From positions 1 to 64,000 of the forward strand of contig JANQHE010000076.1 in NCBI GenBank assembly GCA_028282785.1: DNA of 64,000 nt. Direction: 5' to 3'. Source of the stretch: Bacteroidales bacterium (GTDB taxonomy: Bacteria; Bacteroidota; Bacteroidia; Bacteroidales; UBA12077). Of the stretch, positions 1 through 64,000 are shown one piece after another. Under the pieces are notes generated by a model, which was not told where the DNA came from, did no database searches, and worked only from the letters and a program-made list of their open reading frames with translations. Position 1 is the stretch's first letter. Every line of letters starts with the position of its first letter. Made by a program: the position numbers and the translations under genes.

Positions 1-1020
1 AGAGGAAATGCCTGGCCTGTTGTTTTAGGCCAGGACCATCCTTTTTATGATCGCCAAAATTATCAGGATCTTGCAAATGCATCATTTTCCATTTTAAAAT
101 CGGACCTAAAGGAACCAAATGAAAAAGAAATAAAATGGGATTTAATGATTGATGCCGGCCATGGTGCTGTTCAATATTTACTTAAAAATTGTAATCGAAT
201 TCCGGAAGCGGTTTTTTTAACACATCCGCATATTGATCACACATTGGGATTAGATTGGGTTGTTCAAAGTTTCTATAAAACTTATAAGAAACCATATCCT
301 GTTTATGCAACCATATTGTGCTGGGAATTTGTTAAATTAACATTTCCACAACTAAAAGGAATGATTCGGTTTAAAGAGTTAATACCTTATGAAAACAGAA
401 AGGTAGATGAAGTCAAAGATGTTGAACTTATTCCGATTTCTGCCTACCATGGAAAAAGTGCAATAGGTGCTTCAATGCTATTATTTAAAATAAATGATGA
501 AAATAACAAGAGAAGAATTCTGTTTACCGGTGATATTTTAACTCCACTATTAAGGAAAGAAGATGATGCTTTTTTAGGTGAGTTAGATTTGGTGGTAGTT
601 GATGCAAATAACAGGTTCCCCTATCCGAAAAGTAACCATTGGAGTATCTGTAATTCAAACAAAGCTCAAGTACGATATTTAGAAGATTTTATTAACCAAT
701 GTTCCATTGGGTTATTATTGGAACCACATCTTAAAGTGCAAGCTTCTGATAATTACAGACGATGTTTTAACTATTTTTTAGATAAAAAAATCCCCATCAG
801 AGATTTTCATTTTACAATAGAATCTTTTATTAAAAGTATTTGCCCGAAAAAAATAGCATTAATCCATTATAGCGGAGGAGAAGATCATAAATACTATAAT
901 GAACCTATACTTACGGATAAACAATTGGAGCAATGGACTAATGATAATATAACTGCTCCAAACACTTGCCAATTCATTGTTCCATATGTTAGTCAACATA
1001 TCGATTTTCTAAATAATTGA
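1..1020 (+). CDS. Metallo-beta-lactamase-fold hydrolase (5' end outside window)
   Basis: The reading frame is open from base 1, so the start lies to the left of the window; the first visible residues are RGNAWPVVLGQ. An internal ATG at 145 is unlikely to be the start, because the part before it continues in frame and reads like protein. The metal-binding HxHxDH motif is visible as THPHIDH around base 230, followed by a later SAYHGKSAIGAS segment and a TGD motif (ILFTGDI) that fits the second metal-ligand region. The fold is confident. The substrate is unknown; these enzymes are usually cytoplasmic zinc or iron hydrolases. It is followed by about 190 bases holding regulatory palindromes of the next operon. 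Confidence 0.8.
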   Translation, partial: RGNAWPVVLGQDHPFYDRQNYQDLANASFSILKSDLKEPNEKEIKWDLMIDAGHGAVQYLLKNCNRIPEAVFLTHPHIDHTLGLDWVVQSFYKTYKKPYPVYATILCWEFVKLTFPQLKGMIRFKELIPYENRKVDEVKDVELIPISAYHGKSAIGASMLLFKINDENNKRRILFTGDILTPLLRKEDDAFLGELDLVVVDANNRFPYPKSNHWSICNSNKAQVRYLEDFINQCSIGLLLEPHLKVQASDNYRRCFNYFLDKKIPIRDFHFTIESFIKSICPKKIALIHYSGGEDHKYYNEPILTDKQLEQWTNDNITAPNTCQFIVPYVSQHIDFLNN

Positions 1021-1055
1021 AAATTAATCGAATAATAGTTTGAGCACAATGAAAT

Positions 1056-1071
1056 CATGACTTTTGTCATG
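1056..1071. promoter_or_regulatory. Perfect palindrome CATGAC-N4-GTCATG upstream of the first [FeFe] hydrogenase operon
   Basis: The sequence is CATGAC TTTT GTCATG, a perfect 6-4-6 inverted repeat, with a further GTCATG half-site at 1088-1093. It lies about 145 bases before hydC. The symmetry and spacing resemble sites of CRP/FNR-family regulators, but the regulator is not known. Confidence 0.45.
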
Positions 1072-1154
1072 TTTGATTCTAAGAAATGTCATGTTTATGG
1101 CTGGTTATGAATTCTATATTTAATCCTGAAAATCAAATAATTGAAAATAATTTT

Positions 1155-1174
1155 AGTGTTACCTAATTAACACT
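1155..1174. promoter_or_regulatory. Rex-type operator upstream of hydCBA-1
   Basis: AGTGTTA-CCTAAT-TAACACT is a perfect inverted repeat with 7-base arms. Its core TGTTA-N6-TAACA matches the core of the known Rex consensus TTGTTA-N6-TAACAA, with one mismatch at each outer position. It ends 39 bases before the hydC start. A near-consensus promoter element TATATTTA lies at 1115-1122, so a bound repressor would block elongation or initiation. Confidence 0.65.
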
Positions 1175-1213
1175 GTTAGAAGATTAACAATAACTAAATA
1201 AAACTTGATTAAA

Positions 1214-1678
1214 ATGCCAGAAATTAAAGAATTAGTTAAGGGTTTAGCCGAAAAACATGGAAGAAACAGAGAAAGTTTACTTCCTATTTTGCAAGGCATT
1301 ATTGCAGAAGAAAGATTTATTTCTGATGCTGCAATGACTGAAGTAGCAAGAGAGTTAGATATGTCTGCTGCGCTTGTATATGGTACAGCAACGTTCTATT
1401 CTTTCCTAGACACTAAACCAAGAGGCAAGTATGTTATTCGCATTTGTAGAACTATTACTTGCGATATGAAAGGTAAAAAGCAAATTATCAAGAATATTGA
1501 AGATTTGCTTAAGATTAAAGTTGGTGAAACAACTAAAGATAACAAGTTTACTTTATTAGAAACTAACTGTCTTGGTTGGTGCCATAAGGGACCTGCAATG
1601 TTAATAAACTCAACCCCTTATGATAGCTTAGATGAAGCTAAGGTAAATGAAATCATTATGGAATACATTCGTAAATAA
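1214..1678 (+). CDS. hydC: Trimeric [FeFe] hydrogenase subunit HydC (NuoE-like [2Fe-2S] protein), first copy
   Basis: This is a 154-residue NuoE-family thioredoxin-like [2Fe-2S] protein. An alpha-helical N-terminal part is followed by four cluster cysteines in the usual CX4C (CRTITC) and CX3C (CLGWC) pairs. In HydABC-type hydrogenases this subunit passes electrons between the flavin subunit HydB and the catalytic HydA in the cytoplasm. I chose ATG 1214 because it gives the normal N terminus MPEIKELV; the TTG at 1205 adds only three residues. It is first in an operon with hydB (12 bases downstream) and hydA. A Rex-type operator lies just upstream. Confidence 0.9.
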   Translation: MPEIKELVKGLAEKHGRNRESLLPILQGIIAEERFISDAAMTEVARELDMSAALVYGTATFYSFLDTKPRGKYVIRICRTITCDMKGKKQIIKNIEDLLKIKVGETTKDNKFTLLETNCLGWCHKGPAMLINSTPYDSLDEAKVNEIIMEYIRK

Positions 1679-1690
1679 GGAGATTTAAAA

Positions 1691-2851
1691 ATGAAAAATG
1701 TTAAAAGAGTTGATATAATATTCGGTGCTTATACTCAGGAAAAGTATAAAGTATTTGAACAAACATTAAGTAAATCAAGTGATCAAATTATTTCTGAAGT
1801 AATCGAATCTGGATTAAGAGGGCGTGGAGGAGCAGGGTTCCCAACAGGTTTAAAATGGAAATATACAGCTGCTGAAGCTGATCCGGTTAAATATGTTGTA
1901 TGTAACGCTGATGAAGGTGAGCCAGGAACATTCAAAGACAGAGAAATTTTAACAAAAGTTCCACGTAAAGTTTTTAGTGGAATGGCAATTTGTGGAAAAG
2001 CAACTGGCGCTAAAAAAGGTTTCTTATACTTAAGAGGTGAATATCTTTATATGTTAGAAAACTTAAATAAAGAGCTTGATGTTTTCCACGAAGTAGCGAA
2101 GAAAAATAATTTTGATTTTACAATCGAAATCGTAATGGGTAGCGGAGCGTATATTTGTGGTGAAGAATCTGCTTTATTTGAATCAATTGAAGGTAAGCGT
2201 GGCGAACCAAGAAATAAGCCTCCTTATCCAACTGTGTCAGGTGTATTTAGCAAACCAACTGTTATTAATAACGTTGAAACGTTCGTTAATACGCTTATGA
2301 TCATGAGAATAGGTGCTAAGGAATTCCAAAAATTAGGTACTACTGATTCTCGAGGATCTAAATTATTTAGCGTATCTGGTGATACTCCTATCGCAGGAAT
2401 ATACGAGTTAGAGCTAGGTATGTCATTAGAAGATTTCGTTGAGGAATTTGGTGATGGCGATACGAAAGCTGTTCAGGTTGGGGGTGCTTCTGGGTTTTGT
2501 GTACCAAGAAAGAAATTCAAAGATACAATCATTGGTTTCGAAGGAGTTCCTACAGGAGGTTCTATGATGCTTTTCAATAGTTCTCGTTCAATGTATAATG
2601 TATTGAAGAACTATGTTGAATTCTTCGAAGAAGAATCTTGCGGGCAATGTACGCCTTGTAGAGTAGGTTGTCAGCAGCTTAAGAAAGGTATCGAAGCTGT
2701 TAAGAAAGGTGATAAATCAGCTGCTTATTTAAATACTTTACAAAAATTAGCAGATACTATGAAAGTTGCTTCAAAATGTGGTTTAGGACAATCAGTTGCA
2801 AACTCGTTCTATTCTATAGTTGATAACTTCAAGGAAGAAATGATTTACTAA
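1691..2851 (+). CDS. hydB: Trimeric [FeFe] hydrogenase NADH/FMN subunit HydB, short form
   Basis: This NuoF-family protein has 386 residues. Visible parts are the glycine-rich flavin/NADH site GRGGAGFPTGLKW (about residues 45-57), the acidic NADEGEPGTF motif, an SLBB-like region, and the C-terminal [4Fe-4S] site with SCGQCTPC plus a later CGLGQ cysteine. It oxidises or reduces NAD(H) with FMN. Unlike the second HydB in this window (597 residues), it has no N-terminal [2Fe-2S] thioredoxin domain and no C-terminal two-cluster ferredoxin domain. A strong ribosome site AAGGAG lies 9 bases before ATG 1691, overlapping the end of hydC. The short form bears on whether the complex can bifurcate electrons. 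Confidence 0.9.
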   Translation: MKNVKRVDIIFGAYTQEKYKVFEQTLSKSSDQIISEVIESGLRGRGGAGFPTGLKWKYTAAEADPVKYVVCNADEGEPGTFKDREILTKVPRKVFSGMAICGKATGAKKGFLYLRGEYLYMLENLNKELDVFHEVAKKNNFDFTIEIVMGSGAYICGEESALFESIEGKRGEPRNKPPYPTVSGVFSKPTVINNVETFVNTLMIMRIGAKEFQKLGTTDSRGSKLFSVSGDTPIAGIYELELGMSLEDFVEEFGDGDTKAVQVGGASGFCVPRKKFKDTIIGFEGVPTGGSMMLFNSSRSMYNVLKNYVEFFEEESCGQCTPCRVGCQQLKKGIEAVKKGDKSAAYLNTLQKLADTMKVASKCGLGQSVANSFYSIVDNFKEEMIY

Positions 2852-2860
2852 TCTTGATGC

Positions 2861-2905
2861 CCTGTCTGCCGATTTATCTGCCGAAGGCATGAAAGGCAGG
2901 CGTCA
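2861..2905. repeat. Intergenic palindromic repeat, copy 1
   Basis: A GC-richer stretch lies between hydB and hydA. It begins CCTGTCTGCCGATTTATC, continues with CTGCC...GGCAG pairing, and is nearly identical to 5080-5122 (a few mismatches over about 43 bases). It is an imperfect hairpin-forming, dispersed intergenic repeat. Here it sits inside an operon. Confidence 0.6.
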
Positions 2906-2949
2906 GGCAAGTTAACTAAATGATTGTATAAAAAATAAATAAAATAAAC

Positions 2950-4740
2950 ATGGCTAATACAGTAAACTTAAAAATAGATGGAATCGACGTAAGTGTTGAG
3001 GCTGGAAAAACTGTTCTTGATGCTGCGAAGGAGCTAAATATACATATTCCTACTCTTTGTTATCACGAAGATTTATGTGTAGCTGGAAACTGTAGAGTAT
3101 GTGTTGTTGAACAAGAAGGTGCTCGTAACCTTGTTGCTTCATGTGCAATGCCTGCTCAAGAAGGAATGGTAATTAATACCAATACGCTTAAAGTAAGAAA
3201 TGCAAGAAAGCATATCGTAGAATTACTATTATCAGAACATAATGCAGATTGTACTAAATGTTACAAAAACAAGAATTGTGAATTACAAGATCTTGCAAGT
3301 GATTTAGTTCAAACTGAGCAATTATATATCGATTTAGTAGAAGAAAAAGAATACACAAAAGATCAACAATCTCCTTCAATCATTAAGGATGATAGCAGAT
3401 GTATTCGTTGTCAGCGATGTGTAAGGACTTGTAATGAATTACAACATGTAAGTGCATTAGGAGTTGCTTACAAAGGTGACCATATGAAGATTTCTACTTT
3501 CTTCGAAAACCCAATGTACGATGTAGTATGTACTAATTGTGGCCAATGTATCAACCGTTGTCCTACTGGTGCATTAATTGAAAAGAATTACATTGATCAA
3601 GTATGGGATGCTATTCACGATCCTGAAAAACATGTAATCGTTCAAACCGCTCCTGCAACTCGTATTGCATTAGGTGAAGACTTAGGTATGGAACCAGGTG
3701 AAATCGTTACTGGTAAAATGGCTGCTTCATTAAGAAAGTTAGGTTTTGATTCAGTTCTTGATACTGATTTTACTGCTGACTTAACAATTATGGAAGAAGG
3801 TACTGAGTTACTTACAAGACTTAAGAAAGCATTAGTAGACGGTGACACTTCAGTTAAAGTTCCTATGTTTACTTCATGTTCTCCAGGTTGGATTAAGTTT
3901 ATCGAACATCAATATCCGGAATATTTGGATAATCTATCTACTTGTAAATCTCCGCAACAAATGTTTGGAGCACTTGCTAAAACATATTATGCACAAAAGA
4001 AAAACTTAGATCCTTCTAAGATCGTAAGTGTATCTATTATGCCTTGTACAGCTAAGAAATTCGAAGCTGCACGTCCGGAAATGAGAGATAGCGGATATCA
4101 AGATGTTGATTTAGGTATTACAACTCGTGAGTTAGCTGTAATGATTAAGCAAGCAGGTATGGATTTCGAAACTTTACCAGATGAAGGTTTTGATAGCTTA
4201 ATGGGTGAATCTACCGGTGCTGCTGTTATTTTCGGTGCTACAGGTGGTGTAATGGAAGCTGCATTACGTACTGCTTATGAGTTAGTTACAGGAAGAGAAG
4301 TGCCATTTGAAAACTTAGATATCACGCCGGTTCGTGGTATGGAAGGTGTTCGGGAAGCTTCTATTAAATTAGAAGGTTTATTACCTGATTGGAGTTTCTT
4401 GGAAGGTGTTGAATTAAAAACTGCTGTTGCGCACGGTTTAACTAATGCACACCAAATTATGGAAGCAATTAAGAAAGGAGAAGCTAGTTACCACTTTGTT
4501 GAAGTAATGGGTTGCCCGGGTGGATGTATTGGTGGTGGAGGCCAACCAATCCCAACAACTCCTGAAATCCGTAAAAAACGTGCTGAAGCAATTTATCGTG
4601 AAGATTCAGGTATGAAAATTCGTAAATCACACGAAAATCCGGAAATACAGCAAATTTATAAAGAATTCTTAGGAGAACCTCTGGGACACAAATCTCATGA
4701 GTTATTACATACTCATTACACAAAACGTAAGAGACATTAG
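2950..4740 (+). CDS. hydA: [FeFe] hydrogenase catalytic subunit HydA, first copy (TSCSP variant)
   Basis: 596 residues in the order: N-terminal [2Fe-2S] plant-type domain (cysteines near 37-65), a His-Cys3 cluster region (HNADCTKCYKNKNC, 97-110), two [4Fe-4S] motifs (CIRCQRCVRTC near 151 and CTNCGQCINRC near 194), then the H-cluster domain. L1 reads TSCSPGW (308-314), L2 MPCTAKKFE (364-372), and L3 EVMGCPGGC (518-526). In the usual L1 TSCCPxW the second cysteine is a cluster ligand; here it is Ser311. The C-terminal small-subunit-like region ends with KSHELLHTHY. It reduces protons or oxidises H2 in the cytoplasm with HydB and HydC. It is last in the operon, before a strong terminator. Confidence 0.92.
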   Translation: MANTVNLKIDGIDVSVEAGKTVLDAAKELNIHIPTLCYHEDLCVAGNCRVCVVEQEGARNLVASCAMPAQEGMVINTNTLKVRNARKHIVELLLSEHNADCTKCYKNKNCELQDLASDLVQTEQLYIDLVEEKEYTKDQQSPSIIKDDSRCIRCQRCVRTCNELQHVSALGVAYKGDHMKISTFFENPMYDVVCTNCGQCINRCPTGALIEKNYIDQVWDAIHDPEKHVIVQTAPATRIALGEDLGMEPGEIVTGKMAASLRKLGFDSVLDTDFTADLTIMEEGTELLTRLKKALVDGDTSVKVPMFTSCSPGWIKFIEHQYPEYLDNLSTCKSPQQMFGALAKTYYAQKKNLDPSKIVSVSIMPCTAKKFEAARPEMRDSGYQDVDLGITTRELAVMIKQAGMDFETLPDEGFDSLMGESTGAAVIFGATGGVMEAALRTAYELVTGREVPFENLDITPVRGMEGVREASIKLEGLLPDWSFLEGVELKTAVAHGLTNAHQIMEAIKKGEASYHFVEVMGCPGGCIGGGGQPIPTTPEIRKKRAEAIYREDSGMKIRKSHENPEIQQIYKEFLGEPLGHKSHELLHTHYTKRKRH

Positions 4741-4760
4741 AACTATTATAAATTATGACG

Positions 4761-4788
4761 AAAGGAGAGCAATTAGCTCTCCTTTTTT
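4761..4788 (+). terminator. Rho-independent terminator of hydCBA-1
   Basis: AAGGAGAGC-AATTA-GCTCTCCTT is a perfect stem-loop followed by a T run, 20 bases after the hydA stop codon. Confidence 0.9.
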
Positions 4789-5152
4789 GGTAAATAAAAT
4801 ACTTTATAATTGTCAATACTTAAACGCTGGTATTTTACATTATTAGGTATGTTAATTGATGTAGTTCTAAGTGTGGAGCTTTTTTAGAAAGAATGGTTCT
4901 GATAGTATAGTTCCAAAAAATTTCATAGATATACATTATTTGCACATATGATGGCTTATCGCTTATATAACCAGAAGTATGTTGGTAATGATGAAATAGG
5001 AATAAAAAAGGAAAGTTGTACATACTTCGATAAACTCAGTATGACAACTTCATGAAATGTCACACCGAGCCCACCTGTCCCTGTCTGCCGATTTATCTAC
5101 CGAAGGCATGACAGGTAGGCGGCAAACAGGCTTGTCGAAGTGTGATTTGTAT
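4789..5152. other. Gene-free convergent intergenic region
   Basis: About 360 bases lie between the hydA terminator and the 3' end of the cytochrome gene on the other strand. I see no supported gene; a 62-codon open frame on the minus strand has no recognisable features. The last 100 bases hold a repeat (5080-5131) and the phrases CTTCGATAAACTCAGTATGACA and CTTGTCGAAGTGTGA, which resemble the dispersed intergenic hairpins common in Bacteroidota. It could act as a two-way terminator. Confidence 0.5.
5080..5131. repeat. Intergenic palindromic repeat, copy 2
   Basis: CCTGTCTGCCG at the left pairs with CGGCAAACAGG at the right (one mismatch), and CCTGTC pairs internally with GACAGG. It is almost identical over about 43 bases to the repeat at 2861, which marks a dispersed palindromic family. 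Confidence 0.6.
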
Positions 5153-5551
5153 TTATTCAGCTAATGTTCTCATAAAATTGACTATAAGCCAACGGTCTTC
5201 TTCACTATCTATTTTTTTCTCAAAGTTTGGCATTTCATCCCTGCCAATAAATGATTTGTAGTAAAGTTCACCATCGGTTTGAGCCAGAACTTCTTCAGAG
5301 CCTAATTCGCGCATTGGTGTTTCAAGGTTATCTGCTTTCTTTCCATCTCCATAGCCTTCATCACCGTGGCAGGATGCACAATGTATTTCATAAAGTTCAG
5401 CACCGTAATCGTCATCAGAATCGGCATAAGGATTCTTCATGTTTTTATACTTATCAGGAACTATCCATTCATTAGAAATGGTATGACCCATTGCCATAAA
5501 GAAGAAACCGGCAAGTATTACTGAAATAACTAATAATTTTGAATTTTTCAT
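5153..5551 (-). CDS. Periplasmic monoheme cytochrome c
   Basis: 132 residues with an N-terminal hydrophobic signal or anchor (LLVISVILAGFFFMAMG), then one heme site CASCHGDEGYGDG at about residues 58-70, and a C-terminal helix with the likely axial methionine in RDEMPNFEKK. The size and motif order fit a small class I cytochrome c exported to the periplasm. It is the last gene of a minus-strand cluster, 10 bases after an unknown membrane-anchored protein and close to the NrfD-like and Fe-S genes. It likely accepts electrons from that membrane complex (inference). Confidence 0.85.
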   Translation of the reverse strand: MKNSKLLVISVILAGFFFMAMGHTISNEWIVPDKYKNMKNPYADSDDDYGAELYEIHCASCHGDEGYGDGKKADNLETPMRELGSEEVLAQTDGELYYKSFIGRDEMPNFEKKIDSEEDRWLIVNFMRTLAE

Positions 5552-5561
5552 AGCTTTTGAT

Positions 5562-6389
5562 TTATGATTTATTATTAATTCGCCTACTCAATAAAAGTCC
5601 AAAAATCGAAATAACAATTACTGAAGTAATCATAAATGCAATATAAGAAATGGTTGTTGCATTTTTATTTCTAACTTCTTCAACTTTAAGAGGAACTCCC
5701 CAATTTATTTCCTTTGTTAATTCAACCAGTTTATAATCTCTTTCATCAACTACAATAATCAGGTTTATTTTACCATTTGGATCACCAGGAATATTATTTG
5801 GAATAATAACTTCGGACTTACCTTTTGTGAAACTACCGCTAGCTAATTCCAGGTCGGCAAACATTCTATCAACAAATACTTTAAAATCAATATCTTTTTC
5901 AGGAATAGTTAAACTATCTTTTATAAATTCTAACACAGAGATATTAATTTTTTTAATAGAATCGATTTCATTAAAGCCTGCTTCTAAAAACAAATCGCGT
6001 ACTTTAACTTTTTTATTTGCTTTTTTAAAATTATCATTGCCTTTAAACTGTGCTAAAATGGTATACTTTCCTTGTTCATCTTTGAAGTAAGAATAATCCT
6101 TTTCAATAACAAGGCTTGCAACACCTTCCGTATTAGTTAAAATATTCGCCAGGTTTTTGTCACTCTTCTCTGTTTTCATTAAAATCTCGACTTCAGCATC
6201 CTGAATTGGATGAAATTTTCCTTCCACACGAGTTCGCAAAGTAACCTCAATTAACCGGTATTCATCAACAACCATTTTTGTATCCATGCTCATATATACC
6301 TTCTGTTTTTCCTGACTAAAAGAAATTAAACTAATAAAGAATGGTACAATAATTAGAAATAATCTTGTATGTATATAAATTGGGTTCAT
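5562..6389 (-). CDS. Membrane-anchored periplasmic protein of unknown function
   Basis: I do not recognise the family. The 275 residues start with a signal peptide (LFLIIVPFFISLISFSQ), continue as a beta-rich extracytoplasmic part of about 220 residues, and end with one transmembrane helix near residues 246-268 followed by a short basic tail (SRRINNKS). The region with DAEVEILMKTE and TNTEGVASLVI resembles Ig-like or carrier-type beta domains, but this is weak. It lies between the NrfD-like gene (5 bases upstream) and a cytochrome c gene, so a structural or assembly role in that electron-transfer complex is plausible. Confidence 0.6.
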   Translation of the reverse strand: MNPIYIHTRLFLIIVPFFISLISFSQEKQKVYMSMDTKMVVDEYRLIEVTLRTRVEGKFHPIQDAEVEILMKTEKSDKNLANILTNTEGVASLVIEKDYSYFKDEQGKYTILAQFKGNDNFKKANKKVKVRDLFLEAGFNEIDSIKKINISVLEFIKDSLTIPEKDIDFKVFVDRMFADLELASGSFTKGKSEVIIPNNIPGDPNGKINLIIVVDERDYKLVELTKEINWGVPLKVEEVRNKNATTISYIAFMITSVIVISIFGLLLSRRINNKS

Positions 6390-6394
6390 GGTTT

Positions 6395-7534
6395 TTATTC
6401 ATTAGTTAAAAAATCTGTTGTATCAAGATCTAGGTATTTTTCACCTAAAGTATATAAAAAGAACAGAATTGTTAGTGAGAATACAGCAATGGCCCATTCC
6501 CAAAATGTCGGGAAATATGTTATGATATGGAAACCTTCGGTGCTTTCCGGAAAGATTGGACGAATTTGACCAAGCATAACCATATTCATACGCTCTATAC
6601 TTAATCCAAGAAATACCAAAACTGAAGCAATTAATTTTCCGGAGAATGTTTTTCTGAAATTCGGTATTATCATGATTGCAAATGGTACCATTAAACCCAT
6701 AAATATTTCAATTCTATAATGCCATGTTTCAATTATATAGTTAAGAGCATCGAATTCAGGACGGTTAGCATAAAGTCCAATCAAAATTCTCCATATAGAG
6801 AACAAAAGGGTAATTCCAATAAATGCTCCGAATATTTTGGAAAGTCCATCATACATTTCATTTAAATTTTTCGGAATACCATTGTATCTGATTTTATAAA
6901 CAATCAGGCTAAAAAAGAAAATTGCAGAAATACCTGCTATGATTGATGAAAATAGGAAATATACCTGAATAAATTCACCGAAATAGGTTGGTCTTGCTTC
7001 AATAAATCCAAATACAGATCCTAAAGTAGTTAGCGCAGCAACTTCTAAAATTAATGCACTAATTGATAATATTTTTTTAGATTTAAATGAACCTTTCCCT
7101 TTATGAATTTGCCAAAATTTTACACTTAACACTACCAGCAAACACATGTAAAATGAACCCATCCACCAAATTGGTGATTTGAAATTCGGAGAAAGGAAAT
7201 AATAGAACATATTTAAAGGATTACCTAATTCCATTCCCATCGAAATAAAACCTGCTACTAATGAAATAAGACCTATAAATATTGATCTTTTTACTATTGG
7301 ATCATATCTGTTAAATCCAAATACTAATGATAGCGATGCAACTATTGTAGCACCGGTACTGGTTAATACAAAAAATACATAACTAGCTATAAGGAGGGTC
7401 CAGGGGATCGTATCATCTGCATGAAAAACAGCATCGCTTCCTTGGGTATATAATCGAAAGGCTGCATAAACTCCTAAGGCCAGAAATATCCCTAAAAAAC
7501 CTAGCCAAACCACATATGTTTTTTTATTATTCAT
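6395..7534 (-). CDS. NrfD/PsrC-like quinol-interacting membrane subunit
   Basis: 379 residues with about ten hydrophobic helices and short loops. The layout and segments such as GMELGNPLNMFYYFLSPNF fit the NrfD/PsrC (DsrP-like) family, which exchanges electrons between menaquinol and a periplasmic Fe-S partner. Two bases separate it from the stop codon of the Tat-exported Fe-S gene, its expected partner. The terminal reductase or donor is not encoded beside it in a recognisable form; only cytochromes are. The quinone-side chemistry and direction are therefore open. Confidence 0.8.
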   Translation of the reverse strand: MNNKKTYVVWLGFLGIFLALGVYAAFRLYTQGSDAVFHADDTIPWTLLIASYVFFVLTSTGATIVASLSLVFGFNRYDPIVKRSIFIGLISLVAGFISMGMELGNPLNMFYYFLSPNFKSPIWWMGSFYMCLLVVLSVKFWQIHKGKGSFKSKKILSISALILEVAALTTLGSVFGFIEARPTYFGEFIQVYFLFSSIIAGISAIFFFSLIVYKIRYNGIPKNLNEMYDGLSKIFGAFIGITLLFSIWRILIGLYANRPEFDALNYIIETWHYRIEIFMGLMVPFAIMIIPNFRKTFSGKLIASVLVFLGLSIERMNMVMLGQIRPIFPESTEGFHIITYFPTFWEWAIAVFSLTILFFLYTLGEKYLDLDTTDFLTNE

Positions 7535-7536
7535 GA

Positions 7537-8448
7537 TTAACTATTTTTTGTTTCTTCAAATGGATATATTCTGTCAACCGGTGGTAAATAGTAGACATTG
7601 GGTTCCGTGCCATAATGCGGAAGATAGCGATAAGCCGATTTTTGTTCCAGAAGTTCACTCAATCTGTGAGTTTCGTATCCATTAGTAACTGTATCTTCAT
7701 TAAAATCGCCAAAATATATCACTCCTTCAGGACAAGCCGTAACACAGTATGGTAATTTGTCATTTCTTGCTAAATCCGGACAGAAATCGCATTTTCCAAC
7801 AGTACCTTGTTTAACAGGAACACTCGTTTCGGGAGAATATTTGATTCCTTTAAATTCTTCTTTTCTAAAGGGTTCTTTCCAGTGAAATACCCTGGCTTCA
7901 TAAGGGCAGGCAACCATGCAATATTTACAACCAATACAACGATCACTATCTACAAGAACCAATCCATCATCACGTTTATAAGTTGCATAAACAGGACAAA
8001 CATCAACACAGGTTGCATTATCGCAATGGAAACATGGCTTAGGCATCCAATAAGGAGCTGTTTCTTCAGCATCCTGCATTTTAACTACTTTCATGAATTC
8101 TTGTTCAGGACGCAACTGATGTGCATATTGACAAGATTCTATACAAACTCTGGCATTTTTACATCTTGCAAGATCAATTACCATTACAAACTTCCGGTTT
8201 GGAATACCCTTTCGTGCAGCTTTATCAACTGCCGGATGTGCATATGATGCCATACTCTTAAGCTCAGCTTTATCAACTTCAATTACTTTTCCATCAGTAG
8301 TTAAAAGTTTAATTTTATCACTGGATAAGGATTTATCATCATAATTGAAGCTATTGGTAATTAATGGAAGACCTATTAAAGACCCTAAACCTGCTCCAAA
8401 TGTATATTTAAGAAATTTTCTTCTACTTTTTTTGCTTTTATTCCCCAT
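7537..8448 (-). CDS. Tat-exported [4Fe-4S] ferredoxin-like electron-transfer subunit (NrfC/DsrO-like)
   Basis: 303 residues. The N terminus has a twin-arginine signal (SRRKFLK followed by a hydrophobic stretch, about residues 8-30), so the protein is exported folded. Several cysteine clusters follow: CKNARVCIESC, CFHCDNATCVDVCP, CIGCKYCMVACP and CDFCPDLARN...CVTACP. This is the NrfC/PsrB/DsrO pattern for four [4Fe-4S] clusters. It is translated just before the NrfD-like protein and would link the quinone pool to the cytochromes encoded nearby. Confidence 0.88.
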   Translation of the reverse strand: MGNKSKKSRRKFLKYTFGAGLGSLIGLPLITNSFNYDDKSLSSDKIKLLTTDGKVIEVDKAELKSMASYAHPAVDKAARKGIPNRKFVMVIDLARCKNARVCIESCQYAHQLRPEQEFMKVVKMQDAEETAPYWMPKPCFHCDNATCVDVCPVYATYKRDDGLVLVDSDRCIGCKYCMVACPYEARVFHWKEPFRKEEFKGIKYSPETSVPVKQGTVGKCDFCPDLARNDKLPYCVTACPEGVIYFGDFNEDTVTNGYETHRLSELLEQKSAYRYLPHYGTEPNVYYLPPVDRIYPFEETKNS

Positions 8449-8461
8449 ATCAGGACATTTT

Positions 8462-9325
8462 TTAAAAACTTACAGTGATATTAAAACCTAATAAAATGCC
8501 TTCGCTATCAAATTTGTTTGTATTCATTACATAATTTTTTTGGGCCAAAATATGTTGATAGTTTGTGGCAAAAATCTGGAATGCATGCGTAGTTGTTCCA
8601 ATTTCAAGACCAAGAGCTGCTCCGGGTTGAATTTCTTCTTGATAATCGTGCTGAGGATTAATTCTAAATGGGTGATGATATTCAAATATTACACCCATTT
8701 TACTTGCAAACTTAAACCGTCCACCAAACATTAAACCAATTTTATCATGGTGATACATGGTATCTACCGCATTAAAATGCGAATAACTGGGAGCAAGCTG
8801 TAATGAAAGTGAGTTTGTGAATTTTCTTGCTACAATAATTTGTGCATGATATGAAATTCGATCTATAAATTCATAATCAGTGCCGAATAGCTCTTCATCC
8901 CTTGAATCAATTGTAAAATTAACATGAACTGATAGCGCCAAAGGCATACTACCTGTTCTGGTTTGCTGAAATATCGAATATTTGGCATTTAGATCATTGA
9001 ATTTATTATTTTTTTCTGTTCCGATACCAACAGTTAGTTTATCAGTTATTCCATATTGTAGTCCTAATCTGATATTAGATGCGGCATAAATTCCAAATAA
9101 ATCGGAAAAACCATTATCTATACTCCCAAAACGGTGATGAATTATCATTTCCAATTCTTTGGCTGAAGAACCGATTATGGTTTGGCTTTCGATTAAGGTT
9201 GAAGCGTGGAAAGGATTGCGAACTGGTTTATCTTCCTTCTTTTCTGTTTCTTCTTGTGCAAAACCAAAATTAAAAGTTGAAATAATTAATATAATCGGGA
9301 TTATTCTAATAATATATGTTTTCAT
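8462..9325 (-). CDS. DUF5777-type outer-membrane beta-barrel protein
   Basis: 287 residues with a signal peptide ending near FNFGFAQ, then alternating strands rich in aromatic residues, ending in the outer-membrane signature NITVSF. The segment RNPFHASTLIESQTIIG and the following SAKELEMIIHHRFG are typical of DUF5777 proteins, which occur in Bacteroidota beside cytochrome and redox genes. No function is established. Here it sits between a Tat Fe-S gene (13 bases) and a monoheme lipoprotein. A role as a porin or a scaffold for outer-membrane electron transfer is speculation. Confidence 0.75.
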   Translation of the reverse strand: MKTYIIRIIPIILIISTFNFGFAQEETEKKEDKPVRNPFHASTLIESQTIIGSSAKELEMIIHHRFGSIDNGFSDLFGIYAASNIRLGLQYGITDKLTVGIGTEKNNKFNDLNAKYSIFQQTRTGSMPLALSVHVNFTIDSRDEELFGTDYEFIDRISYHAQIIVARKFTNSLSLQLAPSYSHFNAVDTMYHHDKIGLMFGGRFKFASKMGVIFEYHHPFRINPQHDYQEEIQPGAALGLEIGTTTHAFQIFATNYQHILAQKNYVMNTNKFDSEGILLGFNITVSF

Positions 9326-9354
9326 GATATTGAATTTTAATTTAACCTATATTT

Positions 9355-9717
9355 TTAATTGTTTTTTGCACCTTCCTGTATCCATTTTAAAATAAGGGCT
9401 AACTCGGTTGGGTTTAAAGCCTCATTTCCACCCGGATGACCATCATTTACTTTTTCATACAATGCACTTTGTTCTGGCATTACCGTATCTACATAATTTC
9501 CATTTATAAGATTATCATATGCACTACCAGTAGTTAAAATAGGACTTGTTGAAGAATGGCAGCTAATGCATTTGTCCTGAAAAACCGGTTCGATCTGTTC
9601 CGAAAAACTTACCGGTTCATCGGGTAATTCAATCTCAATTGGATCAATAAACTTATATTCACACGCAGAAATTGTAAGTAAAATGAATCCCATTATAAAT
9701 AATAAACATTTTTTCAT
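9355..9717 (-). CDS. Monoheme c-type cytochrome lipoprotein
   Basis: 120 residues. A lipoprotein signal ends ISAC (residues 16-19), followed by one heme site CISCHSS and a C-terminal helix ending LALILKWIQEGAKNN, which is typical of small cytochrome c domains in Bacteroidota. A methionine in DTVMPEQS may be the sixth heme ligand. It should sit on a membrane facing the periplasm. It lies downstream of the six-heme gene with a terminator hairpin between them, so it may be made at a lower level or from its own promoter. Confidence 0.82.
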   Translation of the reverse strand: MKKCLLFIMGFILLTISACEYKFIDPIEIELPDEPVSFSEQIEPVFQDKCISCHSSTSPILTTGSAYDNLINGNYVDTVMPEQSALYEKVNDGHPGGNEALNPTELALILKWIQEGAKNN

Positions 9718-9729
9718 GTTCGTATCCTT

Positions 9730-9769
9730 TTTATAAAAAGAAGTTGTTTAGCAGAACCAAACAACTTCT
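9730..9769 (-). terminator. Terminator or attenuator after the six-heme cytochrome gene
   Basis: On the minus strand AGAAGTTGTTT pairs perfectly with AAACAACTTCT (11-base arms, 9739-9749 and 9759-9769), followed by TTTTTATAAAAAGG. It lies between the six-heme gene and the monoheme lipoprotein gene, so it can end transcription or reduce read-through. Confidence 0.8.
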
Positions 9770-9791
9770 TAAATTATTATTAGCTATGAAA

Positions 9792-10904
9792 TTACAGTCC
9801 TAATTTTGTTTCTGCATCGGTCAATAAAGCTTTAACAAAAGTTGGGTTATGTGCACCGTCACTTCTGTCCTCAAGTGCAATCATAAAGTTCCAGAACGCT
9901 TGAAACTGATCTCTTGTAATTGATGCATACATTGGGTGATAAACACCTTCTTCTTCATCGTAATGTATTGCGTGAAGTGATTCCAATTCATCGGCAATTG
10001 CAGCAATACGATCTGCAATTTCATCCATTGCAGAAGTTGGGGGTCCACTTGTATGACAGTCGGTACAATTTCCATCTTCCGGTAAGAAACTATGTCCACT
10101 TGCCGATCCCATATGGCACATCACACATCCGCCCGAATGTGCTGAATAGGTTGTACCGGTTACGGACCCGGCAGCACCTACACCTAAAAATACATTTGCT
10201 TGAGGCCCGTGGTGCGGACCAGCATGAGTGCTACTTATATAAACATAATCACCAGGCACATCGAATACAACAGTTAGCGTATCATTTGTTCCGTTAAGTG
10301 TTGCAGATCCTGTAGGGCCAACTGCAGCAGCAGTATAAGCACTTATATCATCACCGGTAAATGTTCTGGTAAATGTCGTATCGCTTGTGTATACATCATA
10401 ATAATCATCGTTTCTTCGCGATTGATGGCAATTGGCGCAAAGATTATTATTTCCATTATCAAAACTGGTTGTACCATCAGCAAGAAAAGTAACTGCATCA
10501 GATGCCCTAAAGCCCCAGTCTGTACTATCGAATGCAGTATGTAAGGTATGGCAGGTGGCACATTCCCACGCTTCTGGGGCAGAATAATTTGCAGCAATAC
10601 TCCCTGTTGTATGATATTCAACAAATCCCTGGTGCGAGTGGCATTGAGCACAATAACTTCTACCGCCCGCATAATCGACAGCGATATCGCCAAGGGCATG
10701 TTGAGATGAATAAAACTCACCTTGAACTGTTTCGATTGTTGTCCCATCATGACAAACAAAACATGTTGCGGTACCATCAATACCGTTTAATCCATCTTCT
10801 CCATCTTCTCCATCCAAACCGGCTGGTCCTTCAGGTCCCTCACAAGCACCTAAAATCAAACCGAAAAGAAACAGGATGCTTAATAATTTGATTAAATTTT
10901 TCAT
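9792..10904 (-). CDS. Six-heme c-type cytochrome lipoprotein with collagen-like linker
   Basis: 370 residues. The lipoprotein signal ends LGAC, followed at once by about seven Gly-X-Y triplets (GPEGPAGLDGEDGEDGLN and on), then six CxxCH heme sites: CFVCH, CAQCH, CATCH, CANCH, CVMCH and CTDCH. Extra histidines suggest bis-His ligation. The collagen-like segment would hold the heme domain away from the membrane anchor. It is first in the minus-strand cytochrome cluster. Upstream lie a perfect Rex-type repeat (10986-11003) and an FNR box (11048-11061) shared with a divergent FNR-like gene, so redox or oxygen control is likely. Confidence 0.88.
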   Translation of the reverse strand: MKNLIKLLSILFLFGLILGACEGPEGPAGLDGEDGEDGLNGIDGTATCFVCHDGTTIETVQGEFYSSQHALGDIAVDYAGGRSYCAQCHSHQGFVEYHTTGSIAANYSAPEAWECATCHTLHTAFDSTDWGFRASDAVTFLADGTTSFDNGNNNLCANCHQSRRNDDYYDVYTSDTTFTRTFTGDDISAYTAAAVGPTGSATLNGTNDTLTVVFDVPGDYVYISSTHAGPHHGPQANVFLGVGAAGSVTGTTYSAHSGGCVMCHMGSASGHSFLPEDGNCTDCHTSGPPTSAMDEIADRIAAIADELESLHAIHYDEEEGVYHPMYASITRDQFQAFWNFMIALEDRSDGAHNPTFVKALLTDAETKLGL

Positions 10905-10985
10905 AGCTGTAATGATTTTAATGAATTAATTTTCTAAACAGCAAAGTAGTTATTATGGTAATTAATTGCTATTTTTCAGTATTGA

Positions 10986-11003
10986 TTGTTATGTTATTAA
11001 CAA
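10986..11003. promoter_or_regulatory. Perfect Rex-type operator (TTGTTA-N6-TAACAA)
   Basis: TTGTTATGTTATTAACAA matches the full Rex consensus TTGTTA-N6-TAACAA, and the palindrome extends one more base on each side. It lies 82 bases before the six-heme cytochrome gene on the minus strand and about 100 bases before the FNR-like gene on the plus strand. Confidence 0.7.
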
Positions 11004-11047
11004 TTGATAATGATCACAATATCGAACAAAAAGCATCAATGTGTGTA

Positions 11048-11061
11048 TTGATATATATCAA
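11048..11061. promoter_or_regulatory. Perfect FNR box (TTGAT-N4-ATCAA)
   Basis: TTGATATATATCAA matches the FNR consensus at all ten defined positions. Its centre is about 52 bases before the ATG of the FNR-like gene. The site also shows that the upstream GTG at 11041 is unlikely to be the real start. Confidence 0.75.
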
Positions 11062-11106
11062 TGCAGATTAAAAGATATTAAAATCATAATATCTAAATTT
11101 AGGATC

Positions 11107-11802
11107 ATGGTAGAAAATTGTATCGTATCGAGTTGTACTGACTGTGAATCGGGGTGGGAGAATTTTGAGAATCTAACAGAAGATGAATTAAGATATGTAT
11201 GTGAAAATAGAAGTCAGGCAATGTTTCGACCGGGAGAGATTATTTTTAAACAAGGTTCGCCTATTTCAAGTGCTGTTTTTTTAATAAATGGGATGGGCAA
11301 ATTGTATATAGAAGGATATGATAATAAAAAAATGATGATAGGTATTGCCAAACAAAAAAGATTAATAGCCGGGCCCGGTACTTATGTAGATAATCGACAT
11401 CATTATACATTAGCGGCGTTAACTGATGTAAAAGCATGCTTTATTAAAATGGATGTGTTAAAAGAGCTTGTTCTAAAAAATAGTAAGTTTGCTGAAGGAT
11501 TTTTAATTGATGTTAGTAAAAAGGCTTTAAATACATTTTATAGGTTTCTAAGTCACTCTCAAAAGAAAATGCATGGAAGAATGGCAGAAACATTATTGTA
11601 TTTAGCTAACCTGATTCATGAATCAGATACATTTGATATGTTGCTATCGAGGCAAGAACTAGGTGAATTGTCAGGAATGGCAAAAGAAAGTGTTGTTAGA
11701 ATCTTAAAAGATTTTTCAGAAGATCATATTATAGAAGATAAATGTCCGCATATTAAAATCTTAGATAAAGAAAAACTTCAATTAATATCCAATATGGGAT
11801 AG
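11107..11802 (+). CDS. CRP/FNR-family transcription regulator
   Basis: 231 residues from ATG 11107. The GTG at 11041 is in frame but overlaps the FNR box and adds 22 atypical residues. The N terminus carries CX4CX2C (residues 5, 10, 13), which could help bind an Fe-S cluster as in FNR. A cyclic-nucleotide-type beta-barrel follows (FRPGEIIFKQGSPISSAVF), then a dimer helix and a winged helix-turn-helix with recognition helix AKESVVRILKDF. The Glu and Arg of that helix match CRP/FNR DNA-contact positions. It probably controls the divergent cytochrome cluster and/or itself. The effector is not certain. Confidence 0.85.
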   Translation: MVENCIVSSCTDCESGWENFENLTEDELRYVCENRSQAMFRPGEIIFKQGSPISSAVFLINGMGKLYIEGYDNKKMMIGIAKQKRLIAGPGTYVDNRHHYTLAALTDVKACFIKMDVLKELVLKNSKFAEGFLIDVSKKALNTFYRFLSHSQKKMHGRMAETLLYLANLIHESDTFDMLLSRQELGELSGMAKESVVRILKDFSEDHIIEDKCPHIKILDKEKLQLISNMG

Positions 11803-11819
11803 TGTAAAACAAAATTCAT

Positions 11820-14800
11820 ATGAAAGAAAAAAGATTTTTTTTATTTACTCCTTGGTTTATGGGAGTATTGTTTATTGTATTTGTTATGGCGATGGCATTT
11901 GCAACTTTTTATGAAAATGATTTTGGGGCAAAAGCTGCAAGAGCATTGGTTTATGAGACAAAATGGTTTGAGTTGCTAATGGTGCTTCTTGTAGTAAATT
12001 TAATTGGACAAGTTATTCAGTATAAATTATTCAAAAGAAAAAAGCTCACCGTACTTTTCTTTCATTTGGCTTTTATATTAATGATTATTGGAGCTGGAAT
12101 TACAAGATATTTCGGATTCGAAGGAGTTGTACATATTCGAGAAAATCATACTCAGAATATATGTTCTTCATTAGATAATTATTTATATGTAAAGGTAACG
12201 GACATAAATGATAATAATATTTATAGCGATTTTAAGAAAATTAATTTGAATCATATAAACACTAAATACAAAAATAATTTTGATATTGGAAAAGATGAAT
12301 ATTCTTTAAAACTGGTAAATTATCTACCAAATGCCATTGAAACAATAGTTAATGATTTAAATGGAGAACCGATCGTATCGCTAATTTTAAGTAAAAGTAT
12401 GATGTTTCGGGAAAAGGTGTTTCTTTCACAAGGAGATCTTAAAAAAGCAGGAGGATTATTAATTGGATTTTCAGAGAATGATTCTGCTGATATAAGGATT
12501 ATTCTTAAGGATGATACCTTTTACATAGCTTCAAAATATATAATAAGCGAATTAAGTATGATGTCAAAAACTTCTCTTGTTTATGACGAAGAAGAGCTTA
12601 TTCCTTTAGAAAGAATGAAAATTTATGAAGTTAAGGGCATTAAGATTGTACCTGAAATAATTAATAAAAAGGGAAAAGTTAAAGTAATAAATACTGAAAG
12701 GGATCTTCAACATAAAAGGAGAAGTGCTTTGGTATTTAACCTGGAAGTTAATAATGAGTCGAAAGAGGTGAATGTATGGTTAGGTCAAAACATAAAAAGC
12801 AAATCAGAAGTAAACTTGAATAAACATAAACTTGAATTAATTTACGGTCCATTAGAAATTGAATTACCTTTTAAATTAAAGCTTGAAGATTTTATCCTTG
12901 AAAGGTATCCTGGTTCAAACAGTCCATCATCATATAAAAGTAATGTTGTAGTAATTGATGAAAAGGAAAAAACAGAAATACCTTATTCAATTTATATGAA
13001 CCATATTTTAAAATATAAAGGATGGAGGTTTTATCAATCTTCATACGATCAGGATGAAAAGGGCACCATATTATCCGTAAACAAAGATTTTTGGGGTATG
13101 ATGGTAACATATATTGGTTACTCTTTGTTGTTTTTATTTATCATACTTTCAATATTAAATAAGAATTCAAGGTTTAGAACTGTAAGTCGAAATCATTTTA
13201 AATCAAATATAGGGAAAGTTTCAATCTTGTTAATATTGTTTTTAAGTGCATCGCTGGTTGTTAAATCGCAGGACGATAAATTTGTTGTGGATAAAAATTC
13301 GGCACAAGAGTTTGGAAGGATTTTAGTTCAGGACCAAAAAGGGCGTACAAAACCTTTATATACTTTAAGTAATGATATTTTAAGGAAAGTTAGCAGAGAG
13401 ACAGAACAGTTTGGTGGATATACTCCAATGCAGATTTTTTTGGGTTTTTATTTCGATTTTGAGAATTGGCAGAATATACCATTAATAAAAATTTCAAATA
13501 AGGAAATTAAAAGAATCCTTAATACTCAGGGAGATTATGCTTCATTTTCGAATATTGTCGATTTGAATACTAATACTTATAAATTGAAATCATATGTTGA
13601 TGCTGCTTATACCAAACCTTCAGGTGCTCGAAATAAATTCGATAAAGAAGTTATTAAGGTAGATGAACGACTTAATATCTGCTTTATGATATATACCGGT
13701 GAGTTTTTGAAAATCTTTCCTGTAAATAATAACTCGGATAAATGGCATGGGCCAAAAGATGCATATCAGTTTGCTAATGGCAGTGAAGATTCATTATTTC
13801 TGAAAAATATTGTGAATTTTTATGCTCAAAATATTGAGGCAGGAGATATTTCCCAGGCCAATAGTCTGGCTGAATCTATACAGAGCTATCAAAGAAAATT
13901 TGCGAACTATGAATTACCGAGTCAATCCAAGGTAAATGCAGAAATTTTCTATTATAAATCAAAGTTATACGATAGATTGTTTCCTTTTTATGCAACCTTA
14001 GGTGTTTTGCTTCTTTTTATTCTTATTTATGGAATAATTACCCAAAAACGGGATATGAAAATAGTAGTTAGTATTATTACGTGGATATTAGTTGCCGGAT
14101 TTATTTTTCATACCCTTGGTTTAGCTATTCGATGGTATATTTCGGGACATGCACCAATGAGTAACGGATATGAGTCAATGATATTTATATCGTGGGTAAC
14201 GGTTTTAGCCGGGTTCATTTTTGGGAAGCGTTCTGCATTTGTTTTAGCGGCAACATCGGTTTTAGGTGGATTTACACTTATGGTAGCTCATTTAAGCTTT
14301 ATGGATCCTGAAATTACCAGCCTTGTTCCGGTATTACAATCTTACTGGTTAACACTCCATGTTTCAGTTATAACCGGAAGTTATGGTTTCTTCGGCTTAG
14401 GAGCGATTATAGGAATTATTGTATTGATTTTATATTCGTTAAGTACTGAGCAAAGTAAATTAAATATAAAATCAACCATTGAAGAACTAACGGTTATTAA
14501 TTACAAATCACTGACAATTGGTTTATATTTGTTAACCATAGGAACTTTTCTTGGTGCTATATGGGCAAATGAATCCTGGGGGCGATATTGGGGCTGGGAT
14601 CCTAAAGAAACCTGGTCGTTAATAACTATAATTGTTTACACTTTTGTAACTCATTCGGGAATGATTAAAGGATTAAAAGGTTTTTATACTTTTAATGTGT
14701 TTGCATTATTTGCCTTTTCTTCTGTTTTAATGACATATTTTGGAGTAAATTATTACTTATCCGGATTACATTCTTACGCTGGTGGAGATCCCGTTCCGGT

Positions 14801-14888
14801 TCCTAAATTTGTTTATATATCTGTCATAACACTTATTATTTTATCAATATATGCTTACATCAAACGTGGCAAATATAATTTAGAATAA
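11820..14888 (+). CDS. ccsBA: Fused cytochrome c synthase CcsB-CcsA (system II)
   Basis: 1022 residues. The N-terminal half has three membrane helices and a large periplasmic part ending in another helix near residue 430, as in CcsB/ResB. A periplasmic stretch follows, then a C-terminal multi-helix CcsA domain containing the tryptophan-rich heme-handling motif WGRYWGWDPKETW and conserved histidines (for example SGHAPMSNGYES and LHSYAGGDP). It exports heme and attaches it to CxxCH proteins in the periplasm. The fused form is usual in Bacteroidota. It starts 17 bases after the FNR-like gene and would serve the three cytochromes encoded just upstream. Confidence 0.93.
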   Translation: MKEKRFFLFTPWFMGVLFIVFVMAMAFATFYENDFGAKAARALVYETKWFELLMVLLVVNLIGQVIQYKLFKRKKLTVLFFHLAFILMIIGAGITRYFGFEGVVHIRENHTQNICSSLDNYLYVKVTDINDNNIYSDFKKINLNHINTKYKNNFDIGKDEYSLKLVNYLPNAIETIVNDLNGEPIVSLILSKSMMFREKVFLSQGDLKKAGGLLIGFSENDSADIRIILKDDTFYIASKYIISELSMMSKTSLVYDEEELIPLERMKIYEVKGIKIVPEIINKKGKVKVINTERDLQHKRRSALVFNLEVNNESKEVNVWLGQNIKSKSEVNLNKHKLELIYGPLEIELPFKLKLEDFILERYPGSNSPSSYKSNVVVIDEKEKTEIPYSIYMNHILKYKGWRFYQSSYDQDEKGTILSVNKDFWGMMVTYIGYSLLFLFIILSILNKNSRFRTVSRNHFKSNIGKVSILLILFLSASLVVKSQDDKFVVDKNSAQEFGRILVQDQKGRTKPLYTLSNDILRKVSRETEQFGGYTPMQIFLGFYFDFENWQNIPLIKISNKEIKRILNTQGDYASFSNIVDLNTNTYKLKSYVDAAYTKPSGARNKFDKEVIKVDERLNICFMIYTGEFLKIFPVNNNSDKWHGPKDAYQFANGSEDSLFLKNIVNFYAQNIEAGDISQANSLAESIQSYQRKFANYELPSQSKVNAEIFYYKSKLYDRLFPFYATLGVLLLFILIYGIITQKRDMKIVVSIITWILVAGFIFHTLGLAIRWYISGHAPMSNGYESMIFISWVTVLAGFIFGKRSAFVLAATSVLGGFTLMVAHLSFMDPEITSLVPVLQSYWLTLHVSVITGSYGFFGLGAIIGIIVLILYSLSTEQSKLNIKSTIEELTVINYKSLTIGLYLLTIGTFLGAIWANESWGRYWGWDPKETWSLITIIVYTFVTHSGMIKGLKGFYTFNVFALFAFSSVLMTYFGVNYYLSGLHSYAGGDPVPVPKFVYISVITLIILSIYAYIKRGKYNLE

Positions 14889-14953
14889 ATAAAGGACAAG
14901 AAAGTATGTTTTTTTAATGAATATGTTTTACTTTGTAGTAAGAAATTGAGTTT

Positions 14954-15283
14954 ATGTTTCAGTTTGGACTATTTTCAACATTTATACCATATTTAATAAT
15001 TGGTATAAGCTATATTGGTTTTCTGGGTATGAATGCCCTGGAAAACGATAAGGGCTATGATTTTACGAATATAACAACTCAATATGAATTAAAAAATCAA
15101 AATCTGGAAATCTCTGCAGACTATCATTATTATACTGTAGAAGCTAAGTTGTCCGAGATTAACTTTAACAATGCTAATCAAATTAGAAATATTTTATTTA
15201 GCCGAAAGGTCTTTGACGATGATATAATAAAAAACTATTACTTCCATTATTTATTTTCAAGACCTCCTCCAAGCAACTCATAA
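14954..15283 (+). CDS. Small membrane-anchored protein of unknown function
   Basis: 109 residues with one N-terminal hydrophobic segment (about residues 6-27, FSTFIPYLIIGISYIGFLGM) and a polar C-terminal part with many Asn and Tyr. No known domain is recognised. The ATG at 14954 follows the ccsBA stop by 65 bases and precedes the TonB receptor gene. A link to cytochrome or heme metabolism is suggested by position only. Confidence 0.5.
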   Translation: MFQFGLFSTFIPYLIIGISYIGFLGMNALENDKGYDFTNITTQYELKNQNLEISADYHYYTVEAKLSEINFNNANQIRNILFSRKVFDDDIIKNYYFHYLFSRPPPSNS

Positions 15284-15375
15284 AACTCCTACCTACCAGG
15301 TATTAAATTCAAATTTTCAATATACAGATTGAAAGACATCGTATGTTATATTGAATAATATTTTTTAATTTAAAT

Positions 15376-17478
15376 ATGAGTTTTATGAAATCTAAATTGA
15401 TTTTTTTATTCGTTTTACTTCTTGCAATAAATAACAAGGTATTAGCTCAAGATATTATTGTGTTGAAAGATAGTACAAGTATTCCCGAGTTAGAAATTAA
15501 TGAAGCATATGTAAGTGCTTCCAAAAGCAATTTAAAATTAAAAGAGATACCTGCATCAGTTAGTATTTTAAGCTCAAAACGACTGGAAGAAAATAAAATT
15601 GATGCATTACCGGATGTATCGGCTATTGTACCCAATTTTTTTATGCCTGATTATGGATCTAAGTTAACATCGCCTGTATATATCAGGGGTATCGGTTCCA
15701 GGATAAATGCTCCATCAGTTGGATTGTACGTAGATGGTGTTCCATATTTCGAAAAAGCAGCGTTCAATTTTGATTTCTTTGAAATTGAAAGAATAGAGGT
15801 TTTAAGAGGTCCGCAAGGTACACTTTACGGAAGAAATACAATGGGTGGAATACTCAATATTGAGACCCAAACACCATTTGCTTATCAAGGTACCAATGTT
15901 AAAATGTCCGTAGGAACTTACAATGCATATGTATTAAATGCCAATCATTATAATGTTTTGAGCAATAAATTAGGATATTCATTATCAGTAAATTATGTTA
16001 ATAAAGGAGGATATTATCAAAATGATTTTTTAAACAACAAAGCAGATGATTTGATTTCAGTTGGTTTTAGAAACAATTTGATAATGAAAGTTACCTCAAA
16101 TCTTACCATTAAGAACATCGCTTCTTTTGAATCAAGCGATGAAGGGGGATATCCGTATGCTCAATATGACAGTACTATCATGGGAGATTTACCAATAAGT
16201 TATAATCAGCACAGTAGCTATAACCGGAAACTATTTTCTGATGCTTTAATCGTTGATTATGCCGGGTCAAATGTTAATATCAAATCAACAACATCTTATC
16301 AGTTGTTGGATGATCTGCAGAAAATTGATCAGGACTTTACGAATGACTCTACTCTTTTTGCGGATCAAGATCAGATTCAGAATATGTTATCCCAGGAAAT
16401 CATAGTTAGGTCCGATAATGAAAAGAAGTACAGTTGGCTTTTGGGGGGATACGGATTTATTCAGAGATTTGATAAAAAAGTGGATGTTGATCTCTATAAT
16501 TATGATATGAATGTAATAAAAAATTATGATCGTACCATTTATGGAGGTGCCCTGTTTCATCAATCAAGCCTGAATAACTTTCTTATTAGGAATTTTTCGA
16601 TAACAACAGGAATTCGTTTGGATTACGAAAAGGATTCCGAAGATTATCTTTATGACAGAGGAGTAGCCGGGTCGTATACAACAGTGGACGATACTACAGG
16701 AACATTGGAATCTTTTGTATTACTTCCTAAACTGGCTGTAAATTATAAGATTGGTGAAAGTGTAGTTTATGCCGGTGTAACAAATGGGTATAAAACAGGA
16801 GGATTTAATTCTACTTTTGATGAAGACAGGCCGCAGGATTTTACATATGAACCTGAATATAGCTGGAATTATGAGGTAGGAGTGAAGACCTCGTTCTTTA
16901 ATAAAATGATGTATGCCAATGCCGCAATATTTTATATTGATTGGGATAATCAACAGATTTACCAAACAAACCCAAGTGGATATGGCTCCCGATTAACAAA
17001 TGCCGGTGAAACAGAAAGTAAAGGTATTGAACTTTCTTTACAAGCAGAGCCATTGAATGGATACAATGTTTCTATAAACTATGGATATACTCATGCTACT
17101 TTTAAAAGCTATATAGTGGATGAACAAGAAGATTATACAGGTAATTTTCTCCCTTTTATCCCAAAGAATACTTTATCATTTCAGTTGAACAAGATATTTT
17201 ATTTGAAAAATAATATCATAGATAATATAAAAGTTAATCTGTTATACAAGGGTTTGGGTAAGTTATATTTTAACGAGGACAATACAGCCTCAGAGGATTT
17301 TTATGGAGTATTAAATGCTAACCTTTCATTTGTTAGAAACAACTTTCAGGTTGACATATGGGGAAGGAACTTAACCAATGAAAATTATTATACACACTTC
17401 TTCAGTGTTTATGAATATAATTTTGTCCAAAATGGAAGACCGATAAATTTTGGAATGGACATAAAATTTAAATTTTAG
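15376..17478 (+). CDS. TonB-dependent outer-membrane receptor
   Basis: 700 residues. A signal peptide is followed by an N-terminal plug domain (about residues 50-165: VYIRGIG, GLYVDGVPY, IERIEVLRGPQGTLYGRNTMGGILNIET) and a 22-strand-type barrel ending in aromatic-rich strands with GMDIKFKF at the C terminus. Such receptors import iron chelates, heme or vitamins using TonB energy. It is followed by an MFS transporter (9 bases) and the late heme genes, so a siderophore, heme or porphyrin substrate is inferred. ATG 15385 gives a more usual signal peptide (MKSKLIFLF) and may be the true start. Confidence 0.9.
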   Translation: MSFMKSKLIFLFVLLLAINNKVLAQDIIVLKDSTSIPELEINEAYVSASKSNLKLKEIPASVSILSSKRLEENKIDALPDVSAIVPNFFMPDYGSKLTSPVYIRGIGSRINAPSVGLYVDGVPYFEKAAFNFDFFEIERIEVLRGPQGTLYGRNTMGGILNIETQTPFAYQGTNVKMSVGTYNAYVLNANHYNVLSNKLGYSLSVNYVNKGGYYQNDFLNNKADDLISVGFRNNLIMKVTSNLTIKNIASFESSDEGGYPYAQYDSTIMGDLPISYNQHSSYNRKLFSDALIVDYAGSNVNIKSTTSYQLLDDLQKIDQDFTNDSTLFADQDQIQNMLSQEIIVRSDNEKKYSWLLGGYGFIQRFDKKVDVDLYNYDMNVIKNYDRTIYGGALFHQSSLNNFLIRNFSITTGIRLDYEKDSEDYLYDRGVAGSYTTVDDTTGTLESFVLLPKLAVNYKIGESVVYAGVTNGYKTGGFNSTFDEDRPQDFTYEPEYSWNYEVGVKTSFFNKMMYANAAIFYIDWDNQQIYQTNPSGYGSRLTNAGETESKGIELSLQAEPLNGYNVSINYGYTHATFKSYIVDEQEDYTGNFLPFIPKNTLSFQLNKIFYLKNNIIDNIKVNLLYKGLGKLYFNEDNTASEDFYGVLNANLSFVRNNFQVDIWGRNLTNENYYTHFFSVYEYNFVQNGRPINFGMDIKFKF

Positions 17479-17487
17479 GTAAGTAAA

Positions 17488-18690
17488 TTGAAAAAAATTG
17501 AGAATTGGCAGAAGTTTCCTGTACTATTTAGTTTATATATAGCTCAATCTATTCCAATGAGCTTCTTCTCTACGGTAGTGCCTGTGATCATGCGGCAGGA
17601 AAACTACAGTTTGGAATCCATAGGGTTGTTACAACTGGTAAAATTACCCTGGATTTTGAAATTTCTATGGGCTCCGCTTGTAGATAACTTTGCTAAGACA
17701 GGAAATCAAATACGAAGATGGATAATATTGTCCGAATTATTTTATGCTGTAGTAATTGTTTGTACTGGTTTTTTTGATTTACAAACCGATTTCAGCGTAA
17801 TCATTATATTGATAGTGATTGCATTTATTGCATCAGCAACTCAGGATATTGCTACTGATATTTTTGCTATTTTGATTTTAAAACCTCAGGAAAGAGGTAC
17901 CGGTAATAGCATGCAATCAGCTGGAAGTTTTGTTGGAAGTTTATTTGGAACCGGTGTTTTGTTACTGGCATACTATTACTTTGGCTGGAAAAACCTGCTC
18001 ATATTATTATCGGCATTTGTGGTTTTTGCCATTGTTCCATTGCTTGTTTATCGCAAGAAAATTGAAATGGCAACTTCTAAAAAACCAAAGGTTAAAATAA
18101 GAGATATCTTTTTATTTTTTAATGATTTTAACAAACGTAAAAGACTGCTTTTATTAATTTTTTATTACTCAAGTATCATAGGTATTTTAGCTATGTTAAA
18201 ACCTTACCTGGTTGATTTGGGTTATAATGTAAAGGAAATAGGTTTGATGTCAGGTATTATTGGTACATCGGTTGCTGCAATTTGTGCTTTCATGGCAGGA
18301 TTTATTATAAAGTTAATAGGAAGAAAGACATCCATTTATTTGTTTGCATTTGTAAATATTATTGCAGTCGTATTTTTTATATACCTGGCAGGTCATACTC
18401 CAACGTTAGCTGATATATATATTGGAATATGTCTTTTATGGGGAGCTTATGGATTATCTACCGTAATAATATATACTACATCGATGGATGCGGTTAGAAA
18501 AGGCATGGAAGGAACTGATTTTACTGTTCAAATTGTGATTACCCATTTAAGTAGCTTAATAATTGCCGTTTTAAGTGGAAGGATCGGAGATCGCTTAGGA
18601 TATGAAGGGCTTTACATTGTAGAGCTTACATTGGGTGTATTAACCTTCTTGGTGATTCTTATTAATTATCCGTTAAAACTAAAAAAATGA
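17488..18690 (+). CDS. Major facilitator transporter (AmpG/RhtX-FptX-like)
   Basis: 400 residues with twelve predicted membrane helices and MFS loop motifs (for example KLPWILKFLWAPLVDNF early and SGRIGDRLGYEGLY late). The family resembles AmpG and the RhtX/FptX/YbtX single-component siderophore importers of the inner membrane. The start is a TTG with an AGG ribosome site. It lies between a TonB receptor and hemN, with which it overlaps by four bases. It probably carries the TonB substrate, such as a siderophore or tetrapyrrole, into the cytoplasm (inference). Confidence 0.82.
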   Translation: MKKIENWQKFPVLFSLYIAQSIPMSFFSTVVPVIMRQENYSLESIGLLQLVKLPWILKFLWAPLVDNFAKTGNQIRRWIILSELFYAVVIVCTGFFDLQTDFSVIIILIVIAFIASATQDIATDIFAILILKPQERGTGNSMQSAGSFVGSLFGTGVLLLAYYYFGWKNLLILLSAFVVFAIVPLLVYRKKIEMATSKKPKVKIRDIFLFFNDFNKRKRLLLLIFYYSSIIGILAMLKPYLVDLGYNVKEIGLMSGIIGTSVAAICAFMAGFIIKLIGRKTSIYLFAFVNIIAVVFFIYLAGHTPTLADIYIGICLLWGAYGLSTVIIYTTSMDAVRKGMEGTDFTVQIVITHLSSLIIAVLSGRIGDRLGYEGLYIVELTLGVLTFLVILINYPLKLKK

Positions 18691-20063
18691 TGATTAACAA
18701 GAAAATATTGGATAAATATAATGTTCCCGTACCTAGATATACAAGCTATCCGCCTGCAAATCATTTTAAAAATGAATTTAAGGAATCAGATTATATACAA
18801 TTTATTGAGGAATCAAACACAAGGAGACCCGGGCACATTGCAATTTATATACATATTCCTTTCTGTAAAAAGATTTGTTTTTATTGCGGATGCAATGCTT
18901 GCACCATTAAAAGCGATCAATTGATTGTAGATTATTTTGAAGCTCTAAAAAACGAACTTGAATTAGTTACAAAGCATCTCGATACAAATAGAAAAGTTTC
19001 ACAGGTTCATTTTGGTGGAGGAACACCAAATGTTGTTAATGTAAAGTTTTTAGAAAAGATCAATGAACTAATTTTTAATAAGTTTGAATTCATAGATCAT
19101 CCGGAAATAGCGATCGAGTGTAATCCTGCATATCTCGATTATGAATATATGGACCGATTGTTAGCAGCAGGTTTTAATCGTTTTAGCTTAGGTATTCAGG
19201 ATTTTAATCAAGATGTTTTAAAGGCTGTAAACAGATCAGTGTCTGAAATACCTATAGATCAATTGGTGAAGTATTTAAAGAAAAGTTCAACGGCAACGGT
19301 GAATTTAGATTTTATTTACGGATTACCCGGTCAGAGTAAAGTTAGTTTTTATGAAACAATTGAAAAGGCAATACAGATTAAACCGGATAGATTGGTTACA
19401 TTTTCATATGCCCATGTTCCCTGGTTAAAGAAGCATCAAGAGATTTTAGCAAAAAAAGGATTACCTTCTTCAGAAGAAAAAATGCAGATGTTTTTAACTG
19501 CACGGGAAATACTGATTAAGGGTGGATATATTCCTGTTGGATTGGATCATTATGTTTTACCCGGGGATGAATTAAGTGTTGCTCTCAAAAACAATCAGTT
19601 ACATAGAAATTTTCAGGGGTATTGTACCAGAAGAACAACAGGGCAGGTTTATGCATTTGGTGTTTCTGCTATAAGTCAACTGGAAAATGCTTATATACAA
19701 AATGTTAAAGAAGTTGAAACTTATATTCAAAAAATAAAAAATAAAAAATTACCTATTGAGAAAGGTTTGGTTCTAAATGATGAACAAATTATTGTAAGAG
19801 AATTAATTACAAAGTTGATGTGTAATCAGCAATTGAATCTGAAAAAAATAGCTGATGATTTTGATATCGATCTGTATAAATTAAAGTCAATTGTGAGATT
19901 CACGGATGAAAAACTACAGGAATTTATAAATGATGGTTTACTTACATTTAATGATGATGAAATCAGGGTAACTGAAACAGGTTCTTTATTTATAAGAAAC
20001 ATAGCTACTTTGTTTGATCCTTTATATACAAAACAAAAGAATAAATATTCCAAAACAGTTTAA
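18687..20063 (+). CDS. hemN: Oxygen-independent coproporphyrinogen III oxidase
   Basis: 458 residues. The radical SAM site reads CKKICFYCGC, that is CX3CX2C plus the extra cysteine that separates HemN from HemW. The N-terminal RYTSYPP motif and the GGGTPN motif after the cluster site are also typical, as is the C-terminal HemN domain. It converts coproporphyrinogen III to protoporphyrinogen IX without oxygen. It overlaps the MFS gene by four bases and is followed after one base by the protoporphyrinogen oxidase gene, so translation is probably coupled. Confidence 0.94.
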   Translation: MMINKKILDKYNVPVPRYTSYPPANHFKNEFKESDYIQFIEESNTRRPGHIAIYIHIPFCKKICFYCGCNACTIKSDQLIVDYFEALKNELELVTKHLDTNRKVSQVHFGGGTPNVVNVKFLEKINELIFNKFEFIDHPEIAIECNPAYLDYEYMDRLLAAGFNRFSLGIQDFNQDVLKAVNRSVSEIPIDQLVKYLKKSSTATVNLDFIYGLPGQSKVSFYETIEKAIQIKPDRLVTFSYAHVPWLKKHQEILAKKGLPSSEEKMQMFLTAREILIKGGYIPVGLDHYVLPGDELSVALKNNQLHRNFQGYCTRRTTGQVYAFGVSAISQLENAYIQNVKEVETYIQKIKNKKLPIEKGLVLNDEQIIVRELITKLMCNQQLNLKKIADDFDIDLYKLKSIVRFTDEKLQEFINDGLLTFNDDEIRVTETGSLFIRNIATLFDPLYTKQKNKYSKTV

Positions 20064-20064
20064 T

Positions 20065-21444
20065 GTGACAAATTTAAATACGGATATAGTAATTATTGGT
20101 GCAGGCCTTACTGGTTTAACATTGGCCTTTTACCTTAAAAAGCATGGCAAGAAAGTGTTATTACTTGATAAGGAGAACCGGGCAGGAGGAGTTATAAACA
20201 CAATTAACGAGGATGGTTTTACCTATGAAACTGGCCCTAATACCGGTGTGATTGGAACACCTGAATTAGTAGAGTTATTTGATGATTTGAAAGATAAAAT
20301 TCAAGTTGAAGTTCCTCACTCCGAAGCTAAAAATAGATGGATTTGGAAGAATGGTAAATGGCACGCTTTACCTTCCGGTTTCATTTCTGCGATTTTTACT
20401 CCATTATTTAGTTTCAGGGATAAATTTCGAATATTAGCAGAACCCTTTCGTAAACCGGGTAATAATCCCAATGAAACAGTAGATCAGTTAGTATTAAGAA
20501 GAATGGGAAAAAGCTATTTGGAATATGCTGTCGATCCGTTTATTTCAGGGATTTATGCAGGTGATCCTTCCAGGCTTGTTACCCGCTATGCGCTTCCAAA
20601 GCTGTATAACCTTGAACAAAACTATGGAAGTTTTATAAAAGGTGCGATGAAGAAAAAGAAAGAGCCTAAAACTGAAATAGAGAAACGAGTAACTCGTGAG
20701 GTTTTCTCTGTAAAAGGCGGATTAAATAATTTGATTGAAGCACTAAAAAAGGAAATTACTTCTGAAAATTTTTTATTAGGTAGCCGGAAAATAAAAATAC
20801 GGACCAACGAGAAAAGTTTTATCACAAGCCTGATCAATGAAAAAGATGAATCCGTTGAAATAAATTCGGAAAAGGTAATAACAACGGTTGATGCTGAAAA
20901 TTTGTCTACTTTATTACCGTTTTTAACAGATCGGGAATTAGATGATTTAACAAATCTTAATTATGCAAAAGTTGTTCAGGTCGTTGCATGTTATAAAAAC
21001 TGGAACGGAATTGATCTCAATGCATTTGGAGGTTTAGTTCCTTCGAAAGAGAAGAGAGATAGCCTGGGAATATTATTTCCTGCTAGTTTGTTTAAAGCTA
21101 GAGCCCCAAAAGAAGGAGCAATACTATCTGTTTTTCTTGGAGGCATTAGAAAACCAAAAATGTTTGATAAATCAGATGAGGAATTACAAGAGATTGTAAT
21201 GAAAGAAATAAAACAAACACTTAAAACTGAACAGAATCCGGATAAATTAAAAATCTTTAGGTATAAAAAAGCAATTCCTCAATATGAGGAGTCAACTGGT
21301 GCCAGGTTAAGAATCATTGATCAGACTCAAAGCAAATATAAAGGTTTGATTTTGGCAGGTAATATTCGGGATGGTATTGGTATGGCCGACAGAGTAAAGC
21401 AAGGCAAGCAAATTGCTTTGAAGATAATTCTTAACGAAAGATAA
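20065..21444 (+). CDS. hemG: Protoporphyrinogen oxidase, HemY/PPOX type
   Basis: About 459 residues from GTG 20065, which lies one base after the hemN stop. A start at 20014 would run 50 bases into hemN. The N terminus has the FAD-binding motif VVIIGAGLTGL-like (DIVIIGAGLTGLTLAFYLKKHGK), then RAGGVINT, and a C-terminal LAGNIRDGIGMADRVKQGK, typical of the FAD-dependent PPOX family. It oxidises protoporphyrinogen IX to protoporphyrin IX. The known enzyme uses oxygen, which is notable beside the oxygen-independent HemN. It overlaps the next small gene by one base. Confidence 0.9.
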   Translation: MTNLNTDIVIIGAGLTGLTLAFYLKKHGKKVLLLDKENRAGGVINTINEDGFTYETGPNTGVIGTPELVELFDDLKDKIQVEVPHSEAKNRWIWKNGKWHALPSGFISAIFTPLFSFRDKFRILAEPFRKPGNNPNETVDQLVLRRMGKSYLEYAVDPFISGIYAGDPSRLVTRYALPKLYNLEQNYGSFIKGAMKKKKEPKTEIEKRVTREVFSVKGGLNNLIEALKKEITSENFLLGSRKIKIRTNEKSFITSLINEKDESVEINSEKVITTVDAENLSTLLPFLTDRELDDLTNLNYAKVVQVVACYKNWNGIDLNAFGGLVPSKEKRDSLGILFPASLFKARAPKEGAILSVFLGGIRKPKMFDKSDEELQEIVMKEIKQTLKTEQNPDKLKIFRYKKAIPQYEESTGARLRIIDQTQSKYKGLILAGNIRDGIGMADRVKQGKQIALKIILNER

Positions 21445-21698
21445 TGATTATTTTAACTGCTATTTTAATTTTAATTCTAAATATACCATTTGGTATTTGG
21501 AGAAAACATGAAAAAAGGTTTTCCTTTAAATGGTTCCTGGCTATTCATATTCCAGTGGCCATATCCATTTTAATACGCTTTATCCTGAATATAGAATTTA
21601 AATGGCAGTTTATAACGTTTTTTGTGATAATGTTTTTTACCGGGCAGTATATAGGTAAAATTATTTATGATTATAAGTTTAAAAAAGGAATATCTTGA
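21444..21698 (+). CDS. Small membrane protein in the heme operon
   Basis: 84 residues with about three hydrophobic helices (starting IILTAILILILNIPFGIW) and a basic C terminus. The family is not recognised. It overlaps the stop of hemG by one base and the start of hemH by four bases, so it is translated as part of the heme operon. It could be an accessory for a membrane heme enzyme, but the sequence does not show this. Confidence 0.7.
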   Translation: MIILTAILILILNIPFGIWRKHEKRFSFKWFLAIHIPVAISILIRFILNIEFKWQFITFFVIMFFTGQYIGKIIYDYKFKKGIS

Positions 21699-22720
21699 AA
21701 AGTATTGCTATTATATTAACTAACGTTGGTACACCGGAAAGCCCTTCCTTGAAAGATGTTAGAAAATACTTGTCGGAATTCCTGAATGATAAATACGTAA
21801 TTAATTTGCCTTTTATTTTAAGGAGATTATTAGTAAATGGTATTATCGTACCTTTTCGATCCAAGAAATCGAGTAAATTATATCAAAAATTATGGACAGA
21901 AAAAGGTTCTCCTCTTTTATATTATTCAAAAAAACTTCAAGAAAAGTTGCAAAATAAACTACCTGAGAAATATGAAGTATTTTTAGGAATGCGATATGGA
22001 AATCCTTCATTGAAAGTAGTATTGGAAAATATAAAGAATAACCATTATCAAAAAGTATTAGTTTTACCTCTTTATCCGCAGTACGCATCATCTACAACCG
22101 GATCTGTGATTGATTTAGTTCAAAAAGAATCAAAAACATGGAAACACATACCTGAACTCAAAATCATTGAGCAGTTCTATAATCATCCTAAATTTGTTAA
22201 CGCTTTTGTAGAACAAATTAAAAGCTATGAATATAAAAGCTATGACCATATCATATTTTCATATCATGGTTTACCATTGAGCCATATAACTAATATTCAT
22301 CCTAACATAAAACATGAAACGTGTAATTGTGAAAATGAGTTGCCTGAACACGGTAAATATTGTTATAAGGCTACTTGCTATGAAACAACTCGTTTGTTAA
22401 TAAAGGAATTACAGATTCCTGAGGAAAGATGCTCGGTCGGATTTCAGTCCCGTCTTACAAAAAGATGGCTTTCGCCTTTTACCGATGAACTAATTTTAAA
22501 ATTATTGGATCGAGGCAAAAAAAGAATTTTGGTGGTGGCCCCATCGTTTGTAGCAGATTGTTTGGAAACAAATATAGAAATTGAGAAAGAATATAAAGAT
22601 TTATTCCTGGCAAGTGGAGGAAAAGAGTTAACGCTGGTTAAAAGTTTAAATGATTCCGGTTTATGGGTTAATGCATTGTATGAGATGCTGACCCCAAACG
22701 ACTATAACCCTAAGAACTGA
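21695..22720 (+). CDS. hemH: Ferrochelatase
   Basis: 341 residues. The start is TTG 21695 with an AGGA ribosome site, overlapping the previous stop (TTGA). The conserved active-site histidine is in FSYHGLP, the beginning reads ILTNVGTP, and the late VVAPSFVADCLET motif is typical. A cysteine-rich stretch CNCENELPEHGKYCYKATC resembles [2Fe-2S]-type insertions seen in some ferrochelatases. It inserts iron into protoporphyrin IX. It is the last heme gene and overlaps the 3' end of the convergent nickel transporter gene by 19 bases. Confidence 0.93.
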   Translation: MKSIAIILTNVGTPESPSLKDVRKYLSEFLNDKYVINLPFILRRLLVNGIIVPFRSKKSSKLYQKLWTEKGSPLLYYSKKLQEKLQNKLPEKYEVFLGMRYGNPSLKVVLENIKNNHYQKVLVLPLYPQYASSTTGSVIDLVQKESKTWKHIPELKIIEQFYNHPKFVNAFVEQIKSYEYKSYDHIIFSYHGLPLSHITNIHPNIKHETCNCENELPEHGKYCYKATCYETTRLLIKELQIPEERCSVGFQSRLTKRWLSPFTDELILKLLDRGKKRILVVAPSFVADCLETNIEIEKEYKDLFLASGGKELTLVKSLNDSGLWVNALYEMLTPNDYNPKN

Positions 22721-23415
22721 ATACTTACTCCACATAAAAAGATAGTAGCGCCTGCAATGGCATGCATAAACCTTTCAATATTTAATTTCGGAAGAAATTT
22801 AAATCCAAAATATGAACTTGTAACGACCAACATCATGGTTCCTACGGTAACAATGCTGAAAATTAGAGTAACCATTATCATTGCTAAAACATTGTTCTGA
22901 GCTGCAGGATATAATAGCATAGGTATAAATGGTTCACATGGTCCAAAAATAAATATTGTAAATAGTATCCAGGGCGTTAGTTCCTTTATGCTTTTCTTTT
23001 CGTGTATATGGGAGTGTTCTTTAAAATGAGAATGCTTATGAATATGCACAGTACCATCCTCATGTACGTGTTCATGTGTATGTTCTTTTTGCTTGTAGGC
23101 TCGTCTTAATCCCCAAATAAAATAAACCAGGCCAAATGCAATCATTAACCAGGCTGCAACTGATCCACGTGTAGCTTCAATAGGAGTTAGCTTGTTAACA
23201 GCTGTTCCAAGTAAAATTCCAATAAAACCTATAATAATTGAACTTGCTACATGTCCGATTCCACATATAAAAGTTATAAGATTTGTTTTCCAAAGAGGCC
23301 ATTTGCGAGCTCTGGACATTACGATAAATGGTAAATAATGATCAGGCCCCAAAAGAGTATGAAAAAAACCTATTGAGGCAGCTGTCAAGTATAGAGCACT
23401 TGATTCAATTTGCAT
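22702..23415 (-). CDS. NicO/UreH-type nickel transporter with His-rich loop
   Basis: 237 residues with about six membrane helices. Helix 1 carries HTLLGPDH, a metal-binding motif of the NicO/UreH/HupE group, and helix 2-3 contains CGIGHVASS. A central cytoplasmic loop (about residues 113-143) is rich in histidine (EHTHEHVHEDGTVHIHKHSH), as in nickel or cobalt carriers. It lies at the end of a minus-strand gene run that includes a [NiFe] hydrogenase protease, so nickel supply for the [NiFe] enzyme is the likely role. Cobalt or export function cannot be excluded. Confidence 0.78.
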   Translation of the reverse strand: MQIESSALYLTAASIGFFHTLLGPDHYLPFIVMSRARKWPLWKTNLITFICGIGHVASSIIIGFIGILLGTAVNKLTPIEATRGSVAAWLMIAFGLVYFIWGLRRAYKQKEHTHEHVHEDGTVHIHKHSHFKEHSHIHEKKSIKELTPWILFTIFIFGPCEPFIPMLLYPAAQNNVLAMIMVTLIFSIVTVGTMMLVVTSSYFGFKFLPKLNIERFMHAIAGATIFLCGVSIQFLGL

Positions 23416-23427
23416 AATATTTCAAAT

Positions 23428-23835
23428 TTAAAGATACTTTTTATCTTCTTCGGGCACATCAAAGTATTGTTTGTAGTGATTTGCATCAGGACCTATTTGC
23501 TCAATGCTTTTGTCACTGATTTTATATGTACATTTTTCTCCTGCTAAACTTGAGAAGTAAACTTCGAACTCTTCATCACCATCTTTAAGAAAGATCTTTA
23601 CAAGTTGTGGATTCTCTTCCCTGTTAAGTGTAGCATGACAAATAGGGCAGAAAAACGTATATTCCTGACCTTCGTGAACCTTGAAAGTAGGATGAGTAGT
23701 AATTGAGTAATCTCCGATTTCAGAGTTTAAAAAAATTAAACCCTTTTCGTTCTGTTCTGACTTTGCCGATAGCAAAATGGAGTTTTTAACCCTTAATTGA
23801 CCTTTGCAAATCGGACAGTAATAATCTTTTGCCAT
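23428..23835 (-). CDS. Putative zinc-ribbon protein linked to hydrogenase genes
   Basis: 135 residues with no recognised family. Two CPIC motifs (CPICKG near residue 7 and CPICHA near residue 63) could bind one zinc ion. The rest is a mixed alpha/beta soluble domain with FKVHEGQEYTFF and a C-terminal acidic tail. It sits 12 bases from the hydrogenase protease gene and 12 bases from the nickel transporter gene, so it is likely an accessory or redox-linked factor of the [NiFe] system (inference from position). Confidence 0.6.
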   Translation of the reverse strand: MAKDYYCPICKGQLRVKNSILLSAKSEQNEKGLIFLNSEIGDYSITTHPTFKVHEGQEYTFFCPICHATLNREENPQLVKIFLKDGDEEFEVYFSSLAGEKCTYKISDKSIEQIGPDANHYKQYFDVPEEDKKYL

Positions 23836-23847
23836 AGTATTTGGGTT

Positions 23848-24294
23848 TTAGTGGTTGATTTTATTTATTAATTTGTTTGCTGCTTTTAGCACAGTTTCAG
23901 AGATATTTTCCCCAAACTGAACATTTTCAGGTTGAATTCCTAATATATAAACAGGCATCTTAAATAACTCTGATATCCTCTTTAGCGAGATGTTATGTGT
24001 GTTCAGCGTAAAGTCCTTGACTTTTTCTGCAGGAAGAAGTTCAGCATATCCTGCTGATTTTCCATAATCTACACAATCAACAAGTATAAGAACATCAGGG
24101 TTTAAAGAGTTTATTTTGCCTATATAATTTTCGATGCTAACTTCAACTGTTAGTTTTTGTACATCGGAAGATTCTTTTAACTTATTACTTATATAAACTC
24201 CAACACCATCATCACTTTTTAGAACATTCCCAATCCCAACAAAGAGCTTTTTTTTATTGGTTTCTTTTATTATACTATCTAAGGTTTCGATCAC
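23848..24294 (-). CDS. hycI: [NiFe] hydrogenase maturation protease, HycI type
   Basis: 148 residues. The N-terminal motif FVGIGNVLKSDDGVG contains the conserved GxGNxLxxDDGxG pattern with the metal-sensing Asp, and VLILVDCVDYG and NTHNISLKRISE carry the other conserved Asp and His residues. These proteases cut the C-terminal tail of the [NiFe] large subunit after nickel insertion. The large subunit at 30811 has such a tail of 33 residues after its last CxxC motif. The gene overlaps the upstream ferredoxin gene by four bases. Confidence 0.88.
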   Translation of the reverse strand: MIETLDSIIKETNKKKLFVGIGNVLKSDDGVGVYISNKLKESSDVQKLTVEVSIENYIGKINSLNPDVLILVDCVDYGKSAGYAELLPAEKVKDFTLNTHNISLKRISELFKMPVYILGIQPENVQFGENISETVLKAANKLINKINH

Positions 24295-24905
24295 TCAAAG
24301 GTATATTTTATTAAAACTTCTCTTAAACAATTAGGACATAAGATATTGAACATATCTTTTCTTTTTAAACCATCTTTTATATCTGATTCTGCATTTTCCG
24401 TAGATGCTAATCGAAGTTTTTCATTAAGTACGTTCAAGTTTTGAATAGATGCAAATGATTTTGGTCCTAATTTCTTATGCATATATTGTAAATGATCTTT
24501 AGTTGTTATTATGGCACTGCAATTTTTACATATAATTAGTTCTCGTTCCTGGTATTCAACCGCCTGATTTCTATCAAAATTAGCAATGTCGAATATTTTA
24601 TCCGATAATATAACTCCTTTTTGAGTTATGCAATGTATCTGGCATTCGGCACAAAAAATGCATTTGCCATAATCTCTTTTAATGGTTCGAATTCTCTTTA
24701 CTTTATCGTCTTCAAAAGTAATGGCATGCGGAGGACAAACATTTGCGCAGGTTTCGCATCCTACGCAATTTTTTTCGTCAACTTCGGGTTTACCTCTATA
24801 GTTTTCGAAGGGAACATGAGGCTCCTTAGGAAACTTGGTTGTATACGCAGGTGTAAATAACGACACCAATGCTTCTTTTACTTCTCTTATTTTTGGATAC
24901 TTCAT
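24291..24905 (-). CDS. Group 4 hydrogenase ferredoxin subunit (NuoI/EchF/HycF-like) with C-terminal CxxC extension
   Basis: 204 residues. Two [4Fe-4S] motifs, CVGCETCANVCPP and CIFCAECQIHC, occupy about residues 45-95; the second lacks the usual proline after the last cysteine. A C-terminal extension of about 100 residues has CKNC and CPNC pairs, which suggests a zinc or rubredoxin-like site, similar to HycF-type proteins. The subunit would carry electrons to the small subunit at the membrane surface. It lies at the end of the Mrp block with 99 bases of intergenic hairpin before it. Confidence 0.82.
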   Translation of the reverse strand: MKYPKIREVKEALVSLFTPAYTTKFPKEPHVPFENYRGKPEVDEKNCVGCETCANVCPPHAITFEDDKVKRIRTIKRDYGKCIFCAECQIHCITQKGVILSDKIFDIANFDRNQAVEYQERELIICKNCSAIITTKDHLQYMHKKLGPKSFASIQNLNVLNEKLRLASTENAESDIKDGLKRKDMFNILCPNCLREVLIKYTFE

Positions 24906-24969
24906 TTTAGTTCCGGATTTAACTTATTTCATTCGTTCAGCTTGTAATACTCGGTTCAGATCTCAGATT

Positions 24970-25002
24970 ATCCGTCAAGCCGATTTAAACGGCTAGACGG
25001 AT
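24970..25002. repeat. Intercistronic hairpin between mrpG and the ferredoxin gene
   Basis: ATCCGTC-aa-GCCG pairs with CGGC-ta-GACGGAT around a 7-base loop. There is no T run on the minus strand, so it looks like an RNA-processing or stabilising hairpin rather than a terminator. Confidence 0.55.
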
Positions 25003-25004
25003 TA

Positions 25005-25331
25005 CTAACTTTTTGGAACATCTTTATAGTCGTCCTTAACGCTTTTATCTCCTAGTTTTACCCCGAAAATGTAGGCTCCTTTAACTAAAGCATGTGCAGC
25101 AACCGTAGCTGCGAAAAACAACAATGGAATAGCAATGATTGCTTTAAATCCTGCATCGTTAAAACCATAATAAAAAATTACTCCCGCCAAAATACTACAA
25201 GTACCTAAAGTAACACATTTAGTAGCCGATTGCAACCTGTTGTAAACATCCGGTAATCTGATTAAACCGATGCAGCCAAACAAGTTAAAAAGGATTCCGG
25301 TACATATAAATATAAAGCCTATAGTTTCCAT
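25005..25331 (-). CDS. mrpG: Mrp-type Na+/H+ antiporter subunit G
   Basis: 108 residues with three membrane helices and the MnhG/MrpG segments LIRLPDVYNRLQSATKCVTLGT and FKAIIAIPLLFFAATVAAHALVKGAY. It is a small subunit of the Mrp antiporter module that moves sodium and protons across the membrane. Its start overlaps the mrpF stop by one base. In group 4 hydrogenases of the Mbh type the same subunits couple H2 production to ion pumping. Confidence 0.92.
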   Translation of the reverse strand: METIGFIFICTGILFNLFGCIGLIRLPDVYNRLQSATKCVTLGTCSILAGVIFYYGFNDAGFKAIIAIPLLFFAATVAAHALVKGAYIFGVKLGDKSVKDDYKDVPKS

Positions 25332-25597
25332 TATTCGTTTAGTTTTTTACCACTTAAATATTTAGCCAGTGTTAAGGTTCCAATAAAGCTTAAAATAATC
25401 CATGCAATACCAATGTCGAGAATAAACTTTCGTTGGGTAGTAATGGATAAAATAGCGCATATTCCAACTACCAGGATTCCGAAAATATCGATGCCAACCA
25501 TTCTGTCGGCAATAGAAGGTCCTCGGATTATCCTGTAAAGGCAGAATATACATAATGCGATTTGCACATAAAGTAATATGTTCAGATAATCAATCAT
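25331..25597 (-). CDS. mrpF: Mrp-type antiporter subunit F
   Basis: 88 residues with three membrane helices and the MnhF/MrpF signature YRIIRGPSIADRMVGIDIFG. It overlaps the upstream mrpE gene by four bases. It is part of the ion-translocating module attached to the group 4 hydrogenase. Confidence 0.92.
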   Translation of the reverse strand: MIDYLNILLYVQIALCIFCLYRIIRGPSIADRMVGIDIFGILVVGICAILSITTQRKFILDIGIAWIILSFIGTLTLAKYLSGKKLNE

Positions 25598-26079
25598 TCG
25601 AATATTTTTTTAATGTATTTTTCAAATCTTCCTGAGATTCTTTGACTATATTCTTCTGGATTTTCTGAATAAACATATATCCAGTGTACATAAATTTCAT
25701 CACCAATGATATCTACAGAGATTGTTCCGGGTGTCATAGTAATTGAGTTTGCCAAAATGGTTTTTGCGATATTCGTTTTTAGTCCAAGTTTAACCTTTAC
25801 TATTCCCGGTTTAATAGGCATTGCAGGATGCAACACTCTATATGCTACATCAAAGTTTGCTTTAATACATTCCCAGGTAAAAATAAACAGGTACACAATT
25901 AACCAGAAATAACGCTGAGGTTGTAAAAATGGAATCACATCTTTTAGAAAATATCTGCCAAAAATGAAGGCAGTTATAATTGAAGCAACCACGCCAATTA
26001 TAATGTTTGATAAATCTAAACTAAATGTTAGAAACAACCAGAAAATGAAGGATAATATAAAAATTGCTATGTATTTCAT
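25594..26079 (-). CDS. mrpE: Mrp-type antiporter subunit E
   Basis: 161 residues with an N-terminal pair of hydrophobic helices and a cytoplasmic C-terminal domain holding the MnhE phrases VLHPAMPIKPGIVKVKLGLKT and ANSITMTPGTISVDI. It follows the mrpD stop by two bases and overlaps mrpF by four. The length is normal for the family. Confidence 0.92.
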   Translation of the reverse strand: MKYIAIFILSFIFWLFLTFSLDLSNIIIGVVASIITAFIFGRYFLKDVIPFLQPQRYFWLIVYLFIFTWECIKANFDVAYRVLHPAMPIKPGIVKVKLGLKTNIAKTILANSITMTPGTISVDIIGDEIYVHWIYVYSENPEEYSQRISGRFEKYIKKIFE

Positions 26080-26081
26080 AA

Positions 26082-27620
26082 TTAAATGCCTGTTATAGAT
26101 TTCACATATTGATCCGTATTTGTTAGGACCTCGATGGCAGGGCCCAGAATTTGTTCCCGGATTCCGGGAAATGCCAGAAGGCTAAACAATAGACACAAAA
26201 TTCCCATTAGTATCATGCTAAACACCATCGGAAATGGAACTTCTTTTAAAGTAGATTTGTTGCTGTGTTCTGTTTTGTTGAAAAATGCATACCTCTGAAA
26301 TTTCATGAATGAAGCAAGAGTTATGATACTTACAAAAACTGCTAAGAATGCAAGCAGATAAAATCTAGCCTGAATTGCTGCAATAATGATTATAAGCTTG
26401 CTAAAGAAACCATTGAATGGAGGAATTCCCGAAATAGCCATAGATGCAACAAAAGATGTTCCCGATGTAACAGGCATTTCCTTGCTTAGGCCACCCATTT
26501 CTTTCAGGTTTCTTGTATTAATTCGATGTTCAATTGCTCCTGCATTTAAAAATAGTAGGCCCTTAAAAACAGCATGATTAACCATGTGAAACAATCCTCC
26601 GGCAATGGCTAGTGCTGCTATAGATGGTTTTCCATCACGAGCAATAATTATTAATCCTATGCCTATACCTAGCACAACATAGCCCATCTGACTAATGCTG
26701 TGATAAGCCAGTAATCTTTTTATATCCCATTGCCCAATGGCTAAAAGAACTCCAATAACCATTGAAATGGTTCCTAAAGTAGTTAGTAGAATTGAAATTT
26801 CTTCTGAAGCAACAAACATATTAAAGAATAAACGTATGATCACATAAATTCCTGCTGCTTTAATTAAAACACCGGAAAGCATGGCTGAAATAGGCGATGG
26901 AGCAGAAGAGTGTGCATCTGGCAACCATGCATGGAATGGCATCATGGCTGCTTTTAAACCAAATCCGGTGATTAATAATATTTGTATGAATAAATCAAAT
27001 GTATTAGAATTACCGGAGCTAAGAAATATAGATGCATCAGCAATGTTTAAAGTTTTTGTTCTCCAATAAATCAATCCAATAGCAAAAAGTATTATAAATG
27101 AAGCTATACCTCCCAGTACCTGGTATTTAAATGACGCTTCAAGTTCTTCTTTTTGAGTGCCAAATGCAACTAATGCATATGATGATATTACTGATATTTC
27201 AAGAAATACAAAAAGGTTAAAAAGATCGCCACTCAACACAACACCATTCATACCGGTAATCATTAAACACAATAAAGAATAGAAGTTATTCTCCGATGTA
27301 AATTTTGAGATATAAGAAATGGAATATATAGAAGCTAAAAATCCTATTAAACTTATAATTGAAAGTAGAATTAAAGAAAAACCATCCATTACAAAATATA
27401 TTGCAATCGGTACATTTTCAATTGGCTCCCAACCTCCAATGGAATATACAAATGAATTTGAATTATTATTAATTAAGAAATAGAAACTTAGTATTGTTAA
27501 AAAAAGCAGAATTAACGGAGTTACAGTTTTTTGAAATCCATTTATTATTCTTCCCAAAATCATTATGAGAAAAGCTGTTGCTAATGGTACAATAACAAAT
27601 ATAGGTATCAACGAATTCAT
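26082..27620 (-). CDS. mrpD: Mrp-type antiporter subunit D (NuoN/M-like)
   Basis: 512 residues with about fourteen membrane helices of the proton-pumping NuoL/M/N family. The conserved transporter segment FHAWLPDAHSSAPSPISAML is clear, as is GGLFHMVNHAVFKGLLFL with its charged and histidine residues. It should form one ion path of the complex. It starts two bases after the mrpC stop, in tight operon spacing. Confidence 0.92.
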   Translation of the reverse strand: MNSLIPIFVIVPLATAFLIMILGRIINGFQKTVTPLILLFLTILSFYFLINNNSNSFVYSIGGWEPIENVPIAIYFVMDGFSLILLSIISLIGFLASIYSISYISKFTSENNFYSLLCLMITGMNGVVLSGDLFNLFVFLEISVISSYALVAFGTQKEELEASFKYQVLGGIASFIILFAIGLIYWRTKTLNIADASIFLSSGNSNTFDLFIQILLITGFGLKAAMMPFHAWLPDAHSSAPSPISAMLSGVLIKAAGIYVIIRLFFNMFVASEEISILLTTLGTISMVIGVLLAIGQWDIKRLLAYHSISQMGYVVLGIGIGLIIIARDGKPSIAALAIAGGLFHMVNHAVFKGLLFLNAGAIEHRINTRNLKEMGGLSKEMPVTSGTSFVASMAISGIPPFNGFFSKLIIIIAAIQARFYLLAFLAVFVSIITLASFMKFQRYAFFNKTEHSNKSTLKEVPFPMVFSMILMGILCLLFSLLAFPGIREQILGPAIEVLTNTDQYVKSITGI

Positions 27621-27622
27621 TT

Positions 27623-27961
27623 TTATCCTCTTAAATTATTTATTTCTCTGATATCAAATGTTTTATATTTTCTGTAAAGCCTTATAGCTATTGCCAATAA
27701 CATAGCTGTTGTTGCTAAACCGATTACAATAGCTGTTAATACCATCGCCTGGGGTAATGGATCAACATATTTTTCTGTGGGGTTACCAGGATCAACGATA
27801 GGTGCCACACCTGAATCGATATAACCAATTAAAACAAGGAATAAGAATACGCTAAATTCCATTATTGATAATGAAATAACAATCTTTATAAGATTTCGAC
27901 GGGTTATAATTCCATATAATCCTACCAGAAATAATATAAAACAAAGAATATATACAATCAT
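27623..27961 (-). CDS. mrpC: Mrp-type antiporter subunit C (NuoK-like)
   Basis: 112 residues with three membrane helices, including GLYGIITRRNLIKIVISLSIMEFSVFLFL and the PQAMVLTAIVIGLATTAMLLAIAIRLY segment typical of MnhC/NuoK, with its buried glutamate. It overlaps mrpB by four bases. Confidence 0.92.
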   Translation of the reverse strand: MIVYILCFILFLVGLYGIITRRNLIKIVISLSIMEFSVFLFLVLIGYIDSGVAPIVDPGNPTEKYVDPLPQAMVLTAIVIGLATTAMLLAIAIRLYRKYKTFDIREINNLRG

Positions 27962-28395
27962 CTTTTTGTTTCCTCTTTAAAAATAATTAATGCTAAAAAT
28001 ATTGTAATAATAGCTGCAGCTACTTCAATTCCAATGAATATGTTATATAATGGAATAACACCTGCACTTATAATTTCTCCTAGCTGACCTTTTGGTAAAT
28101 AGTTTGATAAAAATACTCTAGAGCCTATAAATAGGGCAAAAATTGCAAGCATAAGTACAATGAATATTGCAAGGCTTTCGGATAAAGATGAACCTTTTTC
28201 TTTATTCCTAAGGTTTACTGCATCTGAGCCAAATGCAAGTATATTTAAGATATAGGCTCCTGCAATTATAGCACCCCCGGCAAAACCTCCTCCGGGAGTT
28301 AAATGTCCATGTATTATGATATAAATTCCATAAAGGAAAATAAATCCGGAAATTAATTGAGCAATTTTTTTTACTATGATTGACATGCCTTTCAT
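27958..28395 (-). CDS. mrpB: Mrp-type antiporter subunit B
   Basis: 145 residues with four membrane helices and the MnhB signature HGHLTPGGGFAGGAIIAGAYIL near residue 30. It is the membrane partner between the fused MbhD-E-like gene (4 bases upstream) and mrpC. Confidence 0.92.
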   Translation of the reverse strand: MKGMSIIVKKIAQLISGFIFLYGIYIIIHGHLTPGGGFAGGAIIAGAYILNILAFGSDAVNLRNKEKGSSLSESLAIFIVLMLAIFALFIGSRVFLSNYLPKGQLGEIISAGVIPLYNIFIGIEVAAAIITIFLALIIFKEETKR

Positions 28396-28399
28396 ATGC

Positions 28400-28927
28400 T
28401 TATTTTTTGCTTTTAATTCTTAAAACTGTTAGAACACCCAATGCAGCAGCAAACAGAATCGTTGCTTCACCCAGAGTATCATATCCTCTGAAATCAAATA
28501 AAACACCAGTTACTAAATTTATACTTCCTGTTTTTTCAGTTGCTTCGGTTATATATGCCTCAGACATTCTTAAGGTATGCTCTCCAAATAGATTAAGTCC
28601 GGATATTGATTCTAAAAAGAAAAACAATAGAACTGCGCTAAAAATTAGGGATAGTAAGATATTGGCATATGATTTAAAATCATTTTTAACTTTTAATTCT
28701 TCTCGCGTACTATCCAATACAACTGCTACCATTATAATTAGTGTAATAGTTTCAATAACTATTTGTACAATTGCAAGATCAGGAGCTTTTAGTAAAAGAA
28801 AAGCTATAACCAGGCTATATCCTACAATACCGGTTGTAATAACAGCAGAAAGCAGATCGCCGGCATGGATAGCAAATAGTGCCCCAACGATCATAAATCC
28901 GATTAATATAGAAAGCGTTAATTCCAT
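28400..28927 (-). CDS. MbhD-MbhE-like fused subunit (C-terminal MrpA region)
   Basis: 175 residues from ATG 28927; the longer frame would run 46 bases into the previous gene. The first half matches the DUF4040/MbhD region (DLLSAVITTGIVGYSLVIAFLLL...APDLAIVQIVIET), and the last part matches MbhE (FDFRGYDTLGEATILFAAALGVL). In Mbh complexes these are two separate small membrane proteins, and in MrpA they form the C terminus of one large protein. Here they are one gene, separate from the NuoL-like gene that ends 11 bases upstream. Confidence 0.85.
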   Translation of the reverse strand: MELTLSILIGFMIVGALFAIHAGDLLSAVITTGIVGYSLVIAFLLLKAPDLAIVQIVIETITLIIMVAVVLDSTREELKVKNDFKSYANILLSLIFSAVLLFFFLESISGLNLFGEHTLRMSEAYITEATEKTGSINLVTGVLFDFRGYDTLGEATILFAAALGVLTVLRIKSKK

Positions 28928-28938
28928 TGTTTCACTTT

Positions 28939-30801
28939 TTAAATCATAATTAATAACATTATTATCAGGCCGGCAAAAATCCAAATAGTGTAATTGCTTA
29001 AAATGCCATTGTGGGCATTGCTGAACGAATGACTACACCATAGTACAAATCGTTTTGTTAAATCATAAATATCAAACCATTTCTCTTCGGCTTTTTTGTA
29101 TATATCATTCAATAGCTTAAAGTCAGATATGGTTTTATAAAATTCAACTGCATTGTAATTTCCTTTTTCTATCATTTTTTCGCCACCTCCAACAAAACTA
29201 TCTGCAGTTCGGTAATTTTTTATATTTCCAATAAAATAGATAATTAGTCCAAGAATTATGGAAACCAGTATTAGTAAGGATACCATTTCTGACTGCCAAA
29301 TTCCCACAAAACTGAAATTACCTGCTATAGGATAAAACAGCTTTGGAACTATATAACCAGATGCAAAAACACCAAATCCTACACAGAATAATGCAAGAAT
29401 AACAAGAGGTAACCACATTAAAACAGATACTTCTTTAATAGCTTTAAATTCCTCTTTCTTACGTCCTAAGAATATGCCGCCTATAAATTTTATAAAACTG
29501 GCAAGAGTAAGTGCCGAACCTAAAACTGCTAGTGCTAACCAAACAATCCATAAGTTATTGGCAATTCCGGAACCTGCACCAAAATCAATTATTCCTTGGT
29601 ATATCATCCATTTAGATGCAAATCCATTTAAGGGTGGTATTCCCGAAATTGATAGCGCAAACACCAGTGCCGCTATAAATGTTATTGGCATTACTTTAGA
29701 TAATCCACCTACTTCTTCTATATTGTTTTTACCTGTTCGGTGTTCAACACATCCTGCAGATAGAAGCAATCCGCTTTTATAAAGTGCATGATTTACCATG
29801 TGAAATAATCCCGCTGCGATACCTAGCATGGTTCCTAATCCAAAACCAACAACCATATAACCAACTTGAGATACAGCATGAAAGCCAAGTAGTTTTTTAT
29901 AATCGTGTTGTACAAGTGCCATAAGCACAGCAGTAATAATTGTTATTACTCCTAAGGATAAAATAACTACTCGTAACCAATCATTAAGAACAAATAAATT
30001 GTTACAGATTCTTGCAAGAAAATATATTCCCAGTAATTTGTCTAATGATGCCGGTAAAAATGCAGATGAAGAAGCCGGGGCATTTTTAGTGTAGTCAGGT
30101 ATCCATGAATGAAACGGAAATGCACCTGCTTTTGTAAATGCACCAATAAGCAAAGTAAAAAAAGCTAATATTGTAAGTGCATTATTTGTATCTACATTTA
30201 TATCGCTCATGTTTAAAGTGCCGGTAATTTTCCATAAAATGGCAATACCCAGAATCATTATTCCATCCGAAGCTCCAACAATAATCAGAGTTTTTTTCGC
30301 TGCAGCAGAGCTTTCGTCATTATGCGCCTTTATCAGTTTGTATAGTGTTAACCCGAGAATTCCCCAGAATATTAAAAACAGGAGTAAATTGTCAGAAGCT
30401 ACTGCTCCAAAAGAACACCCCAGGGTTAATAAGAAATATTCATAATAATTATTGATTTTCTTTTCTTTTGATATATATACAATAGAATAAAGTAGAATTA
30501 AAAATGCAAAGATTGCTACGAATAATAATATGAGTTGGTTTAGCGAGTCAATATTAAATGCAGAGTATTTAATTAAATCAAAATTTATTGATCTCAAAAA
30601 TTCTGAATTTAATCGATCTAATGCTGTATAAGGTGTAAAAGCAAATTGCTTTCCGGTAAAGATTAAAACAGAATAAACTAAGCACAAAATAGAAGTAAAT
30701 ATTGCCAGAATCCCCTTTAAAATGTTGAATTTTCCTGGAATAAGAAATAAGGCTGACCCAATTATTACAGGAATTATAATGATGTATAAAAGTTCATTCA
30801 T
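28939..30801 (-). CDS. NuoL/MrpA-like ion-translocating membrane subunit
   Basis: 620 residues with about sixteen hydrophobic helices. The conserved segments FHSWIPDYTKNAPASSSAFL and GLFHMVNHALYKSGLLLSAG carry the family's charged residues for ion movement. The C terminus has a cytoplasmic stretch and a last helix (YTIWIFAGLIIMLLIMI), similar to the lateral-helix region of large antiporter subunits. It starts 9 bases after the hydrogenase large subunit, so it physically follows the catalytic genes and joins them to the Mrp set. Confidence 0.9.
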   Translation of the reverse strand: MNELLYIIIIPVIIGSALFLIPGKFNILKGILAIFTSILCLVYSVLIFTGKQFAFTPYTALDRLNSEFLRSINFDLIKYSAFNIDSLNQLILLFVAIFAFLILLYSIVYISKEKKINNYYEYFLLTLGCSFGAVASDNLLLFLIFWGILGLTLYKLIKAHNDESSAAAKKTLIIVGASDGIMILGIAILWKITGTLNMSDINVDTNNALTILAFFTLLIGAFTKAGAFPFHSWIPDYTKNAPASSSAFLPASLDKLLGIYFLARICNNLFVLNDWLRVVILSLGVITIITAVLMALVQHDYKKLLGFHAVSQVGYMVVGFGLGTMLGIAAGLFHMVNHALYKSGLLLSAGCVEHRTGKNNIEEVGGLSKVMPITFIAALVFALSISGIPPLNGFASKWMIYQGIIDFGAGSGIANNLWIVWLALAVLGSALTLASFIKFIGGIFLGRKKEEFKAIKEVSVLMWLPLVILALFCVGFGVFASGYIVPKLFYPIAGNFSFVGIWQSEMVSLLILVSIILGLIIYFIGNIKNYRTADSFVGGGEKMIEKGNYNAVEFYKTISDFKLLNDIYKKAEEKWFDIYDLTKRFVLWCSHSFSNAHNGILSNYTIWIFAGLIIMLLIMI

Positions 30802-30810
30802 TTTAATAGA

Positions 30811-32001
30811 CTATTTGTTTCTAATATCGCTTGTTTTTTTCGCTGATAAAGCTATGAGTTCATTTCCATTTAGGATTCTTTCGCCTGTTTTCCAGTCATA
30901 TGCTACGGCCATTCTCTCGGTACAGCAATAGCATGGATCAACAGCAGCTAAAGAAATCGTTGCGTCTGAAATGGTTTGACCCACGCACGATTTCTTAAAT
31001 GTTGCAATATTGGTATAACTGGGAGCACGAATTTTATGCCTTGCAGGCGAATTAGAACCATCGGTTAAAACATAATGGAATACTTCTCCACGTGGTGCTT
31101 CTGCATGGCCAGTCCCCCAACCGGCAGCAACATGTTTCACTTTTACTTCCGTATCGCCTTCTTTTTCTTTTTTCAACCCTTCAAGGCATTGTTCTATGAT
31201 TGAGATTGACTCGTACATTTCTAACAAACGTACTTCTGCTTTAGCAAATACATCGCCTTTTTCGGCTGTAATTACTTTCCAGTTTACTAATGGATATGCT
31301 GCATAAGGATCATCTCTACGAACATCAATATCAACACCGGATGCTCTTGCTGTTGGCCCTACAGCTGCATAATCAATAATATCTTGTTTAGTTAAAGTTC
31401 CAACTCCTTTTAGGCGTGCATGAAGAACGGGGTCGTCCATAACGGCTCCAACCAACATATCGGTTTTCTTCTTCACCATGTCGAGTATTTTGGTTATTTT
31501 AGGGATCATAATGTTTTCTATATCCCTGCGAACTCCTCCAATCTTAAACATGGCATAGCTATTTCTATTACCAGTTATCATTTCAAATAGATCAAGAACC
31601 GGCTCGCGGTATTTCCAGGCCCACATAAATACGGTATTATAACCTAAGAAATGGCCGGCAAGCCCTACCCAAAGGAGATGGCTGTGAACGCGTTCAAGCT
31701 CGCCAATTATGGATCGAATATATTTTGCACGATTTGTAATTTCAATATTTCCGGCTTCTTCTAGTGCGTTTGCTAATGCAAATGGGTGAGATGTAGAGCA
31801 AATTCCACATATTCTTTCAACAAGGAAGAAAGATTGATCGAAAGTTTTCTTTTCACTCAATTGTTCAATACCACGGTGGTTATAACCTGTTTCCCACTTA
31901 ATATCCTTAACAATTTCACCTTCGCAATACAGTTTAAACAGTTCAGGTTCTTCCTGAAGCGGATGATAAGGACCAATTGGTATAAGTGTTTTTTTAGCCA
32001 T
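30811..32001 (-). CDS. Group 4 [NiFe] hydrogenase large (catalytic) subunit
   Basis: 396 residues. The N-terminal nickel site is RICGIC (Cys65, Cys68) and the C-terminal site is DPCYCCTER (Cys357, Cys360), so all four Ni-Fe ligands are present. This separates it from the cysteine-less NuoD of complex I. The last 33 residues after the CTER motif should be cut by the HycI protease at 23848. Length and motifs fit EchE/MbhL-type group 4 enzymes. It makes or uses H2 at the cytoplasmic membrane face. Downstream the NuoL-like gene starts after 9 bases; upstream is a 140-base gap with a tandem repeat. Confidence 0.93.
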   Translation of the reverse strand: MAKKTLIPIGPYHPLQEEPELFKLYCEGEIVKDIKWETGYNHRGIEQLSEKKTFDQSFFLVERICGICSTSHPFALANALEEAGNIEITNRAKYIRSIIGELERVHSHLLWVGLAGHFLGYNTVFMWAWKYREPVLDLFEMITGNRNSYAMFKIGGVRRDIENIMIPKITKILDMVKKKTDMLVGAVMDDPVLHARLKGVGTLTKQDIIDYAAVGPTARASGVDIDVRRDDPYAAYPLVNWKVITAEKGDVFAKAEVRLLEMYESISIIEQCLEGLKKEKEGDTEVKVKHVAAGWGTGHAEAPRGEVFHYVLTDGSNSPARHKIRAPSYTNIATFKKSCVGQTISDATISLAAVDPCYCCTERMAVAYDWKTGERILNGNELIALSAKKTSDIRNK

Positions 32002-32095
32002 TTTAGAATTATGTATCTTTTATTTTTCTTTTTTAATATCGAATAGTGAATGACTATTTTTAATTTTTTATTCTTTTTAATTCAATATTCGGTGT

Positions 32096-32125
32096 TCATT
32101 ATTCATTATTCATTATTCATTATTC
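32096..32125. repeat. Short tandem repeat ATTCATT
   Basis: Four tandem copies of a 7-base unit (TTCATTA in phase) lie in the 140-base gap between the NuoC-like gene and the large-subunit gene. Such runs can change copy number by slippage. There is no promoter evidence. Confidence 0.75.
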
Positions 32126-32141
32126 TTTTACATATCACTTA

Positions 32142-32579
32142 TTACTTAAATTCACGCCTATAAGGATAAACTCCTTCGGCCCAGTTTCCTTCTGAAATTA
32201 ACTTTTCGGGTTCAGGATGATTTTTAAATACAATGCCATATAATTCGTGCATCTCACGTTCAATCCAATTACTTGCCGAAAACATATTTGATAATGATTC
32301 GATTTCAGGTTTATTAACCGGAAGAATTACATGTAAATTGGCAATTAGTCCAATATTGTCTTTACTAAAATGGTAAAGAATTTCAAATCCCTTTTTTGTG
32401 TGATTAGCTGTTGCAATAATAAACCTGCATTCTAAATCCTTATATGCATACTCGGCAACCTGTAAAAGAGATTCCGGTTTTATTGTAACGGTAACCCTTG
32501 TTTCCGATTTCTTGAATACATCAATTACATCGGAACTAAACTTATCTTTTATATTTTTTAAGATCTCATTGGTATTCAT
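32142..32579 (-). CDS. NuoC-like subunit of group 4 hydrogenase (EchD/MbhK type)
   Basis: 145 residues matching the 30-kDa NuoC family: the conserved segment NWIEREMHELYGIVFKNHP is near residues 105-125 and the C terminus reads YPYRREFK. It is a structural subunit beside the large and small hydrogenase subunits. It is 12 bases downstream of the small-subunit gene. Confidence 0.88.
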   Translation of the reverse strand: MNTNEILKNIKDKFSSDVIDVFKKSETRVTVTIKPESLLQVAEYAYKDLECRFIIATANHTKKGFEILYHFSKDNIGLIANLHVILPVNKPEIESLSNMFSASNWIEREMHELYGIVFKNHPEPEKLISEGNWAEGVYPYRREFK

Positions 32580-32591
32580 AATAGAATCTCT

Positions 32592-33002
32592 TTACTTATT
32601 TAAAAGTTTAACAACTCCTGCTAAAATGGCTTCGGGTTTAGGAGGACATCCCGGAATATAAGCATCGACCGGTATTATTTTATCAACCGGGCCTGCAAAG
32701 GTATTTCCTTCGGCAAATATCCCTCCTGTACAACCGCATGCCCCAATAGCTACTACCAAAATAGGTTTGGGTGCTTGTTCATATATTTCTAATAACCTGC
32801 TTTTATCTTTTTTATTAATTGAACCATTTACAAGTAAAACATCGGCATGGCGGACACTACCAACGAGTAACATTCCAAATCGTTCAACATCAAATCGTGG
32901 TGTTAAACAATCGAGAATTTCAATGTCGCAATTATTACATGATGCTCCTCCGAAATGGAACAACCACAAAGACTTTTTAAAACAGAATTCTTTAAATCCC
33001 AC
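32592..33002 (-). CDS. Group 4 [NiFe] hydrogenase small subunit (NuoB/EchC-like)
   Basis: 136 residues from GTG 33002, which is 11 bases after the stop of the NuoH-like gene and gives the usual EchC-like start MGFKEFCFKKSLW; an ATG at 33068 would overlap that gene by 55 bases. The proximal [4Fe-4S] ligands are visible: CNNCDIE (Cys22, Cys25), GACGCTGG (Cys89) and PGCPPKPE (Cys119). It passes electrons from ferredoxin-like subunits to the Ni-Fe site. Confidence 0.9.
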   Translation of the reverse strand: MGFKEFCFKKSLWLFHFGGASCNNCDIEILDCLTPRFDVERFGMLLVGSVRHADVLLVNGSINKKDKSRLLEIYEQAPKPILVVAIGACGCTGGIFAEGNTFAGPVDKIIPVDAYIPGCPPKPEAILAGVVKLLNK

Positions 33003-33013
33003 AGTTTTAATTT

Positions 33014-33946
33014 TTATAATCCAAAATATGATAGCACAATTGCAATAATGGCCAAAAGGTTCATCCAAACCAGGAAATACCTAATAGCTTGTTTGATTTT
33101 TACTCTTGGATTAGTATTTCTGATCAGAGTAAGCAACAGTACCACAAATAATATTTTTAATATTGACCAGAGAATATTGATTCCTTCAAAGTTTAATCCT
33201 TTCCAAAGCAATCCAATTAAAAATGCCGGAAGGATAAAAAACATGATATATTTAGCCAGTTTAATCATGGCGTAAGGCGTTCCTGAATATTCAATCATAA
33301 TACCGTCTGCAATTTCGGTTTCTGCTTCGGGAGCGTCGAAAGGAACAAGAGCTAACTTTGCCTGGATACAGAAAACAAATACTATGAACAATATTACTCC
33401 AGAGATGCTTCCTGCAAATGCGCCGTTTAACGATTGAATAGAAATGATTTCACTAAAACTGATCGTCATTCCTGCCTTTTGTATAATTCCTGCCAGAACC
33501 AGTAAGAAAGTAAGTTCATAGCTTAAAATCAATTTCATTTCCCTTGACCCACCAATAGCAGCTAAAGGGTTGCCCGAAGCTAGTGCCCCAATTATATAGG
33601 TTAATGATGGTATGGTTAATAAATAGAAAATTACTATAATATCACCTTTAAACCCGGTTTCTATTCCTAGTAATGGCAGTAAAATAAAAACTCCTGCTAT
33701 GGCGGCTCCAAAAACTGCAAATATTGGAGCTGAAAGAAATACACCTTTCGAGCCGTGTTTAGGTAAAATAGTTTCTTTTACTAATAATAATTTAAAGAAA
33801 TCATAAAACGGCTGAAGCACTGGAGGCCCTTTTCTAAATTGAACCCAGGCGGTTACTTTTCTATCATACCATGATAATAAAGCTCCTATAACTGCTGCAA
33901 AAAGCAGTCCCGGATATATTAAAAAATAAAATAGTTGTTCTGCCAT
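33014..33946 (-). CDS. NuoH/EchB/MbhM-like membrane anchor subunit
   Basis: 310 residues with about eight helices. Typical NuoH segments are present: WYDRKVTAWVQFRKGPPVLQP near the N terminus, and a loop with PFDAPEAETEIADGIMIEYSG near residue 200 that carries the acidic residues linked to ion coupling. It anchors the peripheral hydrogenase arm and connects it to the antiporter subunits. It follows the ferredoxin gene by 7 bases. Confidence 0.92.
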   Translation of the reverse strand: MAEQLFYFLIYPGLLFAAVIGALLSWYDRKVTAWVQFRKGPPVLQPFYDFFKLLLVKETILPKHGSKGVFLSAPIFAVFGAAIAGVFILLPLLGIETGFKGDIIVIFYLLTIPSLTYIIGALASGNPLAAIGGSREMKLILSYELTFLLVLAGIIQKAGMTISFSEIISIQSLNGAFAGSISGVILFIVFVFCIQAKLALVPFDAPEAETEIADGIMIEYSGTPYAMIKLAKYIMFFILPAFLIGLLWKGLNFEGINILWSILKILFVVLLLTLIRNTNPRVKIKQAIRYFLVWMNLLAIIAIVLSYFGL

Positions 33947-33953
33947 AATAAAA

Positions 33954-34451
33954 TTACTGTTTATCAGTATTCCAAATATTTTCTTTAACTAAAATTTGAT
34001 CATTTAATTTGTAAATGTTTTGTTCCGGATTTTCATCCATATCAACCAGTTCAACTGAACCAACCGGGCAAGCTTTAATAAATTCTCTTAATTCATGTTC
34101 ATCAGACAAATCAAAAAATAGATCTTTCTTTCGGTGATGATCAAAGAAATCACTCATCATGGTTCCGAATGGACAAATAGCAACACAAGATTTGCATGAA
34201 ATGCATAAATTGGTATATCTTTCGATCATACCATTGTCATCTTTTTCCAATGCTTCTGCCGGACATACGGTGATACAAGGAGCATCCTCACATTTACGGC
34301 AAGTAAACTGAAATACAGCCAACTCCCGAATTGATTTTAAGCCAGTAGTACCTGTTAAATGACTAAAAAATCCTTCAGGCGGTGTTTCATCACAACTCTG
34401 ATTACCACACTCACGGAATTTGCTTAGGTTTATTAATAGTTTTTTGTCCAT
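33954..34451 (-). CDS. HydN/HycB-like polyferredoxin
   Basis: 165 residues with cysteine groups CRKCEDAPCITVCP and CISCKSCVAICP in the centre, plus RECGNQSC near the N terminus and a later KACPVGS. This is the HycB/HydN pattern for two to four [4Fe-4S] clusters. It lies between the AsrB-like flavoprotein gene (3 bases) and the NuoH-like gene (7 bases), so it probably carries electrons from the AsrA/AsrB module to the membrane hydrogenase (inference). Confidence 0.85.
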   Translation of the reverse strand: MDKKLLINLSKFRECGNQSCDETPPEGFFSHLTGTTGLKSIRELAVFQFTCRKCEDAPCITVCPAEALEKDDNGMIERYTNLCISCKSCVAICPFGTMMSDFFDHHRKKDLFFDLSDEHELREFIKACPVGSVELVDMDENPEQNIYKLNDQILVKENIWNTDKQ

Positions 34452-34454
34452 ATC

Positions 34455-35279
34455 TTAACTCCAGATATCTGGTTGATCTTTAATTTCATCATATGTAAAT
34501 ACAGGGCCTTCCTTACAAACAAAATATTTACCCATCATACAGTGCCCGCATTTCCCAAGGCCACATGACATGTTCTTCTCCATTGATAAGTAAATACCGT
34601 TTTCAGGATACCCCATTTCCAGAAATTTCATTGTTCCGAATTTCATCATGATCGGAGGGCCGCAACAAACTGCAACCGAGTTTTTAATATCAACCTTAAC
34701 CTGATCTAGCAATACAGTTGCAACACCCACAGATTCGGACCAGGATTCATTTGGTTCATCTACAGTTCTTAAGACTTCGAATTTCGGTGTATTTCTAAGT
34801 TCATCAACATAAGGTTTGTAAATACACTCATCGGGAGTTTTAGAACCATAACATAAAGTAACTTTCCTTAATTTATCAGAAATGGCTGCCAAATTGTATA
34901 GTAAAGACCTGATAGGGGCAAAGCCACAACCTCCACCAAGAATGAGTACTTCTTTATCGTAGAATTTTTCAACCGGATAACCACGCCCAAATGGTCCTCT
35001 AATACCAAGAGTTTCACCAGGTTTCATATTGTGTAAATATTCGGTAACATAACCGGTTTTCATCACAGTAACCTCAATTTTCTTGGTTTCAAGGGGAGAA
35101 GAAGAAGGTGTAAAAGGTGCTTCTCCTATACCATCAACAGTAAGTTCAATAAATTCGCCGGTTTTAAAAGAAAAATCTTCTTCAGGTTCCATTATAAATG
35201 TCTTGATTGTTGGTGATTCGGAAATAACATCCAACAATTTAGCCCTTATAGGTTTGTATATGTTCTTTGTTTCAGCCAT
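34455..35279 (-). CDS. AsrB/HydG-like FAD-NAD(P) oxidoreductase subunit
   Basis: 274 residues. An FAD-binding barrel is followed by RGPFGRGYP, then the NAD(P)-binding segment LILGGGCGFAPIRSLLYNLA, and a C-terminal [2Fe-2S] site CGLGKCGHC plus a later cysteine (KYFVCKEGP). This is the ferredoxin-NADP reductase-like fold of anaerobic sulfite reductase subunit B and of the sulfhydrogenase gamma subunit. It should exchange electrons with NAD(P)H. It is cotranscribed with an AsrA-like gene and the group 4 hydrogenase. Confidence 0.88.
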   Translation of the reverse strand: MAETKNIYKPIRAKLLDVISESPTIKTFIMEPEEDFSFKTGEFIELTVDGIGEAPFTPSSSPLETKKIEVTVMKTGYVTEYLHNMKPGETLGIRGPFGRGYPVEKFYDKEVLILGGGCGFAPIRSLLYNLAAISDKLRKVTLCYGSKTPDECIYKPYVDELRNTPKFEVLRTVDEPNESWSESVGVATVLLDQVKVDIKNSVAVCCGPPIMMKFGTMKFLEMGYPENGIYLSMEKNMSCGLGKCGHCMMGKYFVCKEGPVFTYDEIKDQPDIWS

Positions 35280-35280
35280 T

Positions 35281-36276
35281 TTAAGCTAATTCTCTGAATA
35301 ATTCGTTTTTATTTATTTTTCCAATACATGCTTCGATACATCTTCCGCAACCTGTGCAAACCAGAGATTTAAATTTTTGTGGTTTCCAAACATATTTGCA
35401 GAAGTATCTGTTTTTAAATCTTTTTGGAAGTTCCCCCAATGCATCTTCTCCGCCGGCAACTCTTTCAAAACCAGGATATTGACAAGCGTCTAATTGGCGT
35501 ACTTTCTCGAAATTTGGTTTGTCGATTAACAAGAAACATGTGCATGTAGGACAAATTGTCGCGCAAGCACCGCATGAAACGCAGTTAGAAGAATATTTGA
35601 TCCAGGTTTTGTTATCGGCCTGATCAACTATTTTTCCAGTTTTTTTATAATCTGGTAAGCCTGTATTATTTGCGATTATTTCGTTCTCAATTTTATGTTG
35701 CTTTAATTCAATATCTTTAACTTCTGATTCCGTAGAATTTGAAATATTTGCAATATTTTGTAATTCGCTGATGAGTTTTTCTCCTTTCTCAGATAATATT
35801 TCTAAATGGATTTTTTTATCCATTTGTGCCAGAGAAATATCAGCATTTTCTTTAGAGAATGGCTTAACTCCATATGTCATGCAATGACAATGCTCTAAGG
35901 TTTCAAAACAAGAAGATGAAATTAAAATGGTATTTTCTCTTCGTGCCTGATATGCATAATCAATGTAGTCTTTATCCAAGTATATTTCATCCAGGATATT
36001 TAATCCATGAATATCGCAATTAGGTGTTCCAATAATTATTCTTTTACTATCGGGCGTTTCTGATGTTAAGTTTTCTTTGATTGGTAAAAAGAAAGTTTTT
36101 AAAGGCGTAGTTGGTTTTGGAACATTATAAATGATTTCCTGAATATTTTCATTTTGAATGAGTTCGTAATCTATGGATTCACCTGTTTTTAATGGAGCAT
36201 AAATTAAATAATCTCCAAATAGCTGTTCTAATGCGCTATTCCAGTCTGAATTTAATAATGAATAATAATTTTTCAT
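35281..36276 (-). CDS. AsrA/HydB-like Fe-S subunit (sulfhydrogenase beta type)
   Basis: 331 residues from ATG 36276; a GTG at 36294 is in frame, but it lies inside the Rex-type operator and close to the predicted transcript start. The C-terminal half has two [4Fe-4S] motifs (CVSCGACATICPTCTC and CTGCGRCIEAC) as in AsrA and the sulfhydrogenase beta subunit. The N-terminal half has IIGTPNCDIHGLNILDEIY, typical of that family. With AsrB it forms a diaphorase-like NAD(P)H module. It is the first gene of the long minus-strand hydrogenase operon. Confidence 0.86.
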   Translation of the reverse strand: MKNYYSLLNSDWNSALEQLFGDYLIYAPLKTGESIDYELIQNENIQEIIYNVPKPTTPLKTFFLPIKENLTSETPDSKRIIIGTPNCDIHGLNILDEIYLDKDYIDYAYQARRENTILISSSCFETLEHCHCMTYGVKPFSKENADISLAQMDKKIHLEILSEKGEKLISELQNIANISNSTESEVKDIELKQHKIENEIIANNTGLPDYKKTGKIVDQADNKTWIKYSSNCVSCGACATICPTCTCFLLIDKPNFEKVRQLDACQYPGFERVAGGEDALGELPKRFKNRYFCKYVWKPQKFKSLVCTGCGRCIEACIGKINKNELFRELA

Positions 36277-36279
36277 ATC

Positions 36280-36295
36280 TGTGACATCGTTCACA
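36280..36295. promoter_or_regulatory. Rex-type operator before the [NiFe] operon (TGTGA-N6-TCACA)
   Basis: TGTGACATCGTTCACA is a perfect TGTGA-N6-TCACA repeat, the core of the known Rex consensus TTGTGA-N6-TCACAA (also similar to a CRP site). It lies 3 bases before ATG 36276 and at the predicted transcript start of the minus-strand operon, where a bound repressor would block it. Confidence 0.75.
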
Positions 36296-36297
36296 TA

Positions 36298-36329
36298 TAA
36301 ATTTATAAGTACAAATTTCGCATTGTCAA
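36298..36329 (-). promoter_or_regulatory. Promoter of the [NiFe]-Mrp operon
   Basis: On the minus strand TTGACA (36324-36329) is followed after 16 bases by TATAAA (36302-36307). The same stretch also fits the Bacteroidetes pattern with TTG and TAAATTTA about 21 bases apart. The predicted transcript start falls in the Rex-type operator. Confidence 0.65.
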
Positions 36330-36345
36330 GCTTTTTGTAAAAAAC

Positions 36346-36359
36346 ATGTTATAAAACAT
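36346..36359. promoter_or_regulatory. Additional palindrome in the rex-hydrogenase intergenic region
   Basis: ATGTT-ATAA-AACAT is a perfect 5-4-5 inverted repeat midway between the two Rex-type operators. It resembles a degenerate Rex site but lacks the exact spacing. Confidence 0.35.
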
Positions 36360-36465
36360 ATTGGTAAATATGTTAATATACTAAAAATCAACATATAATA
36401 AATAAAATTTTATTTTTCAAAAAACTTGCATAACTTGCAAAAAAGATTATATAAAATAATTTTAA

Positions 36466-36481
36466 TGTGAAACAAGTCACA
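36466..36481. promoter_or_regulatory. Rex-type operator overlapping the rex start codon
   Basis: TGTGAAACAAGTCACA is a perfect TGTGA-N6-TCACA repeat. The GTG start codon of rex (36467) lies inside it, so the repressor could control its own gene. Confidence 0.75.
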
Positions 36482-37099
36482 AAACATGTTATTCGGAATG
36501 ATTTAAAAAGATTATTTACGTATCGTTTATGTTTAATTGGTTTTAAGCGAAAGGGATTTGATCGTTTGTACTCCTATACCCTTGGCGAAGAGGCTGGCGT
36601 AAGTGCTGATCAGGTTAGAAAGGATTTTTCTAATTATAAAATTACCGGTAATAAAAAAGGTGGGTATAACATTGATGAATTGTTAAGAGCAATTGATGAA
36701 GTAATAAAACATCAGGATGATCAGTATATGATCTTGGTGGGAATGGGAAATATTGGTAGAGCTTTAGTGCAATATAAAACATTTAAACTGCGGAAAATGA
36801 TTATTGTTGCTTCATTTGATATTGATCCGGCAAAACAATCAAAACGTTGGAATGTGCCTGTTTTACCATTAGAAATGATGGATGATATAATCAAAAAGTT
36901 TCATGTCAAAGTAGCTATTTTAGCTGTACCTGCAATTTCAGCTCAAGATGTTGCTAATCGATTATATGATTTGGGGATAAAAGGGATATTAAATTTTGCA
37001 CCTGTAATTTTGAAAACACCCGAAGATATAATTGTTAATAATATAAATCTCTGCGATGAGCTTGAAAGTGTAATTTATTACACTCAAAAAGTTATATGA
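36467..37099 (+). CDS. rex: Redox-sensing transcriptional repressor Rex
   Basis: 210 residues from GTG 36467. The N-terminal winged helix (LYSYTLGEEAGVSADQVRKDFSNY, about residues 32-55) binds DNA; the C-terminal Rossmann domain has the NAD(H) motif LVGMGNIGRALVQY (about residues 88-101). Rex releases DNA when NADH is high, and so turns on fermentative and hydrogenase genes. It is divergent from the [NiFe] operon, with Rex-type operators at both gene starts, and 33-54 bases upstream of hypF. Confidence 0.94.
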   Translation: MKQVTKHVIRNDLKRLFTYRLCLIGFKRKGFDRLYSYTLGEEAGVSADQVRKDFSNYKITGNKKGGYNIDELLRAIDEVIKHQDDQYMILVGMGNIGRALVQYKTFKLRKMIIVASFDIDPAKQSKRWNVPVLPLEMMDDIIKKFHVKVAILAVPAISAQDVANRLYDLGIKGILNFAPVILKTPEDIIVNNINLCDELESVIYYTQKVI

Positions 37100-37153
37100 T
37101 TATATAAGATTTAAAATTAAACACCCTTTGTTATAAAAAAGTCTGTTTCCATA

Positions 37154-39382
37154 TTGGTTGAAGGGCTTATTCAAGGTGTTGGATTTAGGCCTTTTGTTTA
37201 CAGGTTAGCTAAAAAGCACCATTTAAGTGGTAATGTAGCTAATCGAACAGACGGGGTTGTTTTAAATCTATACGGTGATGAAAAAAAAATAGATGTATTT
37301 ACAAAGGAAATTGAATTGTTAGCACCACCTGCAGTAGAAATAAAAAATATACATAAAACTTTTATTGATGATTTTTTTTCGGATGATTTTTACATATTAC
37401 CCAGCAAGTCTATAGATGATCATATCACTGAAATAAGCCCCGATATTGCAGTTTGCGATGATTGTTTAAATGATATGAAAAATCAGCAACATCGGTTAAG
37501 CTATCCGTTTATTAATTGTACCAACTGTGGGCCAAGGTTTTCAATTATTAAAGCTCTTCCTTATGATAGGTCTAAAACTACCATGGATAAGTTTGAAATG
37601 TGCCCAATATGTAATTCTGAATATTATGATGTGGACGATAGGCGGTTTCATGCTCAACCTGTTGCATGCAATAATTGTGGCCCAGAGTATAAAGTGGATA
37701 ATCATTCGGGCTTCAATTTAATATTAGATAAGCTTACAGAAACAATAGATAATGGTGGAGTAGTTGCAGTTAAAGGACTTGGCGGTTATAACCTGATATG
37801 TGATGCAGCTAATGAAAGAGCAGTAATTGAGCTCAGGGAAATTAAAGGCCGGGATGCAAAACCGTTTGCAGTTATGTTTCCTGATTTAGAAACAGTACAG
37901 ACTTATTGTTACCTAAGTAAAGCAGAAAAAGAAATCCTTGAATCATGGAGAAAACCAATTGTTTTATTAAAAGAAAAAAAGCAATTAGCTAGGCAAATTA
38001 ATTCAGGATTACCAAGTATTGGTGCCATACTACCTTATTTACCTTTCCACTATTTACTATTCGAAAAACTTAAATCAAAAGCAATAGTTTATACCAGCGC
38101 AAATATTTCCGGAGAACCAATTATTTGGAATGATAAAAAAGCTTCATTAATTCTGGAAAATAATGTAGCCACTTTTGTAAACCATAATCGGGATATAGAA
38201 AATCCAATTGATGATTCTGTTGTTAAAGTTGTAAATGATAAAAATCAAATAATTCGAAGAGCACGAGGATATGTTCCAAATCCAATTGCAATACGTAAAA
38301 ATGTTGAGGGAGTATTTGCGGCAGGTGCCGAATTAAAAAACTGTTTTTGTATCGGTAAAGGTAAAAATGCAATATTAAGCCAACATGCAGGAGATCTAAA
38401 GAACCTAGAAACATATAATTTCTATAAAAGTACGGTTACTAATTTTTTTGATTTATATAGATTCAAAATAAAAGTTGTTGCGTGTGATTTGCATCCAGAC
38501 TATCTATCAACCCAATTTTCTGAAGATTTGGTTAAAGGTAATTTGAATGGAAATCGTGTCCCAATAATTAAGGTTCAACACCATCATGCTCATATTGTTT
38601 CTTGCATGGCAGAAAGTCAAATTGAGGATAAAGTTATTGGAGTTAGCTTCGACGGTACAGGTCATGGTTCGGATGGAAATATTTGGGGAGGAGAATTTCT
38701 GGTTTGTGATTCAAGATCATTTGAACGCTTTGCTCATTTTGAATATGTAAAAATGCCGGGTGGTGATTTGGCTGCGGAAGAACCATGGCGTATGGCTTTA
38801 TCATATCTAAGCAAATATTCAATTGTTGCAAGAAATAAACTCGATTGTTTTGCAAAAATTGACAGTACAAAACTGGAATTGGTAGGAAAAATGATTGAAA
38901 GTTCTATTAATTCTTCTTTAACCTCAAGCGCAGGAAGGTTATTTGATGCAGTTGCTTGCTTATTAAACTTATGTTCGGAAAATTCTTTCGATGCTGAAGG
39001 GCCAATGCGTTTAGAGTCAATAATTGATGAATCGGAAAAAAGACATTATCCATTTACTTTTAATGAAGGGATTATAAGCTTTGAAGAGACAATAAATCGG
39101 ATTCTGGGTGACTTAAATAAGGTTTCTATCCCCAGGATATCTGCGAAATTTCACAACACAATGGTTAATGTAATATGTGAAGTGATTAATAAAATGAGAA
39201 AAGAAACAGGAATAAATAAAGTTGTATTATCCGGTGGTGTTTTTCAAAACAAGTACCTGTTAGAAAATACTATATATAGATTAAAAGAAAACAAGTTTGA
39301 AACCTATACTAACCACTTAGTACCCCCAAATGATGGCGGGATTGCTTTAGGACAATTATTAATAGCATCAAATTATATGTAA
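37154..39382 (+). CDS. hypF: Carbamoyltransferase HypF
   Basis: 742 residues from the first usual start (TTG 37154). The order is: acylphosphatase domain (GLIQGVGFRPFVYR, GNVANRTDGV), two zinc fingers (CDDC...CTNC and CPIC...CNNC), YrdC-like domain, and a C-terminal Kae1-like domain with HHHAH (about residue 475) and GVSFDGTGHGSDG. It makes thiocarboxamide on HypE for the CN ligands of [NiFe] enzymes. The frame stays open upstream and the first acylphosphatase strand (KKSVSILVEG) would need an ATA start at 37133, so the TTG start may cut off a needed strand. Confidence 0.93.
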   Translation: MVEGLIQGVGFRPFVYRLAKKHHLSGNVANRTDGVVLNLYGDEKKIDVFTKEIELLAPPAVEIKNIHKTFIDDFFSDDFYILPSKSIDDHITEISPDIAVCDDCLNDMKNQQHRLSYPFINCTNCGPRFSIIKALPYDRSKTTMDKFEMCPICNSEYYDVDDRRFHAQPVACNNCGPEYKVDNHSGFNLILDKLTETIDNGGVVAVKGLGGYNLICDAANERAVIELREIKGRDAKPFAVMFPDLETVQTYCYLSKAEKEILESWRKPIVLLKEKKQLARQINSGLPSIGAILPYLPFHYLLFEKLKSKAIVYTSANISGEPIIWNDKKASLILENNVATFVNHNRDIENPIDDSVVKVVNDKNQIIRRARGYVPNPIAIRKNVEGVFAAGAELKNCFCIGKGKNAILSQHAGDLKNLETYNFYKSTVTNFFDLYRFKIKVVACDLHPDYLSTQFSEDLVKGNLNGNRVPIIKVQHHHAHIVSCMAESQIEDKVIGVSFDGTGHGSDGNIWGGEFLVCDSRSFERFAHFEYVKMPGGDLAAEEPWRMALSYLSKYSIVARNKLDCFAKIDSTKLELVGKMIESSINSSLTSSAGRLFDAVACLLNLCSENSFDAEGPMRLESIIDESEKRHYPFTFNEGIISFEETINRILGDLNKVSIPRISAKFHNTMVNVICEVINKMRKETGINKVVLSGGVFQNKYLLENTIYRLKENKFETYTNHLVPPNDGGIALGQLLIASNYM

Positions 39383-39383
39383 T

Positions 39384-39599
39384 ATGTGTTTAAGTATTCC
39401 TGGAAAAGTAATTGAAATAACCGGTGATATTGCGCAAGTATCGGTTGGTGGAACCATAGTAAAAGTGGGTATGCAAATGGTTGATGATGTTAAAGAAGGC
39501 GATTATGTTTTAGTACATGCCGGATTTGCATTGCAAAAAATAAATGAAAAGGAAGCATTGGAAACTTTAAAGTTGTTTCGGGAAATGAATGAACAATGA
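39384..39599 (+). CDS. hypC: Hydrogenase assembly chaperone HypC
   Basis: 71 residues beginning MCLSIPGKV, with the invariant Cys2 and the GDYVLVHAGFAL motif. It carries the Fe(CN)2CO group with HypD and delivers it to the large subunit. It begins one base after the hypF stop. Confidence 0.95.
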   Translation: MCLSIPGKVIEITGDIAQVSVGGTIVKVGMQMVDDVKEGDYVLVHAGFALQKINEKEALETLKLFREMNEQ

Positions 39600-39631
39600 T
39601 ATTGTCAATAAGCAGTTTGCAGTAAAATAAA

Positions 39632-39677
39632 CCTGTCAGGGTTTGTGTGTTGATATTGTGAATGAAAAACCTGACAG
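39632..39677. repeat. Inverted repeat CCTGTCAGG / CCTGACAG between hypC and hypD
   Basis: ACCTGTCAGG at the left pairs with CCTGACAG at the right around a loop of about 29 bases, and CCTGTCAGG is itself nearly palindromic. Similar AACCTGTCAGGGTTT elements recur between genes in many Bacteroidota. It has no T run after it. Confidence 0.5.
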
Positions 39678-39699
39678 CATTTAGAACAGAATTTGGAAT

Positions 39700-40785
39700 A
39701 TGAAATTTATTCAAGAATATAGAGACTCTAAAATAGTGCAGGAACTTTTCGGAAGGATAAAAGAAGTTAGCAAGAAAAGAATTGTTTTGATGGAAGTGTG
39801 CGGTGGTCATACAATGGCGATTCATAGGTTTGGTATTCCTTCTTTGTTACCAAATAACATTAAGCTGATTTCAGGGCCGGGTTGTCCGGTATGTGTCTCA
39901 GGAATTGGGTTTATTGATGCGGCTATTGATTTAGCTCAGCAAAAGGATATGATCATAACAACCTATGGGGATCTGATCCGAGTTCCAGGTTCAAAAACCA
40001 GCCTCGAAAAAGAAAAAGCAAATGGGGCAGATGTTCGAATCATTTATTCAACACTTGAAGCTCTTGAAATCGCTAAATTAAATAGTAGTAAAAGGATTGT
40101 TTTTTTAGGAATTGGTTTTGAGACAACAGCACCTGGAACAGCAGTGGCAATTCAAAAAGCATTTGAAGAGAATACTAAAAATTTCTTTGTTCTCAGTGCT
40201 CATAAAATTATGCCGCCGGTAATGGAAGCTTTATTAAATGAAGAGGTGAAAATAGATGGTTTTATTTGTCCGGGTCATGTGAGTACTATTACGGGTTCTC
40301 AGATTTATGAATTTATTCCCGAAAAATATAAAATAGCATGTGTTATAACCGGGTTTGAACCGATTGATTTGATACAGTCAATTTATATGTTAGCAAAGCA
40401 GATTAATGAAAATAATCCTAAAGTCGAAATTCAATATTCTCGTGTTGTAAAAAGTGAGGGAAACGAGAAGGCACAGGATATAATGAATGAGGTGTTTGAA
40501 ACCCGACCGGATAATTGGCGGGGTATTGGTGAAATACCGGAAAGTGGTTTAAAATTAAAGAAGAAGTATAAAAGATTTGATGCGGAAAATGTATTTAATA
40601 TTCAAATTAGTAATGCAAAAGAGAATGCAGTATGTATTTGTGGCCAGATTTTAAGAGGGCAGAAAACTCCAAAGGATTGTAAACTTTTTGGAATGGTTTG
40701 TTCACCGGATAATCCAATTGGAGCATGCATGGTATCTGGCGAAGGAGCTTGTCATGCTTTTTATAAATATAGAAACTATGAGTGA
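39700..40785 (+). CDS. hypD: Hydrogenase maturation protein HypD
   Basis: 361 residues with the conserved CGGHT motif (near residue 35), GPGCPVC (near residue 65) and the cysteine-rich C-terminal region that binds a [4Fe-4S] cluster (CICGQILRGQKTPKDCKLFG...CMVSGEGAC). It builds the Fe(CN)2CO group with HypC. It overlaps hypE by eight bases. Confidence 0.95.
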   Translation: MKFIQEYRDSKIVQELFGRIKEVSKKRIVLMEVCGGHTMAIHRFGIPSLLPNNIKLISGPGCPVCVSGIGFIDAAIDLAQQKDMIITTYGDLIRVPGSKTSLEKEKANGADVRIIYSTLEALEIAKLNSSKRIVFLGIGFETTAPGTAVAIQKAFEENTKNFFVLSAHKIMPPVMEALLNEEVKIDGFICPGHVSTITGSQIYEFIPEKYKIACVITGFEPIDLIQSIYMLAKQINENNPKVEIQYSRVVKSEGNEKAQDIMNEVFETRPDNWRGIGEIPESGLKLKKKYKRFDAENVFNIQISNAKENAVCICGQILRGQKTPKDCKLFGMVCSPDNPIGACMVSGEGACHAFYKYRNYE

Positions 40786-41788
40786 GTTTATTACATTGAA
40801 TCATGGTAGTGGAGGCAGGGCTTCGCAGGATTTAATCCAAAATGTTTTTATTAAATCTTTTGGCGATACCAATGCTATTTTGTCTGATTCAGTTGTTTTG
40901 CAAACCTCTAAGAACCAAATAGCATTCACAACAGATTCATTCGTAATTGATCCTATCTTTTTCCCCGGAGGTGATATTGGAAAGCTTGCAGTTTGCGGTA
41001 CAGTTAATGATCTATCAGTTTCGGGAGCAGTACCTAAATATTTAACTGCTTCTTTTATTATTGAAGAAGGTTTTTTAATACAAGACTTAAAACAGATTGT
41101 GAATTCGATGAAAGAACAAGCCAAAATTACCAATATAAAAATTGTGGCTGGTGATACAAAGGTGGTTCATAAGGGGAAATGTGATAAGATATTTATAAAT
41201 ACTTCAGGAATTGGAATTCTGGAAAAGGATTATTCACATATAAGTACCGCTGAAAAAATTGAAAGTGGGCATAAAATTATTGTAAACGGATTCTTAGGTG
41301 ATCATTCTATTGCAGTTTTAGGTGCGCGAAACGAATTGGATTTTAAAGTTGATGTTCAATCGGATTGTTCATGTTTGCACGATCTTGTTCAAGTTGTTTT
41401 GAAAACTGGAGTACGAGTGAATTTTATGCGTGATGTTACGAGAGGAGGATTAGCAACCGTCTTAAATGAATTGGCAGATATGGTAAACCTGGGGATTGAA
41501 TTAGAAGAAAAAGAAATTCCGGTTCGTGATTCCGTGAAGGGATTGTGTGAAGTTTTAGGATTTGATCCTTTGTATTTGGCAAATGAAGGGAAAGTTGTAA
41601 TGGTAGTGAATTCTGAAGATGCTGATAAAACCATTAAAATCATGGGAAATCACCCTTTAGGTAAAGACAGTAAAATAATAGGTGAAATTACAACTGAACA
41701 TCCAAAAATTGTAGTTGGAAAAACAGAGATAGGAGGTAAACGAATTATAAATATGCTGCAAGGAGAACAACTACCAAGGATTTGCTAA
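40778..41788 (+). CDS. hypE: Hydrogenase maturation protein HypE
   Basis: 336 residues from ATG 40778, overlapping the end of hypD by eight bases; a longer frame from 40688 would overlap by 98 bases with no HypE-like sequence. It begins with ITLNHGSGGR and ends with PRIC, the carboxyl-terminal cysteine that is carbamoylated by HypF and dehydrated to cyanide. The AIR synthase-like ATP-binding fold is visible (VAGDTKVVHKG, FMRDVTRGGLATVLNE). Confidence 0.95.
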   Translation: MSEFITLNHGSGGRASQDLIQNVFIKSFGDTNAILSDSVVLQTSKNQIAFTTDSFVIDPIFFPGGDIGKLAVCGTVNDLSVSGAVPKYLTASFIIEEGFLIQDLKQIVNSMKEQAKITNIKIVAGDTKVVHKGKCDKIFINTSGIGILEKDYSHISTAEKIESGHKIIVNGFLGDHSIAVLGARNELDFKVDVQSDCSCLHDLVQVVLKTGVRVNFMRDVTRGGLATVLNELADMVNLGIELEEKEIPVRDSVKGLCEVLGFDPLYLANEGKVVMVVNSEDADKTIKIMGNHPLGKDSKIIGEITTEHPKIVVGKTEIGGKRIINMLQGEQLPRIC

Positions 41789-41828
41789 GTAGATAATTTG
41801 GAATCTGAAATTTGAAATTTTAAAAAGC

Positions 41829-42173
41829 ATGCATGAATTAAAAATAGCAGAGGAATTGTTAGGAATTGTGTTACAAGTAGCCGAATCTGAGAATTTTAAA
41901 AAGGTTACCAAGGTTAATATTCAATTCGGCAAAATGATAATGATTGTTCCGGAAATTTTTCATTCTGTATTCGAAGGTGCTGTAAAAGGTACTATTGCTA
42001 AGAAAGCAAAATTAAATCTTGAAATATTAGCAGTAAAGTTCATATGTAAAAAATGTAAAAGAGAAACCGAAATAGATGATTTGTTATTTGTTTGTCCGTT
42101 GTGCGGATCAAATGACCTGGAAATGACCCAAGGAAGAGAAACAATTGTGGAAAGCATTGAAGGAGAAAAGTAG
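41829..42173 (+). CDS. hypA: Hydrogenase nickel incorporation protein HypA
   Basis: 114 residues starting MHE, the nickel-binding N terminus, with a zinc site of two CxxC pairs (CKKCKR and CPLCG). It delivers nickel with HypB. ATG 41829 is fixed by the MHE motif. Confidence 0.94.
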   Translation: MHELKIAEELLGIVLQVAESENFKKVTKVNIQFGKMIMIVPEIFHSVFEGAVKGTIAKKAKLNLEILAVKFICKKCKRETEIDDLLFVCPLCGSNDLEMTQGRETIVESIEGEK

Positions 42174-42299
42174 TTTAAAGGTTTGATGGTAAAATGGTAG
42201 GTTGGTAAATCGGTGAAAATGTGAAAGAGTAAATTAGTTGGCAGCGGCAGTATCCAGTGAAGTCTGAAATCTAAAATTTGTAACTTGAAACTAAATATT
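42174..42299. repeat. Low-complexity spacer between hypA and hypB
   Basis: The stretch has imperfect repeats of TGGTnnG-like units (TTTGATGGTAAAATGGTAGG and on) and ends with TCTGAAATCTAAAATTTG, a phrase close to the one before hypA (41799-41818). It shows no gene and no clear promoter. Confidence 0.4.
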
Positions 42300-42953
42300 A
42301 TGGAAATCAAAATACGTAAGAACGTTCTTGACAGAAATAAGAACAAAGCCAACGAAGTACGAGCGCTGCTAAAAGAAAAAAACGTTTTAATGGTAAATAT
42401 GATCAGTTCCCCAGGTGCCGGAAAGACAACATTGCTTGAAAAAACATTGGAGAACCTAAAGGGTAGGTTTAAGATAGCGGTTATTGAGGGTGATATTACT
42501 ACCGACCGCGATGCACAACGTTTAAAAGGGCATGGGGTTCCAATTGTCGTGATAAATACCGAAGGTGGTTGCCATCTTGATTCTCATAGCATATCTAAGG
42601 TGCTTCCTGAATTTAATTTGGATAAACTCGATATAATTTTTGTAGAAAATGTGGGAAATTTGGTTTGTCCTTCACATTTTGATTTGGGCGAATCATTCAA
42701 ATTAGCGCTGGTTAGCACAACCGAAGGTGATGATAAACCAATTAAATATCCTATGTTATTTAGAGAAGCCAAAGTTATTTTACTAAATAAAATAGACCTG
42801 ATTGAATATACCAATTTTAATAAATCCAGTTTTAAAGTAGACCTTAATAATGTAAATGGTAAGGTTCCGTTAATGGAGATTTCTTGTACAAAGAATATTG
42901 GAATGAGTCAATGGTATACTTGGATCTCTAATCAAATTACATCAAAATCCTAA
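42300..42953 (+). CDS. hypB: Hydrogenase nickel incorporation GTPase HypB
   Basis: 217 residues from ATG 42300. The P-loop is SSPGAGKTTLLEKTL near residue 38, and further GTPase motifs are VIEGDITTDRDAQR and NKIDLIEY. It lacks an N-terminal His-rich stretch, so it inserts nickel but probably does not store it. The nickel transporter at 22702 carries a His-rich loop instead. It is last in the hyp operon. Confidence 0.94.
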   Translation: MEIKIRKNVLDRNKNKANEVRALLKEKNVLMVNMISSPGAGKTTLLEKTLENLKGRFKIAVIEGDITTDRDAQRLKGHGVPIVVINTEGGCHLDSHSISKVLPEFNLDKLDIIFVENVGNLVCPSHFDLGESFKLALVSTTEGDDKPIKYPMLFREAKVILLNKIDLIEYTNFNKSSFKVDLNNVNGKVPLMEISCTKNIGMSQWYTWISNQITSKS

Positions 42954-43066
42954 TATTTGTTGTAAAACATATTTCTTAAAATAAGATAATAAGTACCAGT
43001 AAATCAGTCGAAAAGATTAGGTTGATTATTTAGATTTATTTTATTTAATTGTTAATCAAATAACAG

Positions 43067-43082
43067 TGTTATAAAAATAACA
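43067..43082. promoter_or_regulatory. Rex-type operator upstream of the second [FeFe] hydrogenase cluster
   Basis: TGTTATAAAAATAACA is a perfect TGTTA-N6-TAACA repeat (6-base arms). It lies just upstream of the -7 element at 43093 and covers the expected -33 region, so a bound repressor would block the promoter. Confidence 0.7.
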
Positions 43083-43092
43083 AAAAGCATAT

Positions 43093-43100
43093 TATATTTG
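43093..43100 (+). promoter_or_regulatory. Bacteroidetes-type -7 promoter element (TATATTTG)
   Basis: TATATTTG matches the TAnnTTTG consensus of Bacteroidota sigma factor promoters. It lies 58 bases before the first gene of the regulatory-hydrogenase cluster and directly after the Rex-type operator. Confidence 0.7.
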
Positions 43101-43158
43101 TAACATGAAAAAAACAAAAATCATTTTAAGGTACTAAATCGACTAAATCTTTACCGAG

Positions 43159-43503
43159 ATGAATATTAAAGAAGTGGTAGATATTATTGGTGGCAAATTA
43201 ATTTGTGGAGAATCCATGATTAATACTGAAATAGAGAGAGGTTTTGCATCAGATTTAATGAGTGATGTTTTAACGCTGGACTCCGATAATGTTCTGTTAA
43301 TTACCGGGTTGGCTAACCTGCAGGCTATTCGAACTGCTGAAATGTCAGATATATCTTGTATTGTTTTTGCTCGAAATAAGAAAATAACCAAAGAAATGAT
43401 GGAACTTGCGAAAGAAAATAATATTATCCTTATTGAATGTGCTAGTTCGGTTTTTAAAACTGCTGGAAAATTATATAAAGCTGGAATAAAACCTGTTTTT
43501 TAA
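43159..43503 (+). CDS. DRTGG-domain protein, first copy
   Basis: 114 residues forming a single DRTGG-like domain (GFASDLMSDVLTLDSDNVLLITGLANLQAIRTAEM). Such domains also occur in phosphotransacetylase and CBS-type proteins and probably bind a small molecule or nucleotide. It opens a cluster of regulatory genes just after the Rex-type operator and ends one base before the HATPase gene. A second DRTGG gene lies at 45290. Confidence 0.82.
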   Translation: MNIKEVVDIIGGKLICGESMINTEIERGFASDLMSDVLTLDSDNVLLITGLANLQAIRTAEMSDISCIVFARNKKITKEMMELAKENNIILIECASSVFKTAGKLYKAGIKPVF

Positions 43504-43504
43504 T

Positions 43505-43924
43505 ATGCATTTTGAATATAACATAGAAGGTGGTGATTTTTCAAAGGCTGGTTTTGCTTCAAGTCAGTTAAAGAAAGTTTTAAAGCAGCTTATAACAGAC
43601 CATAAGGTTGTTAAACGGACTGTTGTGGCACTGTATGAGGCCGAAGTAAATGTTGTAGCTCATGCATATTTGGGAGTAGTGATTATTGATATTGATACTG
43701 ATAAAATTAAAATTCAAATAAATGACAAAGGACCTGGTATTGAAGATATAAGTAAAGCAATGGAAGAAGGTTTTTCAACAGCATCGGAAAAGGTACGGGA
43801 AATGGGATTCGGAGCAGGAATGGGATTGTCAAATATTAAAAACAATTCCGATGATTTTAAGATAACCAGTGAAGTTGGAGTAGGAACAAAACTTGAAATA
43901 ATAGCTTATCTGAAAACCATATAA
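43505..43924 (+). CDS. HATPase-domain protein, RsbW-like anti-sigma/serine kinase
   Basis: 139 residues with the N box EAEVNVVAHAYLG, G1 motif INDKGPGIED and GFGAGMGLSNIKNN, a complete GHKL ATP-binding fold of the RsbW/SpoIIAB kind. Such proteins switch partners by phosphorylating serine. Its neighbour is a degenerate hydrogenase-like Fe-S protein, which suggests signal transduction. Confidence 0.85.
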   Translation: MHFEYNIEGGDFSKAGFASSQLKKVLKQLITDHKVVKRTVVALYEAEVNVVAHAYLGVVIIDIDTDKIKIQINDKGPGIEDISKAMEEGFSTASEKVREMGFGAGMGLSNIKNNSDDFKITSEVGVGTKLEIIAYLKTI

Positions 43925-43925
43925 T

Positions 43926-45278
43926 ATGGAACAAAAAGTATTTCATCACGCATTAAAAATTCAAAAAGATCGGTGTATGGGCTGTTCTCATTGCATGAAT
44001 ATTTGTCCGACCGGGGCAATTCGTGTTAGGAATGGTAAAGCTGAACTTTTTGAAAATCGTTGTATCGATTGTGGTGAATGCTTTAGGGTTTGCCCAGTTA
44101 ACGCTATAATTATTGAACAAGATGATTTTAACAAGATTTTTCAATATAAACACAGAATAGCCCTGTTGCCGGCAGTATTGATTGGCCAATTTCCTGAAGA
44201 TATCAAAACATCCCAGATTTACAATGTATTAATAGGCCTCGGATTTACAGATGTTTATGAAGCAGAACACGGAGTAGATATCTTAAAGGACTCCATGAAA
44301 GAATATGTTGACAGAAATAAGGGCATCAAACCTTTAATATCTTCATTCTGCCCAGCAGTTGTTCGTTTAATACAGGTAAAATTCCCGGCGTTGGTTGATA
44401 ATATTATTTCGCTTCACCCACCATTGGATATAGCTGCTTTATACTATAGGCAAAAGTTGGTAAGCGAAGGAGTAGATGAATCGGATATTGGGATTTTCTA
44501 TGTAACACCTTGTGCATCAAAAATAGCTGCAATAAAGAGTCCGGTTGGTGAGGATAAATCTCACATAGATGGAGTAATCAATATGGATTTTATATACAAT
44601 AAAGTCTATACAGGTGTTAAGAGAAGCGATTATATCCCGGGCCAGAAATTTAAAGCAGAGAGGCTTTCTCCCGAAGGTACTGTTTGGAGCTTAACCAATG
44701 GTGAAGCTGATATGATGGAAGGTAGATGTTTGGCTATTGATGGAGTGCATAATGTGATGGATTTTCTTGAGAAAATAGAGAATGAGGAAATAAAAGATGT
44801 TGATTTCTTGGAGTTAAGAGCATGTGACGAAAGTTGCGCAGGAGGAGTATTAACCGCTCAAAACCGTTTCTTAACAGTTGAACGGTTAAGAAAAAGAGCC
44901 GCCTATATTAAAGAGAATTATTCTGATTATAAAAGGAAAGATATACTAAATCACTCAGAATACTTAAATCAAAAAATAACTCTTGGCAAAATTAAGCCAC
45001 GATCGATGATGAAACTCGATGAAAATATGGCTGAAGCAATGAAGAAAATGCGCCGCGTTAAAGAAATTTTAAAGTGCCTTCCTGACGTGGATTGTGGAGC
45101 ATGTGGTGCACCTAACTGCCAGGCATTAGCTGAAGATATTGTTCAAGAACGTGCAGTAATTAATCACTGCATATTCATTCAAAGGATATTCGAGAAAAAA
45201 GGAATAATTGATTGGGAAGAATCACACCAAATAATGCAGGATATCTGGGGTGATGAAAAACTAAACAGAAAATGTTAA
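43926..45278 (+). CDS. [FeFe]-hydrogenase-like Fe-S protein, likely sensory and non-catalytic
   Basis: 450 residues: two N-terminal [4Fe-4S] motifs (CMGCSHCMNIC and CIDCGECFRVC, residues 17-56), an H-cluster-type domain, and a C-terminal Fe-S domain (CLPDVDCGACGAPNC, residues 384-398). The three active-site motifs are altered: L1 SSFCPAV (Phe141 where the proton-transfer Cys belongs, Cys142 kept), L2 TPCASK (Cys196), L3 ELRACDESCAGG (Cys300, Cys304). The four cluster ligands remain, so an Fe-S cluster or altered H-cluster may still form. It lies between a HATPase gene and a second DRTGG gene. Catalytic turnover is doubtful. Confidence 0.86.
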   Translation: MEQKVFHHALKIQKDRCMGCSHCMNICPTGAIRVRNGKAELFENRCIDCGECFRVCPVNAIIIEQDDFNKIFQYKHRIALLPAVLIGQFPEDIKTSQIYNVLIGLGFTDVYEAEHGVDILKDSMKEYVDRNKGIKPLISSFCPAVVRLIQVKFPALVDNIISLHPPLDIAALYYRQKLVSEGVDESDIGIFYVTPCASKIAAIKSPVGEDKSHIDGVINMDFIYNKVYTGVKRSDYIPGQKFKAERLSPEGTVWSLTNGEADMMEGRCLAIDGVHNVMDFLEKIENEEIKDVDFLELRACDESCAGGVLTAQNRFLTVERLRKRAAYIKENYSDYKRKDILNHSEYLNQKITLGKIKPRSMMKLDENMAEAMKKMRRVKEILKCLPDVDCGACGAPNCQALAEDIVQERAVINHCIFIQRIFEKKGIIDWEESHQIMQDIWGDEKLNRKC

Positions 45279-45289
45279 AATATAATAGA

Positions 45290-45622
45290 ATGAAAGTATC
45301 AGATATAATAAATGAATTAGGATTAACAGTTTTTTCAGGGCAATCAGGTATTGATAAGGAAATAACCGGAGGATATGTATCTGACCTATTAAGTGACGTT
45401 ATGGGGCACGCAAAGGAAGGACAAATATGGTGTACTTTGCAAACTCATAAAAATGTAATGGCTATTGCTTCTTTAAAAGACCTATCAGCTATCATTCTAG
45501 TTAAAGGTTTTAAGCCTGATGAGGACATGGCTGAGCAAGGCGAAGTAGAAGGAGTTCCTGTGTTGGGCACAACGGAAACTACATTTGAAATTGTAGGAAA
45601 ATTATATGAGTTACTAAAATAA
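45290..45622 (+). CDS. DRTGG-domain protein, second copy
   Basis: 110 residues from ATG 45290, where the start MKVSDIINELG matches the first copy; an ATG at 45272 would overlap the previous gene. The domain (GGYVSDLLSDVMGHAKEGQIWCTLQTHKNVMAIASLKDLSAIIL) is similar to the copy at 43159. It is followed by the PHP gene after one base. Confidence 0.82.
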   Translation: MKVSDIINELGLTVFSGQSGIDKEITGGYVSDLLSDVMGHAKEGQIWCTLQTHKNVMAIASLKDLSAIILVKGFKPDEDMAEQGEVEGVPVLGTTETTFEIVGKLYELLK

Positions 45623-45623
45623 G

Positions 45624-46364
45624 ATGAATTCATACAAGGCAGATTTACATACACATACCGTGTTATCTCCTTGTGGGAGTTTGGAGATGGGTCCACAAAA
45701 TATAATTAAAAGGTGTAAAGAAGAAAAAATTGAGATACTGGGAATTACAGATCATAACAGCACTAGAAATTGTAAAGCGGTTGAAGATCTGGCAAAAAGC
45801 AATGATATCCTGATTTTAAAGGGAGCAGAAATTACCACGAAAGAAGAAATACATTGCTTAGCGTTCTTTGAAAAAGATGATGAATTATTTGATTTTCAGA
45901 AATACCTGGAAGAGCATCTACCTATGGTAAAGAATGATGTAAATAAGTTTGGGTACCAGGTTGTAGTTGATAAAAATGAAAATATTTTAGCTCAGGAAGA
46001 TAAACTTTTAATAACTGCTTTAGATGTAAGCCTTATTCAGGTCGAAAAAAAAGTTCATAGTTTGGATGGCTTATTTATTCCGGCTCATATCGATAGAAAG
46101 AGTTATTCTATCATAAGTCAACTGGGCTTTATACCAACCGGATTAGAAATTGATGCACTGGAGCTTTCAAAATACGCTTCAAGAAAAGAGTTTTTGGAAA
46201 AGAATAACTACCTGGCAGATTATTCTTTCATTCAAAGTTCCGATGCTCATTTTCTGGAAAACATTGGTGATGCTTATACAAGTTTCCAAGTACTTGATAA
46301 ATCATTCCACGAAGTGAAACTTGCTTTAAAAGCGATTAATGGAAGAAAGGTATTAATTTCATGA
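45624..46364 (+). CDS. PHP-domain phosphoesterase-like protein
   Basis: 246 residues with the PHP metal motifs DLHTHTVLSPCGS near the N terminus, GITDHNSTRN near residue 43, PAHIDRKSYS, and SSDAHFLENIG near the C terminus. The metal ligands are in place for phosphoester hydrolysis. It overlaps the next HATPase gene by four bases. The substrate is unknown. Confidence 0.87.
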   Translation: MNSYKADLHTHTVLSPCGSLEMGPQNIIKRCKEEKIEILGITDHNSTRNCKAVEDLAKSNDILILKGAEITTKEEIHCLAFFEKDDELFDFQKYLEEHLPMVKNDVNKFGYQVVVDKNENILAQEDKLLITALDVSLIQVEKKVHSLDGLFIPAHIDRKSYSIISQLGFIPTGLEIDALELSKYASRKEFLEKNNYLADYSFIQSSDAHFLENIGDAYTSFQVLDKSFHEVKLALKAINGRKVLIS

Positions 46365-46912
46365 ATAATATTTCGATGCATATATTAGATATTGTACAAA
46401 ACTCAATTCGAGGGAATGCAAGCTTAATTGAAATAATTATTCGAGAGCAACAGGTACAAAACAAGCTTGAATTACAAATAAAAGATAACGGGAAAGGAAT
46501 GGATACTGAAATGTTAGCTCATGTTACGGATCCCTATACAACCACCCGAACCACCCGAAAGGTTGGTTTGGGTTTACCATTGCTCAAACATACAGCTGAA
46601 CAAGCAAATGGGTCGTTAAAAATTCAGTCCGGCTTGGGAGTGGGTACGTTGGTTAATGTGGTTTTTCAACTAGGCCATATAGATAGGCCTCCATTGGGAG
46701 ATTTAGCAGGAACTATAGTTTTGCTGACGGCAGCAAATCCGGATATCGATTTCAAATATATTCATCAGGTTAATGATAAAAAGTATGAGTTTAATACACT
46801 CAATATTAAAGAAGTATTGGGTGATATTAAAATTAGTGATCCTAAAATAAGGAGGTATTTAAAAGAAATGATATCAGAAAATGTAAATGACATATGTAAA
46901 ATTCATGATTAA
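46361..46912 (+). CDS. HATPase-domain protein, second copy
   Basis: 183 residues with GHKL motifs: N box VQNSIRGNASLIEI, IKDNGKGMDTEML and GLGLPLLKHTAEQANGSL. Its C-terminal extension of about 70 residues is unlike the first copy. It starts inside the PHP gene end (ATGA overlap) and ends about 90 bases before the hydrogenase genes. Confidence 0.85.
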   Translation: MNNISMHILDIVQNSIRGNASLIEIIIREQQVQNKLELQIKDNGKGMDTEMLAHVTDPYTTTRTTRKVGLGLPLLKHTAEQANGSLKIQSGLGVGTLVNVVFQLGHIDRPPLGDLAGTIVLLTAANPDIDFKYIHQVNDKKYEFNTLNIKEVLGDIKISDPKIRRYLKEMISENVNDICKIHD

Positions 46913-47002
46913 GTAATGTTATTTAAGATGATTCTTAATTCATGAAATAATAACTTTGTAAAATAATATAGATTATAACACTTTAAAAATTAATAAGTAA
47001 AC

Positions 47003-47404
47003 ATGGCAAAAATCAAAACTTTAGCAGATCTAAAAAAAATGAAAGAAGATTTGCAATCAAAAGTAGAAATCAGGGAAAAAGGGGATAGTCCTGAAAGCTA
47101 CGTGCAAATTAAAGTTGGTATGGCAACCAGCGGAATTGCTTCTGGAGCAAAAGAAGTAATGGACTTTTTGATTGAAGCTCTTGAAAAAAGAAACATTGAA
47201 GCTGTTGTTACTCAAACTGGCGACATGGGTTACAGTTTTGCAGAACCAACAATAGAGGTTAAAAAACCAGGAGAAGAGCCAATTGTTTTCGGTTATGTTG
47301 ATACCGAAAAAGCCGATGAAATTATTGAGAAGTATATCAAACAGGGAGAATTGGTAGATGGTATCATACCTGTAAACTATCAAGTTATTGATGACGATAA
47401 ATAA
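47003..47404 (+). CDS. HndB-like [2Fe-2S]-fold protein without cysteines
   Basis: 133 residues of the small NuoE-like/HndB family found in front of trimeric [FeFe] hydrogenase genes (VQIKVGMATSGIASGAKEVMDFLIEALEKRNIEAVVTQTG). In related proteins this fold carries a [2Fe-2S] cluster. Here there is no cysteine anywhere, so it cannot hold one and would be structural or regulatory. The stop codon at 47402-47404 is 19 bases before the hydB start. Confidence 0.78.
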   Translation: MAKIKTLADLKKMKEDLQSKVEIREKGDSPESYVQIKVGMATSGIASGAKEVMDFLIEALEKRNIEAVVTQTGDMGYSFAEPTIEVKKPGEEPIVFGYVDTEKADEIIEKYIKQGELVDGIIPVNYQVIDDDK

Positions 47405-47423
47405 AAAATTGGAGGATATAAAA

Positions 47424-49217
47424 ATGGCAAAATATAAAATGCATTTGTTAGTTTGTGGTGGTACCGGATGTAGAGCGGCTGCAAGCGACTCAATTGTTGA
47501 GAGCCTGAAACAGGAACTTGAAAATAAAGGCCTTCAGGATGATGTTCAGGTAATAATGACTGGTTGTTTTGGTTTCTGTGAAAAAGGCCCTATTGTAAAA
47601 GTATCTCCTGATAACACTTTCTACGTTCAGGTAAAGCCTGAAGATGTAGCTGAAATAGTAGAAGAACATTTAGTTAAAGGGCGTCAGGTTGAAAGGTTAT
47701 TATATAAAGATCCTGAAAAAGAGGAGGTTGTAGCTGATTCAAAAAATATGGATTTCTACAAAAAGCAAATACGCATTGCTTTAAGGAATTGTGGATTTAT
47801 TGATCCGGAAAACCTAGATGAATATATTGCACGCGAAGGTTACATGGCATTAGGTAAGTGTCTTGTCGAAATGAAACCGGCTGATGTTATTAATGAAATT
47901 AAAGAATCGGGCTTAAGAGGCCGTGGAGGAGGAGGTTTCCCAACCGGTTTAAAATGGGAAATTGCAGCTAAAAACGAAGCAGACCAAAAATATGTTGTTT
48001 GTAATGCTGATGAGGGTGACCCGGGGGCTTTCATGGATCGTTCCATATTAGAAGGCGACCCGCATGCTGTACTTGAAGCTATGGCTATTTGTGGTTACTC
48101 AATGGGAGCCACAAAAGGTTTAATTTACATTCGCGCTGAATATCCTTTGGCAATTAAGAGGTTAAAAATTGCTATCGAACAAGCTCGAGAATACGGACTA
48201 TTAGGTAAAAATATTTTTGGAACAGATTTCGAATTTGATATTGAGTTACGTTATGGAGCCGGAGCTTTTGTTTGTGGCGAAGAAACTTCTTTAATTCATT
48301 CTATGGAAGGCGAACGTGGCGAACCAACTATTAAGCCTCCGTACCCGGCAGAAAAAGGTTATTTGGGAAAACCAACCAATGTTAATAATGTTGAAACTTA
48401 TGCAAACATTCCGGTAATTATTAACAAAGGAGCAAGTTGGTTTAGTAAAATAGGAACAGAAAAATCAAAAGGAACAAAAGTATTTGCCCTTGCTGGTAAA
48501 ATTAACAATGTAGGCCTAATTGAGGTTCCAATGGGAACAACCTTGCGCGAAGTTATTTTCGAAATAGGTGGTGGAATTAAAGATGGTAAAAAATTTAAAG
48601 CTGTTCAAACCGGTGGGCCATCAGGAGGTTGTTTAACTGAGAAGCATTTGGATACCCCAATCGATTTTGACAACCTGGTTCAAGCCGGTTCAATGATGGG
48701 ATCAGGGGGTATGATTGTTATGGACGAAGATGATTGTATGGTATCGGTTGCCAAATTTTACCTAGACTTTACTGTTGAAGAATCTTGCGGAAAATGTTCT
48801 CCATGTAGAATTGGTAATAAAAGGTTATACGAACTATTAGATAGAATTACTCAGGGAAAGGGTGAAATGGATGACCTTCAACGCCTTCGTAATATGAGTA
48901 CTGTAATTAAAGATACCTCACTTTGTGGATTAGGCCAAACTTCTCCAAATCCGATTTTATCTACTTTAGATAACTTCTACGAAGAATATGTTCAACATGT
49001 AATTGATAAGAAGTGTGCAGCTGGCCAGTGTAAAGATTTAATGACATATTTTGTTGTAGAAGAAAACTGTGTAGGTTGTACCGCTTGTGCAAGAGTTTGT
49101 CCTGTAGGTGCTATCACAGGAGAGAAAAAGCAAACACATTTTATAAATCCAGAGATTTGTATTAAATGTGGCGCGTGCGAAGAGAGATGTAAGTTTGATG
49201 CAATCATTGTAAAATAA
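47424..49217 (+). CDS. hydB: Trimeric [FeFe] hydrogenase NADH/FMN subunit HydB, full-length form
   Basis: 597 residues from ATG 47424, set by the strong ribosome site GGAGG at 47411-47415 (a longer frame starts 47388). Domain order: N-terminal thioredoxin-like [2Fe-2S] site (CGGTGC at 11-16, CFGFC near 48), NADH/FMN domain with GLRGRGGGGFPTGLKW (about 163-178), NuoF-type [4Fe-4S] site (SCGKCSPC), and a C-terminal ferredoxin domain (CVGCTACARVCP, CIKCGACEERC). This complete set matches electron-bifurcating hydrogenases that use NADH and ferredoxin together. Compare the short HydB at 1691. Confidence 0.94.
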   Translation: MAKYKMHLLVCGGTGCRAAASDSIVESLKQELENKGLQDDVQVIMTGCFGFCEKGPIVKVSPDNTFYVQVKPEDVAEIVEEHLVKGRQVERLLYKDPEKEEVVADSKNMDFYKKQIRIALRNCGFIDPENLDEYIAREGYMALGKCLVEMKPADVINEIKESGLRGRGGGGFPTGLKWEIAAKNEADQKYVVCNADEGDPGAFMDRSILEGDPHAVLEAMAICGYSMGATKGLIYIRAEYPLAIKRLKIAIEQAREYGLLGKNIFGTDFEFDIELRYGAGAFVCGEETSLIHSMEGERGEPTIKPPYPAEKGYLGKPTNVNNVETYANIPVIINKGASWFSKIGTEKSKGTKVFALAGKINNVGLIEVPMGTTLREVIFEIGGGIKDGKKFKAVQTGGPSGGCLTEKHLDTPIDFDNLVQAGSMMGSGGMIVMDEDDCMVSVAKFYLDFTVEESCGKCSPCRIGNKRLYELLDRITQGKGEMDDLQRLRNMSTVIKDTSLCGLGQTSPNPILSTLDNFYEEYVQHVIDKKCAAGQCKDLMTYFVVEENCVGCTACARVCPVGAITGEKKQTHFINPEICIKCGACEERCKFDAIIVK

Positions 49218-49232
49218 TAAATTATTAGAACG

Positions 49233-51008
49233 ATGGATAAAGTAAAATTAACTATAGATAACAAGCAAATAGAAGTAGAAAAAGGGACTACGATCTATAA
49301 AGCTGCCAAAGATTTAGGAATTGAGATCCCGGTGTTGTGTTACATGAACCTTGAAGGTTTAAACATTGAAAATAAACCGGGAGGATGCCGTATATGTGTT
49401 GTTGAGGTTGAGGGGCGCCATAACCTGGCACCTTCATGTTCAACGGAAGTTTGGGATGGAATGGTTGTAAATACTCACTCCATGAGAGTAATCAATGCCC
49501 GTAGGACTGTAATGGAATTTATTCTTTCTGATCACCCGAAAGATTGTTTAACTTGTGCTAAATCCGGCAATTGTGAATTGCAAGATATGGCCGTTAAATT
49601 AGGTATCAGAGAAATTCCGGGACAAGAATATGCTGAAATGTCAACTTACAAAACAGACTTTTCACCTTCTATTATTCGTGAACTGGACAAATGTATCATG
49701 TGCCGCCGTTGCGAAATGATGTGTAATGATTTCCAAACTGTTGGTGCACTTTCCGCTTTCCACCGTGGATTTGAGTCGGCAGTTGGTCCTGCATTCGAAA
49801 TGGATATCGAGGATTCTCCTTGTACATATTGTGGACAGTGTGTGGCTGTATGTCCAACCGGAGCATTAACAGAAAAAGATCATACGAGAGACGTTATCAA
49901 TGCGCTTTCCGATCCAACCAAAAAAGTTATCGTTCAAACTGCTCCTGCAGTACGCGCTGCTTTAGGCGAGGAATTTGGAATGGAAGCCGGAACATTGGTA
50001 ACGGGAAAAATGGTTTCTGCATTACGCCGTTTAGGTTTCGATTATGTTTTCGATACAGATTTTGCAGCTGACCTAACCATTATGGAAGAGGGAACGGAAT
50101 TATTAGATCGTTTAACTAAACATTTAAATGGTGATAAAGAAGTTAAGCTTCCTATTTTAACTTCGTGCTGCCCTGCCTGGGTAAGTTTCTTCGAGCATCA
50201 TTTCCCTGAAATGAAAGATATTCCATCAACTGCACGCTCTCCTCAGCAAATGTTTGGTGCGATTGCAAAAACTTATTTTGCCGATAAAATAAGCACAAAA
50301 CGCGAAGATATGATAGTTGTTTCTATCATGCCTTGTTTAGCTAAAAAGTATGAAGCTCAGCGCGATGAATTTAAAGTGAATGGAAACCCGGATGTTGATT
50401 TCTCTATATCAACCCGCGAATTAGCTCACTTAATTAAAGAAGCAAACTTAGATTTAAATACATTACCCGACGAAGATTTTGATAAACCTTTAGGTGAGTC
50501 TTCCGGAGCTGGTGTAATTTTTGGTACTACAGGTGGAGTTATCGAAGCCGCTGTTCGTACTGCTTACGAATTACACACTGGTAAAAAACTTGAAAAATTA
50601 GATTTCGAACAGCTACGGGGTTTCGATGCTGTACGTAAAGCTACTGTCGATTTTGACGGAACTCCAATTAATATTGGAATTGCTCACGGATTGGGACATG
50701 CACGTAAATTACTTGAAGAAATTAAAGCTGGGAAATCAGAATTCCATGCTATAGAAATCATGTCGTGCCCGGGAGGTTGTATTGGCGGTGGTGGACAACC
50801 ATTGCACCACAGTGATTCAACAATTCTGAAGGCTCGAGCAAAAGCAATTTACCAGGAAGATGCTGGCAAACCAATCCGTAAATCTCACGAAAATCCTTAT
50901 ATTATTAAGTTGTATGAGGAATTCTTAGGCAAGCCAATGAGCGAAAAAGCACATCATTTATTGCACACTGCTTATTTTGATATGAGCCGTAAGATTGAAA
51001 TCGAGTAA
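49233..51008 (+). CDS. hydA: [FeFe] hydrogenase catalytic subunit HydA, second copy
   Basis: 591 residues: N-terminal [2Fe-2S] region, His-Cys3 site (HPKDCLTCAKSGNC), two [4Fe-4S] motifs (CIMCRRCEMMC and CTYCGQCVAVC) and an H-cluster domain with canonical L1 TSCCPAW (residues 310-316), L2 MPCLAKKYE and L3 EIMSCPGGCIGGGGQP. All H-cluster ligands and the proton-relay cysteine are in place, unlike the first HydA. It follows hydB by 15 bases. Confidence 0.95.
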   Translation: MDKVKLTIDNKQIEVEKGTTIYKAAKDLGIEIPVLCYMNLEGLNIENKPGGCRICVVEVEGRHNLAPSCSTEVWDGMVVNTHSMRVINARRTVMEFILSDHPKDCLTCAKSGNCELQDMAVKLGIREIPGQEYAEMSTYKTDFSPSIIRELDKCIMCRRCEMMCNDFQTVGALSAFHRGFESAVGPAFEMDIEDSPCTYCGQCVAVCPTGALTEKDHTRDVINALSDPTKKVIVQTAPAVRAALGEEFGMEAGTLVTGKMVSALRRLGFDYVFDTDFAADLTIMEEGTELLDRLTKHLNGDKEVKLPILTSCCPAWVSFFEHHFPEMKDIPSTARSPQQMFGAIAKTYFADKISTKREDMIVVSIMPCLAKKYEAQRDEFKVNGNPDVDFSISTRELAHLIKEANLDLNTLPDEDFDKPLGESSGAGVIFGTTGGVIEAAVRTAYELHTGKKLEKLDFEQLRGFDAVRKATVDFDGTPINIGIAHGLGHARKLLEEIKAGKSEFHAIEIMSCPGGCIGGGGQPLHHSDSTILKARAKAIYQEDAGKPIRKSHENPYIIKLYEEFLGKPMSEKAHHLLHTAYFDMSRKIEIE

Positions 51009-51043
51009 GTGAGTGGTTAAATTAAAAAAATGGAGGAAAATCA

Positions 51044-51532
51044 ATGTCAGATATAAAAGTTAAAGTAAAAGAAAAAGACCTGAATACAATAAAAGAAATT
51101 TGTAAGTCTTTTGATAATAAACCAGGCGAATTAATCAATGTTTTACATAAAACCCAAGAGCATTTTGGATATTTACCTGCTGAAATACAAGAAGTAGTTG
51201 CACAAGAATTAAATGTTTCAGTGGCTAAGGTATACGGAGTAGTAACTTTTTACTCATTCTTTACCATGATCCCAAAAGGTAAATATCCAATTTCTATTTG
51301 TACCGGTACAGCTTGTTATGTACGTGGGGCAGACAACGTTTTGCAAGAGTTTAAACGCCAGTTAGATATCGAAGTGGGTGAAACTACTGAAGATGGAAAA
51401 TTCTCGTTAAGTTGCTTACGTTGTGTAGGTGCTTGCGGTTTGGCTCCTGTGGTGTTAGTAGGCGAAAAAACATATGGCCGTGTATCTCCCGAGGGAGTAA
51501 AAGAAATTTTAGAGGAATATGTTGGAAAATAA
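51044..51532 (+). CDS. hydC: Trimeric [FeFe] hydrogenase subunit HydC, second copy
   Basis: 162 residues of the NuoE family with [2Fe-2S] ligands CTGTAC (CX4C) and CVGAC (CX3C) and a helical N-terminal part. Ribosome site TGGAGG precedes the ATG. It is last in this cluster, whereas in the first cluster hydC is first. It passes electrons between HydB and HydA. Confidence 0.94.
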   Translation: MSDIKVKVKEKDLNTIKEICKSFDNKPGELINVLHKTQEHFGYLPAEIQEVVAQELNVSVAKVYGVVTFYSFFTMIPKGKYPISICTGTACYVRGADNVLQEFKRQLDIEVGETTEDGKFSLSCLRCVGACGLAPVVLVGEKTYGRVSPEGVKEILEEYVGK

Positions 51533-51692
51533 AAGTGAAATTTGTTGCCTGATGAAGATTCCAGGCACAATTTCCGGGCATATTTAGATTATCTTGAAGA
51601 AAATGACACATGATAGTTTCTAAAACAATTATATAATCTGAAAATTTAGGGTTCAAGATTAATGATATAAAAATTCTTCAAAGGAGTTTTAG

Positions 51693-51715
51693 TCTGCTTG
51701 CCGATAATAGGCAGG
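51693..51715. repeat. Partial copy of the intergenic palindrome
   Basis: TCTGCTTGCCGATAATAGGC pairs CTGCTTGCC with GGCAGG and resembles the core of the repeats at 2861 and 5080. It is shorter and less certain. Confidence 0.35.
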
Positions 51716-51758
51716 TTCAGGGTTAAGTAATAATTACTTAGCAAAAGTGTGTCCAAAC

Positions 51759-51817
51759 AAAAAGCATCTCAATCCCGATAGCTCCCGATAAATATCGAGA
51801 CGGGAGAGGTGCTTTTT
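51759..51817 (+). terminator. Terminator of the second [FeFe] hydrogenase operon
   Basis: AAAAAGCATCTC pairs with GAGAGGTGCTTTTT across an inner stem (CCCGATAG...TATCGAGACGGG), followed by ACTTATATT. It is a long stem-loop with a T-rich 3' arm. Confidence 0.75.
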
Positions 51818-51879
51818 ACTTATATTATAAAATGTTGTTGAAAAAAACTCATTTGTCCGTATTAAATATTAATGTATGT

Positions 51880-51887
51880 TATATTTG
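51880..51887 (+). promoter_or_regulatory. Bacteroidetes-type -7 promoter element (TATATTTG)
   Basis: TATATTTG matches TAnnTTTG, 34 bases before the ATP-grasp gene; a possible -33 TTTG lies at 51852. Confidence 0.6.
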
Positions 51888-51921
51888 TGCTTTACTTTAA
51901 AGGCAGATAATTCATATTAAC

Positions 51922-53094
51922 ATGATATTAGTTGATAAACCTTACATATCGGATTTTTTTATAAAGAATCTTAAAGAAAATAATTTTCCTGTAATTGATA
52001 CTCCTACGGCAAGAGAGATGCTTAAGAATGATGATTTTAATTGGATTAGTGAGGAAGATGCAATTATTACACACCGGAAAAATAAAAACAATAGAGTTTA
52101 TACGAATTCCGAAAATTCGATAGCTTGGATTGAGCAAAAACTTAATTCATCAGATCTTTCCAAAAATATTAATGTTTTTAAAAACAAAATTAAGTTTAGG
52201 GAGCTTATAAAAGATTTAAATCCGGAATACTTTTTTAAAGGAGTAAAATATGATGAGTTAAGAAAGCTTGATCTTAAAGATTTGAAATTCCCATTTATTT
52301 TAAAACCGGCGGTTGGATTTTTTAGTATTGGTGTTTACAAAATTGATGATGAGAAAAGTTTTTATGAATCATTGGAAAAAATAGAAAATGAAATAGAACT
52401 TTTTAAGAAGGTTTATCCTAAAGAGGTATTGGATGTTAATGATTTCATAATTGAAGATATAATTACAGGTAAAGAATATGCAATTGATTGTTATTTCGAT
52501 GAAAATGGCGAGTTGGTTATTCTAAACATTATGCACCATATTTTTTCATCAGAAAGTGATGTAAGCGATCGCATTTATTCTGGTTCGAAAGAAATTATGT
52601 TCAGATATTATAATGAAATATCCGAATTCTTAAAAACTATAGGTGCAAAAACTGATCTTAAGAATTTTCCTGCCCACGTTGAAGTAAGAATAAATGAAAA
52701 AGGTGAAATACATCCAATTGAAATAAACCCATTGCGATTTGGTGGTTGGCATACTTCCGGTGATTTTATATGGTATGCTTATGGTATAAACTCATATGAT
52801 TACTTTTTAAATAATAAAAAGCCAAACTGGGATAAAATTTTCGAATCCAGAAAAGACAAAATTTACAGCATTGTCATATTAGATAATAATTCAGGTATTG
52901 ATGTAAACGATATTAAATCATTTGATTATAACTTATTATTGAATGATTTTGAGAATATATTAGAGTTAAGGAAGATTGATTTTAAAAATTATCCCATTTT
53001 TGGAATCATGTTTACCGAGACATCAGCTGAAAATAAAAAAGAATTGGAGCAAATTCTTACTTCTGATTTAAAAAAGTACATTAATGCAAAATAA
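51922..53094 (+). CDS. ATP-grasp domain protein
   Basis: 390 residues. The ATP-grasp core is visible from about residue 110: FPFILKPAVGFFSIGVYKI (ATP-binding lysine and glycine loop), IEDIITGKEYAIDCYFDENG, and the metal-ligand end AHVEVRINEKGEIHPIEINPLRFGGWHTS. These enzymes join an acid to an amine or thiol with ATP. The substrate cannot be read from the sequence, and no related biosynthetic genes lie beside it. Confidence 0.82.
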   Translation: MILVDKPYISDFFIKNLKENNFPVIDTPTAREMLKNDDFNWISEEDAIITHRKNKNNRVYTNSENSIAWIEQKLNSSDLSKNINVFKNKIKFRELIKDLNPEYFFKGVKYDELRKLDLKDLKFPFILKPAVGFFSIGVYKIDDEKSFYESLEKIENEIELFKKVYPKEVLDVNDFIIEDIITGKEYAIDCYFDENGELVILNIMHHIFSSESDVSDRIYSGSKEIMFRYYNEISEFLKTIGAKTDLKNFPAHVEVRINEKGEIHPIEINPLRFGGWHTSGDFIWYAYGINSYDYFLNNKKPNWDKIFESRKDKIYSIVILDNNSGIDVNDIKSFDYNLLLNDFENILELRKIDFKNYPIFGIMFTETSAENKKELEQILTSDLKKYINAK

Positions 53095-53279
53095 GGTTTG
53101 TGGATGCACTTTTGACTTTTAAACAAAAAATCTCAAAAATGGGGTGCCTTTTAAATTATTAGTCAACTTTTTTTGACTTGATTCAAAAAAAGTAATAACT
53201 AAGCGAAGTGTTCTCATGAGCAAAACGAGTTAAAAAGGGTCTAGGTCAGAAAGGTTTTTATGATGTCATATAAAAAGGA

Positions 53280-54164
53280 TTAAATTTTGATAGTACTTAA
53301 AGCTTCTTCTTTCTTATTTCTTCTAACTCCAAAATAAATGGCAACACCTCCTGTAAAAAACATTATTAAACTATAAATAGCGGGAGTAATAGCAAATTCA
53401 CTGTTCCCAAGTAAGACAACTGCTATCGTTATTGCTAATGTTCCATTTTGTATTCCCGACTCGATTGAGATAGAAACAGCCCTTCTGTCCAATATTTTAA
53501 ATATTTTAGCTGTATAAAAACCTACCAACATTGTAGCAATATTCAATATTAGGGCTACAATTCCAGCTTGTTGAAAGTACGGAATAACATTTTCTTTTTC
53601 TTTTATTACAACACCAATTATAACCAATGCAACTACAATTCCAGAGGCCTTTCGTACTGGTTTTGCCATTTTCAGGGCAAAGTTCTCTTTATATTTTCTT
53701 ATTATCATTCCTAATCCAACAGGTATAACGATTATAACAAATATTTGGGCAATGGTTGAAATTACATCTAACTTGATTATTTGACCTTGTTCTAAAAATT
53801 GTATTAAAGCAAAATTTACAATAAAAGGTACGGTTAATATTGTAATAAAGCTGCTAATTGCAGTTAATGAAACAGATAATGCAAGGTCTCCTTTAGCCAA
53901 ATGGGCTATTAAATTAGAAGTTGGACCTCCCGGGCATGCAGCTAAAATCATGATTCCTATAGCGATTTCTGGCTTTAATGGAAATATTAAAGCAATTATA
54001 AAGCCTATTAATGGTAATAATATTAGCTGATTGGTTAGCCCGATTAAAATTGCTTTCGGGTAAACAAATATTCTTTTAAAATCATCCATTACTAATGATA
54101 ATCCCATTCCAAGCATAATTATAATTAATGAACCAGCTAAAATAATAGTTGAAATTTTGTCCAT
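53280..54164 (-). CDS. Bile acid:sodium symporter (BASS)-family transporter
   Basis: 294 residues with about nine to ten membrane helices. LAACPGGPTSNLIAHLAKGDLALSVSLTAISSF is the family's conserved crossover region. It moves organic anions with sodium across the inner membrane; the substrate is unknown. It stands alone, with no close partner gene on its strand. Confidence 0.87.
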   Translation of the reverse strand: MDKISTIILAGSLIIIMLGMGLSLVMDDFKRIFVYPKAILIGLTNQLILLPLIGFIIALIFPLKPEIAIGIMILAACPGGPTSNLIAHLAKGDLALSVSLTAISSFITILTVPFIVNFALIQFLEQGQIIKLDVISTIAQIFVIIVIPVGLGMIIRKYKENFALKMAKPVRKASGIVVALVIIGVVIKEKENVIPYFQQAGIVALILNIATMLVGFYTAKIFKILDRRAVSISIESGIQNGTLAITIAVVLLGNSEFAITPAIYSLIMFFTGGVAIYFGVRRNKKEEALSTIKI

Positions 54165-54659
54165 AATTTAGAGTATTAGTTTGGTGAAAAGTAAGCAATC
54201 TTTTTATGAACTAAAAGTCTTTTTGTCTTAATGGTTAGATTACAGCAGTTTACAAAATAAGCCTTATTTTGTTCATTTGGTTTTCAAAGATAAAATTGCT
54301 AATTTGAGCCCCACACTTTAAAGAATGGGGTTATTGAATTGAATGGGAAAAGAAATTTAGAGATAAATTGCCCTTCCCAATTAGCAATTAGCCCTAAAAT
54401 CTACCTTTATAGAGCACCGTATTATGCGGTGCTCTGAAGTTTTTGTATGTTATAAAACACTTTTTAAAGTGAGTTGCAAAGCAAATAGTTACAAATAACG
54501 TTTATATGATTTGTTTTAAGTTTCGGTAAATGAATAACTAAAACTTAACTTTCATAACATTAAAATCTATTTCTTAAGTTAAGATTAAATCTTCTGTATG
54601 TTGTAACCAGTAGGCTTTTTTATCGTAATGAATGATAACAACAACAAAAATTAATAAAT
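54165..54659. other. Gene-free region with several hairpins (possible small RNA)
   Basis: About 495 bases have no supported gene. On the plus strand are a perfect hairpin ACAAAATAAG/CTTATTTTGT (54252-54272), a CCCC...GGGG pair (about 54310-54331), a TGGGAA/TTCCCA pair, and a strong terminator-like hairpin at 54411-54435. Together they suggest a short structured transcript ending near 54445, or leftover regulatory elements. Confidence 0.35.
54411..54444 (+). terminator. Orphan terminator-like hairpin
   Basis: AGAGCACCG-TATTATG-CGGTGCTCT is a perfect 9-base stem followed by GAAGTTTTT. No gene lies directly upstream on the plus strand, so it may end an unannotated RNA. Confidence 0.65.
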
Positions 54660-54788
54660 ATGAAGAAAAGAATACTTTTATTTTTAGTATTGTTTACTGC
54701 AGTAATTTTAAGCTCTTGCTCATCGCATGCATATTGTCCGGCATATGCGGATAATTCAACAGAAGATACAGAAAAAATTACAAGTTAA
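54660..54788 (+). CDS. Small lipoprotein of 42 residues
   Basis: The gene starts with ATG 54660 and encodes MKKRILLFLVLFTAVILSSC as a lipoprotein signal with cleavage before Cys20 (lipobox LSSC), then a 23-residue mature part (CSSHAYCPAYADNSTEDT and on). A terminator hairpin follows 30 bases later, and a longer leader lies upstream, so it is likely a real short gene. Its function is unknown; such short SSC lipoproteins with CPAY or CPTY motifs are common in Bacteroidota. Confidence 0.7.
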   Translation: MKKRILLFLVLFTAVILSSCSSHAYCPAYADNSTEDTEKITS

Positions 54789-54817
54789 GTATTAAGGTTT
54801 GGTACTTATTATACAGT

Positions 54818-54850
54818 GTTCATTTCAATAATTGAAATGAACATTTTTTG
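54818..54850 (+). terminator. Terminator after the small lipoprotein gene
   Basis: TGTTCATTTC-AATAATT-GAAATGAACA is a perfect stem-loop followed by TTTTTTG. Confidence 0.85.
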
Positions 54851-55005
54851 TTTTAAATGGGACAAATTTCAATTTAAATCATTGGTGTTTTATAGATGTT
54901 AATTAGAAAAATTGTCCTAAAATATTGAGTATATGATTCACAGTTTACTCTTGGTAATATTTTATTTTATAAAGGTATAATTGCAACTAAGACTTATACT
55001 TTTTT

Positions 55006-55013
55006 TATATTTG
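55006..55013 (+). promoter_or_regulatory. Bacteroidetes-type -7 promoter element for the TPR gene
   Basis: TATATTTG matches TAnnTTTG. A TTG lies about 22 bases upstream (54981) as a -33 candidate, and the gene start is 36 bases downstream. Confidence 0.65.
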
Positions 55014-55048
55014 ACACTTCTTCTGTTTAGTTTACAACAAGATTGATT

Positions 55049-56995
55049 ATGAGAACTAGTATTGTTGCTTTATTATTAAATCTAATAAGTTTAATTGTAT
55101 TTTCCCAGGACTTTTTTCATTGGTACGACGTTAAAAATCAAATAAAAGAAGATATTGATTACAGTTATCTGGATGAAGATTATTTAAAAAAGGGTATAAA
55201 TAAGGAACTTGCATTTGCTAAAGCTACTAAAGCGATGGACAGAATGTATAGAGGTGATTTTATAGAGGCATATAAAGATATTAAACAAGTAATTGAGCTT
55301 GATCCCGAAAGTGATTACCCTTTTGTATTAAAAGGTTTATGCTGTATCGAATTAGATTCTATTCCTCAATCAAAAAAAGCTTTTGAACGAGCTAACCAAA
55401 TAGATGATCAAAATGAAATTACTATCTTCTACCTAGGCTATATAAGTAGGATTGTTAATGAATATGATAAAGCAAAGGAATACTATAAATCCTTAATTAA
55501 AAAAGATAAAAGATCATTTTTGGGTTATTACGGATTAGGAAATATGTATTTTTCATTGGGTAAATTTCTTAATGCAAAGCAATATTATACAAAGGCTGTG
55601 AAAATAAATCCGGATTTTTATGAAGGGTTTTATAATATAGGTATTATTGAACTTTTATATCATGAACCAAAAAATGCTATAAAGTATTTTCAGTCTGCTA
55701 TTGCTGCAAATAAAGAATTTTCCAGTGCATATCATATACTTGGATTAATTTATTATTATAATGATGAAGAAACAAAAGCTAAAGAATATTGGGATAAAGC
55801 AATTGAGCTTAAACCGGATAAGCCATTATACCTGTTGTCTAGAGGAGTTTGGTATTTAAATAATGATGACATTGACAACGGTTATAATGAAATTGTACAT
55901 ATGATCAATGTAACTAGTGGAGAAACCTACCTCTTTTCGGATTTTGGAGACTTTAATGACGAGAAAGTAAAAAATACTGTAAAACAATTAGTTGTTTTTG
56001 ATAAGAATATTCATCTTGTGGAAGATACAATTAAACCTATGTTAAAATGGTATTTATGTTACTCAATTTATGGTTACTATAAATATGCCAAAGAAAAAAT
56101 TGATGAAGCTTATAAGATTGACAGTTCAGGTTCTTTAATAAATTATTTCAAAGGGAATGAATATGAAAATTATATGTATTACCCAGAAGCAATTAGTTAT
56201 TATGAGAGGTCATTGGATAAAGATCCTTTTATTGCAGAAACTTATTTAAAGCTGGGAATATTACATTTCAGGCAAAAAAAATATGACGAGTCAATCAATT
56301 ACATTACAACATTTTTGAATCATAATGATACGGCAAAAATTGCTTATCGGTGTAGAGGTACATCATACATGAAGAATAAAAAGTTTAACGAAGCATTAAA
56401 AGATTTCGAAATTTTCATTAAAAAAGATTCTACAGATTTTGATATTTTATTCAATAAAGCAATGTGTCATAAAGAATTGGGGCAGTTTACAGAATCTATT
56501 AAAACATTTCAAAGGGTCATTGAGAATAATAGTGATAGTTATGAAAGTTATTATTTTTGTGCGCAGTGCAGATACAAGGTAAAAGATTTTGATAATGCAT
56601 TATCAGATTTAGATAGCATTCCAGATGATTATTTAAACAAAAATCCTGAAATATATCATCTTAAAGGTAGAATAAAAGCACAACTTAAATTATATAATGA
56701 AGCAATTTCAGATTTTACCTCAGGGTTAAAACAAGATTCCGATAATATAGATTTATTAAGCGAGAGGGGTAAATTATATTATTTTATAGGTGATAACAAT
56801 AATGCTTTTATTGATTACAGTAAATTAATACAATTAGATCCTGAAATAGCAGCGGCATATTACGTTAGAGGAGTGATCCTTGTAAAACTTAAACGATTCT
56901 CTGAAGCCTGCTCAGATTTCAAAACAGCAGAATCAAAAGGATATGTAGTTCCTCGGAATGCATTTGCAATTTGTAATCTTAATATTAAAGATTAA
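55049..56995 (+). CDS. Tetratricopeptide-repeat protein, secreted or periplasmic
   Basis: 648 residues from ATG 55049. A signal peptide (ending near LIVFSQ) is followed by many TPR units along the whole length, for example FLGYYGLGNMYFSLGKFLNAKQYYTKAVKINPD near residue 155 and the run to the C terminus. TPR arrays bind other proteins. It overlaps no gene and is followed directly by the DUF985 gene (the stop codon ends one base before its ATG). Confidence 0.85.
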   Translation: MRTSIVALLLNLISLIVFSQDFFHWYDVKNQIKEDIDYSYLDEDYLKKGINKELAFAKATKAMDRMYRGDFIEAYKDIKQVIELDPESDYPFVLKGLCCIELDSIPQSKKAFERANQIDDQNEITIFYLGYISRIVNEYDKAKEYYKSLIKKDKRSFLGYYGLGNMYFSLGKFLNAKQYYTKAVKINPDFYEGFYNIGIIELLYHEPKNAIKYFQSAIAANKEFSSAYHILGLIYYYNDEETKAKEYWDKAIELKPDKPLYLLSRGVWYLNNDDIDNGYNEIVHMINVTSGETYLFSDFGDFNDEKVKNTVKQLVVFDKNIHLVEDTIKPMLKWYLCYSIYGYYKYAKEKIDEAYKIDSSGSLINYFKGNEYENYMYYPEAISYYERSLDKDPFIAETYLKLGILHFRQKKYDESINYITTFLNHNDTAKIAYRCRGTSYMKNKKFNEALKDFEIFIKKDSTDFDILFNKAMCHKELGQFTESIKTFQRVIENNSDSYESYYFCAQCRYKVKDFDNALSDLDSIPDDYLNKNPEIYHLKGRIKAQLKLYNEAISDFTSGLKQDSDNIDLLSERGKLYYFIGDNNNAFIDYSKLIQLDPEIAAAYYVRGVILVKLKRFSEACSDFKTAESKGYVVPRNAFAICNLNIKD

Positions 56996-57460
56996 ATGGA
57001 AATAGTAAAAAATTTAATTAAAAAGTACCAACTTAAGCCACATCCAGAAGGCGGGTATTACAGAGAAGTATATAGGTCAGAGCAGATAGTGAACTCGCCA
57101 ATCAATAATAATGAAAGAAATGCATTAACACATATTTATTTTCTTTTAGTCAAAAATCAGGTAAGTCGGTTTCATAAAGTCTATCACGATGAAATCTGGA
57201 ATTTTTATGAAGGAGCTCCTTTAAAATTAATTGAGTTTTATAATAGTGAGATTTGCGAAACTATCATTGGCCGGGATTCTTATATCAAGGTAATTAAAGG
57301 AGGTGTATTTCAGGCTGCAGAAACAACTGGTGAGTATACTCTGGTTGGTTGCTCAGTAGCCCCGGGATTTGATTTTAGTGATTTTTCATTTTTAAATGAA
57401 AATGAAGAATTAACAAATAAAATCAGAATGAAATTTCCGAACTACGGAAAGTTTATATAG
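56996..57460 (+). CDS. DUF985 (cupin_5) family protein
   Basis: 154 residues. Typical phrases are LKPHPEGGYYREVYRS at the N terminus, THIYFLLVKNQVSRFHKVYHDEIWNFYEGAPL in the middle and VGCSVAPGFDFSDFSF at the end. The fold is a cupin with possible metal binding (His and Glu residues); the reaction is unknown. Confidence 0.88.
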   Translation: MEIVKNLIKKYQLKPHPEGGYYREVYRSEQIVNSPINNNERNALTHIYFLLVKNQVSRFHKVYHDEIWNFYEGAPLKLIEFYNSEICETIIGRDSYIKVIKGGVFQAAETTGEYTLVGCSVAPGFDFSDFSFLNENEELTNKIRMKFPNYGKFI

Positions 57461-57539
57461 GACTATAAATTAGCTACTTAACTTATGCTGGGTTTCAGTA
57501 ACTTCTAAATGTTATCTTAACGAATACTTAATGTTAATT

Positions 57540-57572
57540 TTTGCATATTTTTTGGGTAAAAAAATACATTTG
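57540..57572 (+). promoter_or_regulatory. Bacteroidetes-type promoter of the HAMP-GAF gene
   Basis: TTTG (57540-57543) is followed after 21 bases by TACATTTG (57565-57572), a full -33/-7 pair. The gene starts 15 bases later, so the leader is very short. Confidence 0.65.
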
Positions 57573-57586
57573 TTTCCAAAAAAAAG

Positions 57587-59542
57587 ATGAAATTTATAAA
57601 CGCTACGATTAAATCAAGGTTGGTTAGTACAGCTATTGGGATTACATTGATTTTAGTTAGCCTTGGTATAATTACCAACATAAATTTAAAGAACACCTTT
57701 AAGCAGTATTCTTTATTAAGCATAGTTGACGCTATAAATACAGAGGAGCTGGAAATTCGGAAATACGAAAAAGATTTTCTATTAAAAGAAACTTCTAATA
57801 CTGAATTTTATAAAACAGAGAATAGTGTCTTACTAGACTCTTTATATTCAACATTGAAAAATGTCGAAAGTGAAATATTCTTTTTGAAAGAAGATGGCAT
57901 AATATCTAATCTTGGACTATTTCAAAATGTTACATTAATTGAAAATGGTTTTGAAGATTACAGACATAATTTCGACTTACTAAAAACACAAATTATTCAA
58001 AAGGGGTTTAAAGATTTCGGTTTAGTTGGACAAATGCGTGCTCAGATACATTCGGTAGAAGGAATCGTTGAAGAACAAAATAACCTTCAGTATTCAAAAT
58101 TAATGCTAACACTTCGACGACATGAAAAAGATTATTTGTTAAGAAAAGATCTAAAATATCGCGATCGATTTGATAAAGTGGTTGATGAATTTACAAAGGT
58201 ATTGGAAGTAAGCAGATCTCAAGATGCAGAGACTATTGCTGAATACCTTGGGAATTACCAGGATATATTCCACAGAGTAATTGAAAAAGATATGATTATT
58301 GGGCTAAAAGAAGATAGAGGTTTAATGAATTCATTAAATGAGAGTATTGTTCAAATCGAGAAAAATTTAGCTATTTTATATGCTTCTATTTATGAGAATT
58401 CAAAACGAAAAATATCAAAAGCGACGCTAATGTTATTTTTATTAATTGGATTTTTTTCCATTACTATTTTAGTTTTTATATACAGAGATTCGAAATATAT
58501 AGTAAATTCAATTAATAGTTTGAGACAATATATTAATCGTCTTGGAAAAGGAGAATTGCCCGGAAAGATTGAAGTAGTAAATACGGATGAGATATCTGAT
58601 ATGAAAAGATCGATCAATGAACTTACGAAGAATTTAAAGCAAACCAGAGATTTTGTGATTGAAGTTGGTAACGGTAATTTTAAAGAAGAAATAAATGTAT
58701 TTAATGGAGAAGGAGAATTAGGCAGTAATTTGATCTTAATGAGAAAGAAGTTGTTACAAGTCCAATCTGAGCGTGAGCAGCAACAAATCGAATCTGAAAG
58801 AAGAATTTGGAACAATGAAGGAATAGGTCTGTTTGCAGATATACTTCGCTCAAACAATAATAATATTGAAGATTTATCTTTTGAGATTATAAAGAATCTT
58901 GTACAATACTTAAATGCAAATCAGGGGGGAGTCTTTATTAGAAATGAAGAAGACAAAAGCGATGTTTATTTCAACCTAACTGCGGCATATGCTTATGATC
59001 GTAAAAAATTCTTAGAAAAAAGAGTTTCTCTTGGAGAAGGAATGCTCGGAACGTGTGCCATAGAAGCTAAAACGGTCTATATGACCGAAATTCCAAATCA
59101 TTATATTGAAATAACTTCAGGTTTGGGAGGAGCCAACCCTAGCAGCTTATTAATAGTGCCATTAAAAAGAGAAGAGGAAGTGCTGGGAATGATCGAAATA
59201 GCATCTTTTAATAAATTAGAAAAACATGAAATCGAATTTGTTGAGAAAATAGCTGAAAATGTTGCTTCACAGTTATATTTTGTACAAATGAATATTAAAA
59301 CCAATAATTTGCTGGAAGAAACTAAAAATCAAGCAGAAGAGATGTTAACGCAGGAAGAAGAGATGAGGCAGAATATGGAAGAGCTTACTGTTACACAGGA
59401 AAGATTAGCAAGTAGAGAAGAAGAGTTGTTGCGTGAAATTGAAGAATTAAAAATTAAGAATACTGAACTATTTCAGAAACTTGGAGAAGATGAAAAAACA
59501 CAAAGTGAGTTTGATTACGAATCTTCTGCATTAAAAAATTAA
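57587..59542 (+). CDS. Membrane sensor with HAMP and GAF domains, no kinase domain
   Basis: 651 residues: one helix near 12-31, an extracytoplasmic helical domain (about 35-275) rich in charged residues, a second helix near 280-299, HAMP-like linker (about 300-350), a GAF domain (about 420-565; GEGMLGTCAIEAKTVYMTEIPNHY), and a C-terminal coiled coil. There is no histidine kinase, PP2C or cyclase domain, so it probably signals by binding a partner. It has its own promoter and a terminator. Confidence 0.8.
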   Translation: MKFINATIKSRLVSTAIGITLILVSLGIITNINLKNTFKQYSLLSIVDAINTEELEIRKYEKDFLLKETSNTEFYKTENSVLLDSLYSTLKNVESEIFFLKEDGIISNLGLFQNVTLIENGFEDYRHNFDLLKTQIIQKGFKDFGLVGQMRAQIHSVEGIVEEQNNLQYSKLMLTLRRHEKDYLLRKDLKYRDRFDKVVDEFTKVLEVSRSQDAETIAEYLGNYQDIFHRVIEKDMIIGLKEDRGLMNSLNESIVQIEKNLAILYASIYENSKRKISKATLMLFLLIGFFSITILVFIYRDSKYIVNSINSLRQYINRLGKGELPGKIEVVNTDEISDMKRSINELTKNLKQTRDFVIEVGNGNFKEEINVFNGEGELGSNLILMRKKLLQVQSEREQQQIESERRIWNNEGIGLFADILRSNNNNIEDLSFEIIKNLVQYLNANQGGVFIRNEEDKSDVYFNLTAAYAYDRKKFLEKRVSLGEGMLGTCAIEAKTVYMTEIPNHYIEITSGLGGANPSSLLIVPLKREEEVLGMIEIASFNKLEKHEIEFVEKIAENVASQLYFVQMNIKTNNLLEETKNQAEEMLTQEEEMRQNMEELTVTQERLASREEELLREIEELKIKNTELFQKLGEDEKTQSEFDYESSALKN

Positions 59543-59574
59543 ATTCCGGCATTAATTTTTAAGGGATTAAAAGG

Positions 59575-59606
59575 TGCTACGCTGTTTAGTGTAGCATTCT
59601 TTTTTA
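59575..59606 (+). terminator. Terminator after the HAMP-GAF gene
   Basis: TGCTAC-...-GTAGCA forms a hairpin around a 10-base loop, followed by TTCTTTTTTAATATTTTTTT. Confidence 0.7.
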
Positions 59607-59787
59607 ATATTTTTTTAAGAAATGGTACATTTTATTCAAGTCAGGAAAAAAGCATTTAAAGATTTAATATTACTTGTTCATTCTTATTTTAATATTATTT
59701 TCATGGATGTTATGTTCCTTTGTATTGATAATTTAATAATTAAAGTCAGATTTGTAACTTTACAAAACTCAAATTCCTTGTTTTAAC

Positions 59788-62064
59788 ATGAAAACTAAGT
59801 TATTGTTAGTAATCATTTTATTTATATCAGCAGGCTTTACATTTTCTCAAGAAAATGATACAATTCCCAAAGCAAAAATAGGATTGGTTTTAAGTGGTGG
59901 TGGAGCTAAAGGATTAGCGCACATTGGAGTATTAAAAGTGTTAGAAGAAATAGGTATTTCTCCGGATTATATAACTGGAACAAGTATGGGGGCCGTAGTT
60001 GGCGCTTTATATTCTATGGGATATACAGCAGATGAAATCTCTGAAATGAACGAAAATGCTGATTGGGAAATGCTATTGTCAGATCGAATTCCCTTAAATG
60101 AAGTGGTTTTCGAAGAAAAATATGAATATAAAAAATATATCTGGGGAATTCCAATTCGTAATTATGAGTTTAAACTTCCTTCTGGTATGATAGAAGGCCA
60201 ACAATTAGAAAAGTTTTTTGCATCATTGATGTGGCCGTTGCCCGAAATGGAAAACTATGATAGTTTGCCAATTCCTTTTCATTGTATGGGTGTTGACCTA
60301 ATTAGTGGAAAGTTAATTGAGTTTGACTCAGGTAATTTACAAGAAAGTATAAAAGCAAGTATGTCAATACCCAGTATTTTTGCACCGGAAATTATAGATA
60401 CTATGGTTTTTGTTGATGGTGGAGTTTTACGTAATTTTCCGGTGGATGAGGTTAGAGAAATGGGAGCAGATTACGTGATTGGTGTTTTTGTTGGATTTGA
60501 AGAAGAAGTAACTAAAGAGGATTTATTTTCACTGTCAGATGTTCTTTCAAGGGCAACAGTATTTCTGGGAATCTTTGATTCAAAAGAGCAGATGAAAAAA
60601 ACAAATCTTTTAATAGAACCTAACCTGAATGGTTTAGGTGCTTCGGATTTTGCTAAAAACAAAAAAATTGAGCATTACGGTGAAGTAGCAGCTCTTGAAA
60701 TACAGAAAAAGTTATATCATCTGGCAGATTCATTAAATCTTTCGTACAGGCCGGTAAAAAAGATAGATCAGCCCGAAAAAATATTTATTAAGGAAATTAA
60801 AGTAATAAATGATCGACCTTTTGTTGCAGACCGTTTCATTATAAAGAAATCAGGCATAGAAGAGGGATCATATGTAACAAAAGAAGATATGAGTGAGGCG
60901 GTTGATAAAATATATGGTACACAATATTTTAAAAAAGTAACTTATACGTTAAAGAAACTAGATAACGAAAATTATAGATTATATTTTAAAGTAAAGGAAA
61001 GCACCAGGGCATTTCTTAATATTGCAGCACATTATGATAATCAGTTTGGCCCGGGATTAATTACAAATTTAACCTTACGCAACTATTTAGCACCGGAATC
61101 AAGAGCAACGGTTTCACTAAATATTGCTGAAAATCCAGGCCTTAAGATTAATATTAATAAATATTGGGGTAAAAATCAACGTATTATGGATAACTATTTT
61201 GTTGATTGGTATCAAAATGAACATTCTCTTTATGATAATAATATTGATATAGGATCGTACAGGTTAAACTATTTTACGATCGGTGGAGGTGTAAAATATT
61301 CAATAGCTGTTAATCAACAAATGAGTGTTCTTGGATTTTATGAGATTCAAAGATTTAAACCAAAAGATAACTTAAGAAATTATTTTGATGTACCAAGTTT
61401 TGAAAGTTATGGGCACAAAGGATTTGGATATAAGCTTTGTTTTAATATAAATACGACAGACGATAATTTCTTTCCAAACCGGGGGCTTAAGTTAGATATT
61501 TGTTATAAATACAACTTTAAACCAAAGTTAGATTATGAAATTAACAATATAGATAAAGCTGCAATGGAAACGGCTGCATTTTTTGATGAAGATCCGGAGG
61601 ATTTTTATTTGGGGTATACAAATTTAGAGATGTATCTTACAATTTTAAAGAAATTAACACTTAGTGTGAAAGCTACTACAGGTATTTCATCTGGTTCTTC
61701 TACGGGAATCGGAAATTATATGATTGGAGGCAGTTACTATACGGAAAGATTTGGTTATATACCGTTCGTTGGGATGAGTTTTTCAGAATCAATTGTATCT
61801 AATTTTGGTTTATTGGGAGGAGGAATAGATATTCAAATTATACCCAGAGTATATATATCATCCAGAGCAAATATCGGATTTTATACGGAATCAAAAAATG
61901 ATATGTTAGATTATGTTGCTAATGCACCCTGGAAATCTTATTTAAAAGGTTTTTCGGCCGGTATAAGAGCAACAACAATCCTAGGACCTATTAGTATTAT
62001 GTATTCAGATAATGATTTTGATGAAAACATTCGTTGGTACGTTAGTATAGGTTACCCATTTTAA
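59788..62064 (+). CDS. Patatin-like phospholipase with C-terminal BamA-type barrel
   Basis: 758 residues. A signal peptide is followed by the patatin domain: oxyanion loop GLVLSGGGAKGLAHIG (about residues 31-46), nucleophile GTSMG (Ser in GxSxG) and catalytic Asp in VDGGV (about residue 210). The C-terminal part has POTRA-like and Omp85 (BamA-type) barrel strands, ending YVSIGYPF. This layout is that of PlpD-like type Vd autotransporters or outer-membrane patatins. It may hydrolyse phospholipids at or outside the outer membrane. Confidence 0.88.
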   Translation: MKTKLLLVIILFISAGFTFSQENDTIPKAKIGLVLSGGGAKGLAHIGVLKVLEEIGISPDYITGTSMGAVVGALYSMGYTADEISEMNENADWEMLLSDRIPLNEVVFEEKYEYKKYIWGIPIRNYEFKLPSGMIEGQQLEKFFASLMWPLPEMENYDSLPIPFHCMGVDLISGKLIEFDSGNLQESIKASMSIPSIFAPEIIDTMVFVDGGVLRNFPVDEVREMGADYVIGVFVGFEEEVTKEDLFSLSDVLSRATVFLGIFDSKEQMKKTNLLIEPNLNGLGASDFAKNKKIEHYGEVAALEIQKKLYHLADSLNLSYRPVKKIDQPEKIFIKEIKVINDRPFVADRFIIKKSGIEEGSYVTKEDMSEAVDKIYGTQYFKKVTYTLKKLDNENYRLYFKVKESTRAFLNIAAHYDNQFGPGLITNLTLRNYLAPESRATVSLNIAENPGLKININKYWGKNQRIMDNYFVDWYQNEHSLYDNNIDIGSYRLNYFTIGGGVKYSIAVNQQMSVLGFYEIQRFKPKDNLRNYFDVPSFESYGHKGFGYKLCFNINTTDDNFFPNRGLKLDICYKYNFKPKLDYEINNIDKAAMETAAFFDEDPEDFYLGYTNLEMYLTILKKLTLSVKATTGISSGSSTGIGNYMIGGSYYTERFGYIPFVGMSFSESIVSNFGLLGGGIDIQIIPRVYISSRANIGFYTESKNDMLDYVANAPWKSYLKGFSAGIRATTILGPISIMYSDNDFDENIRWYVSIGYPF

Positions 62065-62100
62065 ATTATAGAGTTATTTAGTCGATTCATAAAAAGTGAT

Positions 62101-62108
62101 TATATTTG
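62101..62108 (+). promoter_or_regulatory. Bacteroidetes-type -7 promoter element (TATATTTG)
   Basis: TATATTTG matches TAnnTTTG, 31 bases before the deacetylase gene. Confidence 0.6.
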
Positions 62109-62139
62109 TTAAATTCCGAATCGAACCGGAGAGTTTTAA

Positions 62140-63042
62140 ATGATCTATATAGCATTTTCATCTTATTATCATCATCCATTGCCTGAAGGACACAAATTTC
62201 CAATGGATAAATATATCAAAATACCGGAACAACTATTAAAAGAGGGAACGTATACAAAACGTAATTTCTTTGAGCCAAAATTAACAGGAGATGACTTTAT
62301 TTCATTGGTACATAGCAATAAATATATTGCTAAATTAAAACATAATAATATTACTAAACAGGAAGAACGAAGATTGGGTTTTCCGCTAAGTCCTGAATTA
62401 ATAAAGCGTGAGGCATTAATTTGTTCAGGTAATTCGCAGGCAGCATTGCTTGCCATGGAAAATGGAGTTTCGTTTAATGCTGCAGGCGGAACACATCATG
62501 CACACTGCGATTTTGGAGAGGGGTACTGTATGTTCAACGATATAGCGGTTGCATCTCAATACTTATTAAATAACAGGGAAGTTAATCAAATTCTTGTAAT
62601 TGATTTAGATGTACATCAAGGGAATGGAACTGCAAATATATTCTCAAATGAAAGCAGGGTTTTTACTTTTAGTATGCATAGCGAAACAAGCTTTCCTTTA
62701 AGAAAAGCTAAATCTGATCTTGATATTGCTTTAGCTCCGTTAACAGATGATAACGAATATTTAAGCTTGCTCGGTGATCAATTACCCAAATTAATTGAAA
62801 ACGTAAAACCGGATTTTATTTTTTACCAATGTGGAGTTGATATTCTCACAAACGATCAGTTGGGTCATTTAAATGTAACCAAAAAAGGATGCGCTGAGCG
62901 TGATAGAATAGTTTTGGAAAGTGCTCATAAATATGGAATCCCGTTAACAGCATCTATGGGTGGAGGTTATGCCCGGGATATAGATGAAATTGTAGATGCA
63001 CATTGTAATACATACAGAATTGCAAAAGAAATATTTGGTTAA
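62140..63042 (+). CDS. Histone deacetylase-family (acetoin utilisation-like) hydrolase
   Basis: 300 residues with the zinc-enzyme motifs: GGTHHAHCDFGEGYCMFNDIAVA (catalytic His pair), VIDLDVHQGNGTANIF (zinc Asp and His), and a late DILTNDQLGHLNVT (zinc Asp). The family removes acetyl groups from amines such as polyamines or lysines. The gene ends overlapping the convergent phosphatase gene by four bases. Confidence 0.9.
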   Translation: MIYIAFSSYYHHPLPEGHKFPMDKYIKIPEQLLKEGTYTKRNFFEPKLTGDDFISLVHSNKYIAKLKHNNITKQEERRLGFPLSPELIKREALICSGNSQAALLAMENGVSFNAAGGTHHAHCDFGEGYCMFNDIAVASQYLLNNREVNQILVIDLDVHQGNGTANIFSNESRVFTFSMHSETSFPLRKAKSDLDIALAPLTDDNEYLSLLGDQLPKLIENVKPDFIFYQCGVDILTNDQLGHLNVTKKGCAERDRIVLESAHKYGIPLTASMGGGYARDIDEIVDAHCNTYRIAKEIFG

Positions 63043-64000
63043 ATAAACTTCATACTAATCTCTTTCAGGAATTTACTTTCTAAAGTTTCTGCGATACGGC
63101 GAACAACTGTTCTTCTTATTTCGAGTTCAACTGGCAAATTTGGATCCTGATGGGCAATGTTTACTCTGGTTCCAATTACAAAATGTATCTCATCACTTTC
63201 TTTTAGCAATTTAACAATTTGATCGGCAGGTCCTTTGCCAAGCATATAATTATTATTATAAACTTTCAGGATTTCAGATACTTTACTAAGTGTAAGAATA
63301 CCTTCAGTGACCAAATCTATTCCTGTCATATATGCAACCGGAGGAAGGTCCGGATCATGGAATTCAAAACTGTCTTCAATTTCAAGCTCTAACTCGCGGG
63401 AAATAATGTCCGCTGTAGTTGCTCCACTTAAAATCTTTTTTCCTTCGAAATTTTTTACAACTTCAGCAAGTTTTACATCTCTTTCTTCTTCATATGGAGG
63501 CCCGGTGCAAAGCAATAGTTTTCGTGGTTTTCTGAAATATATGGCGGCGCAGCTTGTATCATCTTTTGCATGATAGGCATCATTTTGGTATGCCATGTTA
63601 ACAACTTTTCCTGCTAATTTATTTGCGGAAATTTCCGGATTATTAATAACTAACCTTTTTGTAAAATCTTCAAGGTTATCATGTCCCCAGCCAAAAGGAT
63701 ATTTTGAACTTCCTAAGCCTGATTGTGTGATCCCATCGCTACAGAATACAATCCTGTCTTCTTTTTGTGCTTGAAAAGTACAATTCTTTAATATTTTGCC
63801 GGCATTTTGTTCTCCTTCCATAACAACAGTTTGCCATTTAGGGTCAAAGACCTGGTCTTTTCTGATTATGATTGTTTCGGGATTATCATATTCCAGTATA
63901 GTTGTTTTTCCGTCTGCTTCAATGTCTATGATCGTAAAAGTGGAATAGCTGATATGACGTTTGCTACAAACGGGCAAAGTATTCATTATAATTTCAGCTA
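63039..64000 (-). CDS. SpoIIE-type protein serine phosphatase, partial (5' end outside window)
   Basis: At least 320 residues; the frame stays open to the right edge, so the ATG at 63986 is probably internal. PP2C/SpoIIE features are visible: ISYSTFTIIDIEADGKTTILEYDNPETII, IVFCSDGITQSGLG (metal Asp-Gly) and YHAKDDTSCAAIYFR (metal Asp-Asp). A C-terminal extension of about 150 residues follows (LLCTGPPYEEERDVKLAEVV...). SpoIIE phosphatases work with HATPase kinases of the kind encoded at 43505 and 46361; a link is possible but not shown. Confidence 0.84.
   Translation of the reverse strand, partial: AEIIMNTLPVCSKRHISYSTFTIIDIEADGKTTILEYDNPETIIIRKDQVFDPKWQTVVMEGEQNAGKILKNCTFQAQKEDRIVFCSDGITQSGLGSSKYPFGWGHDNLEDFTKRLVINNPEISANKLAGKVVNMAYQNDAYHAKDDTSCAAIYFRKPRKLLLCTGPPYEEERDVKLAEVVKNFEGKKILSGATTADIISRELELEIEDSFEFHDPDLPPVAYMTGIDLVTEGILTLSKVSEILKVYNNNYMLGKGPADQIVKLLKESDEIHFVIGTRVNIAHQDPNLPVELEIRRTVVRRIAETLESKFLKEISMKFI

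What the first reader, a model, noticed from the sequence alone, without database searches (positions are those of the whole stretch)
23428..36276. Group 4 [NiFe] hydrogenase joined to a full Mrp antiporter set and to an AsrA/AsrB NAD(P)H module
Seen: one tightly spaced minus-strand run encodes AsrA-like and AsrB-like proteins, a HydN-like ferredoxin, NuoH/B/C/D-like hydrogenase subunits with all four Ni-Fe cysteines, a NuoL-like pump, an MbhD-E fusion, MrpB-G, an EchF-like ferredoxin, a HycI protease and a zinc-ribbon protein. Known: Mbh-type enzymes take electrons from ferredoxin and pump ions; AsrB and sulfhydrogenase gamma subunits use NAD(P)H. Inference: this may be an ion-pumping hydrogenase that can also use NAD(P)H, by ion-driven electron flow or by joint use of ferredoxin and NADH. 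That combination would be a new complex architecture.
Basis: partly seen in the sequence, partly recalled or inferred. Interest (0 to 1): 0.8.

Follow-up and report, generated by a model that had tools for sequence, protein, structure and literature searches.

The report
Ion-pumping hydrogenase with NAD(P)H arm
This bacterium carries an operon for a membrane hydrogenase that sits on a sodium/proton pump and also has its own NAD(P)H-handling arm; the same set is kept together in bacteria of several phyla and is probably switched on when NADH piles up, which would give a poorly understood class of hydrogenases a testable job.

Summary
In detail: an 18-gene operon (AsrA/AsrB-like, HycB-like ferredoxin, NuoH/B/C/D, NuoL-like, MbhDE, MrpB-G, HycF-like ferredoxin, HycI, Zn-ribbon) opposite rex and hyp genes. 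AsrA+AsrB sit beside the hydrogenase in 58 of 59 related loci with room (the exception has scaffold joins) and in 18 of 18 readable loci of the same class in one phylum, but in 0 of 19 loci of other classes there. No AsrC passes its cut-off in this genome; none was found in 50 related genomes. Found here: (1) Rex-type palindromes at the rex/asrA divergence, 2 of only 5 in the genome, and upstream of asrA in 38 of 79 loci (controls 0 of 79); (2) Gly at the TM5 Glu position of the NuoL-like pump (87 of 95 ORFs), Glu kept in MrpD-like ORFs (77 of 77); (3) an adaptor probably derived from a four-cluster, HycB-type protein. Best reading: a Rex-controlled, ion-coupled hydrogenase with NAD(P)H, probably NADH, as an electron port. 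Assembly, cofactor and direction are inferred. The gene combination was reported for one Saganbacteria genome in 2019, without a NAD(P)H mechanism in the passages read. New variant of a known kind.

The parts
35281..36276 (-). AsrA / sulfhydrogenase-beta-like Fe-S protein (start at 36276 preferred; mechanical ORF to 36294)
   Evidence: best solved relative sulfhydrogenase 1 beta 9nez_B; 15 of its 16 Cys are kept in 56 or 57 of 57 rows, C299 in 51
34455..35279 (-). AsrB / sulfhydrogenase-gamma-like FAD, NAD(P) and [2Fe-2S] protein
   Evidence: sulfhydrogenase 1 gamma 9nez_C; C239, C244, C247, C255 kept in 67, 68, 68 and 68 of 68 rows
33954..34451 (-). HydN/HycB-like adaptor ferredoxin, two [4Fe-4S] motifs here
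   Evidence: eight Cys in 74 of 74 rows; outer Cys motifs of a four-cluster protein in 21 of 26 loci outside the Bacteroidota and Cloacimonadota sets
33014..33946 (-). NuoH / HycD / MbhM-like membrane subunit
   Evidence: PF00146
32592..33068 (-). NuoB / MbhJ-like small subunit (true start probably inside)
   Evidence: PF01058; C44, C47, C111, C141 in 68 of 68 rows
32142..32579 (-). NuoC / MbhK-like subunit
   Evidence: PF00329
30811..32001 (-). [NiFe] large subunit
   Evidence: PF00346 and PF00374; 6cfw_L, membrane-bound hydrogenase alpha, best solved match; the genome's only PF00374 match at E 0.001
28939..30801 (-). NuoL/HycC-like antiporter subunit; TM5 Glu position is Gly147
   Evidence: Gly in 67 of 70 aligned rows and in 87 of 95 clade ORFs
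28400..28984 (-). MbhD-MbhE fusion
   Evidence: PF13244 and PF20501
27958..28395 (-). MrpB
   Evidence: PF04039
27623..27961 (-). MrpC
   Evidence: PF00420
26082..27620 (-). MrpD (canonical Glu141 and Lys223)
   Evidence: PF00361; Glu in 77 of 77 MrpD-like clade ORFs
25594..26079 (-). MrpE
   Evidence: PF01899
25331..25597 (-). MrpF
   Evidence: PF04066
25005..25331 (-). MrpG
   Evidence: PF03334
24291..24905 (-). HycF-like 2x[4Fe-4S] ferredoxin subunit with extra CxxC...CxxC site
   Evidence: FHL subunit 6, 7z0s_F, best; the eight cluster Cys in 54 of 54 rows
23848..24294 (-). HycI-type hydrogenase maturation protease
   Evidence: PF01750
23428..23835 (-). Zn-ribbon-like protein, function unknown
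   Evidence: weak partial matches only; found by tblastn in 25 of 48 loci with room
22702..23415 (-). NicO/DsbD-like membrane protein with His-rich loop, perhaps a nickel transporter
   Evidence: PF13386 above cut-off, PF03824 below cut-off
36280..36295 (.). Rex-type operator TGTGACATCGTTCACA upstream of asrA
36466..36481 (.). Rex-type operator TGTGAAACAAGTCACA at the rex start
36467..37099 (+). Rex, NADH/NAD+-sensing repressor, divergent
   Evidence: PF02629 and PF06971; the name Rex is inferred from these domains
37154..39382 (+). HypF
39384..39599 (+). HypC-like
   Evidence: ORF, by its MCLSIPGK start (recalled motif), no domain search
39700..40785 (+). HypD
   Evidence: PF01924
40688..41788 (+). 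HypE (AIRS domains; mechanical start, true start probably inside)
41829..42173 (+). HypA-like
   Evidence: ORF, by inspection, no domain search
42285..42953 (+). HypB (CobW/HypB/UreG domain)

Best explanation
The operon encodes one membrane complex: a group 4 [NiFe] hydrogenase on an Mrp-type ion-translocating arm, with an AsrA-AsrB diaphorase as a built-in NAD(P)H port. Proposed path: NAD(P)H, FAD and [2Fe-2S] in AsrB, Fe-S clusters in AsrA, HycB-like adaptor (33954-34451), HycF-like ferredoxin (24291-24905), NuoB cluster, Ni-Fe site, with H+ reduced to H2. Rex represses the operon and is released by NADH, so the complex is made when NADH piles up and works as a hydrogen-venting valve. Because NADH to H2 is close to or above thermodynamic break-even, turnover is probably either helped by the ion gradient or coupled loosely. 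One canonical pump (MrpD) and one antiporter-like subunit without its TM5 Glu fit low coupling. Shown: gene content, co-occurrence, ligand residues, operator sequences, residue change. Inferred: physical assembly, electron path, Rex binding, NADH over NADPH, direction, coupling. Ferredoxin may still enter at the HycF-like subunit.
For: Gene order kept in 58 of 59 loci with room, and AsrAB in 18 of 18 readable loci of this class in the phylum of L114's genome, against 0 of 19 of other classes. AsrA, AsrB and HydN distances correlate with NuoD (r 0.92, 0.91, 0.89) as those of other subunits do (0.81-0.91; 32 shared taxa). Cofactor-ligand Cys are conserved along the whole path. AsrA/AsrB match sulfhydrogenase 1 beta/gamma; HydN matches HycB-type and Fd matches HycF. 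AsrC: none over cut-off in the own genome, none in the genomes of 50 of the 80 loci. Rex-type sites: 2 of the genome's 5 exact sites flank this divergence; 38 of 79 asrA upstream regions, three permuted palindromes 0 of 79 each; 53 of all 57 sites in 1.62 Mb of loci lie in those regions. Only [NiFe] hydrogenase in the genome by PF00374, with a hyp set behind rex. TM5: Gly in 87 of 95 clade NuoL-like ORFs, Glu in 17 of 17 of the 43-47% class. AsrB NAD loop YG[SA][KR]TPx[DE] in most rows resembles NqrF, named an NADH enzyme (YGARS).
Against: Rex also controls a ferredoxin-dependent membrane hydrogenase in C. bescii (PMC6391272, passages), so Rex control does not prove NADH is the donor. TGTGA-N6-TCACA is also the recalled CRP-type palindrome, and one of the genome's five sites lies next to a gene that looks Crp/Fnr-like by inspection. 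41 of 79 asrA upstream regions lack an exact site, among them G267's (L032) and all 3 Cloacimonadota examined. The distance correlation has no unlinked control. No multimer model was made; the adaptor model gave only weak core matches (TM about 0.3). The NAD-loop comparison is weak, and the 3b and Ilyobacter references have similar loops. Gly147 may be compensated elsewhere; loci L091, L102, L105 and L113 carry Glu or Asp, and L091 and L105 have a third pump.
Confidence: 0.55

Rival explanations
1. An ordinary ferredoxin-driven, ion-pumping Mbh-type hydrogenase. AsrAB and the adaptor are co-expressed but form a separate soluble NAD(P)H oxidoreductase, for example passing electrons to or from ferredoxin or sulfur.
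For: HydDB lists 4g as putative ferredoxin-coupled (PMC5037454 passages). The HycF-like subunit is where ferredoxin could dock. Rex control of a ferredoxin-dependent hydrogenase is reported.
Against: AsrAB stays beside this class of hydrogenase in all but one of the loci with room, and that one has scaffold joins; 1-7 nt spacing; a HycB-type adaptor sits between module and core, as in formate hydrogenlyase.
Confidence: 0.2
2. The complex runs mainly the other way: H2 oxidation reduces NAD(P)+, exporting ions, or importing them to help; an H2-uptake enzyme.
For: [NiFe] hydrogenases are reversible; group 3b relatives of AsrAB work both ways (recalled).
Against: Rex releases its targets at high NADH/NAD+ (passages), when more NADH is not needed.
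Confidence: 0.12
3. Confurcation: reduced ferredoxin (at the HycF-like subunit) and NADH (at AsrB) are oxidised together to H2, as by HydABC, with residual energy conserved by Mrp.
For: No call tested it positively.
Against: AsrB matches single-FAD reductases of the sulfhydrogenase gamma and dihydroorotate dehydrogenase electron-transfer type; no second flavin domain was found in the operon; the contig already has [FeFe] HydABC-like sets.
Confidence: 0.08
4. A ferredoxin:NAD(P)+ oxidoreductase pump (Mbx/Rnf-like) in which the Ni-Fe site is only a vent.
For: Two antiporter-like subunits, as in the 6u8y complex (MBS, name recalled); NAD(P)H module present.
Against: Intact Ni-Fe ligands in 81 of 81, HycI protease and hyp set; an RnfC is already present.
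Confidence: 0.05

Closest known systems
Saganbacteria RX5A group 4 [NiFe] cluster (PMC6349859, 2019)
   Same: Group 4 hydrogenase with Mrp-like subunits, asrA, asrB and a cooF-like gene; nearest relatives in Zixibacteria and Omnitrophica (passages)
   Different: It also has a molybdopterin oxidoreductase; in the passages read the authors proposed an oxidoreductase module and an Mbh-like role. No Rex sites, distribution or residue analysis in what I read; the supplementary note was not readable. Its sequences were not compared here
HydDB group 4g [NiFe] hydrogenases
   Same: Published 4g assignments exist in Cloacimonadota, Omnitrophota and Endomicrobium (passages), groups in which this cluster was found
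   Different: 4g is described as putative ferredoxin-coupled of undetermined role; HydDB itself could not be run
P. furiosus MBH (6cfw) and MBS (6u8y; name recalled)
   Same: 6cfw_L is the best solved match of the large subunit; Mrp subunits; the NuoL-like C-terminus aligns to 6u8y_X
   Different: Added AsrAB and HycB-type adaptor; TM5 Glu of the NuoL-like subunit replaced by Gly
E. coli formate hydrogenlyase (7z0s)
   Same: HycF- and HycB-like subunits between an input module and the hydrogenase
   Different: AsrAB instead of FdhF; full Mrp set; FHL keeps TM5 Glu but lacks the TM7 Lys, the reverse of this NuoL-like subunit
Group 3b sulfhydrogenase, AsrABC sulfite reductase, FlxABCD-HdrABC
   Same: Use the same kind of beta/gamma (AsrA/AsrB) NAD(P)H module (the Flx label for Ilyobacter is mine)
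   Different: Other catalytic partners; Mbh-linked AsrB (18 of 68 rows used) is a separate group from 6 references in a 24-row tree (98/98)

Membership tests
Group 4 membrane [NiFe] hydrogenase | Both CxxC Ni-Fe motifs in a NuoD-type large subunit | tested here: met
   81 of 81 rows
Group 4 membrane [NiFe] hydrogenase | NuoH, NuoB and antiporter-like membrane subunits in the operon | tested here: met
HydDB group 4g | Large subunit classed 4g by HydDB | not testable with these tools
   HydDB not available; inferred from published 4g assignments in groups that carry it
Mbh group 4d | Ferredoxin as sole donor, no NAD(P)H module in the operon | tested here: not met
   AsrAB present
AsrABC anaerobic sulfite reductase | AsrC catalytic subunit | tested here: not met
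   own genome: 12 matches, none over cut-off, best 41 of 324 bits; 0 of 50 related genomes at E 1e-20
AsrABC anaerobic sulfite reductase | AsrA/AsrB above curated cut-offs | tested here: not met
   131 of 323 and 199 of 289 bits
Group 3b sulfhydrogenase | 3b-type alpha and delta subunits | tested here: not met
   large subunit nearest NuoD models and MbhL; sulfhydrogenase alpha 26-36 bits against cut-offs 700-880
Formate hydrogenlyase (4a) | FdhF in the operon | tested here: not met
   no FdhF among the operon's genes; an FdhF-like ORF stands upstream in L092
Rex regulon | Rex-type palindrome upstream of the operon, rex gene beside it | tested here: met
Rex regulon | Rex binds and represses in vivo | not testable with these tools
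   needs EMSA or expression data

The most novel reading that the evidence does not exclude
A widespread class of membrane hydrogenases, probably part of HydDB 4g and now filed as ferredoxin-coupled, is an ion-gradient-coupled NADH:H+ oxidoreductase. It makes H2 from NADH with help from, or loose coupling to, the sodium/proton gradient. Its electron input is modular, with NADH throughout and formate added in some lineages, and it is under Rex control.
Probability: 0.42. Interest if true: 0.8.

Novelty: new variant of a known kind. Interest (0 to 1): 0.6.

Why it matters
HydDB lists group 4g as of undetermined role. If the NAD(P)H port is real, these enzymes link the NADH pool directly to H2 and the ion gradient, a connection usually drawn through Rnf plus a separate hydrogenase. 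That would change energy budgets for many uncultured bacteria (Bacteroidales, Cloacimonadota, Omnitrophota, Elusimicrobia) and could explain H2 release from NADH in sediments and digesters. The operators and conserved residues give direct tests.

Tried and rejected
Sulfite reductase partner: rejected, no AsrC found. Contig L071 as a natural AsrAB loss: rejected, N-run scaffold joins at 7927-8026 and 13515-13614. L148 as a loss: rejected, its first 4701 bases read N. The first Rex scan, with a loose score on the Rex-AsrA gap, was weak for the window (0.285 of shuffles as good); it stopped at the ORF borders, and scanning over the start codons found the exact sites. My control was not the plainly reversed pattern but each half read backwards; one search added the whole reversed and the swapped pattern, also 0 of 79. 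Nine MrpD rows with Gly at TM5 look like NuoL ORFs picked in truncated loci; the ORF-based recount gave 77 of 77 Glu, which includes the extra pumps of L104 and L147. AsrA tree: Mbh rows needed 2 changes, apparently because of one Ilyobacter row with a branch of 5.0 that may not be AsrA. Ilyobacter's ferredoxin next to its AsrB is no clear homologue of the adaptor (E 0.019). Promoter/terminator scan: no excess over shuffles (66 against 66.6; 6 against 7.4), not used. Fold search of the adaptor: weak, generic ferredoxin-core matches. TIGR02910 search in the phylum of G324 covered only 6 genomes (0 of 6 over cut-off) and was used to notice second AsrA genes. Papers: ten text searches brought up one paper in which I saw the combination (PMC6349859); PMC11247091 also held 'hydrogenase', 'Mrp' and 'asrAB' once each and was not opened.


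Full report
Observation. A NicO/DsbD-like membrane protein follows. On the plus strand, from 36467, lie rex, hypF, a hypC-like gene, hypD, hypE, a hypA-like gene and hypB. The contig belongs to a 5.5 Mb, 81-contig genome. Its nearest relatives by large subunit (up to 92% identity) are MAGs titled Bacteroidales. It has one PF00374 match, no second NuoD-type protein at E 1e-20, an RnfC, and a second, separate pair of Mrp-type pumps on contig 36.

Distribution. In 296 genomes of the same phylum, the window's own included, G267 was the only other one with a close large subunit (58%; the other listed matches were 36% or lower), and it has the same operon order. Of 59 loci with at least 4.7 kb upstream of the large subunit, 58 have AsrA, AsrB and HydN in order. 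The exception, L071, has scaffold N runs. Of 48 loci with at least 8.5 kb downstream, 47 have MrpB, MrpC, MrpE, MrpF, MrpG and Fd, 41 have HycI and 25 the Zn-ribbon gene. These 80 are the nearest relatives, so the sample is biased. I therefore searched 145 genomes of the phylum of L114's genome, titled Omnitrophica, and fetched 20 of the 30 full-length hits at 59-66% identity, 14 of 18 at 43-47%, and 5 at 37-40%. AsrA and AsrB are present in 18 of 20 of the first class; the other two are a contig end (L146) and a masked stretch (L148). They are absent from the fetched 11-17 kb of all 19 others. AsrAB is thus a feature of this hydrogenase clade.

The NAD(P)H module. AsrA and AsrB match sulfhydrogenase 1 beta and gamma among solved structures (9nez; organism P. 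furiosus recalled) and miss the AsrA/AsrB and sulfhydrogenase curated cut-offs. In a 24-row tree (18 of 68 rows plus six references from plasmid records) the Mbh-linked AsrB rows form one side of a branch (98/98); AsrA does not do so cleanly. AsrC was not found: 12 matches in the own genome, none over cut-off (best 41 bits of 324), and none at E 1e-20 in 50 related genomes, drafts of untold completeness. The same kind of module serves AsrABC, group 3b enzymes and, in Ilyobacter, an HdrA-linked cluster that I would compare with FlxABCD-HdrABC (that paper seen only as a reference entry). The AsrB NAD loop is mostly YG[SA][KR]TPx[DE], closer to NqrF than to the sulfhydrogenase gamma (alignments). 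This is suggestive only.

Path of electrons. Cofactor-ligand cysteines are kept along the proposed path: AsrB 67-68 of 68, AsrA 56-57 of 57 for 15 of 16 Cys, adaptor 74 of 74, HycF-like 54 of 54, NuoB 68 of 68, NuoD 81 of 81. The adaptor matches HycB-type proteins, mostly over a 50-100 residue ferredoxin core, and the terminal ferredoxin matches HycF best. In the E. coli FHL structure these two carry electrons from FdhF to the hydrogenase (PMC9474812 passages). Outer Cys motifs of a four-cluster adaptor are kept in 21 of 26 loci outside the Bacteroidota and Cloacimonadota sets (the 26 include L032, which is of the window's phylum), against 2 of 43 and 0 of 5, so the window's lineage has probably lost two clusters. 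The AlphaFold model of the adaptor (pLDDT 83) gave only weak core matches.

Ion arm. The arm has two antiporter-like subunits: MrpD and a NuoL-like one whose C-terminus aligns to 6u8y_X (MbsH' of MBS, name recalled). At the TM5 position that is Glu in the five solved relatives shown and called strictly conserved in PMC9474812, the NuoL-like subunit has Gly in 87 of 95 clade ORFs. The 43-47% class without AsrAB has Glu in 17 of 17, MrpD-like clade ORFs have Glu in 77 of 77, and the genome's separate Mrp has Glu. Non-Gly cases are 5 Glu, 1 Asp, 1 Ala and 1 Val. L091 and L105, which hold Glu or Asp cases, carry a third pump, and so do L104 and L147. I read this as reduced or altered pumping by that subunit; it is an inference.

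Regulation. TGTGA-N6-TCACA sites lie at 36280-36295 and 36466-36481. The shorter GTGA-N6-TCAC occurs only at these two places in the window; 0.36 are expected and 4 of 100 shuffles reach two. The full palindrome occurs five times in the whole genome (control pattern once). Across loci, 38 of 79 asrA upstream regions have an exact site; three permuted palindromes give 0 of 79 each; 53 of the 57 sites in 1.62 Mb of loci lie in those regions. By group: 23 of 38 Bacteroidota-titled regions, 5 of 18 of L138-157, 10 of 23 others including both Clostridia-titled loci L092 and L093; none of the 3 Cloacimonadota nor L032. Rex itself is divergent in the Bacteroidota-titled loci where it was found and co-directional in L092, L093, L095, L105, L147, L149, L151 and L154. 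The published Rex consensus is TTGTGAA-N4-TTCACAA, and a candidate site in Caldithrix has the same core (PMC5317091, PMC6391272 passages). Cautions: the recalled CRP palindrome has the same core, one of the other three genomic sites lies at a Crp/Fnr-like gene (by inspection), and Rex also controls a ferredoxin-dependent membrane hydrogenase.

Mechanism. NADH (about -320 mV) to H2 (-414 mV standard; recalled values) is uphill at high H2 and near balance at low H2, so a complex that pumps outward on NADH alone is unlikely to pay. I therefore favour NADH disposal with gradient help or loose coupling, induced by Rex. Ferredoxin entry at the HycF-like subunit stays possible. In L092 a formate-dehydrogenase-like gene with its own AsrA-like partner stands upstream (by inspection), which fits a modular input.

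Known or new. PMC6349859 reports the same gene combination in one Saganbacteria genome and suggests an Mbh-like role (passages). PMC8542988 and PMC11257099 report 4g enzymes in groups that carry this cluster, the former linked to Mrp; the term 'sulfite reductase' is absent from both main texts. HydDB calls 4g putative and undetermined. I met no report of the distribution, operators, TM5 change or adaptor history in the ten searches, which did not aim at each point; subscription papers, supplements and preprints were not seen.

Noticed in passing
window 1205-4740, 43926-45278, 47003-51532; L033 2227-8768: Several [FeFe]-hydrogenase genes (PF02906 in three window ORFs; L033 by inspection) and HydABC-like sets lie on the same contig, with a second Rex-like gene at L033 12471-13097; an H2-centred region.
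   Followed up: partly
L092 576-3691: FdhF-like formate dehydrogenase with its own AsrA-like partner, then MobA- and FdhD-like genes (by inspection), upstream of rex and the AsrAB-hydrogenase operon: a possible second electron input.
   Followed up: partly
L104 11178-12569; also L091, L105, L147: Some members carry a third antiporter-like gene; in L104 it stands between the large subunit and the NuoL-like gene and has the TM5 Glu. Pump number varies within the clade.
   Followed up: partly
window 5153-14888: NrfD-like membrane protein and ferredoxin subunit, with cytochrome-like genes and a large cytochrome-maturation-like protein by inspection: a respiratory-looking cluster in a genome without a second NuoD.
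   Followed up: no
window 23428-23835: Zn-ribbon protein of unknown role after the HycI protease, found in 25 of 48 loci with room, all 25 on contigs titled Bacteroidales or Bacteroidetes.
   Followed up: no
L181 (Ilyobacter plasmid) 1-6680: AsrA/AsrB-like pair beside HdrA-family and hydrogenase iron-sulfur subunit genes, resembling FlxABCD-HdrABC.
   Followed up: partly

Follow-up and report, generated by a model that had tools for sequence, protein, structure and literature searches.

A Bacteroidota variant of group D putative sensory [FeFe]-hydrogenase encoded with an RsbW/SpoIIAB-like ATPase and DRTGG proteins upstream of hydrogenase genes

TamHydS of Thermoanaerobacter mathranii is a group D (M2e) [FeFe]-hydrogenase for which the available text of its literature (PMC8163306, PMC10407848, PMC13104023) gives a specific activity of ~0.1 µmol/mg/min (PMC10407848) and a C-terminal cluster that is not reduced by H2 (PMC13104023). 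Group D members sit upstream of trimeric hydrogenases according to the accessible part of PMC3561251, in which gene numbers hint at the operon layout in Thermoanaerobacter and Caldicellulosiruptor. Group C HydS proteins, such as RaHydS of Ruminococcus albus and HfsB/HfsC of Thermoanaerobacterium, are likewise putative H2 sensors. A third point of comparison is the five-gene hydrogenase operon of Acetobacterium woodii, in which the HydD protein has no cofactor sites and, together with a histidine-kinase-like ATPase, accompanies HydABC; as described, this operon contains no HydS, DRTGG, or PHP gene (PMC3315566).

Here we analyzed a six-gene module of a Bacteroidales genome, in a contiguous stretch of 64,000 nucleotides (the window). 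All six open reading frames were confirmed on a single strand at the coordinates in Table 1, separated by 1 base or overlapping by a few, and every Pfam domain call among them exceeded its curated cut-off. With their tight packing and conserved order, these genes form a real module, as the preliminary description had proposed. The conserved start of the second DRTGG gene is probably at 45290 rather than 45272. Downstream, in order, lie genes for a HydD-like protein (related to thioredoxin-like 2Fe-2S ferredoxins but now lacking the cysteines), HydB, a group A6 HydA, and HydC.

Table 1. Features of the module and its surroundings, in window coordinates
Feature	Position	Strand	Basis or remark
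Rex-type redox (NADH/NAD+) repressor gene, candidate module regulator	36467..37099	+	Pfam CoA_binding + Put_DNA-bind_N
Rex-box-like palindrome TTGTTAATCAAATAACAG	43049..43066	.	2 mismatches
Second, weaker Rex-box-like palindrome	43066-43083		overlaps first
DRTGG protein 1 (114 aa), trio 1	43159..43503	+	PF07085 27.1 bits vs cut-off 25.2
RsbW/SpoIIAB-like GHKL ATPase (139 aa), trio 1	43505..43924	+	PF13581; TIGR01925 60.7 bits
HydS, group D-type putative sensory [FeFe]-hydrogenase (450 aa)	43926..45278	+	domains, motifs, tree, fold
DRTGG protein 2, trio 2	45272..45622	+	PF07085 25.9 vs 25.2; PF02603 30.2
PHP-domain phosphoesterase (246 aa), trio 2	45624..46364	+	PF02811, PF13263
Histidine-kinase-like ATPase without DHp domain (183 aa), trio 2	46361..46912	+	PF02518 56.9 bits
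HydD-like protein (133 aa)	47003..47404	+	weak NF041612 match
HydB, NuoF-type flavin/NAD subunit	47388..49217	+	listed start = upstream TTG
HydA, catalytic [FeFe]-hydrogenase group A6	49233..51008	+	NF040763 896 bits vs cut-off 765
HydC, NuoE-type, 2Fe-2S	51044..51532	+	PF01257 176 bits
SpoIIE-type phosphatase, start of second sensory cluster	63039..64000	-	continues beyond window end

The central protein, HydS, has two N-terminal ferredoxin motifs (C17/20/23/27 and C46/49/52/56, predicted [4Fe-4S]), four H-domain cysteines (C142, C196, C300, and C304), and a C-terminal Cx2Cx4Cx16C cluster motif (C390/C393/C398/C415). Phe141 occupies the position of Cys299 of CpI, Thr194 replaces Met353, Arg298 stands at the Met497 position, and L3 (ELRACDESCAGGVL) has no GGGxP; the four cysteines, Phe141, and truncated L3 motif noted earlier were thus all confirmed. 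Where group A has L1 TSCCPxW, L2 MPCxxKxxE, and L3 CPGGCxxGGGQP, HydS reads SSFCPAV, TPCASK, and CDESCAGGVL, and Pfam matched no PAS domain, the mark of group C, in its 450 residues. With TamHydS, as far as the available text of that literature documents it, HydS shares the domain layout, the Cx2Cx4Cx16C motif, the lack of PAS, the loss of Cys299, a hydroxyl residue at Met353, and the proton path. The path residues E260, T257, E296, and D272 correspond to TamHydS E252, S249, E289, and D265, a mapping made by the sequence context printed in the accessible part of PMC10407848, with one gap residue allowed in the D265-D272 match. Among the relatives compared, E260, D272, and E296 were found in 81/81 and Thr/Ser257 in 80/81. 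The conserved charged residues R30, R32, K35, D378, E392, and D393 of TamHydS have counterparts in R33, R35, K38, D389, E403, and D404, of which R35 and K38 vary among HydS relatives. The two proteins differ, on the same partial sources, at Phe141 (Ala137 in TamHydS), Arg298 (Leu291), and Thr194 (Ser191); residue 141 is Phe or Tyr in all Bacteroidota relatives and Ala in the Clostridia-class relative (L150).

In a tree that was built without the TamHydS sequence and omits the incorrectly extracted ORFs L012_C and L015_C, the HydS family, including the Clostridia-class member, formed one clade apart from groups A and C (RaHydS) with support of 100/100. The AF2 model of HydS (pLDDT, 92.3) matches the fold of CpI/CbA5H (VIA Z ~30). 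Architecture and diagnostic residues place the protein among the group D (M2e) putative sensory [FeFe]-hydrogenases, of which it represents a Bacteroidota form.

HydE, HydF, and HydG are all encoded in the window genome, and HydG was found in 44 of the 46 genomes carrying the HydS family. Because the proton path is kept and these maturases are present, HydS likely holds an H-cluster, and its predicted H2 chemistry is probably slow turnover. The same two observations make the earlier label "degenerate" misleading and led us to reject simple hydrogenase decay for this protein: a protein with the group D path residues in place can lack the group A proton relay and still retain H2 chemistry. Slow turnover is to be expected of such a protein and is compatible with a role as sensor.

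The DRTGG and ATPase genes directly precede HydS in 74/74 Bacteroidales loci with enough upstream sequence, and the same arrangement exists in another class of the phylum as well as in one Clostridia-class genome, which excludes chance. The DRTGG-PHP-ATPase genes follow HydS in 35 of 67 loci. The first three genes are also found alone amid variable neighbors, frequently with no hydrogenase genes alongside, and the last three occur alone beside HydD-B-A-C in some loci. We conclude that the module consists of two trios that can occur apart, of which DRTGG-ATPase-HydS (trio 1) is the constant one. Each DRTGG copy therefore belongs to its own trio, and the flanking of the sensor by two copies, to which significance had been attached, is not in itself a functional arrangement. 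The proposed linkage of a sensory module to the bifurcating hydrogenase is well supported by its conservation and by the group D HydS type known from the literature, but it is not exclusive: a neighborhood survey recovered HydABC loci as well as related modules in NAD-linked HdrBC/[NiFe] operons. Strict linkage to the trimeric [FeFe]-hydrogenase was rejected on the basis of these operons and of trio 1 amid variable neighbors. HydC, the HydD-like protein, and HydB are the parts common to both settings; the likely target of the module is therefore the NAD-linked flavin core.

Both DRTGG proteins pass the Pfam gathering score and carry conserved motifs (FASDLMSDVLT and TGLxNxQxIRT in the first; GGYxSDLLSDVMG and WITLQTHKN in the second), and the metal-site motifs of the PHP protein (DLHTHT, DHN, AHIDR, and SDAH) are intact. 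Like RsbW/SpoIIAB anti-sigma kinases, the first HATPase has the Bergerat ATPase fold signature, with an N box containing a catalytic-type Glu and Asn (YEAEVN) and G1 (DKGPG) and G2 (GFGAGMGL) boxes that are intact and conserved. Its best match is the SpoIIAB kinase family, but it falls short of the curated anti-sigma kinase cut-off (TIGR01925, 60.7 bits versus 135). The second HATPase is histidine-kinase-like, with a C-terminal extension of its own, and is of the type described for A. woodii HydE (PMC3315566), so the suggestion of RsbW-type kinases holds as a resemblance of the first ATPase and not for the second. Unlike RsbW/SpoIIAB systems, the six genes include no STAS antagonist or sigma factor gene, nor any DNA-binding protein gene, by Pfam and curated families; a DRTGG protein holds the partner position of the ATPase. 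The available TamHydS literature names an AraC-type regulator beside that protein, which the window operon lacks, and makes no mention there of the DRTGG and PHP partners found here.

The window genome also carries a group C HydS type: a HydS with PAS adjoins the SpoIIE-type phosphatase (L026:1040-2224 and 2227-4086). Group C HydS and the window HydS have in common a ferredoxin, H-domain, and C-terminal cluster architecture and a neighboring gene for Ser/Thr-type phospho-signaling; they differ in that the former combines PAS with a SpoIIE phosphatase neighbor, whereas the latter lies in a separate clade and has an RsbW/SpoIIAB-like ATPase as its neighbor.

Rex-type palindromes were some ten times denser upstream of the module (216 versus 21 per 100 kb, 75 loci). 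Over the whole window, Rex-like sites were mildly above chance (32 versus 22.9); strong enrichment is limited to the region upstream of the module. Rex, responding to the NADH/NAD+ ratio, probably provides a separate control over the module's transcription.

We infer that the module signals. In a model that we consider about evenly balanced between right and wrong, HydS would sense H2: on binding H2 or becoming reduced at its H-cluster, or at neighboring clusters, it would change shape and so control the adjacent RsbW/SpoIIAB-like ATPase, which would be either a protein kinase for DRTGG protein 1 or a nucleotide switch acting on it. Trio 2 would be an effector arm on the HydB/HydC/HydD-like flavin core, tuning its activity or assembly and leaving transcription to Rex. 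The group D hallmarks, proton path, maturases, and separate clade favor this model, as do the 74/74 linkage of trio 1, the enzyme parts shared between settings, and the lack of a DNA-binding, STAS, or sigma factor gene; the upstream palindromes and the Rex gene in the window favor its Rex component. Against it, Phe141 and Arg298, both close to the predicted diiron site, might interfere with diiron binding, the first HATPase lies below the anti-sigma kinase cut-off, trio 1 frequently occurs apart from hydrogenase genes, and the TamHydS C-terminal cluster, in the available text of PMC13104023, is unreduced by H2.

Relatives of HydS in 20 other Bacteroidota genomes, in which HydE, HydF, and HydG were undetected, bear on the alternatives. 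These relatives lack the proton path (E260, 0/20; D272, 0/20), keep the module, and retain all four H-domain cysteines in 18/20. Their module lies within an HdrBC/NuoEF operon in 18/20 genomes, and MvhD and [NiFe]-hydrogenase genes were visible in 16 of those 18 operons. HydS is the sole PF02906 protein in 11 of the 20; the other 9 have group A-type HydA genes (motifs were read for a few), which weakens the argument that a genome without HydEFG has no H-cluster. That argument holds better for the 11. HydS might hold only ordinary [4Fe-4S] clusters and report cellular redox state (ferredoxin or NADH) through the same ATPase/DRTGG output, an explanation that we think unlikely but deserving of weight: the bulky or charged residues at the Cys299 and Met497 positions and the module, cysteines, and sole PF02906 proteins of the maturase-less genomes speak for it, while the proton path, intact in the window HydS and missing from those relatives, and the maturases of the window genome and HydG in most family genomes speak against it. 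A composite of the two ideas, which is possible though we lean against it, would make the module a general control unit for NAD-linked electron-bifurcating hydrogenases of either metal type, with DRTGG proteins forming a new partner class of RsbW-like kinases. The input domain would derive from a group D hydrogenase that truly activated H2; one HydEFG-less Bacteroidota lineage would then have lost H2 chemistry with its signaling partners intact, and there ordinary Fe-S clusters would give the signal through their redox state.

Two further explanations dispense with a sensor. The module could serve to assemble or maintain the bifurcating enzyme, with chaperone-like GHKL ATPases, HydS as an Fe-S scaffold, and no signaling. 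The conserved enzyme partners are indeed the HydB/C/D flavin core, and in A. woodii the histidine-kinase-like HydE lies outside the enzyme and was proposed to serve assembly or signaling (PMC3315566). Yet trio 1 occurs apart from hydrogenase genes and the first HATPase best matches the SpoIIAB kinase family. Many organisms, moreover, assemble HydABC without HydS, and we regard this explanation as improbable. Even harder to sustain, and in our judgment very improbable, is a low-activity metabolic HydS working with the other three HydA-type enzymes: the fold match to CpI and CbA5H and the full proton path would suit it, but none of Cys299, Met353, and Met497 is retained, HydS never occurs without its ATPase and DRTGG companions, and the specific activity given for TamHydS in the accessible text of PMC10407848 is low.

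Group D sensory HydS is already known as a type, and the Bacteroidota form is a variant of it. How group D proteins relay their signal is a question posed explicitly in the available text of recent TamHydS papers (PMC8163306, PMC13104023), and the RsbW/SpoIIAB-like ATPase and DRTGG protein, which were found ahead of HydS in all complete Bacteroidales loci of the survey, are concrete candidate partners. For H-cluster chemistry, the Phe/Arg pocket of HydS is a second-sphere variant in its own right, and the maturase-less relatives, having lost the proton path and kept the partners, provide a natural experiment that separates H2 input from signaling output.

All six open reading frames claimed by the preliminary description are present, co-directional, and nearly overlapping, and each of its domain calls lies above the Pfam curated cutoff. 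The module is followed by a cysteine-free 133-aa ferredoxin-like protein (HydD-like), HydB, a group A6 HydA (NF040763, 896 bits against a cutoff of 765), and HydC; hypF, hypDEAB, and the first Rex gene lie upstream. The HydD-like protein is kin to thioredoxin-like 2Fe-2S ferredoxins, its cysteines being lost in the window copy; in the relatives from loci L024 and L077, one or more Cys residues remain. The genome (G000; 5.5 Mb, 100% complete) encodes seven PF02906 proteins, six of them within ∼68 kb on the same contig, including a PAS-type HydS adjoining a SpoIIE phosphatase and a HydS fused to a HisKA histidine kinase, with the second Rex gene near this cluster.

Features of the module and its genome setting
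Feature	Position	Strand	Content
Rex-like site	43049-43066		
Six-gene module	43159-46912		DRTGG / HATPase / ferredoxin + Fe_hyd_lg_C + FeS / DRTGG / PHP / HATPase (Pfam)
HydS	43926-45278	+	450-aa Fe-S protein
HydD-like to HydC	47003-51532	+	HydD-like (47003-47404), HydB, HydA, HydC
Second hydrogenase control region (L026)	63039-64000 plus window contig (C43) to ∼75 kb		SpoIIE phosphatase, PAS-type HydS, HydC-B-A, HydS fused to HisKA-HATPase, response regulators, second Rex gene
Further PF02906 protein, another contig	L028:7697-9088		463 aa, C-terminal FeS motif; long branch in tree; adjoins large proteins without assigned role

HydS keeps the H-domain fold (AlphaFold2 pLDDT 92.3, pTM 0.90) and aligns with CbA5H and CpI (VIA-align Z ∼30 to 31, ∼340 residues, 3 Å). 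As previously claimed, the four H-domain cysteines are all kept and the proton-relay Cys (Cys299) is replaced by Phe141; Met353 and Met497 are replaced by Thr194 and Arg298. HydS resembles the published group D description (PMC8163306, PMC10407848, PMC13104023, PMC11803613) in its cluster motifs, including Cx2Cx4Cx16C, its lack of PAS, a hydroxyl residue at Met353, and conserved charged residues. The most telling likeness is that all four group D proton-path residues are present. By the codon context that PMC10407848 gives, S249-G-G-E252-A of the group D enzyme TamHydS corresponds to T257-N-G-E260-A in HydS, D-F-F-E289-G-L-A-C to D-F-L-E296-L-R-A-C, and, with one gap residue allowed, D265 to D272. 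In a tree built without TamHydS, HydS grouped with its relatives in a single clade (100/100), separate from groups A and C, with R. albus RaHydS among the group C members; the group D likeness comes from the published description and residues.

Among 79 Bacteroidales loci, counted where flanking sequence sufficed, DRTGG1-HATPase 1 directly precedes HydS in 74/74 with 1 kb upstream, and DRTGG2-PHP-HATPase 2 directly follows it in 35/67. The proposed linkage with trimeric hydrogenases held in part: 28/54 loci continue into HydD-like, HydB, and HydA, but the first trio often stands alone amid unrelated genes in rumen, gut, and other Bacteroidales. Since, moreover, the second trio adjoins HydD-B-A-C elsewhere in some genomes (L076, L085, L095, L109), the six genes are two separable trios, of which the first is constant. 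Over 60 to 99 sequences, both HATPases and PHP retain their active-site motifs, and only two HATPase 1 relatives, both adjoining HydS, were found in 72,556 plasmid-collection records.

A Rex-type palindrome, TTGTTAAnnnnTTAACAA, has been reported from Thermoanaerobacterium hydrogenase operons (PMC5886521). Such palindromes reach a density of 216 per 100 kb in the 250 bp preceding DRTGG1 versus 21 per 100 kb in other noncoding DNA of the same loci, an enrichment whose P value is optimistic because related loci are not independent; 20/75 loci have an upstream site with ≤2 mismatches.

HydS relatives also occur in 20 genomes of another class of the phylum. Profile searches at curated cutoffs detected no HydE, HydF, or HydG in any of them (G436 has a HydE match just below cutoff), while recovering all three in G000 and two of them, HydE and HydG, in G019, a control genome from the phylum. 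Eleven of the 20 encode no PF02906 protein other than the HydS relative. The proton path is lost in these relatives: all 20 have Gln, Leu, or Ile in place of E260 and Ala, Ser, or Gly in place of D272, most have an aliphatic residue in place of T257, and two lack Cys300. E260, D272, and E296 are invariant in 81 Bacteroidales sequences, and HydG is present in 44/46 searched genomes of that set. Because F/Y141 is common to both sets, Phe141 by itself does not indicate that chemistry was lost. The correlation between undetected maturases and proton-path loss may have one evolutionary event behind it, the maturase-less set grouping at 79/85 in the tree. Separately, the first ferredoxin motif of HydS in L024 and L200-L216 has His, Asp, or Arg for its second Cys in many cases, which may alter one N-terminal cluster.

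Nine of the 20 genomes, all negative for maturases, encode HydA-type proteins, and several of these retain their catalytic motifs; missing HydEFG is therefore no airtight proof of a missing H-cluster. The explanation is either strong divergence of the maturases or a different route to the H-cluster. These nine (G437, G342, G377, G431, G393, G180, G467, G479, G494; loci L218-L223) are largely complete, and several of their HydA-type [FeFe]-hydrogenases read TSCCP and/or MPCxxKK and/or CPGGCxGGGGQP. G216 has the same pattern.

The gene order HdrC-HdrB-HdrA-like fragment precedes the module in 18/20 maturase-less genomes (G172 and G180 counted; HdrB not recognized in one). HydC, HydD-like, HydB, NuoG-like, MvhD, and a [NiFe] small subunit follow in the 15 to 16 loci with enough contig; L214 and L217 have a shorter gene set, and a few (L201, L204) miss a recognized DRTGG1, HATPase 1, or PHP frame. 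This large operon, conserved in L024, L025, and L200-L216, is apparently an NAD-linked Hdr/[NiFe] electron-bifurcating complex. That HydC, HydD-like, and HydB are common to the [FeFe] and HdrBC/[NiFe] settings makes the NAD-linked flavin core, and not the H2 site, the candidate target of the module.

Group D HydS with a nearby histidine-kinase-like ATPase, linked to trimeric hydrogenases, is already published (PMC3561251, PMC8163306). In the full-text library searched, subscription journals aside, DRTGG and hydrogenase are mentioned together in a single paper, once each, no paper combines PHP domains with [FeFe]-hydrogenase, and the Phe/Arg pocket, two-trio organization, HdrBC/[NiFe] setting, and proton-path loss in maturase-less relatives appear undescribed.

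Beyond the anatomy, conservation, intact motifs, co-occurrence with maturases, and Rex-like sites established here, we propose that HydS would answer to H2 or its own cluster redox state and then change shape, and that reshaped HydS would control HATPase 1, whose most likely partner would be DRTGG1; the HydB/HydC core would be the target of DRTGG2, PHP, and HATPase 2. Group C HydS adjoins a SpoIIE phosphatase (R. albus, Monoglobus, G000), whereas the group D type adjoins a SpoIIAB-like ATPase. In genomes with both types, this phosphatase and ATPase may act on a common phosphoprotein. The maturase-less relatives with their lost proton path constitute a natural experiment.
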